Shown piece after piece: positions 1 through 64,000 of a stretch of DNA of 64,000 nt. This DNA is from Auricularia sp. M13 (taxonomy: Eukaryota > Basidiomycota > Agaricomycetes > Auriculariales > Auriculariaceae): positions 3,534,001-3,598,000 of the forward strand of contig CM073202.1 of NCBI GenBank assembly GCA_037042915.1, read 5' to 3'. A program made the translations under genes and the position numbers. The notes below the pieces were generated by a model. The model had not been told where the DNA came from. It worked only from the letters and a program-made list of their open reading frames with translations, and searched no databases. Each line of letters opens with the position of its first letter. Position 1 is the first letter of the stretch.

Positions 1-582
1 ACGGCCAAGCACCAGCATGCGCAGCCGAGGCGCTGACCTCCCTAGGAGGTCGGCGGGTATTGGTCCGGGGGACAAGCGGTAGCACATAATAGACTTCAAA
101 AGCGGCGCGGGTCGGATAAGCTCGACAGGAGCCTTGCTGCGCCAACAGAGCGACCTCAAATGGTCCAGGTGCTCGTTAAGGATGGGTATGAGCACAGCGG
201 ATTGAAACACAGTCCATATATCGAGGTGCACGGGATGATGACGTGCTCGCGCAAGAAAAGTGGCGAGCAGCTTGTCGAGATGGTGCTTCTCCTGTTCCAA
301 TCGGATGTTTCTCCAGAGCATAGAGAATGCCAGTGCAGTACTGCGCCAAGCCACACACACGTGCGAGGCGCGCACGAGATCGAAAAGGTCAAGAAAATTA
401 AAGCAAGACGCAAGCATCTCCTGGGGGATACGACACGTGGCGTTGGACTGGTTATGAAGTCGCTGTTCGCTCGCGGCCTGCTAAAGCAAGGCTACGTGAG
501 CGTTACGCAAATGCTGTATGAGCGCCCTTACATCTCGAACCAGTGGAGAACTGGGCCTCGAAGGCGGAAGCGCGGGCAGCAT
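1..582 (-). CDS. F-box/LRR-like protein, 5' part (runs off the left edge)
   Basis: The gene reads right to left and leaves the window at base 1. Exon 1 (582-532) starts at an ATG and encodes MLPALPPSRPSSPLVRD. A 51-base intron (531-481, GTAAGG...TTTAG) follows in phase 0, and exon 2 stays open to base 1. Exon 2 holds an F-box: MLASCFNFLDLFDLVRASHV, then VAWRSTALAFSMLW, then the start of a leucine-rich region. Proteins of this family are substrate receptors of SCF ubiquitin ligases, with the F-box binding Skp1; the target here is unknown. The frame has no break, so this looks like a live gene. It resembles the gene at 2626-4164 and the pieces at 700-2330, so the left end of the window is an F-box cluster. 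Confidence 0.75.
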
Positions 583-699
583 GGTGAGTTCAGAGTCTGA
601 GATCATGATGGTTCGAGGTCAACCTTGGCGCGTGTTTATATTTGATTGGTCGCACTCTTTACTGTGGCCGACCGCCGCGTCATCAATCCAACAAGCGGT

Positions 700-2330
700 T
701 CATTCGCATCGGAATAGTACTGAACAGCCGTCTACATGGGGAACTACCAACTTCGCCGCAACCTCTCGGGAAAAACCTGTGATATCAAGCTCCAGTGGCT
801 GCTCCAAGTCTGTTTCTGCTTCCCGGATAAGATAATGTTGAATGGCAGAGACTACGGCTTCTCCTTCGCCCTCAGTTGCGGCTGTCACATTTGCGTAGGC
901 ATAGTTCACATCGACGCGAACTTCGATGCTGGAGAGCACGGGCAACGTGCGTGAAAGGTGCTGCAAAAATGCGAGTGAAGCGCAGTTGAAATGCACCTTT
1001 GACACCTTTGACACGGTTCGGAACAACTGCATCAGGAAAACGCCCAGTTGCCGTGGAGGTCCCCGGAGGCTCCCGGAGCATCCGGGAATCGTGAAGTGAT
1101 GGGAGCTCGGCTCGCTGCTGGCGTATGCGCAACGACTCCCGGAGTGAGCTGGAGCTCCGGGAGTTGCGGCTCAGGTTGTGGAGCTTTTGTAACTTTACTT
1201 TGATGTTTTCTTATTTTGCTCATTCATGGAGATGTAAACAAAATCAAGTTGTATTGCAAAACTACGCTAAGTCAACTGTAACAAACCTCCTCACCCAAAG
1301 TGCGATTCCTGGTCACAGCGCAATGACACGACAACCTACTACCGTACTGATCAGAAAGGAAAGACCGTGAAGGGGTGCGACGACATACCAAATGGTTGCA
1401 CGATGCTGGACTTGCGACTTGATCGTTCTTCGGCAGTCGCGCTGCGAGCGTATCGAATCCTAATGAAAAAAAAGTGGTTAGTCCGACAAGAAGCCCAGAA
1501 TTCCTAGCAGCGAGCCCAGCAAAGCCAATAGAACGCAGTAAGCCCAGCAGCTGCACGACCGTGAGAGCAGAGCATCAAACAAAGACCAGAAAGCCATGGA
1601 AGCCAGAGCCGGATGAGAAGAGCATTTGAACCAAGGCAGCATATAAGAGTAGCAGTACCAGAGAAAAGGCGTGGCGCGGCCACGCGCCCAGGGGCAGCGG
1701 CAGCGCCGCGACGGTGCGGCGGCGACGTGCGAGCAAAAAAGAGAGCGGGGGCATTTTAGACTCCGCCCGGTGCCCGGCCTGTACTTGTGAGCGCGCGGGT
1801 CGACGGACTTCAAAAGACTTCGACCAGCGGCGAGCTTCAAGTCAGCAAGTCAAAATCAAAAAAATATGTTTTTGAAAGACATGTTCAAACACAATTTTAC
1901 AGCATTCTGAACAAATTTCAGTATAAATATTGTTTTCGAGTTCTGAACACCAGCATGTCCCAATGTCGCGACGGCGCCAAGGCAGTACAATGACACCGAA
2001 ATGCAGCAGACACCGACTCTAGCGTAGGCTTGCACACGGCAGGAGCTGAATTGATCCGAGGCATGATCAAACGTGTGCTCCGGGCACTTCACGGACTCCG
2101 GGAGCTCCCAGAGCTGCTGGACATCTTGCGACGGCTCCCGGAGCAGCTGGAGCTCGGCCTGCCCCGAAACCGTTTTCCTGATGTGCGCAGAGCGTGACGA
2201 GGGCGGGCATGGCAAGTAGGATGCCCTCGCTGAGAATAGCAGCGGGCGCGTGGAGGGTGTGCACGCCGTTTAAATATTGCATGTCGCTGGAGGAGATCTG
2301 TGAGCATCTCCAGCGAGTCGCGCTGGAGTC
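700..2330 (-). pseudogene. F-box gene 3' part, split by a MITE-like insert
   Basis: Two minus-strand blocks match the C-terminal half of the F-box family. The block at about 2300-2185 reads ...GVHTLHAPAAILSEG..., matching GIQELSAPAEFLDAF of the gene at 2626-4164. The block at 1032-700 reads ...LPVLSSIEVRVDVNYAY...DITGFSREVAAK... and ends at a stop, like the ends of the other copies. The insert at 1033-2180 separates them, and the frames on its two sides do not meet cleanly. There is no F-box, so this is a 5'-truncated relic. The upstream break near 2340 abuts an oppositely oriented F-box fragment. Confidence 0.55.
1033..2180. mobile_element. 1.15-kb MITE-like element, ends CAGGAAAACG
   Basis: The left end reads CAGGAAAACG (1033-1042) and the right end is its exact reverse complement (2171-2180). 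The dinucleotide AT stands on both outer sides (1031-1032 and 2181-2182). Just inside each end are GC-rich repeats of CTCCCGGAGC/GAGCTCC type (about 1060-1175 and 2080-2160) in inverted relation. No transposase is visible inside. Short TIRs, subterminal repeats and a 2-base duplication suggest a non-autonomous DNA transposon; an AT duplication is known for ISL2EU elements, but that assignment is a guess. Confidence 0.45.
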
Positions 2331-2348
2331 ACCCTAAGCGGCGTCACG

Positions 2349-2582
2349 TTCAATCATATGACCGACGCTTCCGCGACACCTACGCCGAGATTGCTGAAGA
2401 CCCTGGCCCTCGACGGCGAGGGTTTTGACCTCATGCTCTACGTCGATTCGTGGAGAACAGACATTCTCCGGGACGTCACGATCAGCCCACGCTTCGAGGA
2501 CTTCGGACGATGTGACGCGCAATCCCTGTTCGATGGCACTCTGACGATGACAATTGACCAAATGTCCGAGGCGCGGTTCTAA
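2349..2582 (+). pseudogene. F-box middle fragment, inverted
   Basis: This + strand frame reads RLLKTLALDGEGFDLMLYVD, then SWRTDILRDVTISPRFEDFG and LFDGTLTMTI, and stops at 2582. It lines up with ALRHLALSAAYPDCGLALYV, SAWKTESLHTVFISMPEYDF and LFNGALTMTV of the minus-strand gene at 2626-4164. It is only the middle of the leucine-rich region, with no F-box and no C-terminus. It lies head-on between two minus-strand F-box sequences, so it marks an inversion or an inverted partial duplication. Confidence 0.6.
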
Positions 2583-2625
2583 AATCACACAGACGTACAT
2601 CAACGGCATATTGTGTGGAATCAAG

Positions 2626-4164
2626 TTAAGGCTTATTCTCGACGAATGTGATACGGTTGGGGCGCAAATCCAGATGTTCTGTAAAATCGCGCGGGATCCC
2701 GTGGATGACGACCTCGCTGCGACCTTGCACGTAATCCACAAGCGCGACAGCCAGTCTGTCAGCGTCCACTGGCTCCAGGGGAATCATCGGATGCTTCTCG
2801 ACAGTGATTATGATCCTGTCGATATCTCCAGGAAATCCGCCGAGGAACATAAGTACGTCGCATGGGACATGTGTGGTCAGGATACCTTTGCCTGGATGCA
2901 TACTCCGCAGGTGCATGGAGATGCACAGGCATCGCAGGTTGAAAACAGGGCGAGTGGCGCCGGCATCGGACGCGAAGAATGCGTCGAGAAATTCGGCGGG
3001 CGCCGAAAGCTCTTGGATCCCGACAAGCTGTGAGATGTATCTTCGAAGAGTCGCACCGGCACGCAAATAGGTTGCACTGGAGGGGAATTGGACCTGCAGC
3101 GTGCATTCCATCCCCGTAATACGACCGGGTCTACGGTCGCGCGTGCTCGACGTGCGAAGTCGCAGGCATCGGGACTCCTCATCCCAGCTGACCGTCATGG
3201 TCAGAGCTCCGTTGAACAGAATGCGCCAGTCATCGTTGTCAAAGTCGTATTCGGGCATGCTGATGAAAACAGTGTGGAGACTCTCTGTTTTCCACGCGCT
3301 GACATAGAGCGCAAGGCCACAATCCGGATAGGCAGCGGAGAGAGCGAGGTGTCTGAGAGCTATAGGCGCGGGACAAGCAATAACAGCTGGCAAAGCAATC
3401 CCAATGTCGCAGAGAGTTAGCGACTCCAGCCGTGGCATCAGTTGGCAAAGGCGCTCGAGGGACTGAATCGAGGACCTGCTCATCCCTTTTGTACGGAGCT
3501 GAACCACAGTTAACTGGGTCACTGTGCTGAGCGCAGGACAGGCGACCGGTAGCCATAGGCCGCGGATCCTCAAGCGCCGCAGTCGCCCTGGAACACCTCC
3601 GCATAAGCTTTCAGGGATCTCGCGTGGAAACGCGCACGTCAGGTCCTCTAGAGCGGGAGCTGGTTGTGTGATCAAGCTTTGCGGAATGGGCAGGTGCTCG
3701 GGCCAAGTAAGAGATCGCACACGCGCCATGTTGTCCTGCAGGAGATCGATTGTACCGCTGTCAAAGAAATCAACGTCTGGCAGGGAGACACTGATATTCA
3801 AGGGAACGGTTCCAGAGCGAGAAATCGCCAGTCTGAAAACTTCGAGAGTGGATTGCATCGGTCGCGGAGAGTGCATTGGTCTAGGGTCGGAGCGCGTCGT
3901 CGAGACGGGCAGTCGGTCAGGCGGTCTCTTTTGCGATGCGCTGAAAAATGGTGAAGGTAGGTCTATGTTAGACCATATCCGAGGAAAAGCGAGAGTAGTT
4001 GCCCTCCAGTCGCGTGAGACGTGCGACGCCGTGATGCGTTCGCCAACGGACAGGAACGCGAAGCACGAGGCCAGTAACTCTGGAGCACCGGCCCAAGGAG
4101 ATAAAGAATTCGCCTGGTTCCATTCGTATGCAGCTCGACGCAGCAGGTGCAGCGTCTTGGTCAT
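2626..4164 (-). CDS. F-box/LRR-like protein, full length
   Basis: An uninterrupted 512-codon frame. Residues about 25-65 form the F-box (LLASCFAFLSVGERITASHV, then SRDWRATTLAFPRIWSNIDL), followed by about 400 residues of leucine-rich repeat-like sequence with motifs such as CPALSTVTQLTV and LERLCQLMPRLESLTL. The C-terminal segment ends ...ITFVENKP. It is expected to bind Skp1 in an SCF ubiquitin ligase through the F-box and to choose targets with the repeat region. The start used is the ATG at 4164. The frame stays open upstream to about 4230, and an ATG at 4342 opens MLNLDHDDTAQWADLLDAFG, which resembles family N-termini. No clean in-phase intron joins the two, so a short 5' exon is possible but unproven. 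Confidence 0.8.
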   Translation of the reverse strand: MTKTLHLLRRAAYEWNQANSLSPWAGAPELLASCFAFLSVGERITASHVSRDWRATTLAFPRIWSNIDLPSPFFSASQKRPPDRLPVSTTRSDPRPMHSPRPMQSTLEVFRLAISRSGTVPLNISVSLPDVDFFDSGTIDLLQDNMARVRSLTWPEHLPIPQSLITQPAPALEDLTCAFPREIPESLCGGVPGRLRRLRIRGLWLPVACPALSTVTQLTVVQLRTKGMSRSSIQSLERLCQLMPRLESLTLCDIGIALPAVIACPAPIALRHLALSAAYPDCGLALYVSAWKTESLHTVFISMPEYDFDNDDWRILFNGALTMTVSWDEESRCLRLRTSSTRDRRPGRITGMECTLQVQFPSSATYLRAGATLRRYISQLVGIQELSAPAEFLDAFFASDAGATRPVFNLRCLCISMHLRSMHPGKGILTTHVPCDVLMFLGGFPGDIDRIIITVEKHPMIPLEPVDADRLAVALVDYVQGRSEVVIHGIPRDFTEHLDLRPNRITFVENKP

Positions 4165-4342
4165 CGTAAGCTGCAGAAGCTCTTCAACGTCCGCAGCACT
4201 GCAGCACGTCGCATCAGCCTCATCGGTGTGCTGAAGTTACAGCCGTGTATAGAACACACTCTGCGACAGTACTCAGCTTGGCGCCAAAGGCATCGAGAAG
4301 ATCGGCCCATTGCGCGGTATCGTCGTGGTCGAGGTTCAACAT

Positions 4343-5029
4343 GACGCTGTTTGCAGTTGCTTGGCGCAACTGCGACCGAAGATCATATCCAGCTTCCCCG
4401 AATGGCGTTGCTCCTGCATTCGCCTCTTGATTCTACTCAGGCTCAATCCCGAGCAATTGTCCGCTGCTGGCTGCAGGTGCTGTAGGCCGCACATTGATGG
4501 ACTGCTATATTCTCTCGCCTTCGACGTTTCCCGGGTTCCCCTATCACATTCGTGGATTTCGTTGCTGTTCACCTGAGACAGGCCAAGAGCTGAACGCTCA
4601 GTGTCGAATATCGTTGGCCAGGGACTCGCGATCATGCTTGCCACTGTCATAACGGTGCTCGCTCTCTCCCGGATCTCTCTTGGATCGGAGACAACACGTG
4701 GGAAGTTTTTCCCTCTCGATTGAGTTGATTCTGCAGGGGACGTTTGTGACACGTTTCATGGCAAGTGCTCAAACGTTGGCCTGAGCGCACACGGGACGTT
4801 TCACGCTGCCAAGTACATTTATCGACTCAATCGTAGACGGTATCCAACATCGAGTCCATTTACCATGCAGCAGTCCCAGAAGTTAATGCATGGCAGTTCA
4901 TAGCGAGCATCAAATCGGGAGGAGAGCGGACTGCTGCGGCTCGCGGACGGCAACCGGTAATGAGATGTGCATTCGGAGGAGACGTCCAGACAGATTTACG
5001 CATGCAGATAAAAAGAAGAGTACAAGTGT
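4343..5029. other. intergenic, no gene recognised
   Basis: Frames in this stretch are short and low in domain-like content. I see no repeat ends and no RNA gene. It would contain the promoter of the F-box gene that reads leftward. Confidence 0.4.
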
Positions 5030-5531
5030 TCACGCACGGTGATACTCAACGCTGACCCTGCCCTTGAAGACCAAGCCGGGGAAGGAGTGCGGCGGTCTGT
5101 ACTTGAGCACAATGATCTTGCCCGGCGTCACGTTCTCCGGGTCGGCCGCGACGGCGGACTCGGCGGTCGCGGGGCCGTACGGGCTGGTCGTTGGCACCTA
5201 GTCCCGACATCAGCATCGATAAAGATACAGAGCGCGGGAAGAAACGCACGGGGACGCGCCAGACGGGGCCAGGCGCAAGCGGCTGCTCGTAGCTATCCAT
5301 ATGCTCCCAGTTCATCTTGAACGTGCACGGGTAGGGCTGCGCGACGCGCTCGTGGTGGTCGCGCGCGCGCTTGAGCAGCTCGTCGGCGCTGTGCTTCTTG
5401 CAGTCGCCGTCGGGCGGGCACGTGCACGAGACGGCAGCAAGGAGGAGGCCGTTGGGCTGGCGCGTGATGAGGACGTCGGGCTCGCCGTCGCGGGCGCGGG
5501 GCGCGAGGAAGACCTTGCACATCGACTCCAT
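5030..5531 (-). CDS. small two-exon protein of unknown function
   Basis: Exon 1 (5531-5250) starts MESMCKVFLAPRARDGEPDV and ends ...GPVWRVP. A 52-base intron follows (5249-5198), with donor GTGCGT, a CTGAT branch site and acceptor TAG, in phase 0. Exon 2 (5197-5030) reads VPTTSPYGPATAES...GLVFKGRVSVEYHRA and stops. The product is about 149 residues. It has several cysteines (VSCTCPPDGDCKKH), no signal peptide and no recognised domain. A TATATA box lies about 45 bases upstream of the ATG at 5531. The consensus intron and exact phase make the gene model credible, but I do not recognise the family. Confidence 0.65.
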
Positions 5532-5575
5532 GGCAGGAGATGCAGATGGGCGAGAGCAGTAGCCTGGCGCGGGCT

Positions 5576-5581
5576 TATATA
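5576..5581 (-). promoter_or_regulatory. TATA box of the small gene
   Basis: On the minus strand the sequence reads GGTATATAAGCC, about 45 bases before the ATG at 5531. It is the only good TATA box near this start. Confidence 0.5.
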
Positions 5582-6199
5582 CCCCGCTCGGTGCAGTTCT
5601 TGGACCCTGCGTAGGGGCGCACACGTTGCATTGGCGTGCAAGACCTTATCTCTTTGTTCACGGTCGGAGGCGAACACGGTCCGGACTCCGACCAAACTTT
5701 GCACCTTCTTCCTTTGTCCACCACATTTCGTGCCTGGCGCGTCGCGCGCCTGGCCGCCTTTGCATATGCGATCCCTGAACATGTTTGCGACTGCGCGCGG
5801 TCATCTGGCGGCCTCGCGTGCGTCTAGAACGGACCTTTGCATTGCGCGCACTCTTGGCGCTCGCTCCAGCTTGCTTCTCTCGCGCGCCGGTAGTCGGCAC
5901 ATGCGGCAACCGCTGACTATGGGACCTAAAAGCTTGGCCTGGACTTCAGCAGATTACTGCGCGATGCCAGCACCTTGATTTTGCCGCATGGCTCTAATCC
6001 TTGCGCGTGTTCGGTTCAACGGCTCGTCTGCTGAGCACGCATGCGCCGAATGAAAGGCGGAAAAGGCGAAACTTGTTCACCCATGGAATATCTGGTTCTC
6101 TGCACTTCCGACCGTGCATCCGTTTCCAGGCACCCGTTTACTTGACTCGACGCTCTCTGTAGCACTCAGCTCCTGTCATGACTAAGTACCAGCCGGCGC
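5582..6199. other. intergenic, no gene recognised
   Basis: No frame here carries a recognisable domain or convincing splice sites. GC content rises toward the tandem array that begins near 6.2 kb. Confidence 0.35.
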
Positions 6200-7390
6200 T
6201 TAGATCGTCGAATCTCGCCTCGCTCATCCAGACATCCACCGCCGCGCGCACTGCCCGCCCCGACGTGTCTGGTCCGAAACGTCGCTCGGGTTTGCGTGCC
6301 CGCGCCGCGCCGCGCCCAAGATCCTGAAGAACAGCGTGCTGGTGGTCACCACCTTGCGCACGTCAGCCGGCCGCTGGTGTGGGACCTCAGGTGTCGCGCG
6401 CGTTCAGCCGCTGAGCGAGACAACTGCTCGCTCGCTCATCCAGACTTCCACCCGACGCACCGCCCGTCTTCCTTCCGCCCCAATGCGTCTGGTCTGACAG
6501 CGTGCGCGCATAGCCTAGGAAGAGCAGCGTGCTGCTGGTCGGGCTATCCACCACGTTGCGCACGTCAGCCGCGGCACCTCCGGAACGGGGACATACGACC
6601 GCGCCGTTGTCAATGGTCGGTCGCGCCTACCGTGCGTCCCTCTGGTTCAACGTCTGCGCGCACAACGGGACCGGCCCGTAGCTCGTCGCTCGTCGTGAGG
6701 CCGTCCGCAGCACGTCGTGCGTAGACGCGCGCACTACACGTCGCACTGCCCATCGTCTTGCGCGCATCATCAGGCTGCCGGCGCTGGAGCGTGCGTTCGG
6801 CGCGCCGACGGCGCAGCCGCCTTCTCGCTCCTGTGGACCTCAACCGCTGCGCACAATGGAAGCTCGGCGCCGCGTCCCGACCTGCTCTGAAATTGCGCGA
6901 GCGCGCGCGCGGCTTGTGTCAACGGGAGCGGGATCGTCCCGCTACGCCTCGGTGTCTGGTGCGAACAAACGCGAGCTCTGCACTGTTCTATCCAGCGCGC
7001 GTCATCTCCGGCTGAAGGTGCGGCACTTCCGGTGTTGAGAGCGGGACGAGGACATGTTGGCGCGCCGTTGTGTATTCCCGCACGCGCGAGCAGATTGAAC
7101 TTGCCTGCCGTGTGTCCCTCTGCTTCGACGTCCGTAAGCGCGCCGTTTGGACGACCCGCGGCTCGTGGATATCGGGCGCGCGCCGCACGTCGGACTGCTC
7201 GTGCTCCTGCGCGCGTCATCTGGCCGCGGACGCGTCGCTTGCAGCGTCGCGCCCGCCAACACCGGCACGCCGGTGTGCGTTCGCCATCGCGGCGTCCTCT
7301 CCGTGCGCGCGCAGCCTGGCCGACCCGCTGCTCGTCGACATTGATGATCGGGTGCACGTAGATGCGCTGCACGTTATCTTGCGCGCGTCG
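6200..7390 (+). repeat. GC-rich degenerate tandem array, copy 1
   Basis: A diverged unit of roughly 175-245 bases recurs about six times. Each unit carries a core like TTGCGCGCGTCATCTGGC, seen near 6350, 6550, 6750, 6990, 7210 and 7380. Other shared pieces are CTGCACGT, GGCACTTCCGGTGTTGAG, and GCGAACAAACGCGAGCTCTG near 6960. The same unit, inverted, makes up the array at 34.7-36.6 kb. Long open frames across it follow from GC richness and are not treated as genes. It joins the F-box fragment at about 7385. Confidence 0.55.
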
Positions 7391-8348
7391 TGATGCGGCT
7401 ATCGGCGCGGCCCTCCGAGGGTATGTGTCGCAGCTTGTCGGGCTACATGAGATCTCTGCACCTGTCGACTCGCTCAACACATTCTTTGCGTCCTGCGACG
7501 GCATTCTGCCGTCTTTCAACCTGTAATGCCTGTGTATCTTCATGAAACTGCAGCCAGTGTATCGGTCCAGAGGAAGCAGACCCGCGCATGTCGAGTACGA
7601 CAAGCTTTCTTTCCTGGACGGATTCGCGGAAGTTATAGCCGGGATCGTGATCAATGTCGGGGAACATCCGCTACTCTCTCACCATCCAGATGCAGCTGAT
7701 CGACTGGCTGAAGCGCTCGCGAAATATGCGCAAGGTCGCAGCGAGGTCGTCGTGAAGAGGATTCTGTGTGCTTGCACGGAGCATGTCGATGTGGGCCTGA
7801 CGTAGCGCTCAGTTAGTTATCTCCCGTGAGGTAACTAACATGTTACTAACATTAGGTGTTACTAACACCGTGTTAGTAACATTGTTAATAACAGCTGTGC
7901 TTATATAATACAATGTAGGTTGATGGTATATCTTGGGCTTCAATGGGGTCAGTAAATAGCATACTAGAGGTGCTCTCAGCAAGCTCTGAGGTCAAATGTA
8001 CATGTTAGGCTCTCCAGGACAGTTCCGTCAGTTCCACACAGCGGGTGGACCACTCAGGTATATGAGGATTGGTCAGATTGAACCCCTCCCAGGGGATATG
8101 GGACATTGGGAGACTGTGAGAACCGAGATTCACCCGATGGGAGTCACTCAAGAGCTAGAATCCCTTCTTCAGCTCGTGGCTCTGATGTACCTGTGAAGTT
8201 AATAACACGACCGTCCCCCAGCACTGGCGTTACTAACGTGTTACTAACTAACAAGTTAGTAACAAAGTTAGTAACTTTCGGTAACTAACTGAGCGCTAGC
8301 CTGACGCACATCACATTCGTTGACATTAATGTGTTTTCAATCTTTTGA
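7385..8348 (+). pseudogene. F-box C-terminal fragment with a MITE inside
   Basis: The + strand reads ...LRGYVSQLVGLHEISAPVDS... then, after an in-frame stop near 7528, ...FLDGFAEVIAGIVINVGEHP and ADRLAEALAKYAQGRSEVVV, matching the C-terminus of the gene at 2626-4164. It is cut at ...EHVDVGLT by the MITE at 7803-8298. It resumes after the MITE with HITFVDINVFSIF and a stop at 8348, matching RITFVENKP of the intact gene. The fragment has no F-box, so it is a 5'-truncated relic. Confidence 0.75.
7803..8298. mobile_element. hAT-type MITE, 496 bases, 8-base target duplication
   Basis: The ends are exact inverted repeats of TAGCGCTCAGTTAGTTA (17 bases). GCCTGACG lies directly outside on both sides (7795-7802 and 8299-8306), an 8-base duplication of the size hAT transposases make. 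GTTACTAAC-type motifs are clustered inside both ends and probably serve as subterminal binding repeats. There is no coding capacity. Removing the element and one duplication rejoins the F-box fragment in frame, which proves both ends. Confidence 0.9.
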
Positions 8349-9441
8349 TGTCATGTAGGTCTCCGTGTTGTGCACAGGCGATGATGAGCACTTGCTGATA
8401 TTTTCTTTAGATACAAGATCATATTCAAGGAAGCTGGATACGAACAGCATGCTTCACCTTTGTGATGATGACTGTGGCGGCATGTTCACCTCATTTCAAC
8501 CTCTTGGCAGATGAGACACACGTTGATACTCACAACCTGAGTGAGCAACGCTCTTGGGCTAGAAGACTTCCTCTGCAAGGCTTAGACATAGCTAACCCTT
8601 ACAGCTTGCCTGTCACCGCTGAGCATTCCCTCTCCCATATTGGTTTCTGCCACTCTCACTTCAATGTGACTGAAGTGTTGGAACTGTCAGCCAAGTCCAC
8701 CGCAACCGGGGCTTCCTTCCGGACCATCATGTCCGTGAACTGCATATCTGGCACGAAGCATACCAAACCCCCCTCTCCCGCCCTGCCACGCTCAGACCAC
8801 TCTCTGAGCCCGTACGCAGGGAGAATAAATAGATTTCATTTGTACTAGAGCTTCACAATGGAAACGCGTCTTTGGTTTCAGAGCTCACGGAGGCTGCGCC
8901 CCTTTTCTGCCAACACGAAGCCCCTCTTGACCAACCCGCCACCAACAAAGTCGGTGGGTAGCAGTTCCCGAACACACGACCACGACGGCGATGTAACGTA
9001 TGCAAGCCTCTTGTCCGCGCCGTCCTTCGGCGAGACGGCGATACGAATACACTGCATAACGGTGGTGATTAGCGACCGCCACGCGTCCATGCCACAACCA
9101 ACACACCGCTGGAATACGTATCTGCGGGGCCGCGCAGCTGCGGTCGACGAGCAGCGAGGAGCGCAAAACACTGAGCAGGGCGACATCATCAAACACGGCA
9201 TCCGGCCCGGTTCGGAAGGTTCCGGAACCAATCCCACTGTATAGTAGCGCTGTCACAGCCACGAGAACCGACGCGGCGGGCGTGCTCCGCCAGGGCGCAG
9301 TTCTCACACAACGGTCGCGTAGCAAAAATTTCTTGCCTCGGTCGCGACACCGTGGCCAATTAAATCAACTCCTGCGTCAATCACGCGCATCGCCCGCATG
9401 AGTTTGCTCCGCTAGCAACGCGAGCGCCCACAGATCAGCGG
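8349..9441. other. no gene recognised
   Basis: Two open frames of about 120-150 codons lie here (8462-8848 on + and about 9325-8880 on -). Neither has an ATG in good context, a known domain or convincing introns. The right part contains the promoter of the next gene. Confidence 0.35.
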
Positions 9442-9448
9442 TATATAA
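9442..9448 (+). promoter_or_regulatory. TATATAA box upstream of the C2H2 gene
   Basis: GGTATATAATC stands about 275 bases before the ATG at 9723, implying a long 5' leader if it is used. The core also reads as TATA on the minus strand, so direction is not certain. Confidence 0.35.
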
Positions 9449-9722
9449 TCAATTCCACCGGCGCTCCTGCGTCTGAGTCTACACGGACCCAACATGAGAC
9501 TGAGTAATCTGAACCCATAAGATGAACTGAAGGCACATCACATGAGAACAGAGTACCCATCCTCATACCAAATCCTGCAGACGATCAGGAACTGGGATTC
9601 GAATTCGAAACGAACATCCCTGTTCGATCTGGACATGCGTTCGAATTCGATTGGAAGCATCCTCACGCCCATGGCCTATTAAGAGAGCGGCGAGGGGTGA
9701 GGCGAACACCTGGTCTTCCCCA

Positions 9723-10984
9723 ATGTCTGCCACGTACCCGCACGAATTCTATGGCCCGCAATACCCAACAGAGCAGCATGTTGGTGCGATTGAGCAACAC
9801 GGTACCAACCAGCCGTGTGTGCCGGACGACCATCCAGCCATGCTAGCGTACCAACAGACCCAGCGCATGCAGCATCTGACCGACCTGCCGCCCTTTGACG
9901 GCCTCGCTACAGAAGGGGAGATATGGGCAAACCCATATCAAGCCGGAGGTCAGCTCACTTAATAGGATTACCGTCCGATGACTGACAGCGTCTAGTACAT
10001 CCCAACCTCTACATGGACGCGCTCTCACCTCGCGAGGAACAATACCAGGCCGGCTCGCTCCCAGATGGCTCTGCCCAGCCAGTCTGGGAAGATAGCTCTC
10101 TCTGCTCCGCGCTGCCGCACACGCCGTCTGCCATCCCGGTCACGACACTTGGCCAGAACTATAGGGTTCTACCCCTCGCAGCGCCTCTACCGGCCCCTTT
10201 TGCCATCCCGGCGGTGCCGCAGAACGAGGACTACAATTTCCCGTTCCTGTTCCCGCCGCAGAACTTCACCGGCGGGCCGCTGCACAGCGCTCAGTACGGC
10301 ACCGAGCAACCGGCACCAATTGCCATGTGGGCCGACACGTGGTCCGGCCCCAGTCCGCAGGCCACAGACAGCGCCTCGGCCGACGAACCCGAAATCGTGC
10401 CACGCGCGCCAAGGCAACAAGACGGGCGCGGCGAGCGCGACAAGCGCGCACGTTCGCGCAATGGACATGCCGACGGCCAACCTGGCAACGTCATGTGGGT
10501 CGACACGTGGTCCGGCCCCGTTACATTCCCGGCGACTCACGAATCACCCGTTGGGCCCCGCGCGCCGCAACGCATGCCGAGCACTGGCCCCATACGCAGC
10601 ACCCGCGTAAAGTCCCGGGCGCTTCAGCCCATGCAAGCAGCCGCGAACGGACTTGCAAAGACCACGAGCGGCGCTGGCCAGACTAGCGGCCGCGCCGAAC
10701 AGCCCGTTTGGGAGGAAATCCCGATTGACGTGAACAATGGCGCCACGTCTGCGGAGCACATGGACACGACATTGTGCTTTGGCGGATGCCGTAAGTTCTT
10801 CCGTCGGAAGGAAAGTCGGGCCAAACACTGGAGTACGCACCCAGCGTGCGAAAAAAGACACGCCAGGTTTGTGTCCGGCACGGCCTACGAGCAAGATTAT
10901 GCCGTCCACAAGAGATCTGAGCAGCTTCGGAGAGCTAAGGACGACGCGAGGGCTGCTGCTCTGTACCGCTATCATGCCCCGTAG
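9723..10984 (+). CDS. C2H2 zinc-finger protein, two exons
   Basis: Exon 1 is 9723-9948. A 47-base intron (9949-9995, GTCAGC...GTCTAG, CTGAC branch site) sits in phase 1, and exon 2 is 9996-10984. The product is 404 residues. Most of it is low-complexity and Pro/Gln-rich, with short internal repeats: MWADTWSGP and MWVDTWSGP, and QPVWEDS and QPVWEEI. Near the C-terminus is one classical C2H2 finger, C-x3-C-x12-H-x3-H (CFGGCRKFF...AKHWSTH), followed by a Lys/Arg-rich tail. A single C-terminal finger after a disordered region suggests a nuclear regulator, but the function is inferred only from the motif. The frame is unbroken and its base use matches the next gene. Confidence 0.75.
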
Positions 10985-11354
10985 CTTAAAATAGATCGTA
11001 TCATTCGCCGGATGACCAATAGCCGGCCGGTGATCTCTTATAACCGGCCCCGGGCGGAGCCAGAAAGATCGGCCGCCCCTTGGACTCTGACAGCGACCAT
11101 CCCGGCCCCCTCCAAACGACAGGGTACTCAATGCCTGCAGGTATGCCACCCCATTTCCAGACAACGAGTCGGGCTTCTGAGAATTTCGCCCGACTCCAGC
11201 AGCGACCTCCGCTTGCTGGAAATGACGAAACTCGCGCCTTTCGCCTCTTCGATAGTCTGCGCGACAGTCGACAACTCGCACCTCAAATCGCGCACCCGCG
11301 TCGCTGCTCTGCGCGCATCATAAGTACGTGACCACGGCCACACCGTCCAACGCG

Positions 11355-11362
11355 TATTTATA
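11355..11362 (+). promoter_or_regulatory. TATA-like box (TATTTATA)
   Basis: TATTTATA lies 46 bases before the ATG at 11408, a fitting distance for a fungal promoter. The stretch 10985-11354 holds nothing else that I can name. Confidence 0.4.
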
Positions 11363-11407
11363 CGTGAACGAAGGGAGCAACGTCCCCACCTCTATCCAAC
11401 AGCCAGC

Positions 11408-13536
11408 ATGCTCAACGGAAACACTCCCTCCGCCGCCATCGACGACGTTTTCTCGCCGCCGCCGCCGCCGCCAACGCTCCTTGACTACGTGATGCCTGCC
11501 CTGCAGGCGACGACTGGCGAGTCTCTCGTGCCGACCTCGTCCCCGGAGGCCGGTGCGCGCCAGGCGCCGACCCGTACAAGCAGGACGAGGACAGTGGACG
11601 ACATGGGCACCCCGGGCGACAAAGCCGCCGACACCAACGTGGTCCGCGAGCGTCGCGACAGGCGCCGCGCCTCGATCGAAGAGTACAACGAGGCCGAGTG
11701 GCCTGCCCTCCAGCCGATCGCCACACACCGCGCGGCAAGCGAGAATGGCCAGCGACCCAAGTCTGCCCGCCCGGTCGCCGGACGCGCGCCCAATGCCAAG
11801 GTCACTGCCGCTGCGGCCAACGCGACGACCAACGAGGCGGCCATCCCGCCGGGTCTTGCCATCCAGGTACGGCGCCGCGTCCACTTCCCCCTGCGCGCCT
11901 CGGTCCTGTGCTGACAGAGGACCAGAACTTGGCACACGCCATGCAAAAGGCCGACTTTGGCGGGAAAAAAGGCCCACAGGCCGTGCAGGTATGAGCTCCC
12001 AGCTGCGCCGTACAGCCTGCATGCTCACACGCTCTCCCAGGCTCGGGCGGTAGGCCAGAACACGGCGGACGCCCACAGCCTGGCGTCTGCGGACATGGAC
12101 ATATCGGCTCTGCACTCGGCCCAGCTCGCCTTCCGCCCTGGCCTGGAGAACGAGGACGCTTTCTCCATCCGCTCGCTCCAGTCCGGACTCCGGATCAACG
12201 CCCGCCCCCCCTCCCCTACGTCGCAGGCCATCGCGGAGAACCAGCGGCTGAGGCGCCGCAACAAGGATCTCGAGGCATGGAACGCGAACGTGAGGCGGCA
12301 GTCTGCTGCTCCCGGCCTGCCGGTGCTACCAGCACCTGCCGCAGCGCCGCCACTGCTCGCAGACCCCGACGACGAGGATGATATGTACGTCGACGACGTA
12401 CCGGACATCCCCGCCGCCCAGCCCCCGCCGCATTACATCGACGACGAGAGCGAGGACGGGGACGCCGGCAACGCGCACATTTCGGATCTGTTCGACAAGG
12501 AGCTCGTCCTCGCATCGGAGGACAACCTACCCATCGACGGCATGGAGGAGGACGCTCACCTCGCCGGCATGTGCCCCAAGCAACGCAAGGACTGGGATGG
12601 CGTCAAGGGCGCCAAGTTCGTCGTCTGGCCCGACCGCCTGTACGATTATGTCGACTTCTCCAACATCAACCCGCTCGTCTATCACGCGAAGATGCTGCGC
12701 CTGCTCAAGAGCATCGTCCTGAACAAGGACTTCGACCCCAAGATCTCGATCGCGGACCAGGACCCGCGCAACCCCAGGCGCATCATGCCCGGCCTCATCC
12801 TCGTTTACAACGTCTCGGACGACGAGAGCGACGCGTTCACTCAGAACCGCTTCGCCGTCTGGGCAGGGGCGGCAAACGTTACGACTTTCCGCTACAAGCT
12901 GCGCGCTGCACCATTCATTGGCACCATCTCCAATACCCTCGCAGACGCTGTCGAACTCAGGAACGCGGTCGTCAACACCGTTACCGGACTCCAAGAGCTC
13001 AAATCGGCCCTCGTGAAGTACGTACCACGCAACTATTGTGAACAGCGCCTTTGATTAAGATTTTATGTAGACACGCCGGGATCTACAAAGTGGACCACAA
13101 CGCGCTGCTCGCCGCAATCGTCGACTCCGTCGAGATTTTCCCGATGACGACGAACGTCCTCGAGGAAGAGATCGTGGAGTACAACATCTACGTTGACTTC
13201 ACGTTCCTCTCCGCCACTGCGTACCGCGAGATTCGCAACAAGCTGCTCGCCATGAAGATCGACATCCCCCTCGTCGGCAAAGGGATTTTCCTCTCGCCTG
13301 GGTGGAAGTGCCGATCGTGCTCGCGCAACATGTTCGCTGGCTCGCACCCGAGCGGCCTCTGCAGGACAACGGAGGTCGAGGGCTGGCATCGCCCTCTCGG
13401 AGGCCCGCCCCCTGTCTCGCGTCACCCCACCGCTGCCGGTCCCAGCAACGGCCACTCGCAGTCCAACAGACGCAACGCTTCGGCGCCTGGCGGGAGACGT
13501 GGCACTGGTACTCGCGCGCGTGGCCGCGGTATCTAA
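11408..13536 (+). CDS. four-exon protein with a C-terminal CCHC-like motif, unknown function
   Basis: Exons are 11408-11866, 11920-11988, 12041-13017 and 13071-13536. The introns (53, 52 and 53 bases) all have GT...AG ends and keep the frame. The product is 656 residues. The N-terminus is disordered (PPPPPPT, basic patches), then comes an acidic stretch (DPDDEDDMYVDDVPD) and a folded middle (KFVVWPDRLYDYVDFSNINP). The C-terminal part contains C-x2-C-x8-H-x4-C (CRSCSRNMFAGSHPSGLC) and ends in Arg/Gly repeats (GRRGTGTRARGRGI). From memory, many mushroom genomes hold multi-copy proteins with a similar C..C..HPxGLC motif, which look gag-like or nucleic-acid binding. RNA or DNA binding is therefore inferred. 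A poly(A) signal follows at 13743. Confidence 0.75.
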
Positions 13537-13742
13537 ACTCCCTGCCCTCGGACCACCCACTCTCCCACCCTCCTTCCTGCCCCCTGCCTTCCCCGTACTA
13601 TTAACCATCCGCGTCCACGCATGCCGCGCACCGTCGCATCCCGCTCCTTCCCCCTCCCTAACCTCTCCTGTGGCGAACCGCCGATTATCATGCTCCGGTG
13701 TTCTATCGCAGCGCGGACTTGTAACGCTCCACCGTAGTAGCC

Positions 13743-13748
13743 AATAAA
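13743..13748 (+). terminator. AATAAA poly(A) signal
   Basis: CCAATAAAATCG lies about 207 bases after the stop at 13536 and is the first AATAAA downstream. It would end the transcript of the four-exon gene. Confidence 0.45.
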
Positions 13749-14083
13749 ATCGCGACCGCCGCGAAGTTGCATGCATAACCCCGCGACGACCTCCTTCTGC
13801 CTACCAAGTGCTAGTAAACGTACCGGCGTCTTGCTAACATATGAGCTGAGCAGAACCCGAGCTGCGCACAATCTCAGAGAAGTGCAGTGGTCCGCCCAAA
13901 TATACTGACTGGTCACAGGACAGGAAAGCGGCCCAGGCAAAAAGCGGAGGCCTATTTAGGCCCGGACGTTCCGCGCGGAGACGCTTAAGTTGATGCAGAG
14001 CCATTGAGCCCGGATTGCTCATGGGTACCTGCAGTAAACATGGTCCCCCGTGCTGACCGGGAAATGTTAGCTGTGCGGTATGG

Positions 14084-14673
14084 GTGCACTGGCCCGTAGA
14101 CGCAAGACATGCAGTGCAACCTCAATCTATTTTTTCACAATCTACCACGGTGACAAGGGAACGGTTTGGCTTGACGACCTTCGGTGCCGGAGCGGCAGGA
14201 AACCAGTCCGCCACTCGTGCCGCAGAGGATGGTACCGGGGTTCTAGGCGGCGGACAATTTGCGACTCCCAGTCCGCAGCGTCCGGGTCTGAACGGTGTCC
14301 GTCACCACAAGGATGACGGACGAATTGCGGGCGAGAGCCGCGCAGAAGAGGCCACACCGGCCAATGCGACCACCAGATCGCTGACTCAACAGTCCTCGGT
14401 GCATAGTAAAACTTCAGGTGACCGCACACCGGTCACCGGGCAGCTCCCAAACCCTGGGACGACCCCAGCACCGCAAACACCGGAAGGATGGAACAATAGC
14501 GTATGGCACCAATCTAGCCCAGCCCAAACTCGCACAACAACTCCCCCGTCGGTCATGCCGACGCAGAGCCCATGCGCAACAAGCGTACTAAGTGCAAAGG
14601 CTTCCTCAAAAAATACCAAAGCATATATTAAGTTGGCGTCGGAGAACATAAGGGGATGTGGGGCGCCGCGGAT
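14084..14673 (+). CDS. LINE ORF2, N-terminal segment
   Basis: The open frame is rich in Thr, Pro and Ser (SGDRTPVTGQLPNPG, TRTTTPPSVMPTQ) and ends with TKAYIKLASENIRGCGAP. That last stretch is the usual start of an AP-endonuclease domain, where the Asn of the SxNIRG motif helps bind metal. The segment stops at the LTR element inserted at 14674. The true start of ORF2 may lie further left. Confidence 0.6.
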
Positions 14674-15529
14674 TGTTGCGGTCATCACGGCCGTCGCAAG
14701 CTTTGTCCGCTTGCCCGCGGGTTTTACGCCGCTTCGCCGATCGTTCGGTCGCTGCTGCATACAGTCGGCGCACTGTTTATCCTCGGACGGAGACTCGGCC
14801 AGGGTTATACGCCTCGGGCTGCTCAACTCGGGATACGATCGATGCGCCGTTCTCTACCTGCCTAGAGGATGAGACGACCTCGGCGCATACCCCAATTCGG
14901 CTCGGTGGAGGCTTCTTCTCCTCGGACCAGGGTTCGGCAGCTCTCCCCCTCTCTGTATGCGTCGGATATGGGCGTTACGGTGCTCGGGACAAGCTCCAGG
15001 ACCACCTCTGGACCTCGGGCTGACTCGGCAGGTCACCTTGAGCGGCCTCGGAGGGTCGGGAACGCCTCGGTTGGACTTCTCGTGGGTGCGGTACTCCTCG
15101 GATGGATAGTAGGTTGGTTATCGTCGCCTGGTACAAGCTCGGCTACACCCTCGGATCCTCGGCCCGTGGCCTCAACAGCTCGGCGCTCTCTCTGTGTACT
15201 CGGGAGGGGCCCTCCTTCTCGGTCCGTGCCCTCGGTGGGTGTGTATGTGCGTAGCATACCTCGGCACCTTCACCCTGTCTCGGACCCTGTTCGACTGGAG
15301 TGTGGTATGGTGTTGGCACCATGGGAGACGATGGTGGGTGGACCCTTTAGCTCCGGGATCACCCTGGACCGGATCAGCGGACCTTGGGAAGGGGTATATA
15401 GGTTGTAGGGTGTAGATGCGTGTACCCTAGGTTTGGTCTGGTCAATTGTACCGCTTGTCCGTTCTTCCTCGTCCCTCTCTCCTCTCTTGGGCGTCGGTCT
15501 CGGCGAGTGACGAGCGCTCTGCCGTGACA
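14674..15529 (+). repeat. 5' LTR of the non-autonomous element
   Basis: 856 bases, TGTTG...TGACA, repeated at 18140-18995. A TATATA box (about 15394) lies in the right half. Open frames of up to 179 codons inside recur in both LTRs and are not regarded as genes. Confidence 0.9.
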
Positions 15530-16527
15530 TAAGACCAAACCTTCACTCCCTTTCGACCGACGCTCATCCCTCTTCCCCTTCCCCACACGGCCGCGGCGTC
15601 CTCTCGACTACTATCGCCCGTGTGTCACGCCGACGACCTCATCAGGCCGGCCTCGCCGTCAGCTAGCCGCTGTGCACCGGCCGAGGTCCATTGGCACCCG
15701 CATCCTTCCCCCTCGGAGTCGCCACCCACACCGAGAAGCGAGGCGTCCGCTGCCAAGGCCCTATCTCCATCCCATCGGCCGCAGCGCATGACCAAGCCCT
15801 TGGCACAGCCTCTCCACACGGTCGCGTGGGATACCCCGATCCCGCCCTCGGCGACCCCTGGTGCAGCACCTCCTTCGCACCCTCTACCTCGGCGAGTAAA
15901 CCGAGACACTCGCCCACGCCCAAAACCCCACCCCGGTTGTCTGGACTTGCGCGCTCAAGCCACAGCTGTTACACCTCCCCCTCTCGCACGCCATCGGCAG
16001 ATGGGGCCTCGGCCGTGATCCGGATGGACTGGATGCACGCGCCGCAACGCCCGAGATATGAACACCCTCGCCCCGAGGACGTCACGAACCACCGGCCGCT
16101 GGCTGGACGACGTGTACGACATCTAACGATGCCCCGAGCTCGTGCCGAGGCTCCAATGACCAGTAACCTCGCTCGCTGCGCGAATCACAGTCGCCGAAGG
16201 CGATTCTCACACGCTCTTTATTTCCCTTATCATTTACGGGTCGGTGCGCAGGCGCAGTCGGACCAACAGGACACAGTACAGGACTGGAATACAACCTCCC
16301 GCGGACCGTGGATCCGGCCGCAGGATGCTTGGGTCGGAAGGTGCCACGCCAGGACGGACACGCCGACGGCTGGAGCCCAAAACCTCGGACCCGCAGGAAG
16401 GAGTCCACTTGGTTTTACGCTTGTTCGGACCCCTCACTGCGATCGCAAGTTCAAGAAGACTATTTATATTTTGTACACGCGCCCATTGCGACAAGAAAAC
16501 TAAGTACACAATAGTCGAACCGAACTT

Positions 16528-17970
16528 CTAGTCCAGGTCCATCGCCTCCTCCACCTCCTCCACCTCGTCCTCGTCCTCCTCCTCCTCCTCCGGACCCGAC
16601 TCAGGTGGTGCCGAGGCGCGCGAGGAGCTCGCCCCCGGTGTAACCGACAAGCGGGACGACCGCGTCGCCGTCCCCGCCGCAAAGCGAGTACTGCGGCGCA
16701 TGGCCGAGCGCAACGGCACCGACGCCTGCTGCGACGCAGACGGCGCGGCACCCCCGGTGACCAACGCCCATGCCGCAGCAAACTGACCCATGAAGTTGGG
16801 GTGCAGCGCGGGTGCCGCGATCCCAACCTCCCCCGGCGCCTCAATGGGCAACGCCGGCAAGCTCCCCTTTGCGGCCCGGGACCGAGACGCACGGGACGAC
16901 GAAGACGCGGGCGCCTGGGACGTGACGGAGACGGCGCGGGAACGAGATGGCGGCGCGCGGGTGCTCGACGCCGGCGCCTTGGAACCCTTCCCCGTCTTGG
17001 TCCCGAAACCGAGCGGCGCGCGCAGGTCCTTCCACGAACATTTCACCTTCCGGCGCGAGCACTCGAGGCATGCCGCCAGCCCCTGCGCCGGAAGGCACTC
17101 GTCTTCGCGGTCCACACACCGGCTGCACGGCTGCCAAATGTCAATACCCGCGACCAGCAGAAACGGAACGAAAACACTCACCGAGGTCGGAACCCCATGG
17201 CGGTCGATAAGACCGTCGGCGAACGCGTTGTCCCACGCCTGACGCCGCTCGCGTAGCGCCGGACGCTCGTACACACCGGGCGGGGGTGTCCTAGGCCGGC
17301 GCGGGTGGTGGAGAAGAGCCGGTGGAGGCGGCGCGGACGCGGGCGGCGCGCGGACAGCAGACGACGAGCGCGGCGGACGAGGAGCCGGCGCAGAGCGCGC
17401 AGGTGGAGTCGGCCCCGACGGTCGCGACGACGACGGCACCTGTGCAGGACGGCGCGGCAACGGAGCAGTAGAGGACGACGGCGGCGCGGGCTCCTTGCAC
17501 TCAGCATACAAAGGGTGCCCGGGCGGAATCTTCAACGTCGAGCAGCGGGGACGGAACGGGGCGTCTGAAGGCAACGGCGGCAGACGCAGCGCCAGCGGGC
17601 GGATCGGGTCAGACGGCGACGGCGGCACGGTCAACAGCGGCGAAAGCAGCGCGTCCGCGGGCGACGAACAAGCAGCTAGTCCGGCGGCAAGCACACGAGC
17701 GGACGGCAGCAGAGCCAACAACAGACGACGCTCCGACTCGAACTCCAGTTGGCGGACACGGGCCAGGTCGCGATGCGCGGGCGGGATGCCAGGGTCGACG
17801 AGAGCGGCAACGATACGGTTCACGGCGTCGCCGAGCACAACGACGTGGGCCTCAAAGTCCTCGGGCCGGGCGCACGAAAGAACAAAGTCCTCCAACACGG
17901 GCACCCAGGCGGGCGCCCCGCTGTTGGGCTGGTCGTCGCGGACGTCGTCAACGCGGTCTGCAGCGGGCAT
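16528..17970 (-). CDS. Zn2Cys6-type protein, antisense inside the LTR element
   Basis: An unbroken 480-codon frame that starts at an ATG (MPAADRVDDVRDDQPNSGAP). Residues about 20-95 look helical, 105-230 are Pro/Ser-rich, and residues about 282-311 carry C-x2-C-x6-C-x8-C-x2-C-x6-C (CSRCVDREDEC...CLECSRRKVKC), the spacing of a fungal Zn2Cys6 binuclear cluster. A basic Ser-rich stretch and an acidic tail (EEEEEDEDEVEEVEEAMDLD) follow. Zn2Cys6 clusters are DNA-binding domains of fungal regulators, but here the cluster is internal rather than N-terminal. The gene runs opposite to the element. It could be a captured host gene or a protein typical of this element family, and either would be inference. 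Confidence 0.7.
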   Translation of the reverse strand: MPAADRVDDVRDDQPNSGAPAWVPVLEDFVLSCARPEDFEAHVVVLGDAVNRIVAALVDPGIPPAHRDLARVRQLEFESERRLLLALLPSARVLAAGLAACSSPADALLSPLLTVPPSPSDPIRPLALRLPPLPSDAPFRPRCSTLKIPPGHPLYAECKEPAPPSSSTAPLPRRPAQVPSSSRPSGPTPPARSAPAPRPPRSSSAVRAPPASAPPPPALLHHPRRPRTPPPGVYERPALRERRQAWDNAFADGLIDRHGVPTSVSVFVPFLLVAGIDIWQPCSRCVDREDECLPAQGLAACLECSRRKVKCSWKDLRAPLGFGTKTGKGSKAPASSTRAPPSRSRAVSVTSQAPASSSSRASRSRAAKGSLPALPIEAPGEVGIAAPALHPNFMGQFAAAWALVTGGAAPSASQQASVPLRSAMRRSTRFAAGTATRSSRLSVTPGASSSRASAPPESGPEEEEEDEDEVEEVEEAMDLD

Positions 17971-18126
17971 GGTGGTGGTAAGAGGACAAGAAGCAAAATG
18001 ACAGGCCGAAGCTTTATGTCAAACCACGAACTGAATGGCCATTCAGTCCGCGGCGCCCTCGGCCCGTTGTTTCGTCCTCCCCGCTTTTCGCCTCCCTCCC
18101 TCGGACGCTCCCTCGGCTCGCGGCTT

Positions 18127-18139
18127 GAAGGGGGGGTTA
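18127..18139 (+). other. polypurine tract of the non-autonomous LTR element
   Basis: GAAGGGGGGGTTA stands directly before the right LTR, where plus-strand DNA synthesis of an LTR element would be primed. It differs by one base from the Gypsy tract at 23731-23743. Confidence 0.7.
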
Positions 18140-18995
18140 TGTTGCGGTCATCACGGCCGTCGCAAGCTTTGTCCGCTTGCCCGCGGGTTTTACGCCGCTT
18201 CGCCGATCGTTCGGTCGCTGCTGCATACAGTCGGCGCACTGTTTATCCTCGGACGGAGACTCGGCCAGGGTTATACGCCTCGGGCTGCTCAACTCGGGAT
18301 ACGATCGATGCGCCGTTCTCTACCTGCCTAGAGGATGAGACGACCTCGGCGCATACCCCAATTCGGCTCGGTGGAGGCTTCTTCTCCTCGGACCAGGGTT
18401 CGGCAGCTCTCCCCCTCTCTGTATGCGTCGGATATGGGCGTTACGGTGCTCGGGACAAGCTCCAGGACCACCTCTGGACCTCGGGCTGACTCGGCGGGTC
18501 ACCTTGAGCGGCCTCGGAGGGTCGGGAACGCCTCGGTTGGACTTCTCGTGGGTGCGGTACTCCTCGGATGGATAGTAGGTTGGTTATCGTCGCCTGGTAC
18601 AAGCTCGGCTACACCCTCGGATCCTCGGCCCGTGGCCTCAACAGCTCGGCGCTCTCTCTGTGTACTCGGGAGGGGCCCTCCTTCTCGGTCCGTGCCCTCG
18701 GTGGGTGTGTATGTGCGTAGCATACCTCGGCACCTTCACCCTGTCTCGGACCCTGTTCGACTGGAGTGTGGTATGGTGTTGGCACCATGGGAGACGATGG
18801 TGGGTGGACCCTTTAGCTCCGGGATCACCCTGGACCGGATCAGCGGACCTTGGGAAGGGGTATATAGGTTGTAGGGTGTAGATGCGTGTACCCTAGGTTT
18901 GGTCTGGTCAATTGTACCGCTTGTCCGTTCTTCCTCGTCCCTCTCTCCTCTCTTGGGCGTCGGTCTCGGCGAGTGACGAGCGCTCTGCCGTGACA
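18140..18995 (+). repeat. 3' LTR of the non-autonomous element
   Basis: 856 bases matching 14674-15529 almost perfectly and followed by the duplicated CGGAT (18996-19000). A diverged, inverted solo copy of the same LTR family lies at 62015-62856. Confidence 0.9.
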
Positions 18996-19000
18996 CGGAT

Positions 19001-22000
19001 CGCGGGTAGCTTAAAATGGAAAAAACTCGCAGAAGATATACGGAAGCACAAAATCGGCATCATGGCTATACAGGAAACCCACCTTTCGGAAGCACATGTA
19101 GAGGAAATCAACACCTTTCACGAACACCTTCATGTTATCAACTCGCCGCTCCCTTCAAACCCGACGGGTGCTGCCGGTGTGGCTCTCGTCTTCAATAAAC
19201 TACTTACCAATTACAAGACAATAACATCCCGGGAGCTAGTACCAGGCCGCGCAATTGCAGCAAGACTGAATTGGCACCGGGATAAACATCTCACAATCGT
19301 CGCTGTCTACGCGCCTACTGACGCCGGTGAGAACAAAGAGTTCTGGCCTAGACTTGGACGAGCGCTTCGAAAAGCACGCACGGACCTCGATAAAGTAGAT
19401 ATCCTACTCGGTGACTTTAACTCGGTCAAAGACTCTATTGACAGGTTCCCTGCAAAACTCACAAAAATTGACTCTCCTACAGCCTTTGAGGAACTCAAAT
19501 CACGACTTCACCTCGTCGATGGATGGAGAGAGACCCACCCGGGGCGAACAGAATGGACTTGGAGGAATGCCGGGCGCACTGCAATGTCAAGAATAGACAG
19601 AATTTACTTGCCGCGATCACTGCTGCGAGCAAGCAGAGCATGGGATATTACTATCACTGACCTCAATACTGATGACCATAGCCGTGTACAAATGGAGATT
19701 ACGTGCAAGGAAGCACCAGAAATTGGCCCCGGCCGCTGGACAATGAAGGAACCGCTTATCAGGGACTGAATCTTCATGAACTCAGTCAATAGATTAGGGA
19801 AAATTGCACAAACAGAGATTGGCCAAATTAAACTCTCTGGGCGGTCTGAGACTGCAAATGCACAGCTAGTCTGGTCGATGCTTAAAAAGGAAATCGTCAC
19901 TTCGGCAAAAGCACGATCGCGCGCCAGAGAGTGCGCGCGCCATACTCGCGTCGCAACCGCGGTGTCTGCAAGACTATCAGCGCAAGAGAAACTTACCCTG
20001 GCTAGCTCAGCTGAGGAAATTGAAGAATTGCGTCTTGCTCTGCGTAAAACCGAAGCTGATATCCACCGCTTACAGGATGAACAGCATCTGAATGACTTCT
20101 CCTTCCGCACTACCCGCGCCTGGGCGGAAGGCGAAACAATGAGCAAGTCCTGGTTTGGATGGGCAAGGGACCGTACGCCACGTGATTCCCTAATGCAGCT
20201 ATTAAAGCCTGGCTCCTTCCCACCGGCCTATGTCTCGGACTCGAAGGGCATGGCGGGCCTTGCTGGGGAATACCACAACACCATACAGTCAAAAGATCTC
20301 GACGCCGATCCCGCCCAGCGTGAGCAAGCGACACGCGTTGCCCTCGACCACATAACATCTGTAGCGTCCCCCGCCGACTCAGCTGAACTCGCAAGTTTGA
20401 TATGCGAGGAAGATGTCGCTGAGTCCATTCTAACCTCAAAAAACTGCACCGCAGCTGGAATCGACGGCATAATATATGAGCTATGGAAGGAACTGCTCAA
20501 ATGCCATCGTCTTACAAAGAACGAGGCCGAACCATGGTTTGACATTACGGGGGTAATGACCGGCGTCTTCCAGGACATTGAGGAGCACGGTCTAATACCA
20601 GACTCTCAATTCGCAGAAGGTTGGCTCTGCCCACTTTATAAAAAGGGCGACCGTTGCCTCATTGAGAACTACAGGCCAATCACGCTCCTTAACACGGATT
20701 ACAAAATATACACGAAGGCCTTAGCCTGCAAACTGGCAAAAATTGCGCCGGGACTCATCCACGAGTCGCAAGCAGGATTTGTAAGAGGTCGTAGTATCAC
20801 AGATCACTCCAAAATTTCCTCCCTCATGCTGAGTTATGCTGAAGCAATGGAGGACAATGGTGCCATTGTTGCACTTGACCAAGAAAAAGCATACGACCGA
20901 GTGAGACACGACTACCTACACGCAGTACTCCTCGCTTTCCATCTCCCTGCGCGCTTCATAAAAACGGTGATGAACCTTTATGAGAACGCGCATACTGCGG
21001 TCATGGTGAACGGATTTCTAAGCCCCAAGTATAAGGTCACGCGCGGCGTCCGCCAAGGGGACCCACTATCGTGCCTGCTGTTCAATCTAGCCATAGAACC
21101 CCTCTCTGCAATGCTGAGACACTCGCACCTTCAAGGTTATAAAATTGAAGGTCTGGCCGACAAACTCATAGCCACACTCTACGCCGACGATACGACCGTG
21201 TATCTCAGCAAGAGTGACTCTTTTGATGAACTCAATGTCATCCTAAACCGCTGGTGCCTGGCATCAGGCGCGCGTTTCAATACGACCAAGACCGAAATTA
21301 TACCATTAGGATGCCCAGAATACCGTGCGGAACTAATAGAGACGAGGTGTCTCCGACCCGGTGGCACCCCTTTCCCGCCAGCAATTCGGATAGCGACGGA
21401 CGGCGAAACAACCCGCATTTTAGGCACATGGCCAGGGAATGGGGTCGTAAGTGCCAACGCGTGGTCAACAATCACCGAACGGATTAGAACTGCTCTGGAC
21501 AAATGGGACCGCAAACATCCATCACTGAATGGGAAGAGCATACTCATTCAAGTAATAGTCGGAGGATTAACACAATACCTGACTGCATCACAAGGGATGC
21601 CGGTGGGAGTCGAACGTAGACTTGACAAAATATCACTGGACTTCCTTTGGGGCGCGAGCAAACGCCACCCAATAAATATGACCACGCTGCGACGTGCTAA
21701 GGACTACGGCGGGCTCAACCTCCTGCACGTGCAAGAAAGAAATGAAGCACAATACCTGACGTGGGTGAGCGCATTCCTTGCACCCGAACATGAGCGGCCC
21801 ACCTGGACCTTCATTGCGGACCACATTTTCCGCGCAAAAATAATCAAAGCAGATGCAGCTAGGATTCCCATAGCAGCGCGCCGCGACCCCTTCTCCCAGG
21901 TGTGGAGGACAAATGAGCAGAGATTGCCCTTCATCCTCAGACAAATGGTCAGAGTGGCGCGCAAATATCATGTTATAATGGATGCACCGGAGATCCCTAG

Positions 22001-22875
22001 TGCGATTAAGGAGGACATGCCAGTCTGGGCGCACCCTGCTCTCCCACACCCTCGCGAACTGAGGATGAGCACATACCGCATTCGGTGCCTGAAGCTGGCG
22101 CACGCAGTCGTGACTGTGGAGGATCTTGAGGAAATCGCTGAAGAGGAGGAAGAGCATGAGAATTCAAGCACTTGCGCATGCGAGAACTGCGCCACAGACC
22201 GTGGCGAAGGCTGTTTGAAGCCATATAAGTGCCAGCAATTAGCAAAAGATATCCTCGGCCAAATCTCTGGCAAATGGAACCCGTCCACAATGCAACCCGA
22301 GCAGAATGAGGACATCTGGACCTCGTTCGCGGCGAACGGCCAAACAGATCTCGAAGCTGGAGAGCTGATCCCATTCAACTCACAGCTAGACCAGGGTGAC
22401 GAACAGGCCGACTATTACAGGGCCTTTGTAAACACCACGGCGCTAGTCCCTCGCACAGCAGCGGAAACAGCGCATAGTGAGGCGGGTGCACGTCCGAGAT
22501 ATCAAGACTGCCCAGGTGCGACACAGGTATTTGTGTACGGCGCAATGTACGCTGCAAATGCGTACAACGCTTCTGGCGGATACGCTGCGTGCTTCCCTGA
22601 CCTAGATGCCCAGGACGCGGTGGGCCGGTGTCCTGGAGACCACCACTCATACATGAACAGTGTAAGCATGGCCGTATACATGGCGGCAAAGAACGCACCT
22701 TGGAACAAGCCGCTGCACATCATTACAGCGAGCAAGCGGATTGCCACCGTCATGACAACCAAACTGGACCACCATGAAGCACAAGGTTGGCTAGACATGC
22801 CTGGCGAGGCCTATATCCTACGAGCAACTGCTGCGATCCTGCGAGCAAGAAGTGCGGAAACCAGTTTCACATATA
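19001..22875 (+). CDS. LINE ORF2: endonuclease, reverse transcriptase, degenerate RNase H
   Basis: This frame follows the LTR insertion directly. The AP-endonuclease part shows IGIMAIQETHLS, LLGDFNSVKDSIDRFP, SRIDRIYL and TDDHSRV. An in-frame TGA (19767-19769, probably CGA to TGA) separates it from the reverse transcriptase: LYKKGDRCLIENYRPITLLN, AGFVRGRSITDH, ALDQEKAYDRV, GVRQGDPLSCLLFNLAIEPL and the catalytic box LYADDTTVYLS. The RNase H-like part near 22500-22870 keeps the fold pattern but lacks all three acidic catalytic residues: VFVYGAM where TDGS is usual, NSVSMAVYMAA where an E is usual, and IITASKR where TDSxx is usual. The pogo element at 22876 interrupts it. The enzyme would nick DNA and copy its own RNA at the nick. 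Confidence 0.85.
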
Positions 22876-23286
22876 CAGTTGAAGTCCTCATAATTCATAA
22901 GCCCAGGGACTGCTCGAGCCATATGAATTATGAGGTTTATGCAATACGATATTCGGATGTATATTCTGGCTCCGAGATTCGGCAATCGCCGGACGATAAA
23001 CTGAGCGTGCGACAACCACTAGCGAGTCTCATCTACAACGATCTGGCTCTCGGACCCCCTCTACAACGTCTAATCAATGTCCATGACATCGGATCCAGCT
23101 ACCCTGCTGCTAGACTGGGAAAAAAAGCTCGTGATATCGACCTGCTTGGCCGTCTTCAGCTGAGTCTGTCGCAGCTCCCGCTTGACCTTGAGCAGCTCTG
23201 AGCGCAGTTGGAAGGCATTATCGACGCCTCTGGCAGTGCAGGCTGTCTCCAGCTTTGTGCAGAGGCTGATAATCTCGTCAATGGGC

Positions 23287-23730
23287 TGTCAGGGCGACGC
23301 TAGAGCGCGCGGCCGAGAGAGCGGAGACGAGGGGAGAAGTCCGGAGTAAGCGAGCGAGGCCAGCACCACCGAGACAAAGTCCGGATCCGTGGGAATGCGC
23401 GCTGGGTAGCGGGGATCCTGAGTATATATTTGAGAACAGGGAATATACAAGCATACCTGGGTAGCGGGGATCCTGAGAGAACGAGACTGGGGATCACCGC
23501 TACCAACAATCAGATATATATACACAAGTGGAACCGTCCGATTGATGGTGCGCAGCCACCGGTATTTACCGACGCAAACGCCAGCTGGCGTTTGCGTCGG
23601 CAAACACCGGCTTATGTAATCGAGCCGGAATGCCAGAAAGGAAGACAAGACAGTATTGAGACAGGGTCAGGCTGGTAACAGAAAGGGAAAAGGAGTAATG
23701 GAAAGGGGAAAAGGGGTCCGGACCCTGACA
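23287..23730 (-). repeat. Gypsy LTR (3' in element orientation)
   Basis: 444 bases matching 28962-29405. It contains a perfect 32-base palindrome (23569-23600, half-site CCGACGCAAACGCCAG) and a direct repeat of TGGGTAGCGGGGATCCTGAG about 60 bases apart. Confidence 0.9.
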
Positions 23731-23743
23731 TCACCCCCCCTTC
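23731..23743 (-). other. Gypsy polypurine tract
   Basis: On the minus strand it reads GAAGGGGGGGTGA directly before the LTR, the usual site of plus-strand priming. Confidence 0.75.
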
Positions 23744-23769
23744 AAGGTGCGGCGTCCCGACGCGCATTC

Positions 23770-26700
23770 AGCGACGACGACGCCGTCCTCGGGCTGGTGG
23801 AGGAGGAGCATCTCCAGGGCGCGGAGCGTCGGGGTGCTTCCGGTGGAAGTCTGCAACGAGTTCCGGCGAGTTTTCTAGGTGTTCCGCCGGTTCCCACGTG
23901 TTGTTCTCCCGCGACCAACCCTTCCACTTCACGCGATATCGGACTTTGCCTCGGTACCACTCAGAGTTGAGTACCTCCTCGACTTCCTCCTCCAGGTAGC
24001 CGTTGACGACGACCGGGGGTGGCGGAGGCTGAGTCCGACCTGGGATTGTGTCTGGAATATAGCGGCGGAGACGGGATACGTGGAAAGTCGGATGAATCTT
24101 CATTGACGCGGGCAGCTTCAAGCGATATGCGTTCCGCGATACCACCTTCTCCACTGGATAGGGTCCGAACCACTTGTCGTCTAGTTTCTTGGTCGGCCGT
24201 GTCGTGCGGATGTCCCGCGCGTCAAGCCAAACTTTGTCCCCGACCTTGTAATCCCGATCTCCGCTCCGGTGGGCGTTATAGAAGCGCGACATGTCCTCCG
24301 ACGCTTTCCGCAGCGCGGACTTGGCCTCCTCCAGTGCATCGTGCATACGCGAGGCAAAGTCGTCCGCAGCCTCAACGCGGCCTTCGCGCGTGGGCTCAAC
24401 ACCCATCCGCGGATGTTCCCCATGCGCGAGGAAGAACGGAGTTTGCTGCGTCGAGGCGTTCACCCGGTTGTTGTATGCAAACTCTGCGAGTGGAAGTAGT
24501 CGTGCCCAGTCGGTTTGGCGCTCATTGCAGAACAGCCGGAGGTACTGCTCAATCTCCTGGTTGATCCGCTCTGTCTGTCCGTCGGTCTGCGGATGGTACG
24601 CGGTGGACGCCAGAGTCTCAATTCCGAGGCGCTTGTGCAGCGTACGCGAGAACGCAGAGACAAACTGTGGACCCCGATCGGAGATAATACCATCGGACAG
24701 CCCATGCTGGGACCAGACGCGTTCGAGCCACAGGTCTGCGACGCCTTCGGAGCTGACCTCGGAGTTCGTCGGAGCAACGTGCACACGTTTTCCAAGGCGA
24801 TCCACAGCGACAAAGATCGAGTCATAACCTCCGCTCTCCGGAAGGTCCACAATCAGGTCGCAAGTGGCATACTGCCAGCGCCGCGTCGGAACTGGGTTCG
24901 GCATTAGGTTTCCACTCGGAGCTCCGGGGAATATTTTGGTCCGGTTGCACGTGTCGCAGCCTGCGACGACGCGGCAACAAAGCGCGTAATCCCGGGCCAC
25001 CAGTAATTCCGCGACACAAGCTCCAGAGTCCGCCAACGTCCGGGGTGTCCGGCCATGAGACTGTCATGATGAGCAGCAACGACACGGCGTCGGAGGTCTG
25101 GATTCTGCGGAACATAGACCTTACCGCGGTACAGCACTAACCCGTCCTCTTCCGACCATTCGTCGCTCTCCAATCCACGTGATCGGAGATCATGGAGTCC
25201 GTCCAGCGCCTTGCGCACCACATCGTCAATCTCCTCCGAATTCCGGATGTCGCGGAGGATTTGAACCTCCCCATGTGCTTCCGACAAGTGTCCCCGTCGG
25301 CCCGCAAGCTCTCGGATCCACTCCGGCTTAAGCAAACGACATCGGAGTTGTCGTCGGACACCCCGTCACGGTGGTCCGGACGACGGGAAAGAGCGTCGGC
25401 CTTCACCATGGACCGACCTGGTCGGTGGTGAAGTGTGAAGTCGAATCGGGACAGGTACAAGGACCATCGGGCTTGCCGGCGGTTCAGCTTCTGCGCCGTC
25501 CGGAAGTACTGCAGGTTCCGATGGTCCGTCCAGATCTCAAACACATGCTCCGCTCCTTCCAGGAAATGCCGCCACTCCTCGAGTGCACGGATGATGGCGA
25601 GCATCTCCTTGTCATGAATTTCATAGTTCCGCTCCGGCGCGGTGAAACTCTTTGACAGATAGGCCACTGGAAGCCACCGTCCATCCCCTCGCGCTTGCGA
25701 GAGAACAGCTCCGCAGGCGTAGTCCGAGGCGTCGGTCTCCAGCCGGAACGGAAGTCCGATTTCCGGCAGGATCAGGACGGGCTCAGACGTGACGGACCGC
25801 TTAAGCGCATCGAACGCGGACTTCTGCTCCGCACCCCAGGACCAGCTCCGGTCCTTCGCGGTGAGGTCATGCAGAGGTCGCGCAATGCGAGAGTAGTCGC
25901 GGATGAACCTCCGATAGAAATTGGTGAAGCCAAGGAACGACTGCAAGTCATGCAGGTTCTCCGGAGCGGGCCAGTCCGCAACTCCGTGCACCTTGGCGGG
26001 GTCCATCGCGACTTCTCCGTGTCGAATTATAAGTCCGAGGTACTCAATCGACTCCTGCTCGAAAACGCACTTCTCCGGTCGGAGGAAAAGGTTGTTTGAT
26101 CGGAGAATGTCCAGGACTTCGCGGACGATCTTCCGGTGTTCTGCAAGGGTCGCGGAGAAGATCAGGATGTCGTCCATGTAGACGACGACCTTTCCAGCGG
26201 AGATCAAGTCGCGGAACAGATCGTTCATCATCGTCTGGAAAGTACTCGGACTGTTGGTGAGGCCGAAGAACATCACCAACGGTTCAAATAGGCCGCGGTT
26301 CGTCAGGAACGCCGCCTTCCACTCATCGCCTTCCTTCACTCGGACGTTGTTGTACCCCCAACGGACGTCGAACTTGGTGAAGTACCGAGCTCCAGAGAGT
26401 CGATTGACAAGTTCCTCAATGAGCGGAAGTGGGTACCGGTTCTTTACCGTGATGGCATTGAGTTTCCGGTAATCCTGCACGAGCCGGAGACCTCCGTCCT
26501 TCTTTTTGACAAAGAAGACCGGAGCTGCGATCGGAGATTTGGACGGTCGGATACGACCAGTCCGGAGATTCTCCTCCAGGAACGCGTCCAGTTCCTTCTG
26601 CTCTGCCGGCGACAGCGGATAAGCCCTAGTGCGAGTGGGCAGTTCCGCGTCCGGGCGGAGCTCAATCGCATGGTCCCACGGGCGGCGCGGAGGTAGCTCG

Positions 26701-27750
26701 TCGAACTGGTCTTTGGCAAAGACCGGTTCAAAGTCCCTGTACTGCTCCGGAACGAGCTCTTCAAAGGACTTGACCGTGCGGTCCCGAGTTTGCTCTGCAA
26801 ACTCCTGCGACTTGTGCCGTGCGCGCGGATGGCCTCACCCTCCGGCTCAACGAAAGCAGCAAAGACACGGTGGCCCTCTTCCCAATCCTCCGCCCACACT
26901 GCCTCGTCTTCCTCATCTCCATCGTGGAGAACCGCAGGCGGAACCGGCTCATCCGGACTGCCAATCCGGACGCACCGGACCCGCTGAGACCGCATCCGAG
27001 TTTTGGTTCGTCTCAGCGGATCCTGCGGAGGAGGAGCAGAGCTAGCGGACGATGCCAGACGGGCGTTTGTCCGACGTCCGACAGTGCGAGAATGAAAGGG
27101 TGAGAAGCTCTGACGCGGAGGTGCATTCTCCGACGTCGGAGGTCCACGGAGTTGTCGATTCTTCGCCGGCTCCGCTGGCGCGACAGTCGGAGCGGGCGGC
27201 AAAAGGCATTCCGGTGGACAACGCGTCATACGCACTTGTCCACTGGGCCAGTCAATATCAGGATTGTGGCGTCGGAGCCACGTAAATCCAAGAATAGCGT
27301 CTGTCTTTCCCAAAGAACAGACGGCGAAGGTCACGCGCTCCGAGTGAAGTCCGAAGCGCATGATCAGGTCCACCTCCTCACGGATGGACCCTCCTTCATT
27401 CAAGGTTCCGTCTACATTGTAGACCGGAATTGGAGTTTCCAACTTCCGCGTCCGAAGACCGAGACGTCGGACAAAGGCGTCATTCAGGAACTCCGTTGTT
27501 GCTCCGCAATCGACGAGAGCAGAAGTCGCGAGGAGGGATCGGTTGTCGAGTTCTTCCAGTTGGATTTTGACCGTGAGCGAGCGGAGCAAGCTCGCGGAAC
27601 GGATATAGTATCGCCCAGAGGGCGGAGCGGACACGTCTAGCTGCTTCGGAGGAGAGTCGTATTCGTCTATATAGTTACACGACTCAACCTCCAGAACAGA
27701 GAAACGGTTGGCGCCACGAGCCGTGTCCTTACTCGTGGGCCTCGTCAAAA
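23770..27750 (-). other. Gypsy pol region (protease to chromodomain)
   Basis: Visible motifs in order on the minus strand: protease VDCGATTEF; reverse transcriptase with VVYMDDILIFS; RNase H with RLETDASDYACGAV; integrase with HDSLMAGHPG (zinc-binding region), IFVAVDRLGK and TAYHPQTDGQTERINQEIEQ; and a chromodomain with YRVKWKGWSRENNTWEPAEH. The chromodomain places the element among chromoviruses, which commonly target chromatin through that domain. The region is broken in about two or three places. Confidence 0.85.
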
Positions 27751-27759
27751 ACCTCGCCG

Positions 27760-28910
27760 GAGTTAGCGGAGGTCGACGAAGTCTTCTCCGGAGCAGAGGA
27801 CGATGCTCCGGGAATAGAGACTCCCAGTCCAGTCAAGGCCGCGCGGACCGCCGGCGAGCGCTCGGGCTTGATGGGGGCAACGGGAGTCGCCGCGGAAGTG
27901 ACCCTCTTGTCCGCAGTCAAAGCAGGTGCGCTTGCGAGGGCCAGAGTTCCGAGTCCGGTTGCGATCCACGTCCATAGGCTTGACGTCAGGTTCACGCGCC
28001 GCGGCACTCGGAGCTCCGCTCGGCACTGCAGCTGGGGTGGAAGCAGATGTCGCCGGAGTGCGCCCGGTCGTTGGAGTCGAGGTCGGACCTCCGGTTCGCG
28101 CACCAGAGGTCGCCGGAGTTTTGCGGAAAGTCTGGCGCTCACGCCACTGCTGTTCCAGGCGGAGCGCCTCCTTCTTCAGCGCGTCCATGGTCACCGGAGC
28201 TTGGTCCAGAGCGTAGATCCGGTCCAGGAGGCGCGAGTTGAGCCCTTTCTTGAATTTCCGCTGGAGCTCATAGTCGGAAAAGCCGGAGAGCGCGGAGTAT
28301 GAGTCGAACTCCGTAATGAAGTCCTCAATAGAGCGAGAACCTTGCTCCATCGCATCAATCCGGTTGGCCGCGTCGCCCTTCTCGTCGGACATGACAAAGT
28401 TGAGCGCGAACTCCGAGAGGAAGTCCGGGAATGCGGAATAAGACGCCTGATTATCCATGAGGGTCTGCGTGACAGTTCCGGCCCAGGTAGCCGCGGAGCC
28501 GGACTTCATGTAGGACAACACAAAGATAATCCGACTCCGGACATCCGGAAACTGGCGTGGGCGTGACTCCATGTAGAGCCAGCATTGTCGGAGAAAGCGC
28601 CGGCCGTTGGTGCGATTTCCGTCAAACGCGTCCGGCGGGGCAACAGCGGAGCGGCCCTGATCCGGAGCAGAGCTCGCGCCGGAGCTCACGGCGGCTGGAG
28701 GCTGTGCCGGAGTTGCATGCGCAGCAGACCGCAGTTGATCAGCCATCAGTCGGGCTGCTTCTTGTTGCACAGCCAGACGATGCTGTGTCCGGGCTAGCTC
28801 CTCATCACGTTCCTCAATGATGGAGCGTAACCTAGCAACCTCCATGAGGGGGTCCTCAATGGGTGCGGCGTCCTCGAAGTCCTCTGAGCCGGTACCAAGT
28901 CCGGGCATCG
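27760..28910 (-). other. Gypsy gag region
   Basis: The open region begins MPGLGTGSEDFEDAAPIEDP at an ATG near 28908. It shows a retrotransposon gag capsid-like stretch (DAFDGNRTNGRRFLRQCWLY, then FVLSYMKSGSAATWA) and a C-terminal zinc knuckle CFDCGQEGHFRGDSRC. Gag would package the element RNA. It lies next to the 5' LTR, as in related elements. Confidence 0.85.
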
Positions 28911-28961
28911 TGAGGGCTTCGAAATAGGGGGTGGTGCGGGATAGGTGGAGTCTCGTTCTAC

Positions 28962-29405
28962 TGTCAGGGCGACGCTAGAGCGCGCGGCCGAGAGAGCGGA
29001 GACGAGGGGAGAAGTCCGGAGTAAGCGAGCGAGGCCAGCACCACCGAGACAAAGTCCGGATCCGTGGGAATGCGCGCTGGGTAGCGGGGATCCTGAGTAT
29101 ATATTTGAGAACAGGGAATATACAAGCATACCTGGGTAGCGGGGATCCTGAGAGAACGAGACTGGGGATCACCGCTACCAACAATCAGATATATATACAC
29201 AAGTGGAACCGTCCGATTGATGGTGCGCAGCCACCGGTATTTACCGACGCAAACGCCAGCTGGCGTTTGCGTCGGCAAACACCGGCTTATGTAATCGAGC
29301 CGGAATGCCAGAAAGGAAGACAAGACAGTATTGAGACAGGGTCAGGCTGGTAACAGAAAGGGAAAAGGAGTAATGGAAAGGGGAAAAGGGGTCCGGACCC
29401 TGACA
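28962..29405 (-). repeat. Gypsy LTR (5' in element orientation)
   Basis: 444 bases, the twin of 23287-23730, with the same 32-base palindrome at 29244-29275. It is followed by the duplicated TGGGC. Confidence 0.9.
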
Positions 29406-31691
29406 TGGGCAGATGCACGGCCGGGTCGTCGTTGTCGTCTGATTCTTTGTCCCCCAGCTCGTCTGGCATGCCCGCCACCCCCGCTTCCTTTGCTGCGTAC
29501 TCAGCACGGACTGCAGCTATGATCTGCTCGTCGGTTTCCATCTCGTGGACACCTTCTCCAACCTGCTGCTCGTCTTTCGGTTCCAGGAATTCGTCAACGG
29601 TGAGTGGGTTCCGCACAAGCTTGCGGTCGACCAGCTGCTTGATCTTCAGGCCCAGATCTCGCTCAACGACGATCTCCTCTGAGCGCTGCATCGAGGAGAC
29701 CTCAGGGTTGGAGGTCGAGGCACCATGCTGCCGCCAGGGTCTTGTGGTCTTGCGCAGCACGCCCAAGCCTGTGCGTGCGGCGGTTTGAGCATCCATGTCA
29801 TCAGGCTCAACGTCGTTGGCAATTGCCAGGGCCTTCTGCCAAGTAGGCCCTGCAGCAGCGTCACCGAGCAGCTCGGTGAGCGCAGATTGAGCCTGCGGCA
29901 GTGTCATGGTGTCGTTGCTAACGAAGTTGCGAAGGAAAGCCCAGGCCGCCGAATCAGGATCAGAGGAAGAGCTCGGGGAAGATGCAGAAGCAGGCATTGC
30001 GGTGTTGGCGACAGGAGCAGGTGGCGATAATGGCAGGATGCCGGTATGTGCCCAGCAATTCCGTATCGTCGTCTCTGAGATCTCGTTCCAGGCATCGCGC
30101 GCCATCACCATCGCTTCCCAGAGGTTCAGCTTCCAAATGTCCTCCTCACCGGCATCATCTGCGTTGAGGGCACGCATGCAGAAGGCCCTGCGGTAGTGTG
30201 CCTTGAACGTGCGGATGATCCCTGCATCGAGGGGCTGAATGCGGGACGTCATGTTGGGTGCAAGTGGTTCAATGCGGACATTGGTTGGCTCGTAGGCGAT
30301 CGAGTGTCCAGAGAAGTTGTCCAGGAGTAAGAGAACCTTCCGTTTCTGTGCGCGCATCTTCCGGTCGAACTGTTTGATGTACCTGGGGTGACATGAGAGT
30401 GTAACCTCCAAACAGTGTGAACGACGTACTCTTCAAATAGAATGGAGGTCATCCATGCCTTGGAGTTGTAGCGATAATAGAACTTGCTCTTTTGTTTCGC
30501 CGGGATGTGCTTGAAGCAGCGTGGCTTCCCGTACTTGCCAATGTACATGAGCGGCTCTTTCTCAGTGCCCGTCGAGTTGCAGACAAAGAGAAGTGTGATT
30601 CAAAACTTCTGAGCCTTCTTGCCACTCATTGCCTTGGTTGATAGGCCACAATCAGGTGGTGCATAGGCAAATAGTGCAGCCTCGTCGCCGTTGAACCGAT
30701 CCTTGGGCTTGTACTGAGCCAAAATTGGCCGGAGGCGCTCGCGTTCCTTGGTGGCCGCCTCAGGGTCAACAGAGCCAGCCTCGCCATGCCGCCGATGTTC
30801 CTTGATGCCGTATCTATTGAGAATCAGCTGTCTGCTCAGGAATTGACACAGTGTAACATACGCATTTTTGAATGACTTGACCCATCCATCAGATGTTGTC
30901 CTCTGCTCCGGAGGGATGTTGAATTCCTTCTCAAAGCGTGCCCTCTTCTCGACAAGCATCCTACCCGAAACCACCTCGCCACGAGCCTCCATTCCCTGAA
31001 ACCAGAGAAGAAGGGCACGTTCAACCTCTGGACACTGAACAACACGTGGCCGCTTGGAAGAGAGTGCATTGGCAGTCGTCAAAGCCCGAGCATGAAGGCT
31101 GTCCTTCTCCTTCAGTTTCCGAGAGAGCATGGATTGCGTCAATTTGTAGCCCTTAGCCCGAAAATGCGCCTCCACTTGCTTCTGGGTCATGGCTGGATGA
31201 GACTCGCAGAAGTCAAGGATTTCAAGCCATTGGCCGAGATTCAGGTTCTTGCCGGTGTCAATGGTGTCGGACGTCGTCTCGGGCTCCTTCCGCTTGCGCG
31301 GCCCCAAAGGACCGGGGTTTGCACGTGGCTTCCGACGCTTGTCGGATGGCCCGACTACTGGCGGTGCTGCAGCAGGTGTCGCAACAGGGGATGCTTGGGT
31401 TTCGGACATGCAGGAGTAGAGAAAGGGGAAGAGGAAGAGACGATGCAGTGTTGAAACCACGTTGGAACGAACATATGGGAGTCCTTCCACCACGTGCGGA
31501 AGTATCCCGAACGTGGTCCCGGATGCATATCACCTGATGCCGTCATTCATAATGCTCTGCGAGGGCCAATGAATTATGAATTATGAATTTCGGAAGCAAT
31601 AGTCAGCTTCCCTGCTTGGGGACAGCACCAAGTCAATGAGCTATGAGACATATGAAGTTTGAGCTCATGAATTATGAGGACTTCAACTGTA

Positions 31692-32638
31692 TTGACAAGA
31701 AGAGGGCGGCAAGCTGGCCAGGCCTCTCAGACGCGAAAAAGACCGCGTTGGTTGCAGCGGAACTGGGTCCAGATGTCGATATCGACCTTTCTGAATTTGC
31801 GGCCTTTGACAGACCGGGCGTAGCTGTTCGCCGCCTAAAACAGCGGACCGCGCATAGAGCCATCAACGAGGCCAAGGAGCGAGAAGCGGCAGCACGTCGG
31901 GCCACAGCTGAGAACCTGCAGAAAATAAGAGATAGCGCCCTACAGACATCAAAGCACTGGCCAACGGAAAAAACTATTTGGCAGAGCCTTAAGTCCCGAG
32001 ACCTATCTAGAAATGTGAGAAATTTTATCTGGAAAGGGATCCATGGCGCACACAAAGTTGGCGGGTACTTTCGGGGCATGCCAGAGCCGTGGAAGAACTA
32101 CGCGTCCTGCCCGACATGCAGAGTAGAAGAGAGCCTCGAACACATACTACTTGTGTGCCCAGACTCTGGCCAAAAGTGGATCTGGCGACTAGTTAATGCC
32201 TTCATGATGCGGAAAGGTGTAGACATAGACCTAGACTACGGGCTTATCCTCGGATGCTCGGCCATAAGAATTGAAGACGGCTGGGGCGCGCGCGTCATGT
32301 CTACCGAACGGGCCCTTCGGATCATCATATCAGAATCTGCCTTCTTAATATGGAAGATTAGATGTGAAAAACGTATTGAACATGAAGACGAGCCGGATTG
32401 GCAGCTCTCACCAAGGGAAGTCATTGAGAGGTGGAATAAGATGCAAAAATCACGGGTAAAACAGGATTTCAAGTTAACGAATAAGCGACGATACAAGCGC
32501 TCCTCGTTAAATAAATGGGTCGTACATGACACCTGGCGGGAGGTCAGAGACTCACAGGGCTCCTTAATACCTTTTGTGTTTATAAGGCCCGGAGGTTTAG
32601 TGGGTACGGGAGCACCACGCCGCGCTGGCGTGGGCTAA
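31692..32638 (+). CDS. LINE ORF2, C-terminal segment
   Basis: The frame continues from the LINE block at 22875: IDKKRAASWPGLSDAKKT... It has a helical linker (TAHRAINEAKEREAAARR) and then a zinc-binding reverse transcriptase tail: WKNYASCPTCRVEESLEHIL then LVCP, i.e. C-x2-C-x7-H-x4-C, the zf-RVT type found at the end of many fungal LINE proteins. It stops at 32638. In this segment I see no break. Confidence 0.85.
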
Positions 32639-32795
32639 GCTCCAAGCCCCACACTACCGTACAACGGTGTGCTAACAGGATTCCTCCGGACGGCGTCGCC
32701 CTTCTTGGACAACTTAGATTGTCCCCCCCAGCCATCTTTCAGACAAGGAGCGTTTCCGGGTCACTATGTGACGGCGGCCTCTCTGACGCTACACC

Positions 32796-32823
<28 letters not shown>
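32796..32823 (+). other. LINE 3' poly(A) tail
   Basis: Twenty-eight A residues follow a 157-base 3' leader, the normal end of a target-primed LINE copy. The length of the pure A run suggests a fairly recent insertion. Confidence 0.85.
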
Positions 32824-32827
<4 letters not shown>

Positions 32828-33169
32828 ACCGCAAGCACTGCAAGAGTGCTTAGTACCGGAGGCGTGTGGTTATTCTTAGCATGTTGGCATGTTTAGTCAG
32901 CGGTCTGATGACAAATGTCGCATTGGTAATCCTTGTGTACATATAGAGCTGCTCTGCACTGCCCCAACACTGCAAACTGGCCTGCCCCACCCTTACACAG
33001 CTTTGGCACGTTAGGAGAATGCACAGCAACCGGTGTGTTACATTTTATTTGTGTGTCTAGCCTTCACACACTCACAACCAATCCAGATCGAGATAAAACA
33101 GGGACCATTCGATGGCTGAAATGTGTGTGCTGTTGACGATTAATTTTTAACAGTGGTTCCAATGCTATA

Positions 33170-34000
33170 GCCTGGTTATTAGTCCTCAAGCTGAGCAGAA
33201 ACCAAAAGAGGTTGAAGAATGTGATCCTGTTCTGGGCAATTTGTCAGTTTGGACAGCTGTACCTGCACACGGGTTTCTGGATCCCTATGCCAAAAATCAA
33301 TATATCATCAGTAAGTTTTCTTCCCTCAGAATCTGCCCTCATACTGAGAAATTGAATCATCCAGATAGGATCCTTATGGTAGAGGCGGGAACCTGGCTGG
33401 ACGACAAGACCAGCACAAACATAGATTGCTGGATCGCATTGGTTGAGGTATGCCAGGATATCTTGGACTTGATTATAACTTATTCTCACTAAGTGGATGA
33501 GCGACACCGAGAATGAGCATGGCTTCCTAGCTTGGCAGCCAGCAAGTAGTGTGGGAATGGAACTCTTCTGGCAAAATATCGACCCAAGATGTTTAAGTCC
33601 AGATGGAAAATATCTCAAACACTCCCGCCTTTACCCAACACAGGCATACATTGGTGGGCATTGCAACTAAATCTTTTGGGCACAAACTGATAGAATAATA
33701 GGAGAGTCCCTACAGATTGCTGCAGCATTGCGGTTTCCTGAGGATGGGTTCAAGGCACTCAAGTGGCTTCAGAGGCACCCATCATACCCACTTGGGCTCG
33801 CAAAGAGTGATTACAACGTCACAGTAGTTCCAGGAGAGTGCAATGGAGAAGATCAACTCTTCACTCTTCCACCACCCTCAGCAATGAAATGTCAATCTGC
33901 ATCCATGGACATTGTTGCCAAGCGGCACAAGGAGTTCCAAATGGGTGTCATTCCCATGGACTTGTGGCCCACTGGAGGAGACTGGGAATTTGCTACATAA
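33170..34000 (+). pseudogene. broken spliced gene of unknown function
   Basis: Three exons can be followed: about 33170-33310 (...SVWTAVPAHGFLDPYAKNQY), 33365-33447 (RILMVEAGTWLDDKTSTNID) and 33494-34000. The introns (33311-33364 with GTAAGT...CCAG, and 33448-33493 with GTATGC...AAG) keep the frame. Exon 3 reads WMSDTENEHGFLAWQPASSV ... RFPEDGFKALKWLQRHPSYP ... MGVIPMDLWPTGGDWEFAT. One in-frame TAA (33668-33670) breaks it, and no start exon is clear. The stretch is visibly richer in A+T than its neighbours. I do not recognise the domain. The conserved look of exon 3 suggests a real family and a recent loss. Confidence 0.55.
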
Positions 34001-34274
34001 TCTTGCTCAAAAGCGCAATATTGGAAACACTTGTACAGCTTGCTTTGTAGACAACAATAAGAAATGTAACATCTGCCTGTATGCATCCCAGAGGCTGATT
34101 ATGTTTCCCGATCTCGTACATGTTCATTTGTTCGTGTTTTCCCCATCTTGTTGTCCGATCACATTCTGTGGTTTGTACCTCCTGTACCTACGACATATGG
34201 ACACCAAGACATTCATTTGGTCTCCGCTCATGCTCTCATTGGCTCAGGGTTACGCTATCAGATACATGAGTATC

Positions 34275-34280
34275 AATAAA
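34275..34280 (+). terminator. AATAAA poly(A) signal
   Basis: TATCAATAAATC lies 275 bases after the end of the broken gene and could have been its polyadenylation signal. Confidence 0.3.
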
Positions 34281-34299
34281 TCTTATTAATTCAAACTCC

Positions 34300-34739
34300 G
34301 ATGATTTTGTTTCGTCAAGATTGGCGGAGTTTCAAGCCGGCAACACTCATCCACCTACCCTCCTCACAACGCCACAGCGCCACATCACAGCTGCCCGTTA
34401 AGTCACCAGTATCAAGCATATTTGCATTATTTGCAATTGGCATGCCGCCCCGCACGCCGCAGCAGGTTCGCCGTGTCCTGTTCTGCGGCGTGCTTTATTG
34501 AGTATCGGGCGCAGGTCGCAACAGACACCTCACTCGCCCACAGCGGACATGCTGTACAGTGGAGCTCGGTCTTGCAAAATCTCTCTGTGGTGACCGCAAG
34601 TACAAGATCATCGGAGACTCGTAGAGCGGGCGATATGCGAAGCGTGCGGCACAAGACGAGGAACGAGAGCCGCGGATTTGACGCTCGTTGAGTAGGACCT
34701 TGCATTCATTGCACGTGTAACACGAGGATGCTCGTCAGC
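34300..34739. other. no gene recognised
   Basis: Only short frames, with no splice-consistent structure and no repeat ends. It bridges the AT-richer gene relic and the GC-rich array. Confidence 0.35.
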
Positions 34740-36640
34740 GGTATATATATATCGGGCGCATGACGGGTGTAGCAACAACACAAGACGATGCGAGTCGAGC
34801 GAGGCCGCCGCAGCAGACAGACCGAAGAATAGGTAAATGCAGCGAGCACTCCGAAATGCAACTACAGGTAGGCACTCGGAACGGACACCATGCTAGCACC
34901 CTAACGAGGTTGAGCGCCCCCGTGAGGTGGCAGAGTGGACGGACGCTCCGGCTAGGCGATGGACGGCGGCCGACGCGACGCGCGACGCGCCATGGAAAGA
35001 TAGCGCGGGAATTTGCAGCCTAGCGGCCAAGAGCCAGTATGCCAGTGACACGCGCCGACGGTGCGATAGTATGCGACCAGTATATATCGCAAATGACTCG
35101 CGCAAACGGTGACCGAGTCGCAGAGGCCAAAAGTCCTGCCTCGGAGCGCTGCATGCGACACAACACAGTCGGCGCAGGCATGAAGAGGACGACGTGCGCA
35201 GCGGTCTCCGGCTACATCAGACCGCGACCACGGCAGCGCGCACAGAAGGAGGCTGGCAGAGCGATTCCAGCCCAGCTTGTGCCCACCAAGAACGCGGAAC
35301 GCGCAAGACCCCGATCTTTGACGGCCGCGACGCTGGAAGTACCACGCCAGCAGCCAGGCGACGCGCGCAGGACGCCTGAGGCACCGTCGCACGCCATCGG
35401 GCGCCATATATTGACGAGCTGCGCGTTCACCAGGTGGGGCGCGCGCGGGGGTTGGCGCAGAGGGAGTTCGAGCCTGCCATGCAGCACGCACGCGCACTAA
35501 GGCTGCGCAACAGCGCGCCGGTAGATCCTCGTCCCGCACTCGACGCTGAAGATGCCGCGCGAGCAGCCAACTGACGCCCGCAAGGTGACAGACAGCCCAA
35601 CAAACAGCGAGGCGAGCGAGCCCTTTCAGACGAGACCCGTTGCGCTGGACGGCCCGCGGACGACAGTCTAGAGGGTATCAATAGACGCCGCGCCGATAGC
35701 CAGATGACGACGCGCGCAAGATAACGGACAGCCCGACGTGCAGCGCGCGCATTTACGCGCGCCCGATATCGACGAGCAGCGGGTCGGCCAGGCGGCGCGC
35801 GCACGGAGGGATGCCGCCAGGGCATCGCGCGCACCGCGACTGCACGACGGCGTGCCGGTGTTGGCGGGCGCGACTCTGGAAGTGCATCATGAACCGCCAG
35901 ATGACGAGCATGAAGGGCAGTTCGACGCGCAGCGCGGCCAGAATGATGTGCAGCCTGATGTGTGGCGTGCGTGTCAGCGTGTGCCAGACGTCGACGGGCT
36001 GCGGGGCGCGCGCGGACGCCGCCGTAGAGGGACGCACGGCCGGCGATACCGAGCCCGCACGCACATTGCCGGGAATACACAACGGCGCGGCGGTACATCC
36101 CCGTCCCACGCTCGACGCTGGAAGTGCTGCGCCAGCAGCAGGACGACGCGCGCAGTACAGGACGGTGCACAGAGCTCGCGTTTGTTCGCAGCAGACGCCG
36201 ACGCGCAGCAAGACGGTCCCACACTCGCTGACCCTCGCCGCGCGCGCGCGCGCGCGGAATTTCAGAGCAGCTCGGAACGCAGCGCCGTGATTCCAGAGCG
36301 CGCGGCCGGTATAGGAAGTCTACGAACGAGGAGGCGGCTGTCTTGCGCGGACGGCGCGCGACACTGGAAGTCTCGCGCCAGAAGGCGGTCGACGCGGGCA
36401 AGCCGACGGGCAGCCTGACTAGCGCGCTATTCGTCCGATTCTTGGGCACGGCGCGGGGCGGGACCGCGCTGACCCGACAAACGCGCGACGGTTCGGACGA
36501 GGCCCGTTGATGTGGAAGGGACTCGGGCAGTGCGTCAGATGGTAAGTCTGGAGTAGCGAGCGGGAAGCTGCCTCGCCCAGCGGCTGCGCGGCAGGACGAA
36601 CACACTGCACACCGGAAAGCCGACCTCAGGGGCCAGCATC
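34740..36640 (-). repeat. GC-rich degenerate tandem array, copy 2 (inverted)
   Basis: The unit of the 6.2-7.4 kb array recurs here on the other strand at about 35335, 35547, 35695, 35875, 36115 and 36362, spaced roughly 150-245 bases apart. The core is like CTGGAAGTGCTGCGCCAGCA followed by GACGACGCGCGCAAG. Shared pieces include CCAGATGACGACGCGCGCAA and GCTCGCGTTTGTTCGC. TATATATCG or GATATCG motifs occur near several unit ends (34745, 35080, 35405, 35765). Long minus-strand frames cross the region, but their content is only repeated low-complexity Arg/Ala sequence. Confidence 0.55.
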
Positions 36641-38097
36641 CTACTGGCGCGCGTATGGCACCGGGCAGAACGCGCGCCCGTGTGCCGCGGCGTCGACGAG
36701 CTGCGCCTGGCCCAAGCAGCGCGCGCGACGTTTCAGACCAGGACGGGACGTGGATGGATTGGGGTGCGCGCGGCGGGTAGAGGTCCAGGAAGTCTGTACG
36801 GGCCCCCTTTCGGTGAATACCAGAGCCCATGGCGATGAGGGAAAGCGGATCCGAGTCACAACATTTGATCCAACCGACGGCGCGTGCGGGGGATGCACGG
36901 AGCGAGCCAGTGCGCGAGGAGGAGTGCGCATACACGCGAGAAGCGTGTCTGACGCGGGAGTGGAATGGACTGGACGGCGTCACAGCAGAAGACAAGTATG
37001 AGCCTCGCAGGCGGGCGCGCAACTGGACGGCATGTGTGGTCTCTGCGCAAGAGCCGGCAGCCGACAGGGAATAAGCACGACGGCCCGCGGTGTACGACTT
37101 CCACCGCGCGCACACCAGGCCATGGGCGTGGAAGGCCCGTGGTAGCGCAATATAAAAGTAGTCCAGTTACTGATCGCCAGGAGCCTGCTTATCACGAGCA
37201 GTATTGCAGCGCGAGCGTCGCAGAACGCGGGAAAGCCAGAAGTGCGCATTTCAATCTCCGACGGTGTGCTCACGAGCAGATCGTCGGAGCCTGAACGCGC
37301 ACATGCATCCGACCGATGAAAGTCTGGTGTCTCATAGACATTCTGGTTATGTGATGATCACAACATAGGGTCAAGAAGCAAGTGCTGAGAGCTTCAGGCA
37401 CATATCCGGGAAGAAGGCGATTTTATCCGCCGTGAACCGTCTCTACGATGGCGTCAGGAATCATGAAGCGGGATGCGTATAGTACCTTATTGAAGATCTC
37501 CCGTTGCGCCCGCCATAGGCGTCTGAAGGCTTTAAAGAATCGAGCTCCTGTTGTTGCTTTAGCTTGCACGAGTCCCATGACGAGCAACGAATGGCGATGC
37601 CAATCAGTGCGCATGCACTATCACTGTCAGTATGAACGCTGTATCCTCCGTCCCCCACAGCCCGGCTCGGTACCTTCTTCGGTTTCCGCTGCGACGCATG
37701 CCATTTATCCACGCGCACTCACATACGGTGCCAGCAGCCCTCCATGCAACCTGCGAGAGATCCCAAACGTCCGGTCGCCGAGCATGCATCTGCTGCCGCT
37801 GGATAGCGTCACAGTGCACATTCGTCGGAACAAGATCTGCACGACTTGCTTGTGATTGACGACCTCCGCGGTGCTCGCAACAGCTCGCGCGCGCAGGAAC
37901 ATGTTTGCAACCCGCTCGCGCGCAGAGAAGCGGGATTCTCATCGAATTCCTCCTGCGCAGTGCTGCGCGCCGCACTTGCGCGACGCTTCTCGGCTACATA
38001 ATGATACTGGTCACGCGCAGGGTTTAGCAATGCTGCCAGTCGCATGGCATCGTGTGGATGGTATTCTTATCGAAGTATATGACAAAAAGTGCCCAGG
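36641..38097. other. no gene recognised
   Basis: The array fades out here. Frames up to about 135 codons exist on both strands, without domains or convincing introns. The next supported feature is the F-box gene end at 38098. Confidence 0.3.
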
Positions 38098-38461
38098 TCA
38101 GTCAAAAGATTCAAAGTCAAAGACGATTGAAAATCCGTGACCGTACGGTACGTCAACGCCTGCAATGGCTCCCCAGGGGAAGCCTGTGACTTTGATCACG
38201 ACTTCCTGTCCTTCGAATGCAGTGAGGCTTGGGCTGAGCGCATCGAATAAAGCGCGCGCTTCAGTCTTGCGCGGCGTGTGTTCTCCTCTGCTCGTTCGCA
38301 GATCCACCTCGAGCGTTTCCAGCACCGGTAAGACGGGGAGACGGCTCAACTGCGACCAGAGATACTTTGCATCTCGAACGCAAAACACGAGATTACCGGG
38401 CACGCGTTCGTAGCGCGGAGTCCACTTCGGACTGACGATGATGATCAGCTCGGTGAGTACA
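38098..38461 (-). pseudogene. C-terminal part of an F-box gene, cut off by the 13.8-kb element
   Basis: The frame reads VLTELIIIVSPKWTPRYERV ... LPVLPVLETLEVDLRTSRGE ... VIKVTGFPWGAIAGVDV and stops at 38098, the pattern of family C-termini (compare LPSLDELHVVLAQHPI in the gene at 59419-60750). It begins at the edge of the large element. Together with 53320-52245 it forms one gene: joining ...VDQLSVL to TELIIIV... across one copy of the 6-base duplication restores the frame exactly. Confidence 0.85.
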
Positions 38462-38546
38462 TATGGTGTACCGAGTGTACATTTAATAAATTCATTTCCC
38501 CGATGCCTTCCCGAGTTTCCGCGATGTGTCTTCAAGTTTTCTCACA
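38462..38546 (+). repeat. left terminal inverted repeat of the giant element
   Basis: Shares with the right end TATGGTGTACC, AGTGTACATTTAATAAA, TTTCCCCGATG, CCCGAGTTTCCGCGATGTG and AAGTTTT, in order and spacing. Subterminal GTTTCCGC motifs follow. Confidence 0.9.
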
Positions 38547-39379
38547 TATTTTACTTGAGTCACAATCCAAGGTTCCCGGGCATGCGGTGGGAATTTTCTC
38601 TCACATGAATCGGTTTGTTCTCTCGATTGGCAGTTTCCGCTCTCAGGTGACTGTTTCCGCCCGCGGGACGTTGGGTTTCCGCGCGCGATGTTGGGTTTCC
38701 GCACGCGACACCGCGTTTCCGCGCGTCAACTCCGTGCAACCCCCGCAATTTTCCGAATATGCACATGACTCAAATTTCAACAGGCAGGCCGAAATGCCAT
38801 ATTGCGAGGTCAGAGCACAGAATTGGCTGCATTATCAGGCATTGGCTACATCAGGGTCAAGAAATACAGCAAAGGATTCAGCTGACAGCAAGAAAGTGAT
38901 AGCAAAGACGAGCAAGAGAGCAGGACCAGGACAACAGACAGCAGAGAACAGAACGGCAATATCTAACAGTATCATACGAGTCTTTCGGTCAGCATTGCCA
39001 TCGGCGTGGGTAATAGCAATGCGCTACGCGAATGGGTCATGCACTGGCTGGCGCGGACGACGGGCAGGCAGGCTACGCAAGTCGATCGGAAGAGCTGGGC
39101 CTGTTGGGAGTACACAGAAGCAATTAGATGTGCACAGCAAAAAGTACGGTTCAGCTCACCCGCTGGCTGCACTGCAGGCGGTTCCGGATCACCCTTGGCA
39201 CCAGGAGAATCTACAGCCCGATCATTGTCCGAGTCTATGGGATGTCAGTCAATGAGCACGGTAAAAGCAGTAGCGCACCAATTACAACGGGTTCCGTCTC
39301 GGTTTTGAAGTCGAAGTCACGCAATCCGAACAGTCGTCGATCCGCGGGTGTGGTGAGCCATGCGTCAACTGTAAAATGT

Positions 39380-40904
39380 TATAAGTGAGGTCCACGGGAG
39401 CACCGACGTCTTACCGTCAAACACAGTGTCCGCTTTGCCTTTCGTCACCGGGGCATCCACCTTGGCCTTCTTCTTTGGGCGCAGGTTTGGTGCGGTTTTC
39501 TTCGGTGCTGCCACAGCAGTCGTGTTGTCGCTCTCGCTTGACTCGTCTAAGAACTGTGCATTAGAGCTCACTCCCAGAGATAAAATATGTAGTTACCGAC
39601 GACGGCGCTCTTGCGTTTATGCCGGAGGTCGTCACTCTCTGAGTCGTCATCTGAGTGTTGTCAATAACAACGTCTTGCAAATACCATGTGCAATGTACAT
39701 ACCGGGGAGCCGAGACGTGCTTGCCGATGCAGCCGAAGGAATGGCTAAGATAACTCGTCAATAACAGCACCAATGGATACGACAGATACTTGCCCTTCTT
39801 CTGCCCCCATGACATGTAAATTTTGCTTGGGATTCGAACACGGGAGACTAACGGAATATCAGCGGTAATCGGTAAAAGTTGGTCCGCAAACTCACTCAAG
39901 AAAATAATATGATTAGCGACGGACTGGTTCTGCGTAATGCGCGCCTGCACCAAGTCGTCACCTGCTGGGCAGTCGTCATCGACAAGCACCAGTTTGTTTG
40001 AGCCCATGTGACTGAGGACGCGCCAAACTGCATCTGTGCCCTGATCCCACTGGTAGTCATCATACTCATCTGCAAGTTCCTCAGCGACGTTGTCCAGCAG
40101 CCAGGCGTGAGCCTCAGGAAACAGCGCCGCGACCAGTCGATCAGCACGCTCGTGGTCCCAAGTTGGATCGATGGCGGTCAACTTGTTCATGTGGGCGCGG
40201 TGCACGAGCTTGTAGCGCTTGTAAGTACTCAGAACACCCTTGTCGGGCTTCTTGAATGTCGTGACTTCGACGTCCTGCCGCTCCTCAGTTTCACCTGCGG
40301 ACTGGCTGCACATCAGCAGATGTGCACGTAGACAACGGAAAACACACCAGCCCAAGTGGAATCAGCACCACCGTTGCCACCTGCACGGGCTTGGATGCAG
40401 ATGACGGGCGGCCCTGGTTGGGTTCAGCAGTCAGTAAATCAAGATATCTTGTGACGTACTCCTTTGCCTTTGCCTTTGGTGACAGTGCGTCCGGTCAAAC
40501 CAGCAAAGGCCTCGCTGACCCTGGGCGACCGTCGTTTTTGGTCGTATCTTGTGCTTGGCACGCCGAGGGTCAGCCTGCGCGCTGAGCAAAGACGTCGTCC
40601 ACGGTTGTGTTGATGTTGTCCTCCTCGTTGCTGAAGAAGCTGTTGTCCGAGTCCACCTCATCGCTAAGAAATTATGAATTAAATGTGCAGAAGGACATGC
40701 AGAGTGAGCAGCTTACTTGGCCACCTCTTTTCCCTTGGCCTTCTTGCCCTTCCGCGTCTGGTGCTCCGCTGGCTCATCCGCATCGTCGTCGTCATCGACA
40801 TGGTCTTCGACAGGGTGCTTGCAGCGAGCACAGAGCTTTCGAGGTAGCGTAGAGCCCTTGAACGCCTTGCAAAGGCAGACCTCGATGGTGCAGCCACGCG
40901 GCAT
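39380..40904 (-). CDS. multi-exon gene of unknown function, cargo of the giant element
   Basis: Exon 1 (40904-40717) starts MPRGCTIEVCLCKAFKGSTL. It carries closely spaced Cys and His (C-x4-C-x-C ... LCARCKHPVEDH), which may bind zinc, then an acidic run (DDDDDADEP) and a basic one (RKGKKAKGK). A 53-base intron (40716-40664, GTAAGC...CTTAG) leads in phase to exon 2 (DEVDSDNSFFSNEEDNINTT...). Further left, a block at about 40310-39780 reads YKLVHRAHMNKLTAIDPTWD ... ADRLVAALFPEAHAWLLDNV. A block at 39571-39380 reads DESSESDNTTAVAAPKKTAP then a basic NLRPKKKAKVDA. Splicing between the later blocks is not resolved. Acidic and basic runs suggest a nuclear protein. I do not know the family. Confidence 0.5.
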
Positions 40905-41191
40905 TGTCGATGGCCGGTGCTCTCGGTGTGCGAGCAAGAGAGGCAATTACACCCGGATCCCCGATTCCAGAACGTCCGGCTGCGCCAGCAAACACCTTGC
41001 TTGGCTTGCTTCTTACATTTCCGAACACAACCCCACGCTTGTAACCCCCACCAACCTCGCAGACAAAATTACTAAAGAATTCCCAGTCTCATATTCAACA
41101 TGTGCTAGGTCTTCGGAAATGCAAACTGTTCAACCAGTGGAAGTTTTGTGACTAGGCCTGTGCCCGGGATTCGATAAAATAAACAAATGCT

Positions 41192-41262
41192 TGATCAGAG
41201 AATCGAACCCTCGCCTCAAAGGCACACCAGGTAACCTCAGTAGGTAAACCACTTGGCCATCG
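41192..41262 (-). ncRNA. tRNA-like relic (A box and B box), perhaps a SINE head
   Basis: On the minus strand an A box TGGCCAAGTGG (41259-41249) and a B box GGTTCGATTC (41209-41200) stand at roughly tRNA spacing. The T arm mostly pairs, but the 5' and 3' acceptor arms do not match. So it is not an intact tRNA gene; a decayed tRNA or a tRNA-derived SINE head would fit. Confidence 0.3.
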
Positions 41263-41401
41263 TCACTTATGTGACAACACCAAGCCTCTCCGTCTAGTTG
41301 TGTTTCCGGAACCAACTGGCTAGTTACAGAACAACTTGCTATTGAGTCACATGCTAGCGATCCTGAAAATCCTGCATCTGCTTACGCCGTTCTCGCCGTT
41401 C

Positions 41402-42151
41402 TCACCGGATTGATGACCGCGGAGTCCGGCGGCGCTGGTCACTCAATCTTGTCTTCCTCCCATCCAACTTCCAAGCAGCAACAATATCTAGGCCCTCCTC
41501 ATCCACCCGCCGCTGTGCTTCATAATTTTTGGAGCATGCATCGGCGGGCTCTTGGCTGCCATTGCGCTGCGCCGCCAGGGTCATGCCGTCAAGGTACAAT
41601 TTTCGGGTTGTAGGAGATGATCCCACGATCATCGCGGACTGACAGTAGCCCAGCTGTACGAGCAGTCGAAATGGTCGAGTGAGGTCGGCCTGGCCGTTGG
41701 CCAGCCCCCAACGCGACACGGATGCTGCTCAAGCTCGGCTGCTCACCCGAGCGCATGCGCGTCGTGAACCAGGAAGGTGTACGCATGCCTCTCGTCCCAT
41801 ATTACCATGTGGTGCTTGTGATCTGAGAATGTGTATGGCGGTCTAGATGCATATCGTGCACTGGGGTCGGGAAGTCCTCCCATGACCGTTCCTTGGTGGC
41901 CTCGGGCATCCATCTGTGAGAGGACACAGAGAAAACAACCCAGATTATGAGGATTATGAGAGATACTGGATACTTCTATGTGCGTGAAACGATTGCACAC
42001 TCTGCCGAATGCCATTAATATAGCACTCGTCGACGATGGGGCATAGCCTAGCAAGCTCTGCGGTTATGTCATATAGTTGATTCAAGCCTCCAAGGGCTGT
42101 ATTTGAAATCAGGGGAGTGGCACTTGAAGATTCAAGGTGGGACGATATCAA
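41402..42151 (-). other. unassigned open frames
   Basis: Several minus-strand frames here look protein-like in parts (LYDITAELARLCPIVDECYI at about 42080-42020, HHMVIWDERHAYTFLV near 41800, and LLVQLGYCQSAMIVGSSPTT near 41640). I cannot connect them with splice sites or name a family. They may be exons of one gene or relics. Confidence 0.25.
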
Positions 42152-42266
42152 GTTTCACTGATAATCCGGTGTATTTGTCCTTCGACAGCTCACCAAATGT
42201 CACATTTGAAGCAAATGATCAATTAGTAAGGCACAGTGAGTGCAGATACTGCTGAATTAGACCATT

Positions 42267-42322
42267 AGGGCGTTTCACGATTCGTTTTTGAGGCCGTTTT
42301 TTGGTCATTTTGATGGCGTTTT
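42267..42322 (+). repeat. left TIR of the Harbinger element
   Basis: 56 bases identical to the reverse complement of 45846-45901. A further inverted piece of the TIR (GAATCGTGAAAC, about 42376) follows, so the left end can also fold on itself. Confidence 0.9.
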
Positions 42323-42612
42323 TTGAGCCATTTTTTGGTCGTTTTGGAGTCAAAAATGCCATCAAAAACGACTTGAATCGTGAAACCCCCCTCTGGGCAA
42401 CCGTTTTTGATCTCATTTTTGGATTCCTTTTGCTCTGCCGGATGACAGGCCGCGAGTGGCATGCCGGCACCTCACCGGCGCTAAACACGGACTTGAGATA
42501 GCAAAGAACCCGAACAAAGGCCGCCGTTCGACGTGGCACTGAGTATGACCGAACAGAGTCCGTTCAACGTGGCACCACGCTGCTTGCTACATTTGTGTGC
42601 ATACTGCTGAGC

Positions 42613-42618
42613 TATATA
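42613..42618 (+). promoter_or_regulatory. TATA box of the Harbinger transposase gene
   Basis: GAGCTATATACTCG lies about 55 bases before the ATG at 42670. Confidence 0.5.
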
Positions 42619-42669
42619 CTCGCTCCTCACATGTGGTTCTGGCTCTGTTTCTTCTGACAGTTACTCGAC

Positions 42670-44139
42670 ATGCCTGCCCTCTCACACCGTGCTAGAGTCA
42701 TCCGGGACATCATTTATGATGCTCTCGAGGCCCAGGAGCTTCACCAGACTGCCGCCAACGATGCTGACGATACCGCTCACCTCCGGCGGCTGCGCCTTCG
42801 TGACGCTGATGCCGACCTATCCGATGGAAGCTCCAGCGGTTCCATCTCTCTCCGTCGCCCAGCTTCTGACGATGAGGACGAGGTGTACATGGCTAACATG
42901 CATACTACTGAGGAGGCTCTCGCAATCCTCGCCAGTATCCGTGTGCTGGAGCCTGGTCCTGGTGTGCCGAAGGCGCCGCAGCTCTCTCTTGTCCTCGAGG
43001 ACTTCTATACCTGTGACGCCAAGCGCTTTCAGCGAAACCTACGCTGTTCACCCAGAGTCTTTGATGCCATCGTGGAGATGCTGGAGTACGACTCTGTCTT
43101 CAGCAACAACTCTCACCATGCTCAGATGCCGGCTCGTGCCCAAATCGCCATCGCCCTATACAGGTTTGGGCACTTTGGGAACGCCGTGTCCGTCGAGAGT
43201 GTTGCACAGTGGGCGGGTGTTTCTGCGGGCATGGTCTACAACGCAACACAGCGTGTCATGCTTGCGCTGCTCGCCCAACATGATGCTGTTGTTCGCTGGC
43301 CCGATGCGGAGGAGAAAGAGGACGCAAAGCAGTGGGTCCAGTCCATCTCATGTCCCGAATGGAGGAACGGCTTCTGTATGGTTGATGGAACACTGGTGCC
43401 CTTGTTTGAGAAGCCAGGATGGCACGGAGAGGCATATTTCTCTCGCAAGTCCAACTATGCTCTGAACGTTCAGGTATTTTGGCCAATTGATGCTATGCGT
43501 GTACTGAGCGAGATGTAGATAGTGAATTTGCCAAATAGCATCATCATCGACTACGTGCTCGGCCACTGTGGTAGTGCTCATGATTCAACGTGCTTCGCGG
43601 ACAGTCGGATTGCAACCAACCATGCTACACTTCTCCCTCAAGGGGAATGGGTGTGGGCAGACTCAGCATATGCTGTTCAAGAGTGGTGCATCCCACCGTA
43701 CAAGGGTGCCGCTGCCAAGGAGCAAGAGAATCAGAGATTCAACTACTATCTCTCAGCCGTAAGTTGAATCCTCATGTACAGCCCACCCACTAATAACCCA
43801 CAGGTCCGTGTCAAATCAGAGCATACTATGGGCATCTTGAAGGGTCGCTTTTGCTCACTCAAGGATTTGCGACAGCAGATAAGCAACGAGCGCGCACACC
43901 GTATGGCGTTGGCTTGGATACGATGCTGCATCATCCTGCACAACATAATCGGACGCCTCGTAGGGGATACAGAGGATCCGGACTTCATCGCTGAGATGCT
44001 GCATATTGGACTAGAGGATGAAGATGGGGACGGGGACGTCGGTGTCTACGATGGGGCTGGTATTCACCATGTGCAACGCTTATCCGTGGGACAACGAAAG
44101 CGTGAGTGGTTGAAGGAACAGCTGCTACGATACGTGTAG
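42670..44139 (+). CDS. Harbinger transposase (HARBI1-like DDE nuclease)
   Basis: Exons 42670-43473, 43519-43758 and 43804-44139 are separated by two 45-base introns (GTATTT...TAG and GTAAGT...CAG), both phase 0. The product is 459 residues with no break. The middle has an HTH-like stretch (VESVAQWAGVSAGMVYNATQ). The DDE_4 domain follows: first D in FCMVDGTLVPLF, second D in VLGHCGSAHDSTCF, then WVWADSAYAVQEW, and the region of the catalytic E in KSEHTMGILKGRFCSL. It cuts and pastes the element into 3-base AT-rich targets and usually needs the partner protein encoded at 45658-44201 to enter the nucleus and bind the ends. Confidence 0.93.
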
Positions 44140-44200
44140 CGATTATTCGGTGTATCTACAGTAGCGATTAACGAGCGACATAGGGTATAGAATGCTGTCC

Positions 44201-45658
44201 TCAGAACCCGATGCCCGGGTCTAGTCCGCCAAGTCCCGCAAACGCACCATCTGCGCCTGCACCCGCACCCATACCCGCACCGGCACCGGGAAGAGGCTGC
44301 GGTGCACCAAGCCCACCCATCGCCGGAAGCCCCCCTTGCATGGGGAAGTTGCCACGCTGCGCGAGCGCGATCTGCAGATCGTAGCGCTTGAGCTCAAGTT
44401 GAAGCTGCCGGTTTGCCTGTGCTTCGCGCGCCTGCAGCTCACGCTCCTGAAGAGCACGCTCGTGCTCGAGATCCATTCGACGGCGCTTCAAACTCGCGTC
44501 CTCCATGATCTCATCGTGTTCCAGATGGCGCTTCCGATCGAGCCGTTTGGATTCAGCGATGCGTGCCTCACGGAGTACCTCAAACGCGTTCTGCTTCCCC
44601 TTGGCGGGCTTTGACGGCGTGGACTGGCGCTGTTGCGACGAAGAACGAGACCGAGATGCTGGGCCGGATGCGGTGCGCGGCGCTGGCGCAGATCGCGATG
44701 CAGACACCGGGCGCACGGCACGAGGGGCGGGAGCCGGAGCGCTGTCATCTGAGTGACGATCGTCAGCAGACGCGCTGCGGCTGCGGTCGTCCACGCTATC
44801 GTCGATCTCGTCAAAGAAGTCCGTATCATCGTCTTCGTTAGCCTGCACGCACGTGAGTCTCCATGCAGCAGAAGTCATCGAGCCTGCACACCTTGGGGTC
44901 GGCCTCCAGCTCGTCCTGCTCCTCCATGCCAAGCTCCGGCGTTCCAGCATCGGTCTGCGGAGCCTTGAATAGATCTGCGGCTGCCGCGGCGTGGTCGACA
45001 CCGGGCTCCGCAGCGCTGACGCCGCAGGGTGCATAGTTGGGGAGCTCACACCAAAAGCCATGCAGGTCGTCCCACCAAGGCCATTCCGCACGAATTTCTT
45101 CTGCGTGGCACGTCAGACATGTCGCGCGTGCGCGGGATGCGTTTATCGCACCAATCTGGTTGTTGATACCAGGCGTGGGCTGCAGGATGCCGCTGCCGGT
45201 CTGCCCGAGCTTCTTGCGGTACTCCTTGTAGTCGGTCTTGAGCCTGGAAGATTTTTTGTCGTGTCAGTCGGCCAGAAAATAAATTAACGAGCCAAAGCGC
45301 ACCGTGCCAGCCGCTGACCAACTGAATCGGCATATTTCTTCTTGTTGGCCTCAAAGGCAGACACATCGTCGGGGTCTATGAAGATGGCGGCGGCCAACTG
45401 AGCGTAGAGCTGGGACTTGGAGTCCTTGCCAGTCTGCCGTTTGCGGTCGTCCTTCTTTGCGTCGCCAACGGAGTCAGAAAAAAGCTTGATACGGAACGAC
45501 GGGTTCTGGGCAAGGTAGGCTACCAGGCGGTCGGTCAACTCAGGACGCTTGGCCCATTCGATGCGGGTGCGGGTGGTGGGGGTGGTGTTGCCGCCGGTGT
45601 CGCCCTTGGCGGCAGCTGCAGCAGCTCCGGACCGCTTCGTGACTTTGCCGGCGGCCAT
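44201..45658 (-). CDS. Harbinger partner protein (Myb/SANT-like DNA binder)
   Basis: Exons are 45658-45303, 45243-44892 and 44842-44201; introns of 59 and 49 bases keep the frame. The product is 449 residues. The N-terminus (RIEWAKRPELTDRLVAYLAQ, then a lysine-rich loop and QLYAQLAAAIF) looks like the Myb/SANT-type DNA-binding region of Harbinger partner proteins. An acidic middle (EDDDTDFFDEIDDSVDD) and Ser/Arg stretch follow. Then comes a long charged helix, probably coiled coil (RLDRKRHLEHDEIMEDASLK, RRRMDLEHERALQERELQAR), and a Gly/Ala-rich tail. In other Harbingers this protein recruits the transposase to the TIRs. Confidence 0.85.
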
Positions 45659-45845
45659 GACGGCAGGAGGACAAGCGTGCGGCCGACGACGGAGGTAAAC
45701 GAGAGGGCAAAGGAGGTCTGAAAAAAACGGACGAAAAACGAGTGCAGAAACAGCCTCGAGGCTGTTTCTGCAAAGCCGTTTTTTCGGTCTTTTCCGGTCG
45801 TTTTTGAGGAGTTCCGGGGTCCCATTTTTTGCTAAAACGGTTTCT

Positions 45846-45901
45846 AAAACGCCATCAAAATGACCAAAAAACGGCCTCAAAAACGAATCGTGAAACGCCC
45901 T
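45846..45901 (-). repeat. right TIR of the Harbinger element
   Basis: 56 bases, exact inverted match of 42267-42322. Confidence 0.9.
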
Positions 45902-45904
45902 ATT

Positions 45905-46719
45905 AACTACTGTCTGAGAAAGTGTGATGAAGCCCGGATACCTGGTGGGTGCGCCAAGGTCAGTCAGTCCTCTTCGGCGCTCGACTTCAGGTTTCAGAGT
46001 TGAGAAATTTTCCAAGCAGGCATGTAAATAACTCTGTTCTATATGAAAATTGATGCAGATCTGGACTCTCAATTCATGTTGCACTAAATATTTTGGAAGG
46101 TTGAATATACGAGTCACGTGCGACGCGGTAGGGAACACGGTGTACAAATAGAGCATCACAACATGGCTGTTGCTCTTGCCAGACGCGTCTCGTCGATACC
46201 GATGTGCAGCGCACCTCAGCATGCTGCCACAGCTGCATCTAGGCGCCTATACGGCCACCTAGAGGTGTATGCTGCAGCGTGCTCATCATGCTCGCCGAGC
46301 ACAGCCGTGCACTACTACCATTTGAACATATGACCAGGTGGGTGTGTGGCTTTGTGGCCACAAAAATATTCTTACATAATCAGAGTAGACTTGTCGCAGA
46401 TGTCTGTTCACTGCCTAGGTTTTTGGCCATTGTGCTCATGGCGCTCGGTCGCAACGCAACTGCGAGAATGCTGTACGGCGCGTGTCTCTCTCTTCTCCCA
46501 GCAGCCACCGTCACATGCCCATTCACGTCGCAGAAGCAGAGGACAATGCAGTCAAGCTCGAGCTCGCGTGCCGGTGGTGGCGGCCCCAAATTCAACTTGC
46601 CAGTGTGTCGGCCGAAGACGGTCGTCAGTGCTGTCGGTCACACACTCGCGCGAGGCACTCGCGCCCACCGACATTGGCCACCCATGGCCGGCCGGTGCGC
46701 CAGGCCTGAGCACACGCAC
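45905..46719. other. giant-element DNA without recogn`ised gene
   Basis: Short frames only. This stretch lies between the Harbinger insert and the hairpin repeat array. Confidence 0.3.
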
Positions 46720-47660
46720 GTGCATATGACACGCCCAGCAACCCGTACGAATGTACGGGTTTGCAGGAGGTTCGCGCGGGCTCAGCGGCTGGCGGCGCAC
46801 TCGCGCCCACCGACATCGGCCCGGCTGCAGGTGGCCAATGTTGGCGGGCGCTAGTGGCCAGCCTGCGCGGCACACCTGGGCGTGTGCGCGGGCATACGAC
46901 ACGCCCAGCGGCCCGTACAAGTGTACGGGTTTGCTGGGCGTTCGCACGCGGTCGACAGCCGGCAGTGCACTCGCGCCCGCCGACGTCGGCCACTTGCAGC
47001 CGGCCTGCGCTGCACACCTGGGCGCGCGCACGCGCATACGATGCGCCCAGCAGCCCGTACAAACGTACGGGTTTGCTGGGGGTCCGCGCGGGCTCAGCGG
47101 CCGACAGCGCACTCGCGCCTGCTGACATCGGCCACTCGCGCGCGCCGACGATGGCCACCCACGGCCGGCCTGCGCCGCACGCCTGGGCGTGTGCGCGGGC
47201 CTACGACGCGCCCAGCGGGTCGTACAAGTGTACGGGTTTGCTGGGCGTTCGCACGCGCTCGACAGCCGGCGGCGCACTCGCGCCCGCCGACATCGGCCAC
47301 TCACGCGCGCCGACGATGGCCTGGGGCCACCCACAGCCGGCTTGTGCCGCACGCCTGGGCGTGTGCGCGCACATATGACAAGCGCAGCCACTTGTACGGG
47401 CTGCTGGGCGTATGCGCGGGCTCAGCGGCCGGCGCCGCACTCGCGCCCGCCGACATCGGCCACCCGCATACGACGCACTCAGCATCCCGTACAAGTGTAC
47501 GGGTTTGCTGGGAGCTCGTGCGGGCTCAGCGGCCGACAGCGCACTCGTGCCCGCTGACATCGGCCACTCGCGCCCGCCGACGACGCGCCCAGCAGCCCGT
47601 ACAAGTGTACAGGTTTGCTGGGCGTTGGCACGGGCTCAACAGCGCGCGCGCCTTCACGCA
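46720..47660 (+). repeat. minisatellite with a hairpin in each unit
   Basis: Seven units, 103-170 bases apart, with the hairpin arm GTACGGG (or its variant) starting at 46753, 46923, 47065, 47230, 47394, 47497 and 47617. The best copies read CGCCCAGCA, two bases, CCGTACAAGTGTACGGG, two bases, TGCTGGGCG, an almost perfect 39-base inverted repeat. Between hairpins lies a GC-rich spacer with GCGCACTCGCGCCCGCCGAC and ATCGGCCAC. Units 1 and 5 are degenerate. Long open frames on both strands follow from the repeat and are not regarded as genes. Confidence 0.85.
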
Positions 47661-48200
47661 TGAAATACCCGCGCTACAGACCGCACCTCTGTATGGGCTG
47701 ATAGGGGTCACATGCACCCTGCGAGGTTGAGGGTGCCACATGCGTGCGCGGGTTGACTCGAGGACATTCGGCGCTGTACAGCGTGACGTGCTCTTTAGTA
47801 GCTGCCACGGCTGACACTCACACTGGGCGTTAGTCCCCGGGTGTTTGTGTTGCTCGTGGCTGTTGCTAGGAACAGTCTTCTGTATGAGGTGCAGGCTGCC
47901 TGACTAAATTCATCTATCCCTGATAGTTGAGCGTGGTTGCGCCCTTCAAGGCTGCCCCTCTGCTCCTATCTCTAACGGGATTCAGCCCAACATGCGGGAC
48001 ATGCGGTTCAGGCGTGGCCGCGTGCAGCATTGCGGGCCGCACCGCACGTTTAAGTCCTGCAGGCGTGACTGCCATATCAATGCGCATCGACAATGTCGAC
48101 TTCAGCGGCACTGTGCTTGCATCGGGCACACGGGAAGGGCTGACTTTACACAGTAAACGCCTCTGGGCGTGCCTAGATTTCGAGTACAAGATGGTAAATA
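47661..48200. other. no gene recognised
   Basis: This stretch separates the hairpin array from the double-BTB gene and includes that gene's 3' flank. A + strand frame of 95 codons has no support. Confidence 0.35.
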
Positions 48201-49765
48201 TTACATCTTTTTGACCAATGCCTGGATCCAGCCCAGTGGTCGGTCTATAATACCAGACGACATGATACGTTGGCGCTGGCCAGCAACACAGTCAGGGTGG
48301 ACGTTGGGGAAAAACTCAGCATAAACTTCGTCAAGGGCCTTGTGCAACGAGATCGGCCGGTTGGGGTGCAAGAGCATTGGCGCGACGTTGAGGCGCCAGA
48401 GATACTCCCAATGTGGGCGACAGGTATGCTCGTGTCGCGTCTCGTCGTCTGTAATGCAGGCCTGAGATGCTGGACAGAGCTCGGCAAAGTGCTCGGCAAA
48501 GAAGAGGCGATTCTTCGTGACTTTGGCGAAGAGCATGGCGTATTCGGTGAAGAAGGGAGTTGATGAGTTGGGCGGACAGGTAAAGGAGGTCAAGCACTTG
48601 ATGTCTGCAAGAGATAGGTCGCACAGCGACGAATAGAGAAGTAGGTCAATGGCCGATGCACGCCACTGCGGGATATTGTATCGGTCTGCAAGCCACAGCT
48701 TCTTTGCTGCAGATATCTCGCCTGTGCGACCATCGAGTGCGGTGGCGCAGAGGGCGCTTTCGGGCTCCATGTGGAGGTAATCGCACAAGTCTAGGATGGA
48801 CAGAAGCTCATGCGTGCCTCTGGTTTCGAGATGACATTGGTGCTCAGCTCTACCCAGAGGAATTTAATAGGTGAATCATAGTGCAGCCCGAAACGCGCAC
48901 CTGAGTGGCATTATCCACTGAAGGAAGGCAACCCAGTCTTGGATCGTTCCACGATGCAGGAAGATGGGACATTCTACCGTTCCAGTCTCTCCTGCGGCGG
49001 TTTCTGCGGTGGACAGCATCTGTGCAAAGATGTCCGACCTTGCAGCAAGGATCGGCGACGGAAGGCGAAGCAAAACATTACTAGCAGAAACCTACACGGT
49101 GTCACTTGGGCGAGAACCACGCGGATAGAGAGAGAACTTACACAGAAAACAAGGCCTTCGTGGAGCCTGTCAAAATAGTCCGGGTGATTAGTACGCGCTG
49201 GCCGCTGACTGTCGAGCATCTCCTGTTCGTCATTGGCGATGCTGCGACCAGTGAGCTCTCGCTGGGCAGCGCGGTGCTCTGAAGTAAAGCCAAGAGTCTC
49301 AGAAAGCATGATTATGGACTGGAGATCGCGAGTCGTGCGCGCCGAGAGGGATTGTTGATCTAGTATACTGGTATCAAGCCATAATAAGCTATAAACTCAC
49401 ATTGCCCGTAAATGTGAAATACCTCATAGGCATAACATAGGCGAGCAGCGCTTCATAGTCTTCGATAGATCCGTCCTTCAGCAGAACGGCTGTGGCATCC
49501 ATTCGGCCGACTTCAGGATCGTTTTGCTGTAGCTTGACGACGTTGGCGAAGAATTTTGAGCGTGCCGCAAGCAGTCCAGCTGGCAGCTTCAGCATGACAT
49601 TGCCGTTTGTAACCTAAAGCAGTGTCAGATCAGGGTGTATGACGGATCTTCATGAAGTTAAACACTAACAAGGCACTGGCAGGAGCCATCGACGACATAG
49701 TATTTAAGGTGGTAGGAAATTGGCGAGTTCTTGGCAGCTGCGCCGGCTTGACCGAGTTTAATCAT
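48201..49765 (-). CDS. double-BTB protein, cargo of the giant element
   Basis: Exons are 49765-49670, 49613-49423, 49367-49142, 49091-48901 and 48849-48201. The four introns (56, 55, 50 and 51 bases) all splice GT...AG in frame. The product is 450 residues and has two BTB-like modules. Module 1: KYYVVDGSCQCLVTNGNVML, KLPAGLLAARSKFFANVV, LLKDGSIEDYEALLAYVMPM. Module 2: TNHPDYFDRLHEGLVFCVSA, LLRLPSPILAARSDIFAQML, FLHRGTIQDWVAFLQWIMPL. The two central exons are both 191 bases with the same intron phases, so the modules arose by duplication within the gene. A long C-terminal helical region follows. BTB domains dimerise and often recruit Cul3 ligases or transcription partners; the role here is unknown. 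Confidence 0.8.
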
Positions 49766-49909
49766 TATATGAAGAGATAGGCTACTGGCGTGCACTACGC
49801 GCACAGCCAGGTTTGGGTAGGATAAGCAGTCGGTAGGGTCGCAAGTATCGGTGCCGGACGCGCTTTGAAGCTCGAACGCCTTCCTGTTTTGCAAGCCATC
49901 ATGTCGCTC

Positions 49910-51866
49910 CCGCACTTCCAGCTGGGCGATGGCCGCCACAGTTCCACACTGCATACCAGAAGCTTCAGGATGCCTACGAACATGGCTGCCGCCTCCTCGC
50001 TACAGGCGATGTCGACCCGGTCCGATTGCAAATTCACTTTGACCGCATCATCGACGATTGCAAACCGCTCCTGGAAGCCTTTGAGGCGTCAGATCTTCCC
50101 CGACGATGGGTGCTCAAGTGCGCCAATAAACTTGCAAAGCAGTCTGGATGTGTCCTTTCTGCAGCTGAGGCTGCTCGCGGTGTGTCAGTCATTTCATAAT
50201 CCATTTCGCTGCAAACACATGGGTTGATGCGACGGCTAGGGACAATGCCAAGACGGCGCAAATTCAGCCCGTTCGCGAGGAGCCAACGGGAAGCCGTGGG
50301 CGCCCTCGAAAGGACGTTGACATCCATTGGCTCAAGGAAGCGTTCCGACCCGGCCGCGCACTCAAGCGGTCTCGCATTGCCAAGTTGGCGGGTGTTCATC
50401 GGCATACACTTCGGGCGCGGATGCGCGAGGCGGGTATTTCAAAACCGTACGCTCAAGTTACCAACGACGAGCTTGATACTCTGATTCGTCATTATCGGCG
50501 TCGACGCCCAAACGCGGGCTATAGATTCATCCTCAGCCATCTTCGTATTCTGGGTCTGCACGTCCAGCGCGAGCGCGTCCTCTCGGCTATGCGCAGGGTG
50601 GACGGTGTTGGCATTGCCCTTCGCAAGCAGGGTAGCATCAAGCGCCGGACATACAAGGTCTCGCGCCCGCATGCACTGTGGCACATGGACGGCCACCACA
50701 AGCTTATTCGCTGGGGCATCGTCGTACATGGCATTGTTGATGGCTATTCCCGCCTCGTATGAAGCCCTAGCTCTGCTTTCTCTGCCGCTGACTGGGCTGC
50801 AGATAACAGGCATACGTGCAAGCGACAATAACAGAGCCACGACGGTCTTTTCGCTTTTCAAGAAGGCCATCCGCAAGTACAGCCTCCCCTCGCGCATGCG
50901 CGCTGACCGCGGGCGAGAAAACACAAAGGTCGCCGTCTACATGGTCATGTACCGTGGCCCCCATCGGGCGTCTTTCATTTGGGGCCCGTGCGTTGTGTCT
51001 TGTGATGGACAGTCATATGCTCACGCCAGGCTCAGCTCCACACGCAATACCCGGATCGAGCGCCTCTGGGGTGACCTCGGTCAGCAGTGCCTGCATCGGT
51101 GGCGCGCATTCTTCATGCGACTCGAGCGGCGACACAGTCTCGACCCCAATCGCCCTGTCCATCTTTGGCTCTTGCACCGACTCTTTCTTCCTGCTATCAA
51201 CACCGACCTGCTCGAGTTTCAGGCGAACTGGAATCATCATCCGATGTCGGGCCCTGACATGCAGGGACTCTCCCCGGTGGTACGTCTGACCAGCATATCT
51301 TTGCATGATTCCTTGACGGCATTTCAGGACAAGTGCTTCGAAGGGCAGACACTACATGGCGTGTACGTTGACGACTGCGACGGCGTGCATGCAGACATCA
51401 TTCAAGAATACTATGGCATTGTGAACGAAGACCGTGCAGGGCTGGAGGACGCCAGTGATTCGGATGATGAGATTGGTTCGTTCGTTGAGCATAGTGCAGC
51501 CATCAACTCACCGGTGTCCCGTTGACAGATATTGCGGACCAAATAGAGGAAGCGCAGGCGGCCAACGTTCACGCAACTGACCCGGTGTCAGTCCCAGAAA
51601 CCAACTGCCCACTCGCAGATAGTGAGGAGGTTGAGCTCTTCCTCGAGTGCTTCCAGCAGGTCTGTGATGCAAACTTCATCCCCCGAGGATTTGGCCTGCA
51701 CGACGACGAGTACGACGACAACTATCCCCCGCTGGAGTCGATCCCATATGGACGGCGTGGAAACCGTGAGCTCGAGGTTTCACTGCCAGACGAGGTGTGG
51801 TATCCACGTGCTGTGATCTGGGCTCAAGCTGCCTACACGCTCCATCGCTTTCTGGACTGTAATTAG
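49910..51866 (+). CDS. DDE integrase-like transposase (IS3EU type) of the giant element
   Basis: Exons run from about 49910 to 50183, then 50240-50756, 50803-50987, 51036-51475 and 51529-51866; the introns (56, 46, 48 and 53 bases) are consensus and in phase. The N-terminal exon reads YQKLQDAYEHGCRLLATGDV, but its start is unclear, with a frame slip or missed intron near 49950. An HTH follows (RSRIAKLAGVHRHTLRARMR). The rve catalytic core: first D in LWHMDGHHKLIRWG, ASDNNRATTVF, second D in MRADRGRENTKVAVYM, and E in STRNTRIERLWGD. It is the only transposase that belongs to the 13.8-kb element and lies near its right end, so it is the likely mover. The IS3EU label comes from memory of such proteins plus the 6-base duplication. 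Confidence 0.75.
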
Positions 51867-52159
51867 TGTGTGAATTGCTGAGTTATGAGCAGAGATCTTC
51901 GTTTGTGATTTGCTGTGATGCATGGATGCCTTGTATCTGAAATCAAGTGAAGTTGCCTGAAGGTGACCAGTAAGTGTCGTTTGCGCGAGCGCAAAGAATC
52001 CGAGTCAACATGAGCGGGAACCAGACACAAAAAATGCGGAAACTTGTCTTGCGCGCGGGAATCGCCAACTCCGAGCGGGAACTCGTTTCCGCGCGCGGAA
52101 ACCTATCCGCCTTCCTGGGAAACTACAACCAGCGGTGAAACGTGCATAAACGAAGTTCA

Positions 52160-52244
52160 GAAAATAAAACTTCGAATCACATCGCGGAAACTCGGGCAGA
52201 CATCGGGGAAACCATTTTATTAAATGTACACTTGGTACACCATA
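52160..52244 (-). repeat. right terminal inverted repeat of the giant element
   Basis: Inverted partner of 38462-38546, ending CACCATA at 52244, followed by AGTACA. Subterminal GTTTCCGCGCGCGG motifs lie inside. Confidence 0.9.
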
Positions 52245-53320
52245 AGTACAGATAGCTGATCGACGTCGCGCACGAAGAGCTCGAAGAGTTCGGACGTCAT
52301 TGTGAGCCGCCGGAGGGAAGAGAGATAGTGCCGGTCGGCCAGGAGCAATCGTACGATCTTCGACCGCCATACGTCGTCTTGAACGCTATGCCGCAGTTCC
52401 AGGGCGTGTTTATTTCCGTTGAGGAGATGCGCGACGATGCGCGTGCTGTCGCTGCCGCGTTCTTCGCGAGGAACCGAGAGCTCGATAGCGTTATTCAGGA
52501 TGGATGCGAAGTCCAGTTCGGCCAGAATGGGCGAGCACAGTTCCAGCGACTTGATCCGTGCTAGACTCGGAATTTGCCAGGTATTGCAGAGCGCGATGAG
52601 ATCCAGGTTGTCAAAGTCCGACCGCACGGCGCGGTGATGGTAAACAGAAGCTAAACGGAGCTGCGCGAGAGTCGGCGGCGGTGGGCCAGGCGGTAGGAGA
52701 GACGCACGGTGCACGTACAGATTCAGAACCAGAGTCTCCAGGCGCGGGAAGACCTCAAAGAGGCGGTATAAGAACGCGCAATTCTCATGCTCAGTTCCGG
52801 TCCCAAATTCGAGATCTGTCACGGTAGACAGCGCTGGGCAGCTTTCCGGCAGAATCAGCCTGGACAGATGGAGCCTGCGCAGTCTACCTGGGATCCCGCC
52901 GAAGAAATTCGAGGGAATAGCAGAGTTTACGCCTAGAAGACATTCGAGCAAAGGGGCGGGCCGAAGAAAAATCGATTCATCGTCAAAGTCTGTGCTCCAT
53001 TGAAGCAAACGGATACGATGCATATGCTTTTTGACGACGTTCCACAGGTCGGAAGATAGCCGACTCGCGCCCCAATGGGCGTAATGAAGCGATACCGGAT
53101 AGTGGTGGCGACGAGCAAGTACGAGATCGACAAGAAGGTGGCCGCTGCGACTCGAGGCGTCCAGATCGATATCCGACCAGACTTCGCCAAAGTCGAGCGC
53201 CGTAGACCGCCAGAAACGGCAGACATGTAGAATCGGCAGACGCTTGAATATGTGGTGCGGCAGAAACGTGAAGCAGCCTGCCAGTGTTTCGACAGGAAGG
53301 GAATCGATCCCCTTTACCGC
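52245..53320 (-). pseudogene. N-terminal part of an F-box gene, cut off by the 13.8-kb element
   Basis: The frame reads DSLPVETLAGCFTFLPHHIF KR... as F-box, then HVCRFWRSTALDFGEVWSDI, then leucine-rich repeats (LLECLLGVNSAIPSNFFGGI, CPALSTVTDLEFG, LFEVFPRLETLVLNLYV). It ends at ...VDQLSVL at the element edge; reading on into the element gives a few alien codons and a stop. The start exon is not clear: the frame opens near 53315 without an ATG, so a short 5' exon is probably missing from my model. The rest of the gene is at 38461-38098. Confidence 0.8.
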
Positions 53321-53845
53321 ACCGTCACGCGCGCTGGAGACGAGTCAGCGACGGCGCTCAGGTCTAAAACGACGTACGCACGGTGTTGTATTCATAGCGT
53401 AACTATTGACGGGCCTGTCGGTCGTGGCGATACTCTCGTGCTCGCTGGACGACGGTAAGAGTTGCTCTGTTTGCGACTGCTTGGTCCAGCTTTTGAGTCC
53501 GGCGTTTCCGCAGTCTGTCTGCTCCGTAAAATAAATATTAAGGAGTTCACGGTGAGCTCTACTAATATAAGCATGATGTAGACCTTACAAACGCCAGCCA
53601 ACTGCGATCCCCCGGAAGAGCGACTGAAAATGCATAGCACTCACAGTCTCGTATTTACACTTGCCGGGTTGTGGGAAAACGGTTCTTTGACGAACGAACG
53701 AGAATGCTCTGAACGTTTCCATTTAGATAAGCGCGCCATTGTACCATGCGCTGCTCGAGCGACTTGTGCGCCGGAATGAGCAACGACGCCAGGTAGCAAC
53801 TAATGGCGCTGTACTCGTTACTACAAGATGCATGCCGGTTGGCTG
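53321..53845. other. intergenic, no gene recognised
   Basis: It probably holds the 5' end and promoter of the interrupted F-box gene. No domain-bearing frame is present. Confidence 0.35.
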
Positions 53846-54046
53846 TTTCGCACCGCACAGGGGTGTCGAAGGTGGGGACAACCAGTAGTGGACGCCTCAA
53901 GGCGTCCACCTATGTATATACCAATCAAAGGATAGGAATACATGCGGAAACCACGGGGCACACTGTACATCTACGTCAACGCAAGCATTACCGATCGGAG
54001 GGCGTCAGATGCGAGCATGTGGCTGCATGTGCGTCTCCTTGCGATA
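53846..54046 (-). repeat. Copia LTR (3' in element orientation)
   Basis: 201 bases, the twin of 59095-59295. It contains a TATGTATATA box and a perfect hairpin GTGGACGCCT-CA-AGGCGTCCAC. Confidence 0.92.
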
Positions 54047-54053
54047 CTCCCCC

Positions 54054-57000
54054 TCAGCCACAGCGAGCTACGCCAATGCGTTCTCGAAGTTCCTCGTACT
54101 GTACGCGCGGTAGTGCCTTCGTGAAGAAATCTGCGAGATTGTCGGCAGAGGCAACATGAATGAGCTTGAGGTCTCCAGCAGCTACGTGGTCACGTATGAA
54201 ATGGTGGGCTATATCGATATGTTTCGCCTTTGAGTCGCTTCGATGTGCGAGCGAGGCTGCAATTGCGCTCGTGTTGTCGACGCGCACTTCCGAAGGACCG
54301 ACCGGCGGGAACCCTAGCTCTTGAAGCAGTGTGCGAAGCCATAGCACCTCCGAAGCAGCGCCGCTTGCTGCAACGTATTCTGCCTCCATCGAAGATTTTG
54401 CTACCGTCCGTTGTTTGCGCGACGCCCATGAGATCGGCCCGTTGGCTAATTTGAAAACCTGTCCAGACATCGACTTGCGGTCTACCGTGTCTTGCGCCCA
54501 GTCTGCATCGACGAAAGATTCTAGCATGGGTATGCCGCTGCTGCGAGAATACGTAATGCCCATGTCGCGAGTGCCCTTGAGATATCGCAGTACGCGTTTC
54601 GCTGCCGTCAGGTGAACAGGACCCGGGTTCGCGAGGTGTTGGCTAAGTTGAGACGTGCGAAGCTGTATATCGGGGCGCGCGCCGCGGGCTGCGTAGTGCA
54701 GAGAACCAATGAGCTGTTGGTACTCGGCTCGTCGGGACTCGTCGACCTCCCCCTCGAATAAACTGAGCTTGATGTTCTGGTCCGCGGGCGTTGGCGAAGG
54801 GTTGCAATCAGACATACCAAAACGCGACAGCAATTTGTTGATATACTGCGTCTGCGTAATTTTGGTAGTCGTGAGGTCGGCGCTGCGACGGACTTCCAGG
54901 CCCACTACTTGCGTTATCTCTCCAAGATCGACAATGTCAAATCGTTTGGAGATTTCGCGCTTGAGTGCGTTGTTGTCGTCGGCAGAAGTAGCAAGGAGAG
55001 TCATGTCGTCTACGTGAACTGCGACAATCCACAGCTTCTCGCCCGATCTACGTATGTAGACGCAGCGGTCGGAGACGAGTCGCGTGAAGCCCATAGCAAT
55101 AAACGCGGCGTCGAGAGTGGCGTTCCAGACGAGAGCGGACTGTTTGAGACCGTAGATGGATCTCAGCAGTTTGAGAACACTGTCTGAGCCGTCATGTAAT
55201 CCCGGTGGCTGCTCCATATATATCTCCTCGTTCAGCGTCCCATTCAGATATGCACCGACCACGTCTACGACTTGAACGTTGAGCTGAAGCTCTGTTGCAA
55301 TGGCCAGGAGGCAACGAAGTGTTTCGAGGCGCACCACTGGTGAGAAAGTTTCGAAATAGTCGACACCAGCTTGCTGGGTGAAGCCGCGCGCTACGAGCCT
55401 AGCCTTGTATTTGACAATTTCGCCTCGGTCGTTGCGCTTGATTTTGAAAACCCACTTGCAGCTAATTGCACGACGTTCCCGTGGAAGCTTCGTCCTGCGG
55501 AAAGTATTGAACCGTCGGTGCTGAGCCATTTCCGCCTCAATTGCCTCGCGCCATTTGTCTGCGTCTGGTCGGCGCATAGCTTCGGCAAAGCTTGCTGGCT
55601 CGTCATCTAGAGCTTGTGCACTGAATACGAAGTCGAGAACATCCACGTCTTCATGTTCCTGAGTCGCAGGATGGTCAGGTTCGTCGGCGCTCGATTCAGC
55701 TTGCCTGCTCGCTTCGCGTGCTTGTTGGCGTGCCTTGGCTGCTCGAGAATCGGGATTACCAATGAGCTGATAATCAAGGCGCTCTTGCTGCGCGAGACGC
55801 AAGCTACGTTTTGCAGTCTCAGGGCGTGATCGTACTGGTGACTTGTTGCGCGGCAATGGCTGAGGTGCCGGCATTGCCTGTGGCGTTGGCGGACGAGCTA
55901 TAGGTGGCTGAGGTGCTGGCGGTGGAATGGCCAAGGCTGGCGCAGGGAGTCCGGCAGGAGCTGGCTGAGGAAGTGGATTCGCTTGCGGTAGCGGCATTGC
56001 GGGAATTGCCGGCGTGTCCAAATCCTCGGACGCGAGAGATGGAGATCGCGGCTGTACGGGAGTGTTGTCATCTAGCACACGCTCATGACGTATTTGAGCA
56101 TAATCCGGTAATGGGAGCGGGTCTTCGCGTGGTCCAGATGTCTCCGTATGCTCCCCCTCAACCGGCACACTGGCGGCTTCAGCGCCAGCGGGCTGGTTGC
56201 TCTCGAAGATGACGCTGCGCGACATAAGTATTCGGTGGGTGTCCGCCTTGTAGTACCGATACGCGCGTGACTCCTCGGTGAAGCCGGTGAATATATGCTG
56301 CACCGATCTGTTGTCTAACTTCGTCCGCAATTGCTTTGGTCGATGGATCCAGATTTTCGACCCGAATTTGCGCAGATGTGCTATGCTCGGCACATGTCCC
56401 CATGCAGCTTCGTATGGAGACGTGTATGCGAGCGCGCGCGTGGGTAAGCGGTTCTTGATGTATACTGCATATAGTACCGCTTCAAACCATAGAAAGCTTG
56501 GCGCATCGCTGGCGAACAGCATTGCCCTCGCCATGTTGAGGACGGTAAGGTGGGCGCGCTCGACGATGCCATTTGATGACGAAGAGTACGGTGCCGTGAT
56601 TTGAAAGCGTATGCCTTGTTCAGCGCAGTACAGGCGCACTTGGTCGTTAAGGAACTCGAGCCCTTCGTCGACTTGTAAGCACTTTAGTCGTACACCGAAT
56701 TGCGTCATGAGCCACGCTTGGTACCACTTGATGTGCTGCAATTGATTGCCTTTCGTTGGCGCGCCGTAGACAACCGAATAGCGTGTTCTGCGATCGACGA
56801 AATGAGTGAAGTACTCTTCACCATTGATCGCTCGCCGCGGCGCTCGTCCAAAGACATCCACGTGAACGATTTCGCCGATATGCATGAGCGATTCATCGCG
56901 CTGTGATGCGTTTGGGAACGGGCGTTTAACGTGTTTTGCTCGTATACAAGCGGTGCACGTCGGAGTCTTGTCATTGAGGTTCGTAACATGGACGCCAGTG

Positions 57001-58988
57001 ATCCGCTTTTGCTTGATCATACGCCGCAAATAGTCGAAGTTGGCGTGGCCCTGAATTTCGTGGAGTTGCTGTAGCGTACAGGTGAATAGTGCAGTGGACG
57101 GCTGGGCAACGACATTGGCACGGTAAAGCTCCCCTTCACGTCGGCCCGTCATGATCTTCTCTCCCGTCCTCTTGTCCACAACGTGTGCGACCTTCTCCGC
57201 AAATACAACGAGTCGTCCTCCAAGAGTCAGACGCGAAACGGAGATGAGGTTTGCCGGCGAGCTGGGAATGTGCGCGACATTAGTCAGCCGAATATGCCGC
57301 GTGCGCCGTTCGCCCGTAGGGCCAACCCCAATCGCAACCACCACAACGGTGCCGACGCCGAGCTTCGGGATACGCTGTGCACCCACACCGCGGACGAAAG
57401 CATGCGGAGTCTCAGTGTACGTCTCGAACACGTCACGGTTGTTGGCGACGTTGACGTTGGCGCCGCTGTCGTAGAAGAACGCGTCCGGCGTCATGGCGAG
57501 CACCGTCGGAGCGCTGTGCATCGGCGCGACAGGGTCCTCGGGTTCGTCAACGGCGTCAGCAGGCACGTCGAGCAAATTGCTCTCTGTGTTTGCGATGAGC
57601 GCGCGATAGGCGCCGGATGGGATAAATGGGGTAGCATGGGGATTGAGCGCGGTCTCCGACGGCTGGTTCGCCGTCGGTGACGTTGACTCGGAAGGGATCG
57701 AGAGATCTGGGATAAGACCAGGCATCGCGGCGTCCTGATCGTGCAGCGCCCAGACGTGGCTGAAGTTGATGCCCGCGATGTCCTCGATCGCGGCATTCAC
57801 CTGTGCCTGTAGCTCGGGCGGTACATCGTCGACGATGTCCGGCTCGCCATGCTCCGCCTGTACTGGCTCGTGACCATCGGAGAAATAGACGCGACCATTG
57901 TACTTGATAGCGCGCCCAAACTGGATGCGCCCGCCGCGCCCACGTGCCGAAGGTCCTCCCCGACCCGACGAGGAGGACACAAAGTTGTTGCGCTGACGCC
58001 AGTTGGCCTGGGCGTCGGCGCGGAGGCTGGCTGGTGTGCGAGGTTTCGGGCAATCGCGCGAGAAGTGTCCTACATCACCGCAGTTGTAGCAGTCTTGCAC
58101 GGCACGCCAAACGTAGCCATCCGGCAACGTTCCTGCAGGTGGCACTGCCTCTGGCGGATGTGCTGCGGAACGTGCAAGAAGCGTATGCGGAGCCGGTACT
58201 GATTCCTTGGCGCGGCGCGAGCGAAACTCCTCGTTGATGCGCCGCACCAGAGAGTTGGGAGTGACTTCAGCAGGCCGTAGGCGAGTGACTTTGCTTGCGA
58301 CCGTAAATGTGTAGGTACCGGTCGTCGTCGTCGTTGCCGCCTGCGTCGTTTGCGTAGTCTGTGTCGTTGAGGTCCCAGTGGTAGCAGCAGGACCACCGGC
58401 GGCCGGCGTGACCGTCGTGGCAGTGCCAGTGATGCCGGGAACTGTTATCGTGTGCTGCACATCCTCGATGGCCTCGTACGTAGTCGGGCTGAACTGCTCG
58501 GGTTTGAATACAGAGGCAAAAGGGTGGTACGACTCTGGCAGCGAAAGGAGCAATGTCTTGCAAAACTGTTCGTCGGGTACGGGTGCTCCTACGTCGGCGA
58601 GCTGCGAACGAAGATTGAGCGCTGTTGCGCAATGCGTGGGGAGATCGGTCGACTCGTCGGCCCGAAGGTCCGAGAGTTGCTGACGGAGCGTGACCTGGGC
58701 GACGATGCCAGACGGCAGGTACGAGTCTTCAAGTGCCTGCATCATCTCGAACGAAGACAGCGTATGGCGCACGATGGCCTTGTTGATGGGGCCCATACGG
58801 AGGCGCATGATGCGCATGCCAGCTGCATCGTGTCCGGCGGTGTCGTTTGCGGGGTCGAGGGTGCCTTTGATGTATTTCGGTATGTCGTCGTGTTTCTCAG
58901 CTGCGAGGTCGTATATGTCTGAGCGCCAAGAGAGAAAGTTGCTGCCGTCCTCAGCAAGGTGTTGGACGGTGAGACGATCGGACGCCAT
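54054..58988 (-). CDS. Copia gag-pol polyprotein
   Basis: One frame of 1644 codons starting at the ATG at 58988 (MASDRLTVQHLAEDGSNFLS). Domains in order: gag (about 1-260), zinc knuckle CYNCGDVGHFSRDCP (about 300), protease FFYDSGANVNVAN (about 500), integrase (about 640-870, with HANFDYLRRMIKQKRITGVH, CTACIRAKH, and FQITAPYSSSSNGIVERAH), a linker rich in Pro, reverse transcriptase (about 1190-1440, with RNDRGEIVKYKARLVARGFT and VAVHVDDMTLLA), and RNase H (about 1500-1640, ending with KHIDIAHHFIRDHV and ADFFTKALP). The order integrase before reverse transcriptase is diagnostic for Copia. All proteins come from one precursor cut by the protease. Confidence 0.95.
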   Translation of the reverse strand: MASDRLTVQHLAEDGSNFLSWRSDIYDLAAEKHDDIPKYIKGTLDPANDTAGHDAAGMRIMRLRMGPINKAIVRHTLSSFEMMQALEDSYLPSGIVAQVTLRQQLSDLRADESTDLPTHCATALNLRSQLADVGAPVPDEQFCKTLLLSLPESYHPFASVFKPEQFSPTTYEAIEDVQHTITVPGITGTATTVTPAAGGPAATTGTSTTQTTQTTQAATTTTTGTYTFTVASKVTRLRPAEVTPNSLVRRINEEFRSRRAKESVPAPHTLLARSAAHPPEAVPPAGTLPDGYVWRAVQDCYNCGDVGHFSRDCPKPRTPASLRADAQANWRQRNNFVSSSSGRGGPSARGRGGRIQFGRAIKYNGRVYFSDGHEPVQAEHGEPDIVDDVPPELQAQVNAAIEDIAGINFSHVWALHDQDAAMPGLIPDLSIPSESTSPTANQPSETALNPHATPFIPSGAYRALIANTESNLLDVPADAVDEPEDPVAPMHSAPTVLAMTPDAFFYDSGANVNVANNRDVFETYTETPHAFVRGVGAQRIPKLGVGTVVVVAIGVGPTGERRTRHIRLTNVAHIPSSPANLISVSRLTLGGRLVVFAEKVAHVVDKRTGEKIMTGRREGELYRANVVAQPSTALFTCTLQQLHEIQGHANFDYLRRMIKQKRITGVHVTNLNDKTPTCTACIRAKHVKRPFPNASQRDESLMHIGEIVHVDVFGRAPRRAINGEEYFTHFVDRRTRYSVVYGAPTKGNQLQHIKWYQAWLMTQFGVRLKCLQVDEGLEFLNDQVRLYCAEQGIRFQITAPYSSSSNGIVERAHLTVLNMARAMLFASDAPSFLWFEAVLYAVYIKNRLPTRALAYTSPYEAAWGHVPSIAHLRKFGSKIWIHRPKQLRTKLDNRSVQHIFTGFTEESRAYRYYKADTHRILMSRSVIFESNQPAGAEAASVPVEGEHTETSGPREDPLPLPDYAQIRHERVLDDNTPVQPRSPSLASEDLDTPAIPAMPLPQANPLPQPAPAGLPAPALAIPPPAPQPPIARPPTPQAMPAPQPLPRNKSPVRSRPETAKRSLRLAQQERLDYQLIGNPDSRAAKARQQAREASRQAESSADEPDHPATQEHEDVDVLDFVFSAQALDDEPASFAEAMRRPDADKWREAIEAEMAQHRRFNTFRRTKLPRERRAISCKWVFKIKRNDRGEIVKYKARLVARGFTQQAGVDYFETFSPVVRLETLRCLLAIATELQLNVQVVDVVGAYLNGTLNEEIYMEQPPGLHDGSDSVLKLLRSIYGLKQSALVWNATLDAAFIAMGFTRLVSDRCVYIRRSGEKLWIVAVHVDDMTLLATSADDNNALKREISKRFDIVDLGEITQVVGLEVRRSADLTTTKITQTQYINKLLSRFGMSDCNPSPTPADQNIKLSLFEGEVDESRRAEYQQLIGSLHYAARGARPDIQLRTSQLSQHLANPGPVHLTAAKRVLRYLKGTRDMGITYSRSSGIPMLESFVDADWAQDTVDRKSMSGQVFKLANGPISWASRKQRTVAKSSMEAEYVAASGAASEVLWLRTLLQELGFPPVGPSEVRVDNTSAIAASLAHRSDSKAKHIDIAHHFIRDHVAAGDLKLIHVASADNLADFFTKALPRVQYEELRERIGVARCG

Positions 58989-59082
58989 CGTAGGTCCGTG
59001 CGCGAAGTTTGCGTGTTCGTATAGCGTCCGTTGTTAGCGTATCGAGCGTTTAAGCGTTCTCGGCGACGATTAGCGTGGCGCG

Positions 59083-59094
59083 GGGCTCATAACC
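59083..59094 (-). other. Copia primer-binding site (half tRNA-iMet type)
   Basis: Directly inside the 5' LTR the minus strand reads GGTTATGAGCCC. This is complementary to the anticodon region of initiator tRNA-Met (GGGCUCAUAACC), not to a tRNA 3' end. Priming by a tRNA-iMet half is known for Drosophila copia and yeast Ty5. Confidence 0.7.
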
Positions 59095-59295
59095 TTTCGC
59101 ACCGCACAGGGGTGTCGAAGGTGGGGACAACCAGTAGTGGACGCCTCAAGGCGTCCACCTATGTATATACCAATCAAAGGATAGGAATACATGCGGAAAC
59201 CACGGGGCACACTGTACATCTACGTCAACGCAAGCATTACCGATCGGAGGGCGTCAGATGCGAGCATGTGGCTGCATGTGCGTCTCCTTGCGATA
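59095..59295 (-). repeat. Copia LTR (5' in element orientation)
   Basis: 201 bases, the twin of 53846-54046, followed by the duplicated GGCTG. Confidence 0.92.
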
Positions 59296-59418
59296 GGCTG
59301 ACAGCCGGAAGGCATGTTTGTGACGCCGCTGAAGCGTCGCACTATCGGTACGCCGACCATCCGCCTCCTCTGCCAGTGCGTACTGTAACGCGGAGACCAC
59401 TTCGTGGCAAAAGTCTGA

Positions 59419-60750
59419 CTACTTGAAGATAATCGACGGTTCGCTGCATTGCGGGAAATCCGCGTCCGAGCGCATAGCGTCGGGGAACCCAGTGACGACG
59501 AACAACGTCGCAAGCCGCGCGCGATCCCGGCAGATCCACTGGATGCGCTCGACAGTGCGTAAAGCGTGCAGGCGTCGCGGGGGTTCGCCGGGCTGATACT
59601 GGATGGCCACCGTCACGGTGTGCACGCCGGGGAAGCGCAGCAGCGCGCTGGCGAGTCCGTTCAGCTGCTCCCAGGCGAACGTGTATGTGTATGGCCCTCC
59701 CAGTCGCAAGCAGATGGGGTGCTGCGCGAGGACGACGTGTAGTTCGTCGAGGGACGGGAGAGCGGGCACGTCGTGCAGGAAGGGCTGCAGGAAGCACGCG
59801 GAGAGATGAAGCCGCCGCACACGCGTGAAGTCGCGCGGGCGGCAGAGCAGGAAGTGCGCGATCCGCGAGGAGATGTCCTGCGTGAGGCGGTTACGGTGCC
59901 GGAGGTTCATGCTGATGCGCTGACCGGCGAGGGTCAGCGCGCCGAGACGGACGATGCTGCAGGGTGCGGGTGCGGTGTGGATCGTGATGGACAGTTCGAT
60001 CAGCCCGTCGAGGAGGACGAGCGCGCCGTTGTAGGGGATGATGATTTCGAGCGCGATAGATCGGAGGTGATGGGTGCGCCACGCGCCGGACAGCGCGACG
60101 GCTTCGCTTGTGTAGAGGCTGGTGGACAGTTCGAGGCGCAGGAGCGACTCGGGAGGACTCGGCGGGAGGCGGAGCCTTTTGGTGCCCGGTGTTTCGGCGA
60201 TGGTGAGAGAGAGCGTCTGCAGGCGGGGACACACGGAGAAGAGGGGGGTGAAGTCGCCCGATGGCGTGCAGCGCAGAGTCGTCAGCGTCGAGAGCGCGGG
60301 GCATGTCGGCGGCAGAGTCAGACGACCGGTTTCTAGGACGTGTAGACAGCCAGCGATCCCTCCGAGAAATTGCGGTGAGAGAACGTTGAGAGCGTTGCAC
60401 TGGAGGTGCTCGAGTAGCGGCGCCGTGCGGGTGAACAGAAGAGGACGATCGCATGCGCCGTGCCAGCGAACAGAGCGCATGTGATGCATGTGCGTGTGGA
60501 GGACTGCATAAACCATTCTGGAATTATCTTCAGGCACGCAGACGTATCGAAAATCAATCGGATAGAGGCCCGTATTGGCCAGAACCAGGCTGACGAGTCT
60601 GTGCGCGTCCCACGCGCCACCATGCATCATTACTGTCGACCATAATTTGGGGAAATGCAACGCTGTTACGCGCCATTTGCGCGAGACGTGCAGAATTGGG
60701 AGCCGATCCAGCAGGTGAGGGGGCAGGAAGAGAAAGCAGTGCGCGAGCAT
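59419..60750 (-). CDS. F-box/LRR-like protein
   Basis: A 443-codon frame that opens inside the F-box: MLAHCFLFLPPHLLDRLPIL then HVSRKWRVTALHFPKLWSTV. Leucine-rich repeats follow (LEHLQCNALNVLSPQFLGGI, CPALSTLTTLRC, CPRLQTLSLTIAE, LPSLDELHVVL), and it ends ...QCSEPSIIFK. The same frame stays open upstream through DPPGISRLPPE to an intron-like acceptor (CTAG) near 60825, so the real start is probably a short upstream exon I could not fix. Expected role: SCF ubiquitin-ligase receptor of unknown target. The frame is unbroken. It is a close relative in layout of the interrupted gene at 38.1/53.3 kb, with which it forms a pair now separated by the Copia element. Confidence 0.8.
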   Translation of the reverse strand: MLAHCFLFLPPHLLDRLPILHVSRKWRVTALHFPKLWSTVMMHGGAWDAHRLVSLVLANTGLYPIDFRYVCVPEDNSRMVYAVLHTHMHHMRSVRWHGACDRPLLFTRTAPLLEHLQCNALNVLSPQFLGGIAGCLHVLETGRLTLPPTCPALSTLTTLRCTPSGDFTPLFSVCPRLQTLSLTIAETPGTKRLRLPPSPPESLLRLELSTSLYTSEAVALSGAWRTHHLRSIALEIIIPYNGALVLLDGLIELSITIHTAPAPCSIVRLGALTLAGQRISMNLRHRNRLTQDISSRIAHFLLCRPRDFTRVRRLHLSACFLQPFLHDVPALPSLDELHVVLAQHPICLRLGGPYTYTFAWEQLNGLASALLRFPGVHTVTVAIQYQPGEPPRRLHALRTVERIQWICRDRARLATLFVVTGFPDAMRSDADFPQCSEPSIIFK

Positions 60751-60825
60751 CTCCGGAGGGAGCCTGGAAATGCCCGGCGGGTCGTGGCGCGCGTCGCCCC
60801 TAGCGCCGGGTCAGAATCGATGGGC

Positions 60826-61063
60826 GAGGAAGTGGATATGGCGCGCACACCGTCGCGTGTGGCGCGCGCGGCCACGCGGGTCTGCTCTGCGCGAGCATGT
60901 TGTGGTCACTGTTCAACTTGAAGTTGTATTTCAACTCCGCTGATCCAACACTCACTGAACGGAGTTGGGGAATTGTGGGCTGCATATGTATCGGCAGGTG
61001 CATCGTGAACAAAAGCTTATAGGGCAATCTTTGTGTGTGCGTGCATGACGAGAAACGTCGGTA
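60826..61063. other. F-box gene 5' flank, no other feature recognised
   Basis: It lies between the F-box frame and the left end of the second pogo element and should hold the F-box promoter and first exon. Confidence 0.35.
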
Positions 61064-62008
61064 CAGTTGAACCTGTCATAACCCATACTTGTCGTAACAC
61101 ATAACCTGTTCTACCCCATAGGATTTTGGCTCTGACCGACTCGATCAGTATCTAAAACCCATAATCCAGTGATAACCCATAACCCATACCCCTTTGGTCC
61201 GGAAAACCCATAACTCCAGGTCTTTATTGAGGTGCTAGAGCATTGAAAGTTGAGTGAGAGGAATCAATGCCATGCCATGCAGCACATTTCCCTCATTCGG
61301 GCCGCCCGGAAGCCCGGAATCAATCCTCTTCCTCAGTTCCTGCGCGCTCAACACCATCTGTCCGCGGTTCTCTTGCCTGGTGTGGCGTGCACTCGCACAT
61401 GGCACCGAAGAAGCCTCTTGAAGTCCTGAAGAAAGGGCTTGCTCTTTTCCGAAAAGCCATCCAGTCCCGAAAAGCTGCGCTCAGCGAACGTCTGAAGAAG
61501 AATGAGAAAATCTCTTCCGCCGAAGAACTCTGGCTCGACAACAATGTCAACGACGTTGAGGAGGTCATGGTTCTTGACAAGCTTGAAAATGCCTCTGACT
61601 ATGAGCGTGGGCTTGCTCGCTTGGATTCGCGTGAGAAGGGCATCGTTCAGAAGCTCTCAGAGCTGGCGCAGCCCACAAAACCGGCCACAGGGAAACGTAA
61701 ACGTACGCAGTCGACCTGACAGCTTCTGAGCTCCGTTTTTGACATCTGGCACAGGCCCCGAAGAGCGTGCCCCACCAAAACGTAAGGAAAAGACTGCCCC
61801 GGTGGCAGGAAAGAAGGTCAACGCCTCGCTTGCACAACACATCGAAATTCTTTACTGGTACCACAAGAACGGTCGAAACCAGAGCAATACGGCGCTACAC
61901 TTCGACAAAATCTATCCCAACATTCATATCAAGCAGCCGCTCATATGTTCATGGGTGAAGGACGAGGAGAAATAGCGAAAGGCATGGGAGAAGGAGCGGG
62001 AATCGGCC

Positions 62009-63530
62009 TAAGGCTGTCACGGCAGAGCGCTTGTCACTCGCTGAGACCGACGCCCAAAGGAGGAGAGAGGGACGAGGAAGAACGGACAAGCGGTACAATT
62101 GACCAGACCAAACCTAGGGTACACGCATCTACACCCCACAACCTATATACCCCTCCCCCAAGGGCCGTTGATCCGGCCCAGGATGATCCCGGAGCTAATG
62201 GACACACCTCTCATCGCCTCCCATGACGCCGACTCCCTGCCTAACCTCCGGTCGAGCACGATCCGAGGCGGAGCTAAGGTGCCAGGATATACCATACACA
62301 CCGAGGACACGGACCGAGGAGGAGGGCGTCACACGGGTGCATAGGGATGGTGCCGAGCAACTGAGAGCAAAGCCGAGAGTCAGAGGGTGTAGCCAAGCTT
62401 GTACCAGGCGAGAGTAGCCTCAATACAATCCGTCCGAGATGTAGCGCGCCGGTGGGAAGTCCAATAGAGGCGTTCCCGAGCCCCCCGGGGCTGCACAGGG
62501 TGACCAGCCGAGCCCGTCCGAGGTCCGAAGAGGGTCCTAGAGTCTGGCCCGAGCGTCACAGCGCCCGTACCCGACGCATATGGTGAGAGCAGCCGAACCA
62601 AGGTCTGAGGGTAGGAAACCTCCACCGAGCCGAATTGAGGTATGCGCCGAGGTCGTCTCACCCCATAGACCGATAGAGAGCGGCCCGTAGATCATATCCC
62701 GAGCCGTTCAGCCCAAGGTCTACAACCCTGGCCGAGTCTCAGTCCGAGGATAAACAGTACGCCGACTGTATGCAGCAGCGACCGAACGCTCGGCGAAGCG
62801 GCGTAAAACCCGCGGACGAACGGACAGAGCTTGCGGAGACCGTGAAGACCGCAACAAAGGCTGCAACTAATTTAATTAATTACTAAGTATAATTAATTAA
62901 CAGCCTATAAAAATATAATTAAAGTACGGACTCGTGTATTTTTGAGTAATTAGTTATAATTAATTGTATTTACATGTCAACTTTATGAAGGCTCAGATCA
63001 ACTGAGATGCATCTAGAGAGAGGTGTTCTAGACCTGATCCACATTTATAGAGATTTTCCTGCCATGGGAGTTGAGGTCCTTGACAATATGCAAGACTGCC
63101 AAGTACCTTACATGTTGCCAGAGTCAATTTATGAAGTATCCTGAGGTTGTAATGCATACGGTATCAAGCCATAAGGAGTCCTATTAATCAATCATATACC
63201 TGAGGAGCAGGTATGGTATCCCAGTCATCAGTCATGCTTCATCTTGGATCGTCTTTCCCAATTTGGTAATACTCTCACCCAAAAAGGTTTCTTGCTTCAC
63301 CCTCAAATTGCAGGCATCTCAACACCTCAGGAACCTTGTATGATCAGTAGGTATAGTTATAGAAGCATGTATGATGTAGTCATTAGTTGCATACACTGAG
63401 TATAACTTGTCATCAATGGCACTTGATTTGATTCAGATATAACTAGTTATAATTAATTAGTACTAATTACATACTAAATCTAAACAAAGTACGGCGAGGT
63501 GTACTTATATTTAATTTAGTTTCAGCCTTA
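62009..63530. mobile_element. AT-rich hAT-type MITE, split by a solo LTR
   Basis: Ends are TAAGGCTGCAACTAA on the left (split after TAAGGC by the LTR) and TTAGTTTCAGCCTTA on the right, an imperfect inverted repeat. AATCGGCC lies outside both ends (62001-62008 and 63531-63538), an 8-base duplication. Without the LTR and its duplication it is about 675 bases, very rich in A+T with many TAATTAATTA motifs, and has no coding frame. Confidence 0.85.
62015..62856 (-). repeat. solo LTR of the non-autonomous LTR family
   Basis: 842 bases related, inverted and diverged, to the LTRs at 14674 and 18140: it starts TGTCACGGCAGAGCGC and ends GACCGCAACA. AAGGC is duplicated on both sides (62010-62014 and 62857-62861). 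The interior and second LTR are gone, so it is a recombined, older copy. It lies six bases inside the MITE. Confidence 0.9.
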
Positions 63531-63910
63531 AATCGGCCGTCGCGAACCCAGGCAACGCGAGCGCATCAAGCAGACAGAGCATCCCGAAGTGACAGAGATG
63601 CTGGAGCTCTGGGTAGCCAAGGCCATGGCGGACAACGTCCTCCTGACGGGCGAGGTTCTGCGTCAAAAATGGACGAGGTTCGCCGACATGTGCGGTGTGC
63701 CGACCAATGAGCGTTTAGCCCTCAGCAACGCCTGGTTCGATGCGTTCAAGAAGCGGGTGGGCCTGTATGGCATCAAGCGGCATGGAGAGGCGGGGTCTGT
63801 CGATGAAGAGGCGGTTGCGCGCGAGCACGAGCGGCTTCGCGAGTTGATTCGGAAGCATGGGTACCATCTGCGGAATATGTTGGCGTTGTGTACGCCTGAG
63901 ATGACCTGGA

Positions 63911-64000
63911 CCGGTAGGGCAGATGTAATGAGCAGTAGAATTGCGTTTGTCTGGTACTACGGAGTAGTCCGTTACAAACGCATACCGATCGGAGCCTGAA
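63911..64000 (+). other. hairpin-like end of window
   Basis: GCGTTTGT (63943-63950) and ACAAACGC (about 63974-63981) form an inverted repeat around TACGGAGTA-type sequence, just where the pogo reading stops matching. It may be the edge of a further small insert. Confidence 0.25.

Follow-up and report, generated by a model that had tools for sequence, protein, structure and literature searches.

An IS3EU-like DNA transposon that interrupts an F-box gene in Auricularia sp. M13 carries a BTB gene and a zinc-knuckle gene along with its transposase gene

Background

In a 64,000-nucleotide stretch of DNA from the basidiomycete Auricularia sp. M13 (hereafter the window), an F-box gene is interrupted by an IS3EU-like DNA transposon. 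We consider it quite likely that this is a transposon of the IS3EU kind in which the transposase, a divergently oriented BTB gene, and a zinc-knuckle gene would constitute the element's own working set. According to the portions of the IS3EU literature available to us (PMC10045372, PMC12730594), these elements have TA..TA ends (TAYGG..CCRTA in fungi), terminal inverted repeats (TIR) of more than 30 bp, a 6-bp target site duplication (TSD), and an IS3/IS481-like DDE transposase without the HHCC domain. The features of the window element are listed in Table 1. The genome searched is a single assembly of 52.1 Mb, and all relatives compared lie inside it.

Table 1. Features of the transposon and of the interrupted gene (positions in the window)
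Feature	Position	Strand	Remarks
Host F-box gene, C-terminal part	38098..38455	-	
Left TSD	38456..38461		AGTACA
Transposon proper	38462-52244		ends TATGG..CCATA; 6-bp duplication AGTACA on both sides
Left TIR	38462..38540	+	TATGGTGTACCGAGTGTACATTTAATAAA...; same end recurs at C13:88821
Left subterminal GTTTCC(GCG) repeats	38515..38725	+	
Zinc-knuckle gene	39024..40904	-	435 aa; modelled exons 40904..39024
Nested PIF/Harbinger-type transposon	42264..45902		inverted ends 42266-42334 / 45834-45902
DDE gene of nested element	42670-44139	+	
Hairpin array	46655..47650	+	about six GC-rich units of ~110-170 bp; commonest core GTACAAGTGTAC
Double BTB gene	48201..49765	-	440 aa; modelled exons 49765-49670, 49613-49423, 49367-49142, 49091-48901, 48819-48201
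Intergenic region	49766..49900		135 bp, between start codons of BTB and transposase
Transposase gene	49901..51866	+	D..D-34-E integrase core; start codon from C13 model
Right subterminal GTTTCC(GCG) repeats	51990..52165	-	
Right TIR	52166..52244	-	
Right TSD	52245..52250		AGTACA
Host F-box gene, N-terminal part	52251..53344	-	

Results

Ends, target sites, and the interrupted gene

The initial annotation described inverted ends of about 85 bases, subterminal repeats, and a duplicated AGTACA, all of which were borne out. The inverted arms are 84 nt long and 87% complementary (38457-38540 / 52166-52249), about 79 bp lying inside the element, and AGTACA is present at both flanks. Copies of GTTTCCGCG are clustered at the two ends (three on the + strand at the left end, one on the + strand and two on the - strand at the right), with none in the window outside the element. 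When the element and one AGTACA are removed, the flanks form a single stop-to-stop frame of 485 residues running from ...VDQLSVL directly into TELIIIVSP..., and the in-frame join within an F-box gene, as proposed earlier, is thus confirmed; the rejoined frame matches the Pfam F-box-like model with E 0.0024 (18.1 bits, under the model cut-off of 24.3).

A 105-base left-end query gave four genome matches, i.e., the window pair and a facing pair on C13:88821-99714, and the two elements so delimited hold the same genes. For this family the refuting case named in the initial annotation, copies of the ends that never flank these genes, is therefore not what the search shows. The window and C13 copies are 98.6-99.1% identical over 1.8, 2.0, and 6.3 kb, and in the stretches compared the homology ends at the element termini. 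Both ends were read for three end types (window, C6, and C2, the last being the C9 type), and exact 6-bp TSDs were found at all four insertions so read: AGTACA (window), CCCGGT (C13), GGCCGT (C6), and ATCGCG (C2). The termini are TATGG..CCATA in the window, C13, and C2 insertions, with a matching right end at C9; those of the C6 relative are TATCC..GGATA, in which TA..TA is kept and TAYGG is not.

The earlier claim that all 13.8 kb had entered as a unit was ruled out by the C13 copy, which lacks 3,638 bp (42264-45901); this 3.64 kb is therefore a later nested insertion and the element proper is about 10.1 kb. The insert has its own inverted arms (69-nt, 93%) and encodes a DDE_Tnp_4 transposase (E 3.1e-31), and the empty site in C13 is compatible with a 2-3-bp TA/TTA duplication plus extra bases at the Harbinger insertion.

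Transposase and related elements

The transposase (549-aa model of the C13 copy) matches Pfam rva_4 with E 1.6e-64 and has the catalytic residues D223, D280, and E315; no Pfam match to the HHCC zinc-binding integrase domain was found in it. In NCBIfam the best models are IS481 (4.7e-16) and IS3 (5e-15), both below the model cut-offs. In a tree of 14 transposases two clades, A and B, are separated at 100/100, the clade-A transposases being mostly 42-52% identical to the query over the larger exon matches.

The C6 element is 17,253 bp long with 496-bp inverted ends, and C6/C11 as a mere segmental duplication was ruled out by these ends and by the GGCCGT on both sides. The C2 insertion is 3.8 kb long with no predicted gene above threshold. 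For the C9 element, no left end was found within 722000-738303, and a TSD+TIR pattern search gave 29 matches, none nearby on C9, against 24 in a backwards control (no signal). No ends of the C3, C1, C4, and C10 elements were found in the downstream flanks scanned. An alpha-kinase profile had five genome matches, none of them at a clade-A locus, and alpha-kinase was rejected as a companion gene here.

The BTB gene beside the transposase

The predicted double BTB gene was supported, the two halves of the protein being 32% identical (E 8e-14). Against Pfam BTB the window protein scores 2.5e-4 and its relatives 5e-5 (C3), 3.8e-6 (C1), and 0.097 (C4, below cut-off), with no Pfam BTB match for C9. 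The match to known BTB structures is weak (E 0.08-0.25), and a single-sequence structure prediction of the C-terminal exon was set aside (mean pLDDT 51). The 135-bp region between the two start codons is likely a bidirectional promoter.

The window BTB has 13 matches in the genome, ten of them in the two copies and three (C9, C6, C11) next to clade-A transposases; a Pfam BTB genome search adds C3 and, slightly under cut-off, C1 to the BTB-transposase loci. A profile of these five BTB families, built with the C4, C1:9.07M, and C10 sequences left out, finds C4 (5e-25), C1:9.07M (5e-25), and both C10 loci (8e-13, 1e-7). A divergent BTB gene is present at 11/11 clade-A loci examined, in seven families, mostly 48-135 bp from the transposase gene. 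At six clade-B loci the five-family profile matches nothing at E<=10 in the 528-920 bp scanned upstream. With BTB present at every close relative examined, the gene looks like a component that has long served the transposon rather than a chance acquisition, and the earlier term cargo, if taken to mean a passenger, is not supported; from these sequence comparisons we read the BTB gene as what looks like a long-standing accessory gene of the transposase lineage.

BTB and transposase distances are correlated (Mantel r 0.64, a value reached in 25 of 5040 permutations). For each of the seven element BTBs compared the best non-self match is an element BTB of the same transposase subclade, a comparison that favours element-element matches because the ten host stretches used are short exons of ~100 residues, one of them (L082) in the wrong frame. 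One host stretch (L076) outscores the window BTB as a match to the C1 BTB, and the BTB tree is weak with long branches and does not join the window with C9.

Zinc-knuckle gene and hairpin array

The initial annotation had listed a nuclear-type gene of unknown function, which we find to be a zinc-knuckle gene with relatives in two sister families. Its product has a CxC..CxxC-H..H N-terminus, a conserved middle, and an acidic/basic tail. The C6 zinc-knuckle protein gave 16 genome matches, which fall at C6, at C11, and at two sites on C10 that are 16-18 kb away from the transposases there, and did not recover the window gene. A profile made from the C6 and C10 proteins ranks two window exons first and second among the 1479 ORFs of the window and gives the spliced protein E 3e-5 among 2000 shuffles; the homology became convincing only with this profile, and one already containing the window gene was dropped since it proves nothing. 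Pairwise alignment gave two collinear stretches (E 0.011 and 0.014), and a single-sequence search of the window ORFs gave E of about 3, with 4/1000 shuffles equally good. That the gene is shared with two sister families is shown, more weakly than for BTB, by the profile match, and we read it as a probable long-standing accessory gene of the lineage.

The hairpin array, also noted earlier, is present in the C13 copy too; of 11 matches to a 221-base segment of the array, ten fall in the two copies and the remaining one, 50 bases long, lies on C9. The motif GTAC-N(3-6)-GTAC occurs once per element end, six times in the array, and once in the remaining 50.2 kb of the window.

Gene integrity and selection

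In neither copy are all the modelled reading frames intact: the first transposase exon is one base shorter in the window than in C13, the first BTB exon is one base shorter in C13 than in the window, and the C13 zinc-knuckle gene is interrupted by a ~760-bp LTR-like insertion. Exon borders are approximate because the training set of the codon model, nine long ORFs of the window, includes several from retrotransposons. Of 83 transitions between the two copies, 61 are of the CpG type. Between the window and C13 copies the coding parts compared have 9 synonymous changes in 712 sites and 8 non-synonymous changes in 2351 sites (p 0.008), and the C6 and C11 transposases differ by 11 synonymous and 5 non-synonymous changes (p 1e-4). 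Little selection is seen for BTB alone (2 synonymous and 4 non-synonymous for window/C13; 1 and 0 for C6/C11) or for the C6/C11 zinc-knuckle pair (2 and 3, p 0.35).

Discussion

We propose that the transposase and the BTB protein would be co-produced from the short shared promoter, that the transposase would bind the inverted ends and subterminal repeats, excise the element, and join it to 6-bp staggered target cuts, and that the BTB protein would act on the element's behalf by contacting other proteins. A helper role directed at chromatin or DNA is probable for the zinc-knuckle protein. The role that we rank first for the BTB protein, at somewhat short of an even chance, is that of a Cullin-3-type substrate adaptor that would remove a host silencing or repair factor; a multimerising transposase cofactor is ranked behind it as a reasonable contender. 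The fuller scheme, in which a lineage-wide BTB adaptor, expressed from the promoter region of the transposase and doubled in the window family, would turn the host Cullin-3 ubiquitin ligase on a silencing factor as a counter-defence borne by the transposon, with the zinc-knuckle protein as helper and the array, in which the end motif recurs, as decoy or loading sites for the transposase, we regard as unlikely in its entirety.

BTB domains multimerise, and in PIF/Harbinger elements a second protein helps the transposase. By analogy, the BTB and zinc-knuckle proteins may act as direct transposition cofactors (in multimerisation, DNA binding, or nuclear import) without any ubiquitin-ligase role, a possibility to be taken seriously though not the favoured one. 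The divergent pairing at 11/11 loci and the co-divergence would suit a physical partner, as would the doubled BTB of the window family and the motif common to the array and the inverted ends, but clade B, with no BTB in the 528-920 bases upstream, indicates that a transposase of this type can do without BTB.

The 6-bp TSD, TAYGG..CCRTA termini, TIR of more than 30 bp, and IS3/IS481-like DDE transposase fit a cut-and-paste transposon of the IS3EU/GingerRoot kind, as the initial annotation had suggested. This placement was made by published description and profile scores. Membership of another superfamily, such as Ginger or a fungal integrase lineage that has yet to be named, we think improbable, since the ends and the TIR and TSD lengths agree with the accessible IS3EU description, the best NCBIfam matches are bacterial IS481/IS3 models, though below cut-offs, and the HHCC domain is unmatched in Pfam.

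It is very improbable that the BTB gene is passive cargo, picked up from the host by accident and simply riding along. BTB genes are indeed common in the genome (at least 28 Pfam matches, 26 of them not adjoining rva_4 integrases), and the C6 relative has apparently captured host genes (syntaxin-like, 1.7e-24; Nas2-like, 1.9e-16), but chance capture does not account well for a BTB gene in constant head-to-head order across seven families of such divergent transposases, nor for element BTBs that prefer one another over the ten short host stretches (one misframed). A segmental duplication or assembly artefact mimicking a transposon can be dismissed almost entirely: although these exact ends were found in two copies only, the two sites have different exact 6-bp duplications, no homology is seen past the ends over the stretches compared, and removal of the element restores the F-box frame.

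This genome is rich in BTB genes, some of which adjoin transposases. Should the module prove general in mushrooms, it would account for some of the BTB expansion, provide a transposon lineage whose accessory gene is fixed, comparable to TET/JBP in other fungal transposons, and allow a direct test of recruitment of the host ubiquitin machinery by DNA transposons.

With the IS3EU/GingerRoot elements (Kojima 2023, 2025), as far as the accessible text describes them, the window element shares ends, TIR, TSD, and transposase type, and it adds the divergent BTB gene and the zinc-knuckle gene and, in the window family, the internal hairpin array. The initial annotation knew of no cargo-bearing IS3EU element, which was wrong: the available parts of Kojima 2025 (PMC12730594) report TET+ IS3EU elements of rust fungi and Tuber, likewise fungal IS3EU with accessory genes, those of rusts having TET/JBP and alpha-kinase genes, the latter opposite in orientation to the transposase and separated from it by the TET/JBP gene. 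The accessories differ, being BTB and zinc-knuckle in the window element, where the scanned ORFs and models had no Pfam match to TET/JBP or alpha-kinase. The term "BTB" does not occur in the main text of PMC12730594, and the literature searched, some of it available in part, yielded no description of an IS3EU element with a BTB gene. KCTD1, in which a Crypton-derived domain is joined to BTB (PMC3212892, in the portion available), is a different thing from a BTB gene beside an IS3EU transposase. PIF/Harbinger resembles the nested 3.64-kb element (DDE_Tnp_4) and has a transposase unrelated to that of the outer element. The Starships of Pezizomycotina, too, are mobile elements of large size that carry accessory genes in fungi. 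These giant transposons use a tyrosine recombinase captain, whereas the window element has TIRs, a TSD, and an integrase-like transposase of the DDE type. What is new, relative to the literature available to us, is the gene set, BTB and zinc-knuckle genes with an IS3EU transposase.

Structure of the element and its second copy

The inverted ends, AGTACA duplication, subterminal repeats and F-box join reported in the initial annotation are all present in the sequence. When the F-box flanks are joined with one AGTACA they form a single stop-to-stop frame of 485 residues, in which the F-box domain has a Pfam E value of only 0.0024, its score being below the model's cut-off. The genome search with the element end, which had been proposed as a check, was carried out with a 105-base query against the 52.1-Mb genome and gave four matches forming two facing pairs, i.e., the window element and a second copy on contig C13. 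The two copies are 98.6-99.1% identical, and their alignment shows 102 substitutions and 10 indels. A nested PIF/Harbinger-type transposon of 3,638 bp, with 69-nt inverted ends and a DDE_Tnp_4 transposase, is present in the window copy and missing from C13. In the C13 copy the zinc-knuckle gene holds a solo-LTR-like insertion that the window copy lacks. Since each segment is missing from the other copy, the ancestral element is about 10.1 kb in size with three recognised genes and a hairpin array, and the claim that 13.8 kb entered as a single unit was abandoned. Among the 102 substitutions 83 are transitions, 61 of them of the CpG type (raw counts), which would fit methylated, decaying copies and may reflect cytosine methylation of both.

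Coordinates of the features (plain numbers, window positions; C-numbers, contigs of the same genome; L-numbers, handles of loci)
Feature	Position	Strand	Details
Window element	38462-52244		AGTACA on each side
Transposase		+	integrase core, rva_4 1.6e-64
BTB gene		-	start codon 135 bp from transposase start codon
Zinc-knuckle gene	40904-39024	-	
Hairpin array	46655-47650		996 bp, about six units
Second copy	C13:88821-99714		CCCGGT on either side
Insertion in second copy	C13:90619-91384		766 bp, TGTTA..TAACA ends, 5-bp repeat
C6 relative	C6:3731437-3748689		17,253 bp; 496-bp inverted ends (89%), GGCCGT both sides
Syntaxin-like and Nas2-like genes (L063)	C6:3743431-3745394		Syntaxin_2 1.7e-24; Nas2_N 1.9e-16
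Nested element (L062, L065)	C11:2642343-2644910		~2.56 kb, many CCGTGCGCA subterminal repeats; apparent 8-9-bp duplication CTGCATGCC
C2 pair	C2:2915328-2919127		ATCGCG both sides
Facing C9-type ends	C11:1084090-1118654		34.6 kb apart
Facing C9-type ends	C9:3605768-3627522		21.7 kb apart
Inverted repeat	C9:723482-725749, 738553-740796		2.28 kb, 89%
Array-query match	C9:708500-708549		28 kb left of C9 transposase
Apparent split of clade-A transposase gene	C10:2292454-2306261		13.8 kb
Retrotransposon ORF	54054-58988	-	copia-type polyprotein, RVT_2 2e-65
Retrotransposon ORF	23768-28908	-	Ty3/gypsy-type ORFs with chromodomain
Retrotransposon ORF	19776-23201	+	reverse transcriptase, RVT_1 1e-32

Four of the six array units fold into hairpins matched in stability by 0-3 of 200 shuffles, and the other two are unexceptional (20 and 24 of 200). 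The commonest core, GTACAAGTGTAC (four of six units), resembles GTACCAAGTGTAC in the right inverted end. Each end has one instance of the pattern GTAC-N(3-6)-GTAC, which was picked after inspecting the sequence; the array has six, and the 50.2 kb of window beyond the element just one; repetition of an end motif in the array is a lead only. Because the sole array-query match beyond the two copies is on C9, the C9 element may formerly have extended to that position.

Gene content and selection

The best NCBIfam matches of the transposase are IS481 and IS3. The BTB gene was correctly called a double BTB, as its two halves are 32% identical, though Pfam recognises the second half only. The transposase model is open in C13, and the window copy is one base shorter in the first exon; the BTB model is open in the window copy, and C13 is one base shorter in the first BTB. 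The pooled exons compared between the two copies differ at 8 of 2351 non-synonymous and 9 of 712 synonymous sites (p 0.008), suggesting purifying selection, with little sign of it in BTB alone (4 non-synonymous, 2 synonymous). In the related C6 and C11 elements the transposase is under selection, with 5 non-synonymous and 11 synonymous differences (p 1e-4); the corresponding counts are uninformative for the BTB gene (0 and 1) and for the zinc-knuckle gene (3 and 2, p 0.35).

The third gene, the zinc-knuckle gene, had been annotated as an unknown nuclear-type gene. The window protein gave 16 genome matches, all in the two copies, with no other relatives. A gene of the same plan lies at one end of the C6 element, and its protein also gave 16 matches, restricted to C6, C11 and two sites on C10 that lie 16-18 kb from the transposases of that contig, presumably inside C10 elements; that search did not reach the window gene. 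A profile built from the C6 and C10 proteins, the window gene left out, placed two window exons at the top of the 1479 window ORFs (ranks 1 and 2; E 0.034 and 0.44). It gave the spliced window protein 20.1 bits (E 3e-5 among 2000 shuffles, best shuffle 11.5); single-sequence comparisons by themselves are weak. The profile match points to a third gene of the lineage, less certain than the BTB gene.

BTB gene as companion of clade-A transposases

The clade-A transposase has a BTB gene as its fixed companion, located upstream and on the opposite strand at 11/11 loci examined (window, C13, C9:736k, C6:3738k, C11:2640k, C3:3633k, C1:5825k, C4:3749k, C1:9066k, C10:2307k and C10:56k). These comprise seven families: window+C13, C9, C6+C11, C3, C1:5.8M, C4+C1:9.07M and the two C10 loci. 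Genome searches gave 57 exon-wise matches with the transposase and 36 with the rva_4 profile. In a tree of 14 transposases, clade A (8 rows), which includes the window element, separates at 100/100 from its sister clade B (6 rows). The tree leaves out C1:9.07M, which is nearly the same as C4 (99.7%), and C10:2307k, which is nearly the same as C10:56k (89-94% across the transposase). We treat the C10:2291k match as the far half of the C10:2307k gene, with 13.8 kb in between. At six clade-B loci no BTB was detected at E<=10 in the 528-920 bases upstream of the predicted transposase start, a comparison that leaves out the clade-B-like C1:8883k and C5:4322k; two weak integrase matches (C6:1459k, C1:8135k) are outside the clade counts.

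The predicted gap between the two start codons is 48 bp in C3, 68 in both C10 loci, 86 in C1, 134 in C4 and C1:9.07M, and about 200-300 bp in C6/C11; in C9 it is 2.3 kb, with a short Harbinger-type element nested between. The window BTB protein gave 13 genome matches, 10 in the two copies and three adjoining clade-A transposases (C9, C6, C11). The Pfam BTB profile, which overlooks the most divergent of the element BTBs, gave 28, two of them adjoining clade-A transposases (C3, and C1 just under cut-off) and 26 elsewhere. When compared pairwise, 7/7 element BTBs had as their best non-self match an element BTB from their own transposase subclade (window-C9, C6-C10, C3/C1/C4). None of the 10 stretches of host BTB came first; these are short single exons, one in the wrong frame, and bias the result towards element-element matches; one host stretch, L076, matches the C1 BTB better than the window BTB does. 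BTB and transposase distances are correlated (r 0.64; 25/5040 permutations equally high), and the BTB tree is weak.

Other related elements

The ends of the window, C13, C2 and C9 elements are alike (TATGGTGT.C...), and those of C6 start with TATCC. C9-like ends gave 14 matches, several in facing pairs; the widely spaced pairs may mark very large or composite IS3EU elements, or may be unrelated ends. The C2 element is probably a non-autonomous relative because no gene was predicted above threshold. Between the C6 inverted ends, the syntaxin-like and Nas2-like genes look like captured host genes, and most aligned C6/C11 pieces of this stretch have a DNA identity of 78-93%, compared with 98% for the zinc-knuckle part. 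The C9 inverted repeat surrounds the BTB-transposase locus, its right arm just beyond the C9 right end.

Possible role of the BTB gene and comparison with known elements

From its family and anatomy, the element would be moved by DDE cut-and-paste with a 6-bp stagger. The fixed divergent position of the BTB gene suggests that it may be co-expressed with the transposase and act in the element's own cycle. BTB proteins serve as Cullin-3 adaptors or multimerising partners, and a profile of five element BTBs gave seven weak matches in PDB, all BTB structures (ZBTB5, ZBTB8A, KBTBD4). We tentatively favour a counter-silencing adaptor, which could be close to an even chance, by analogy with other fungal transposons whose TET/JBP genes have a proposed anti-silencing role (Kojima 2025, PMC12730594); a transposase cofactor is a possible but less probable function.

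In the open-licence literature naming IS3EU, as far as the available portions go, we found no earlier report of a BTB companion. Gene-bearing fungal IS3EU elements are already known, contrary to the initial annotation, and the present one is not new in kind because accessory genes have been published for rust and Tuber IS3EU; these are TET/JBP and an alpha-kinase opposite to the transposase (PMC12730594), in place of the BTB gene found here.
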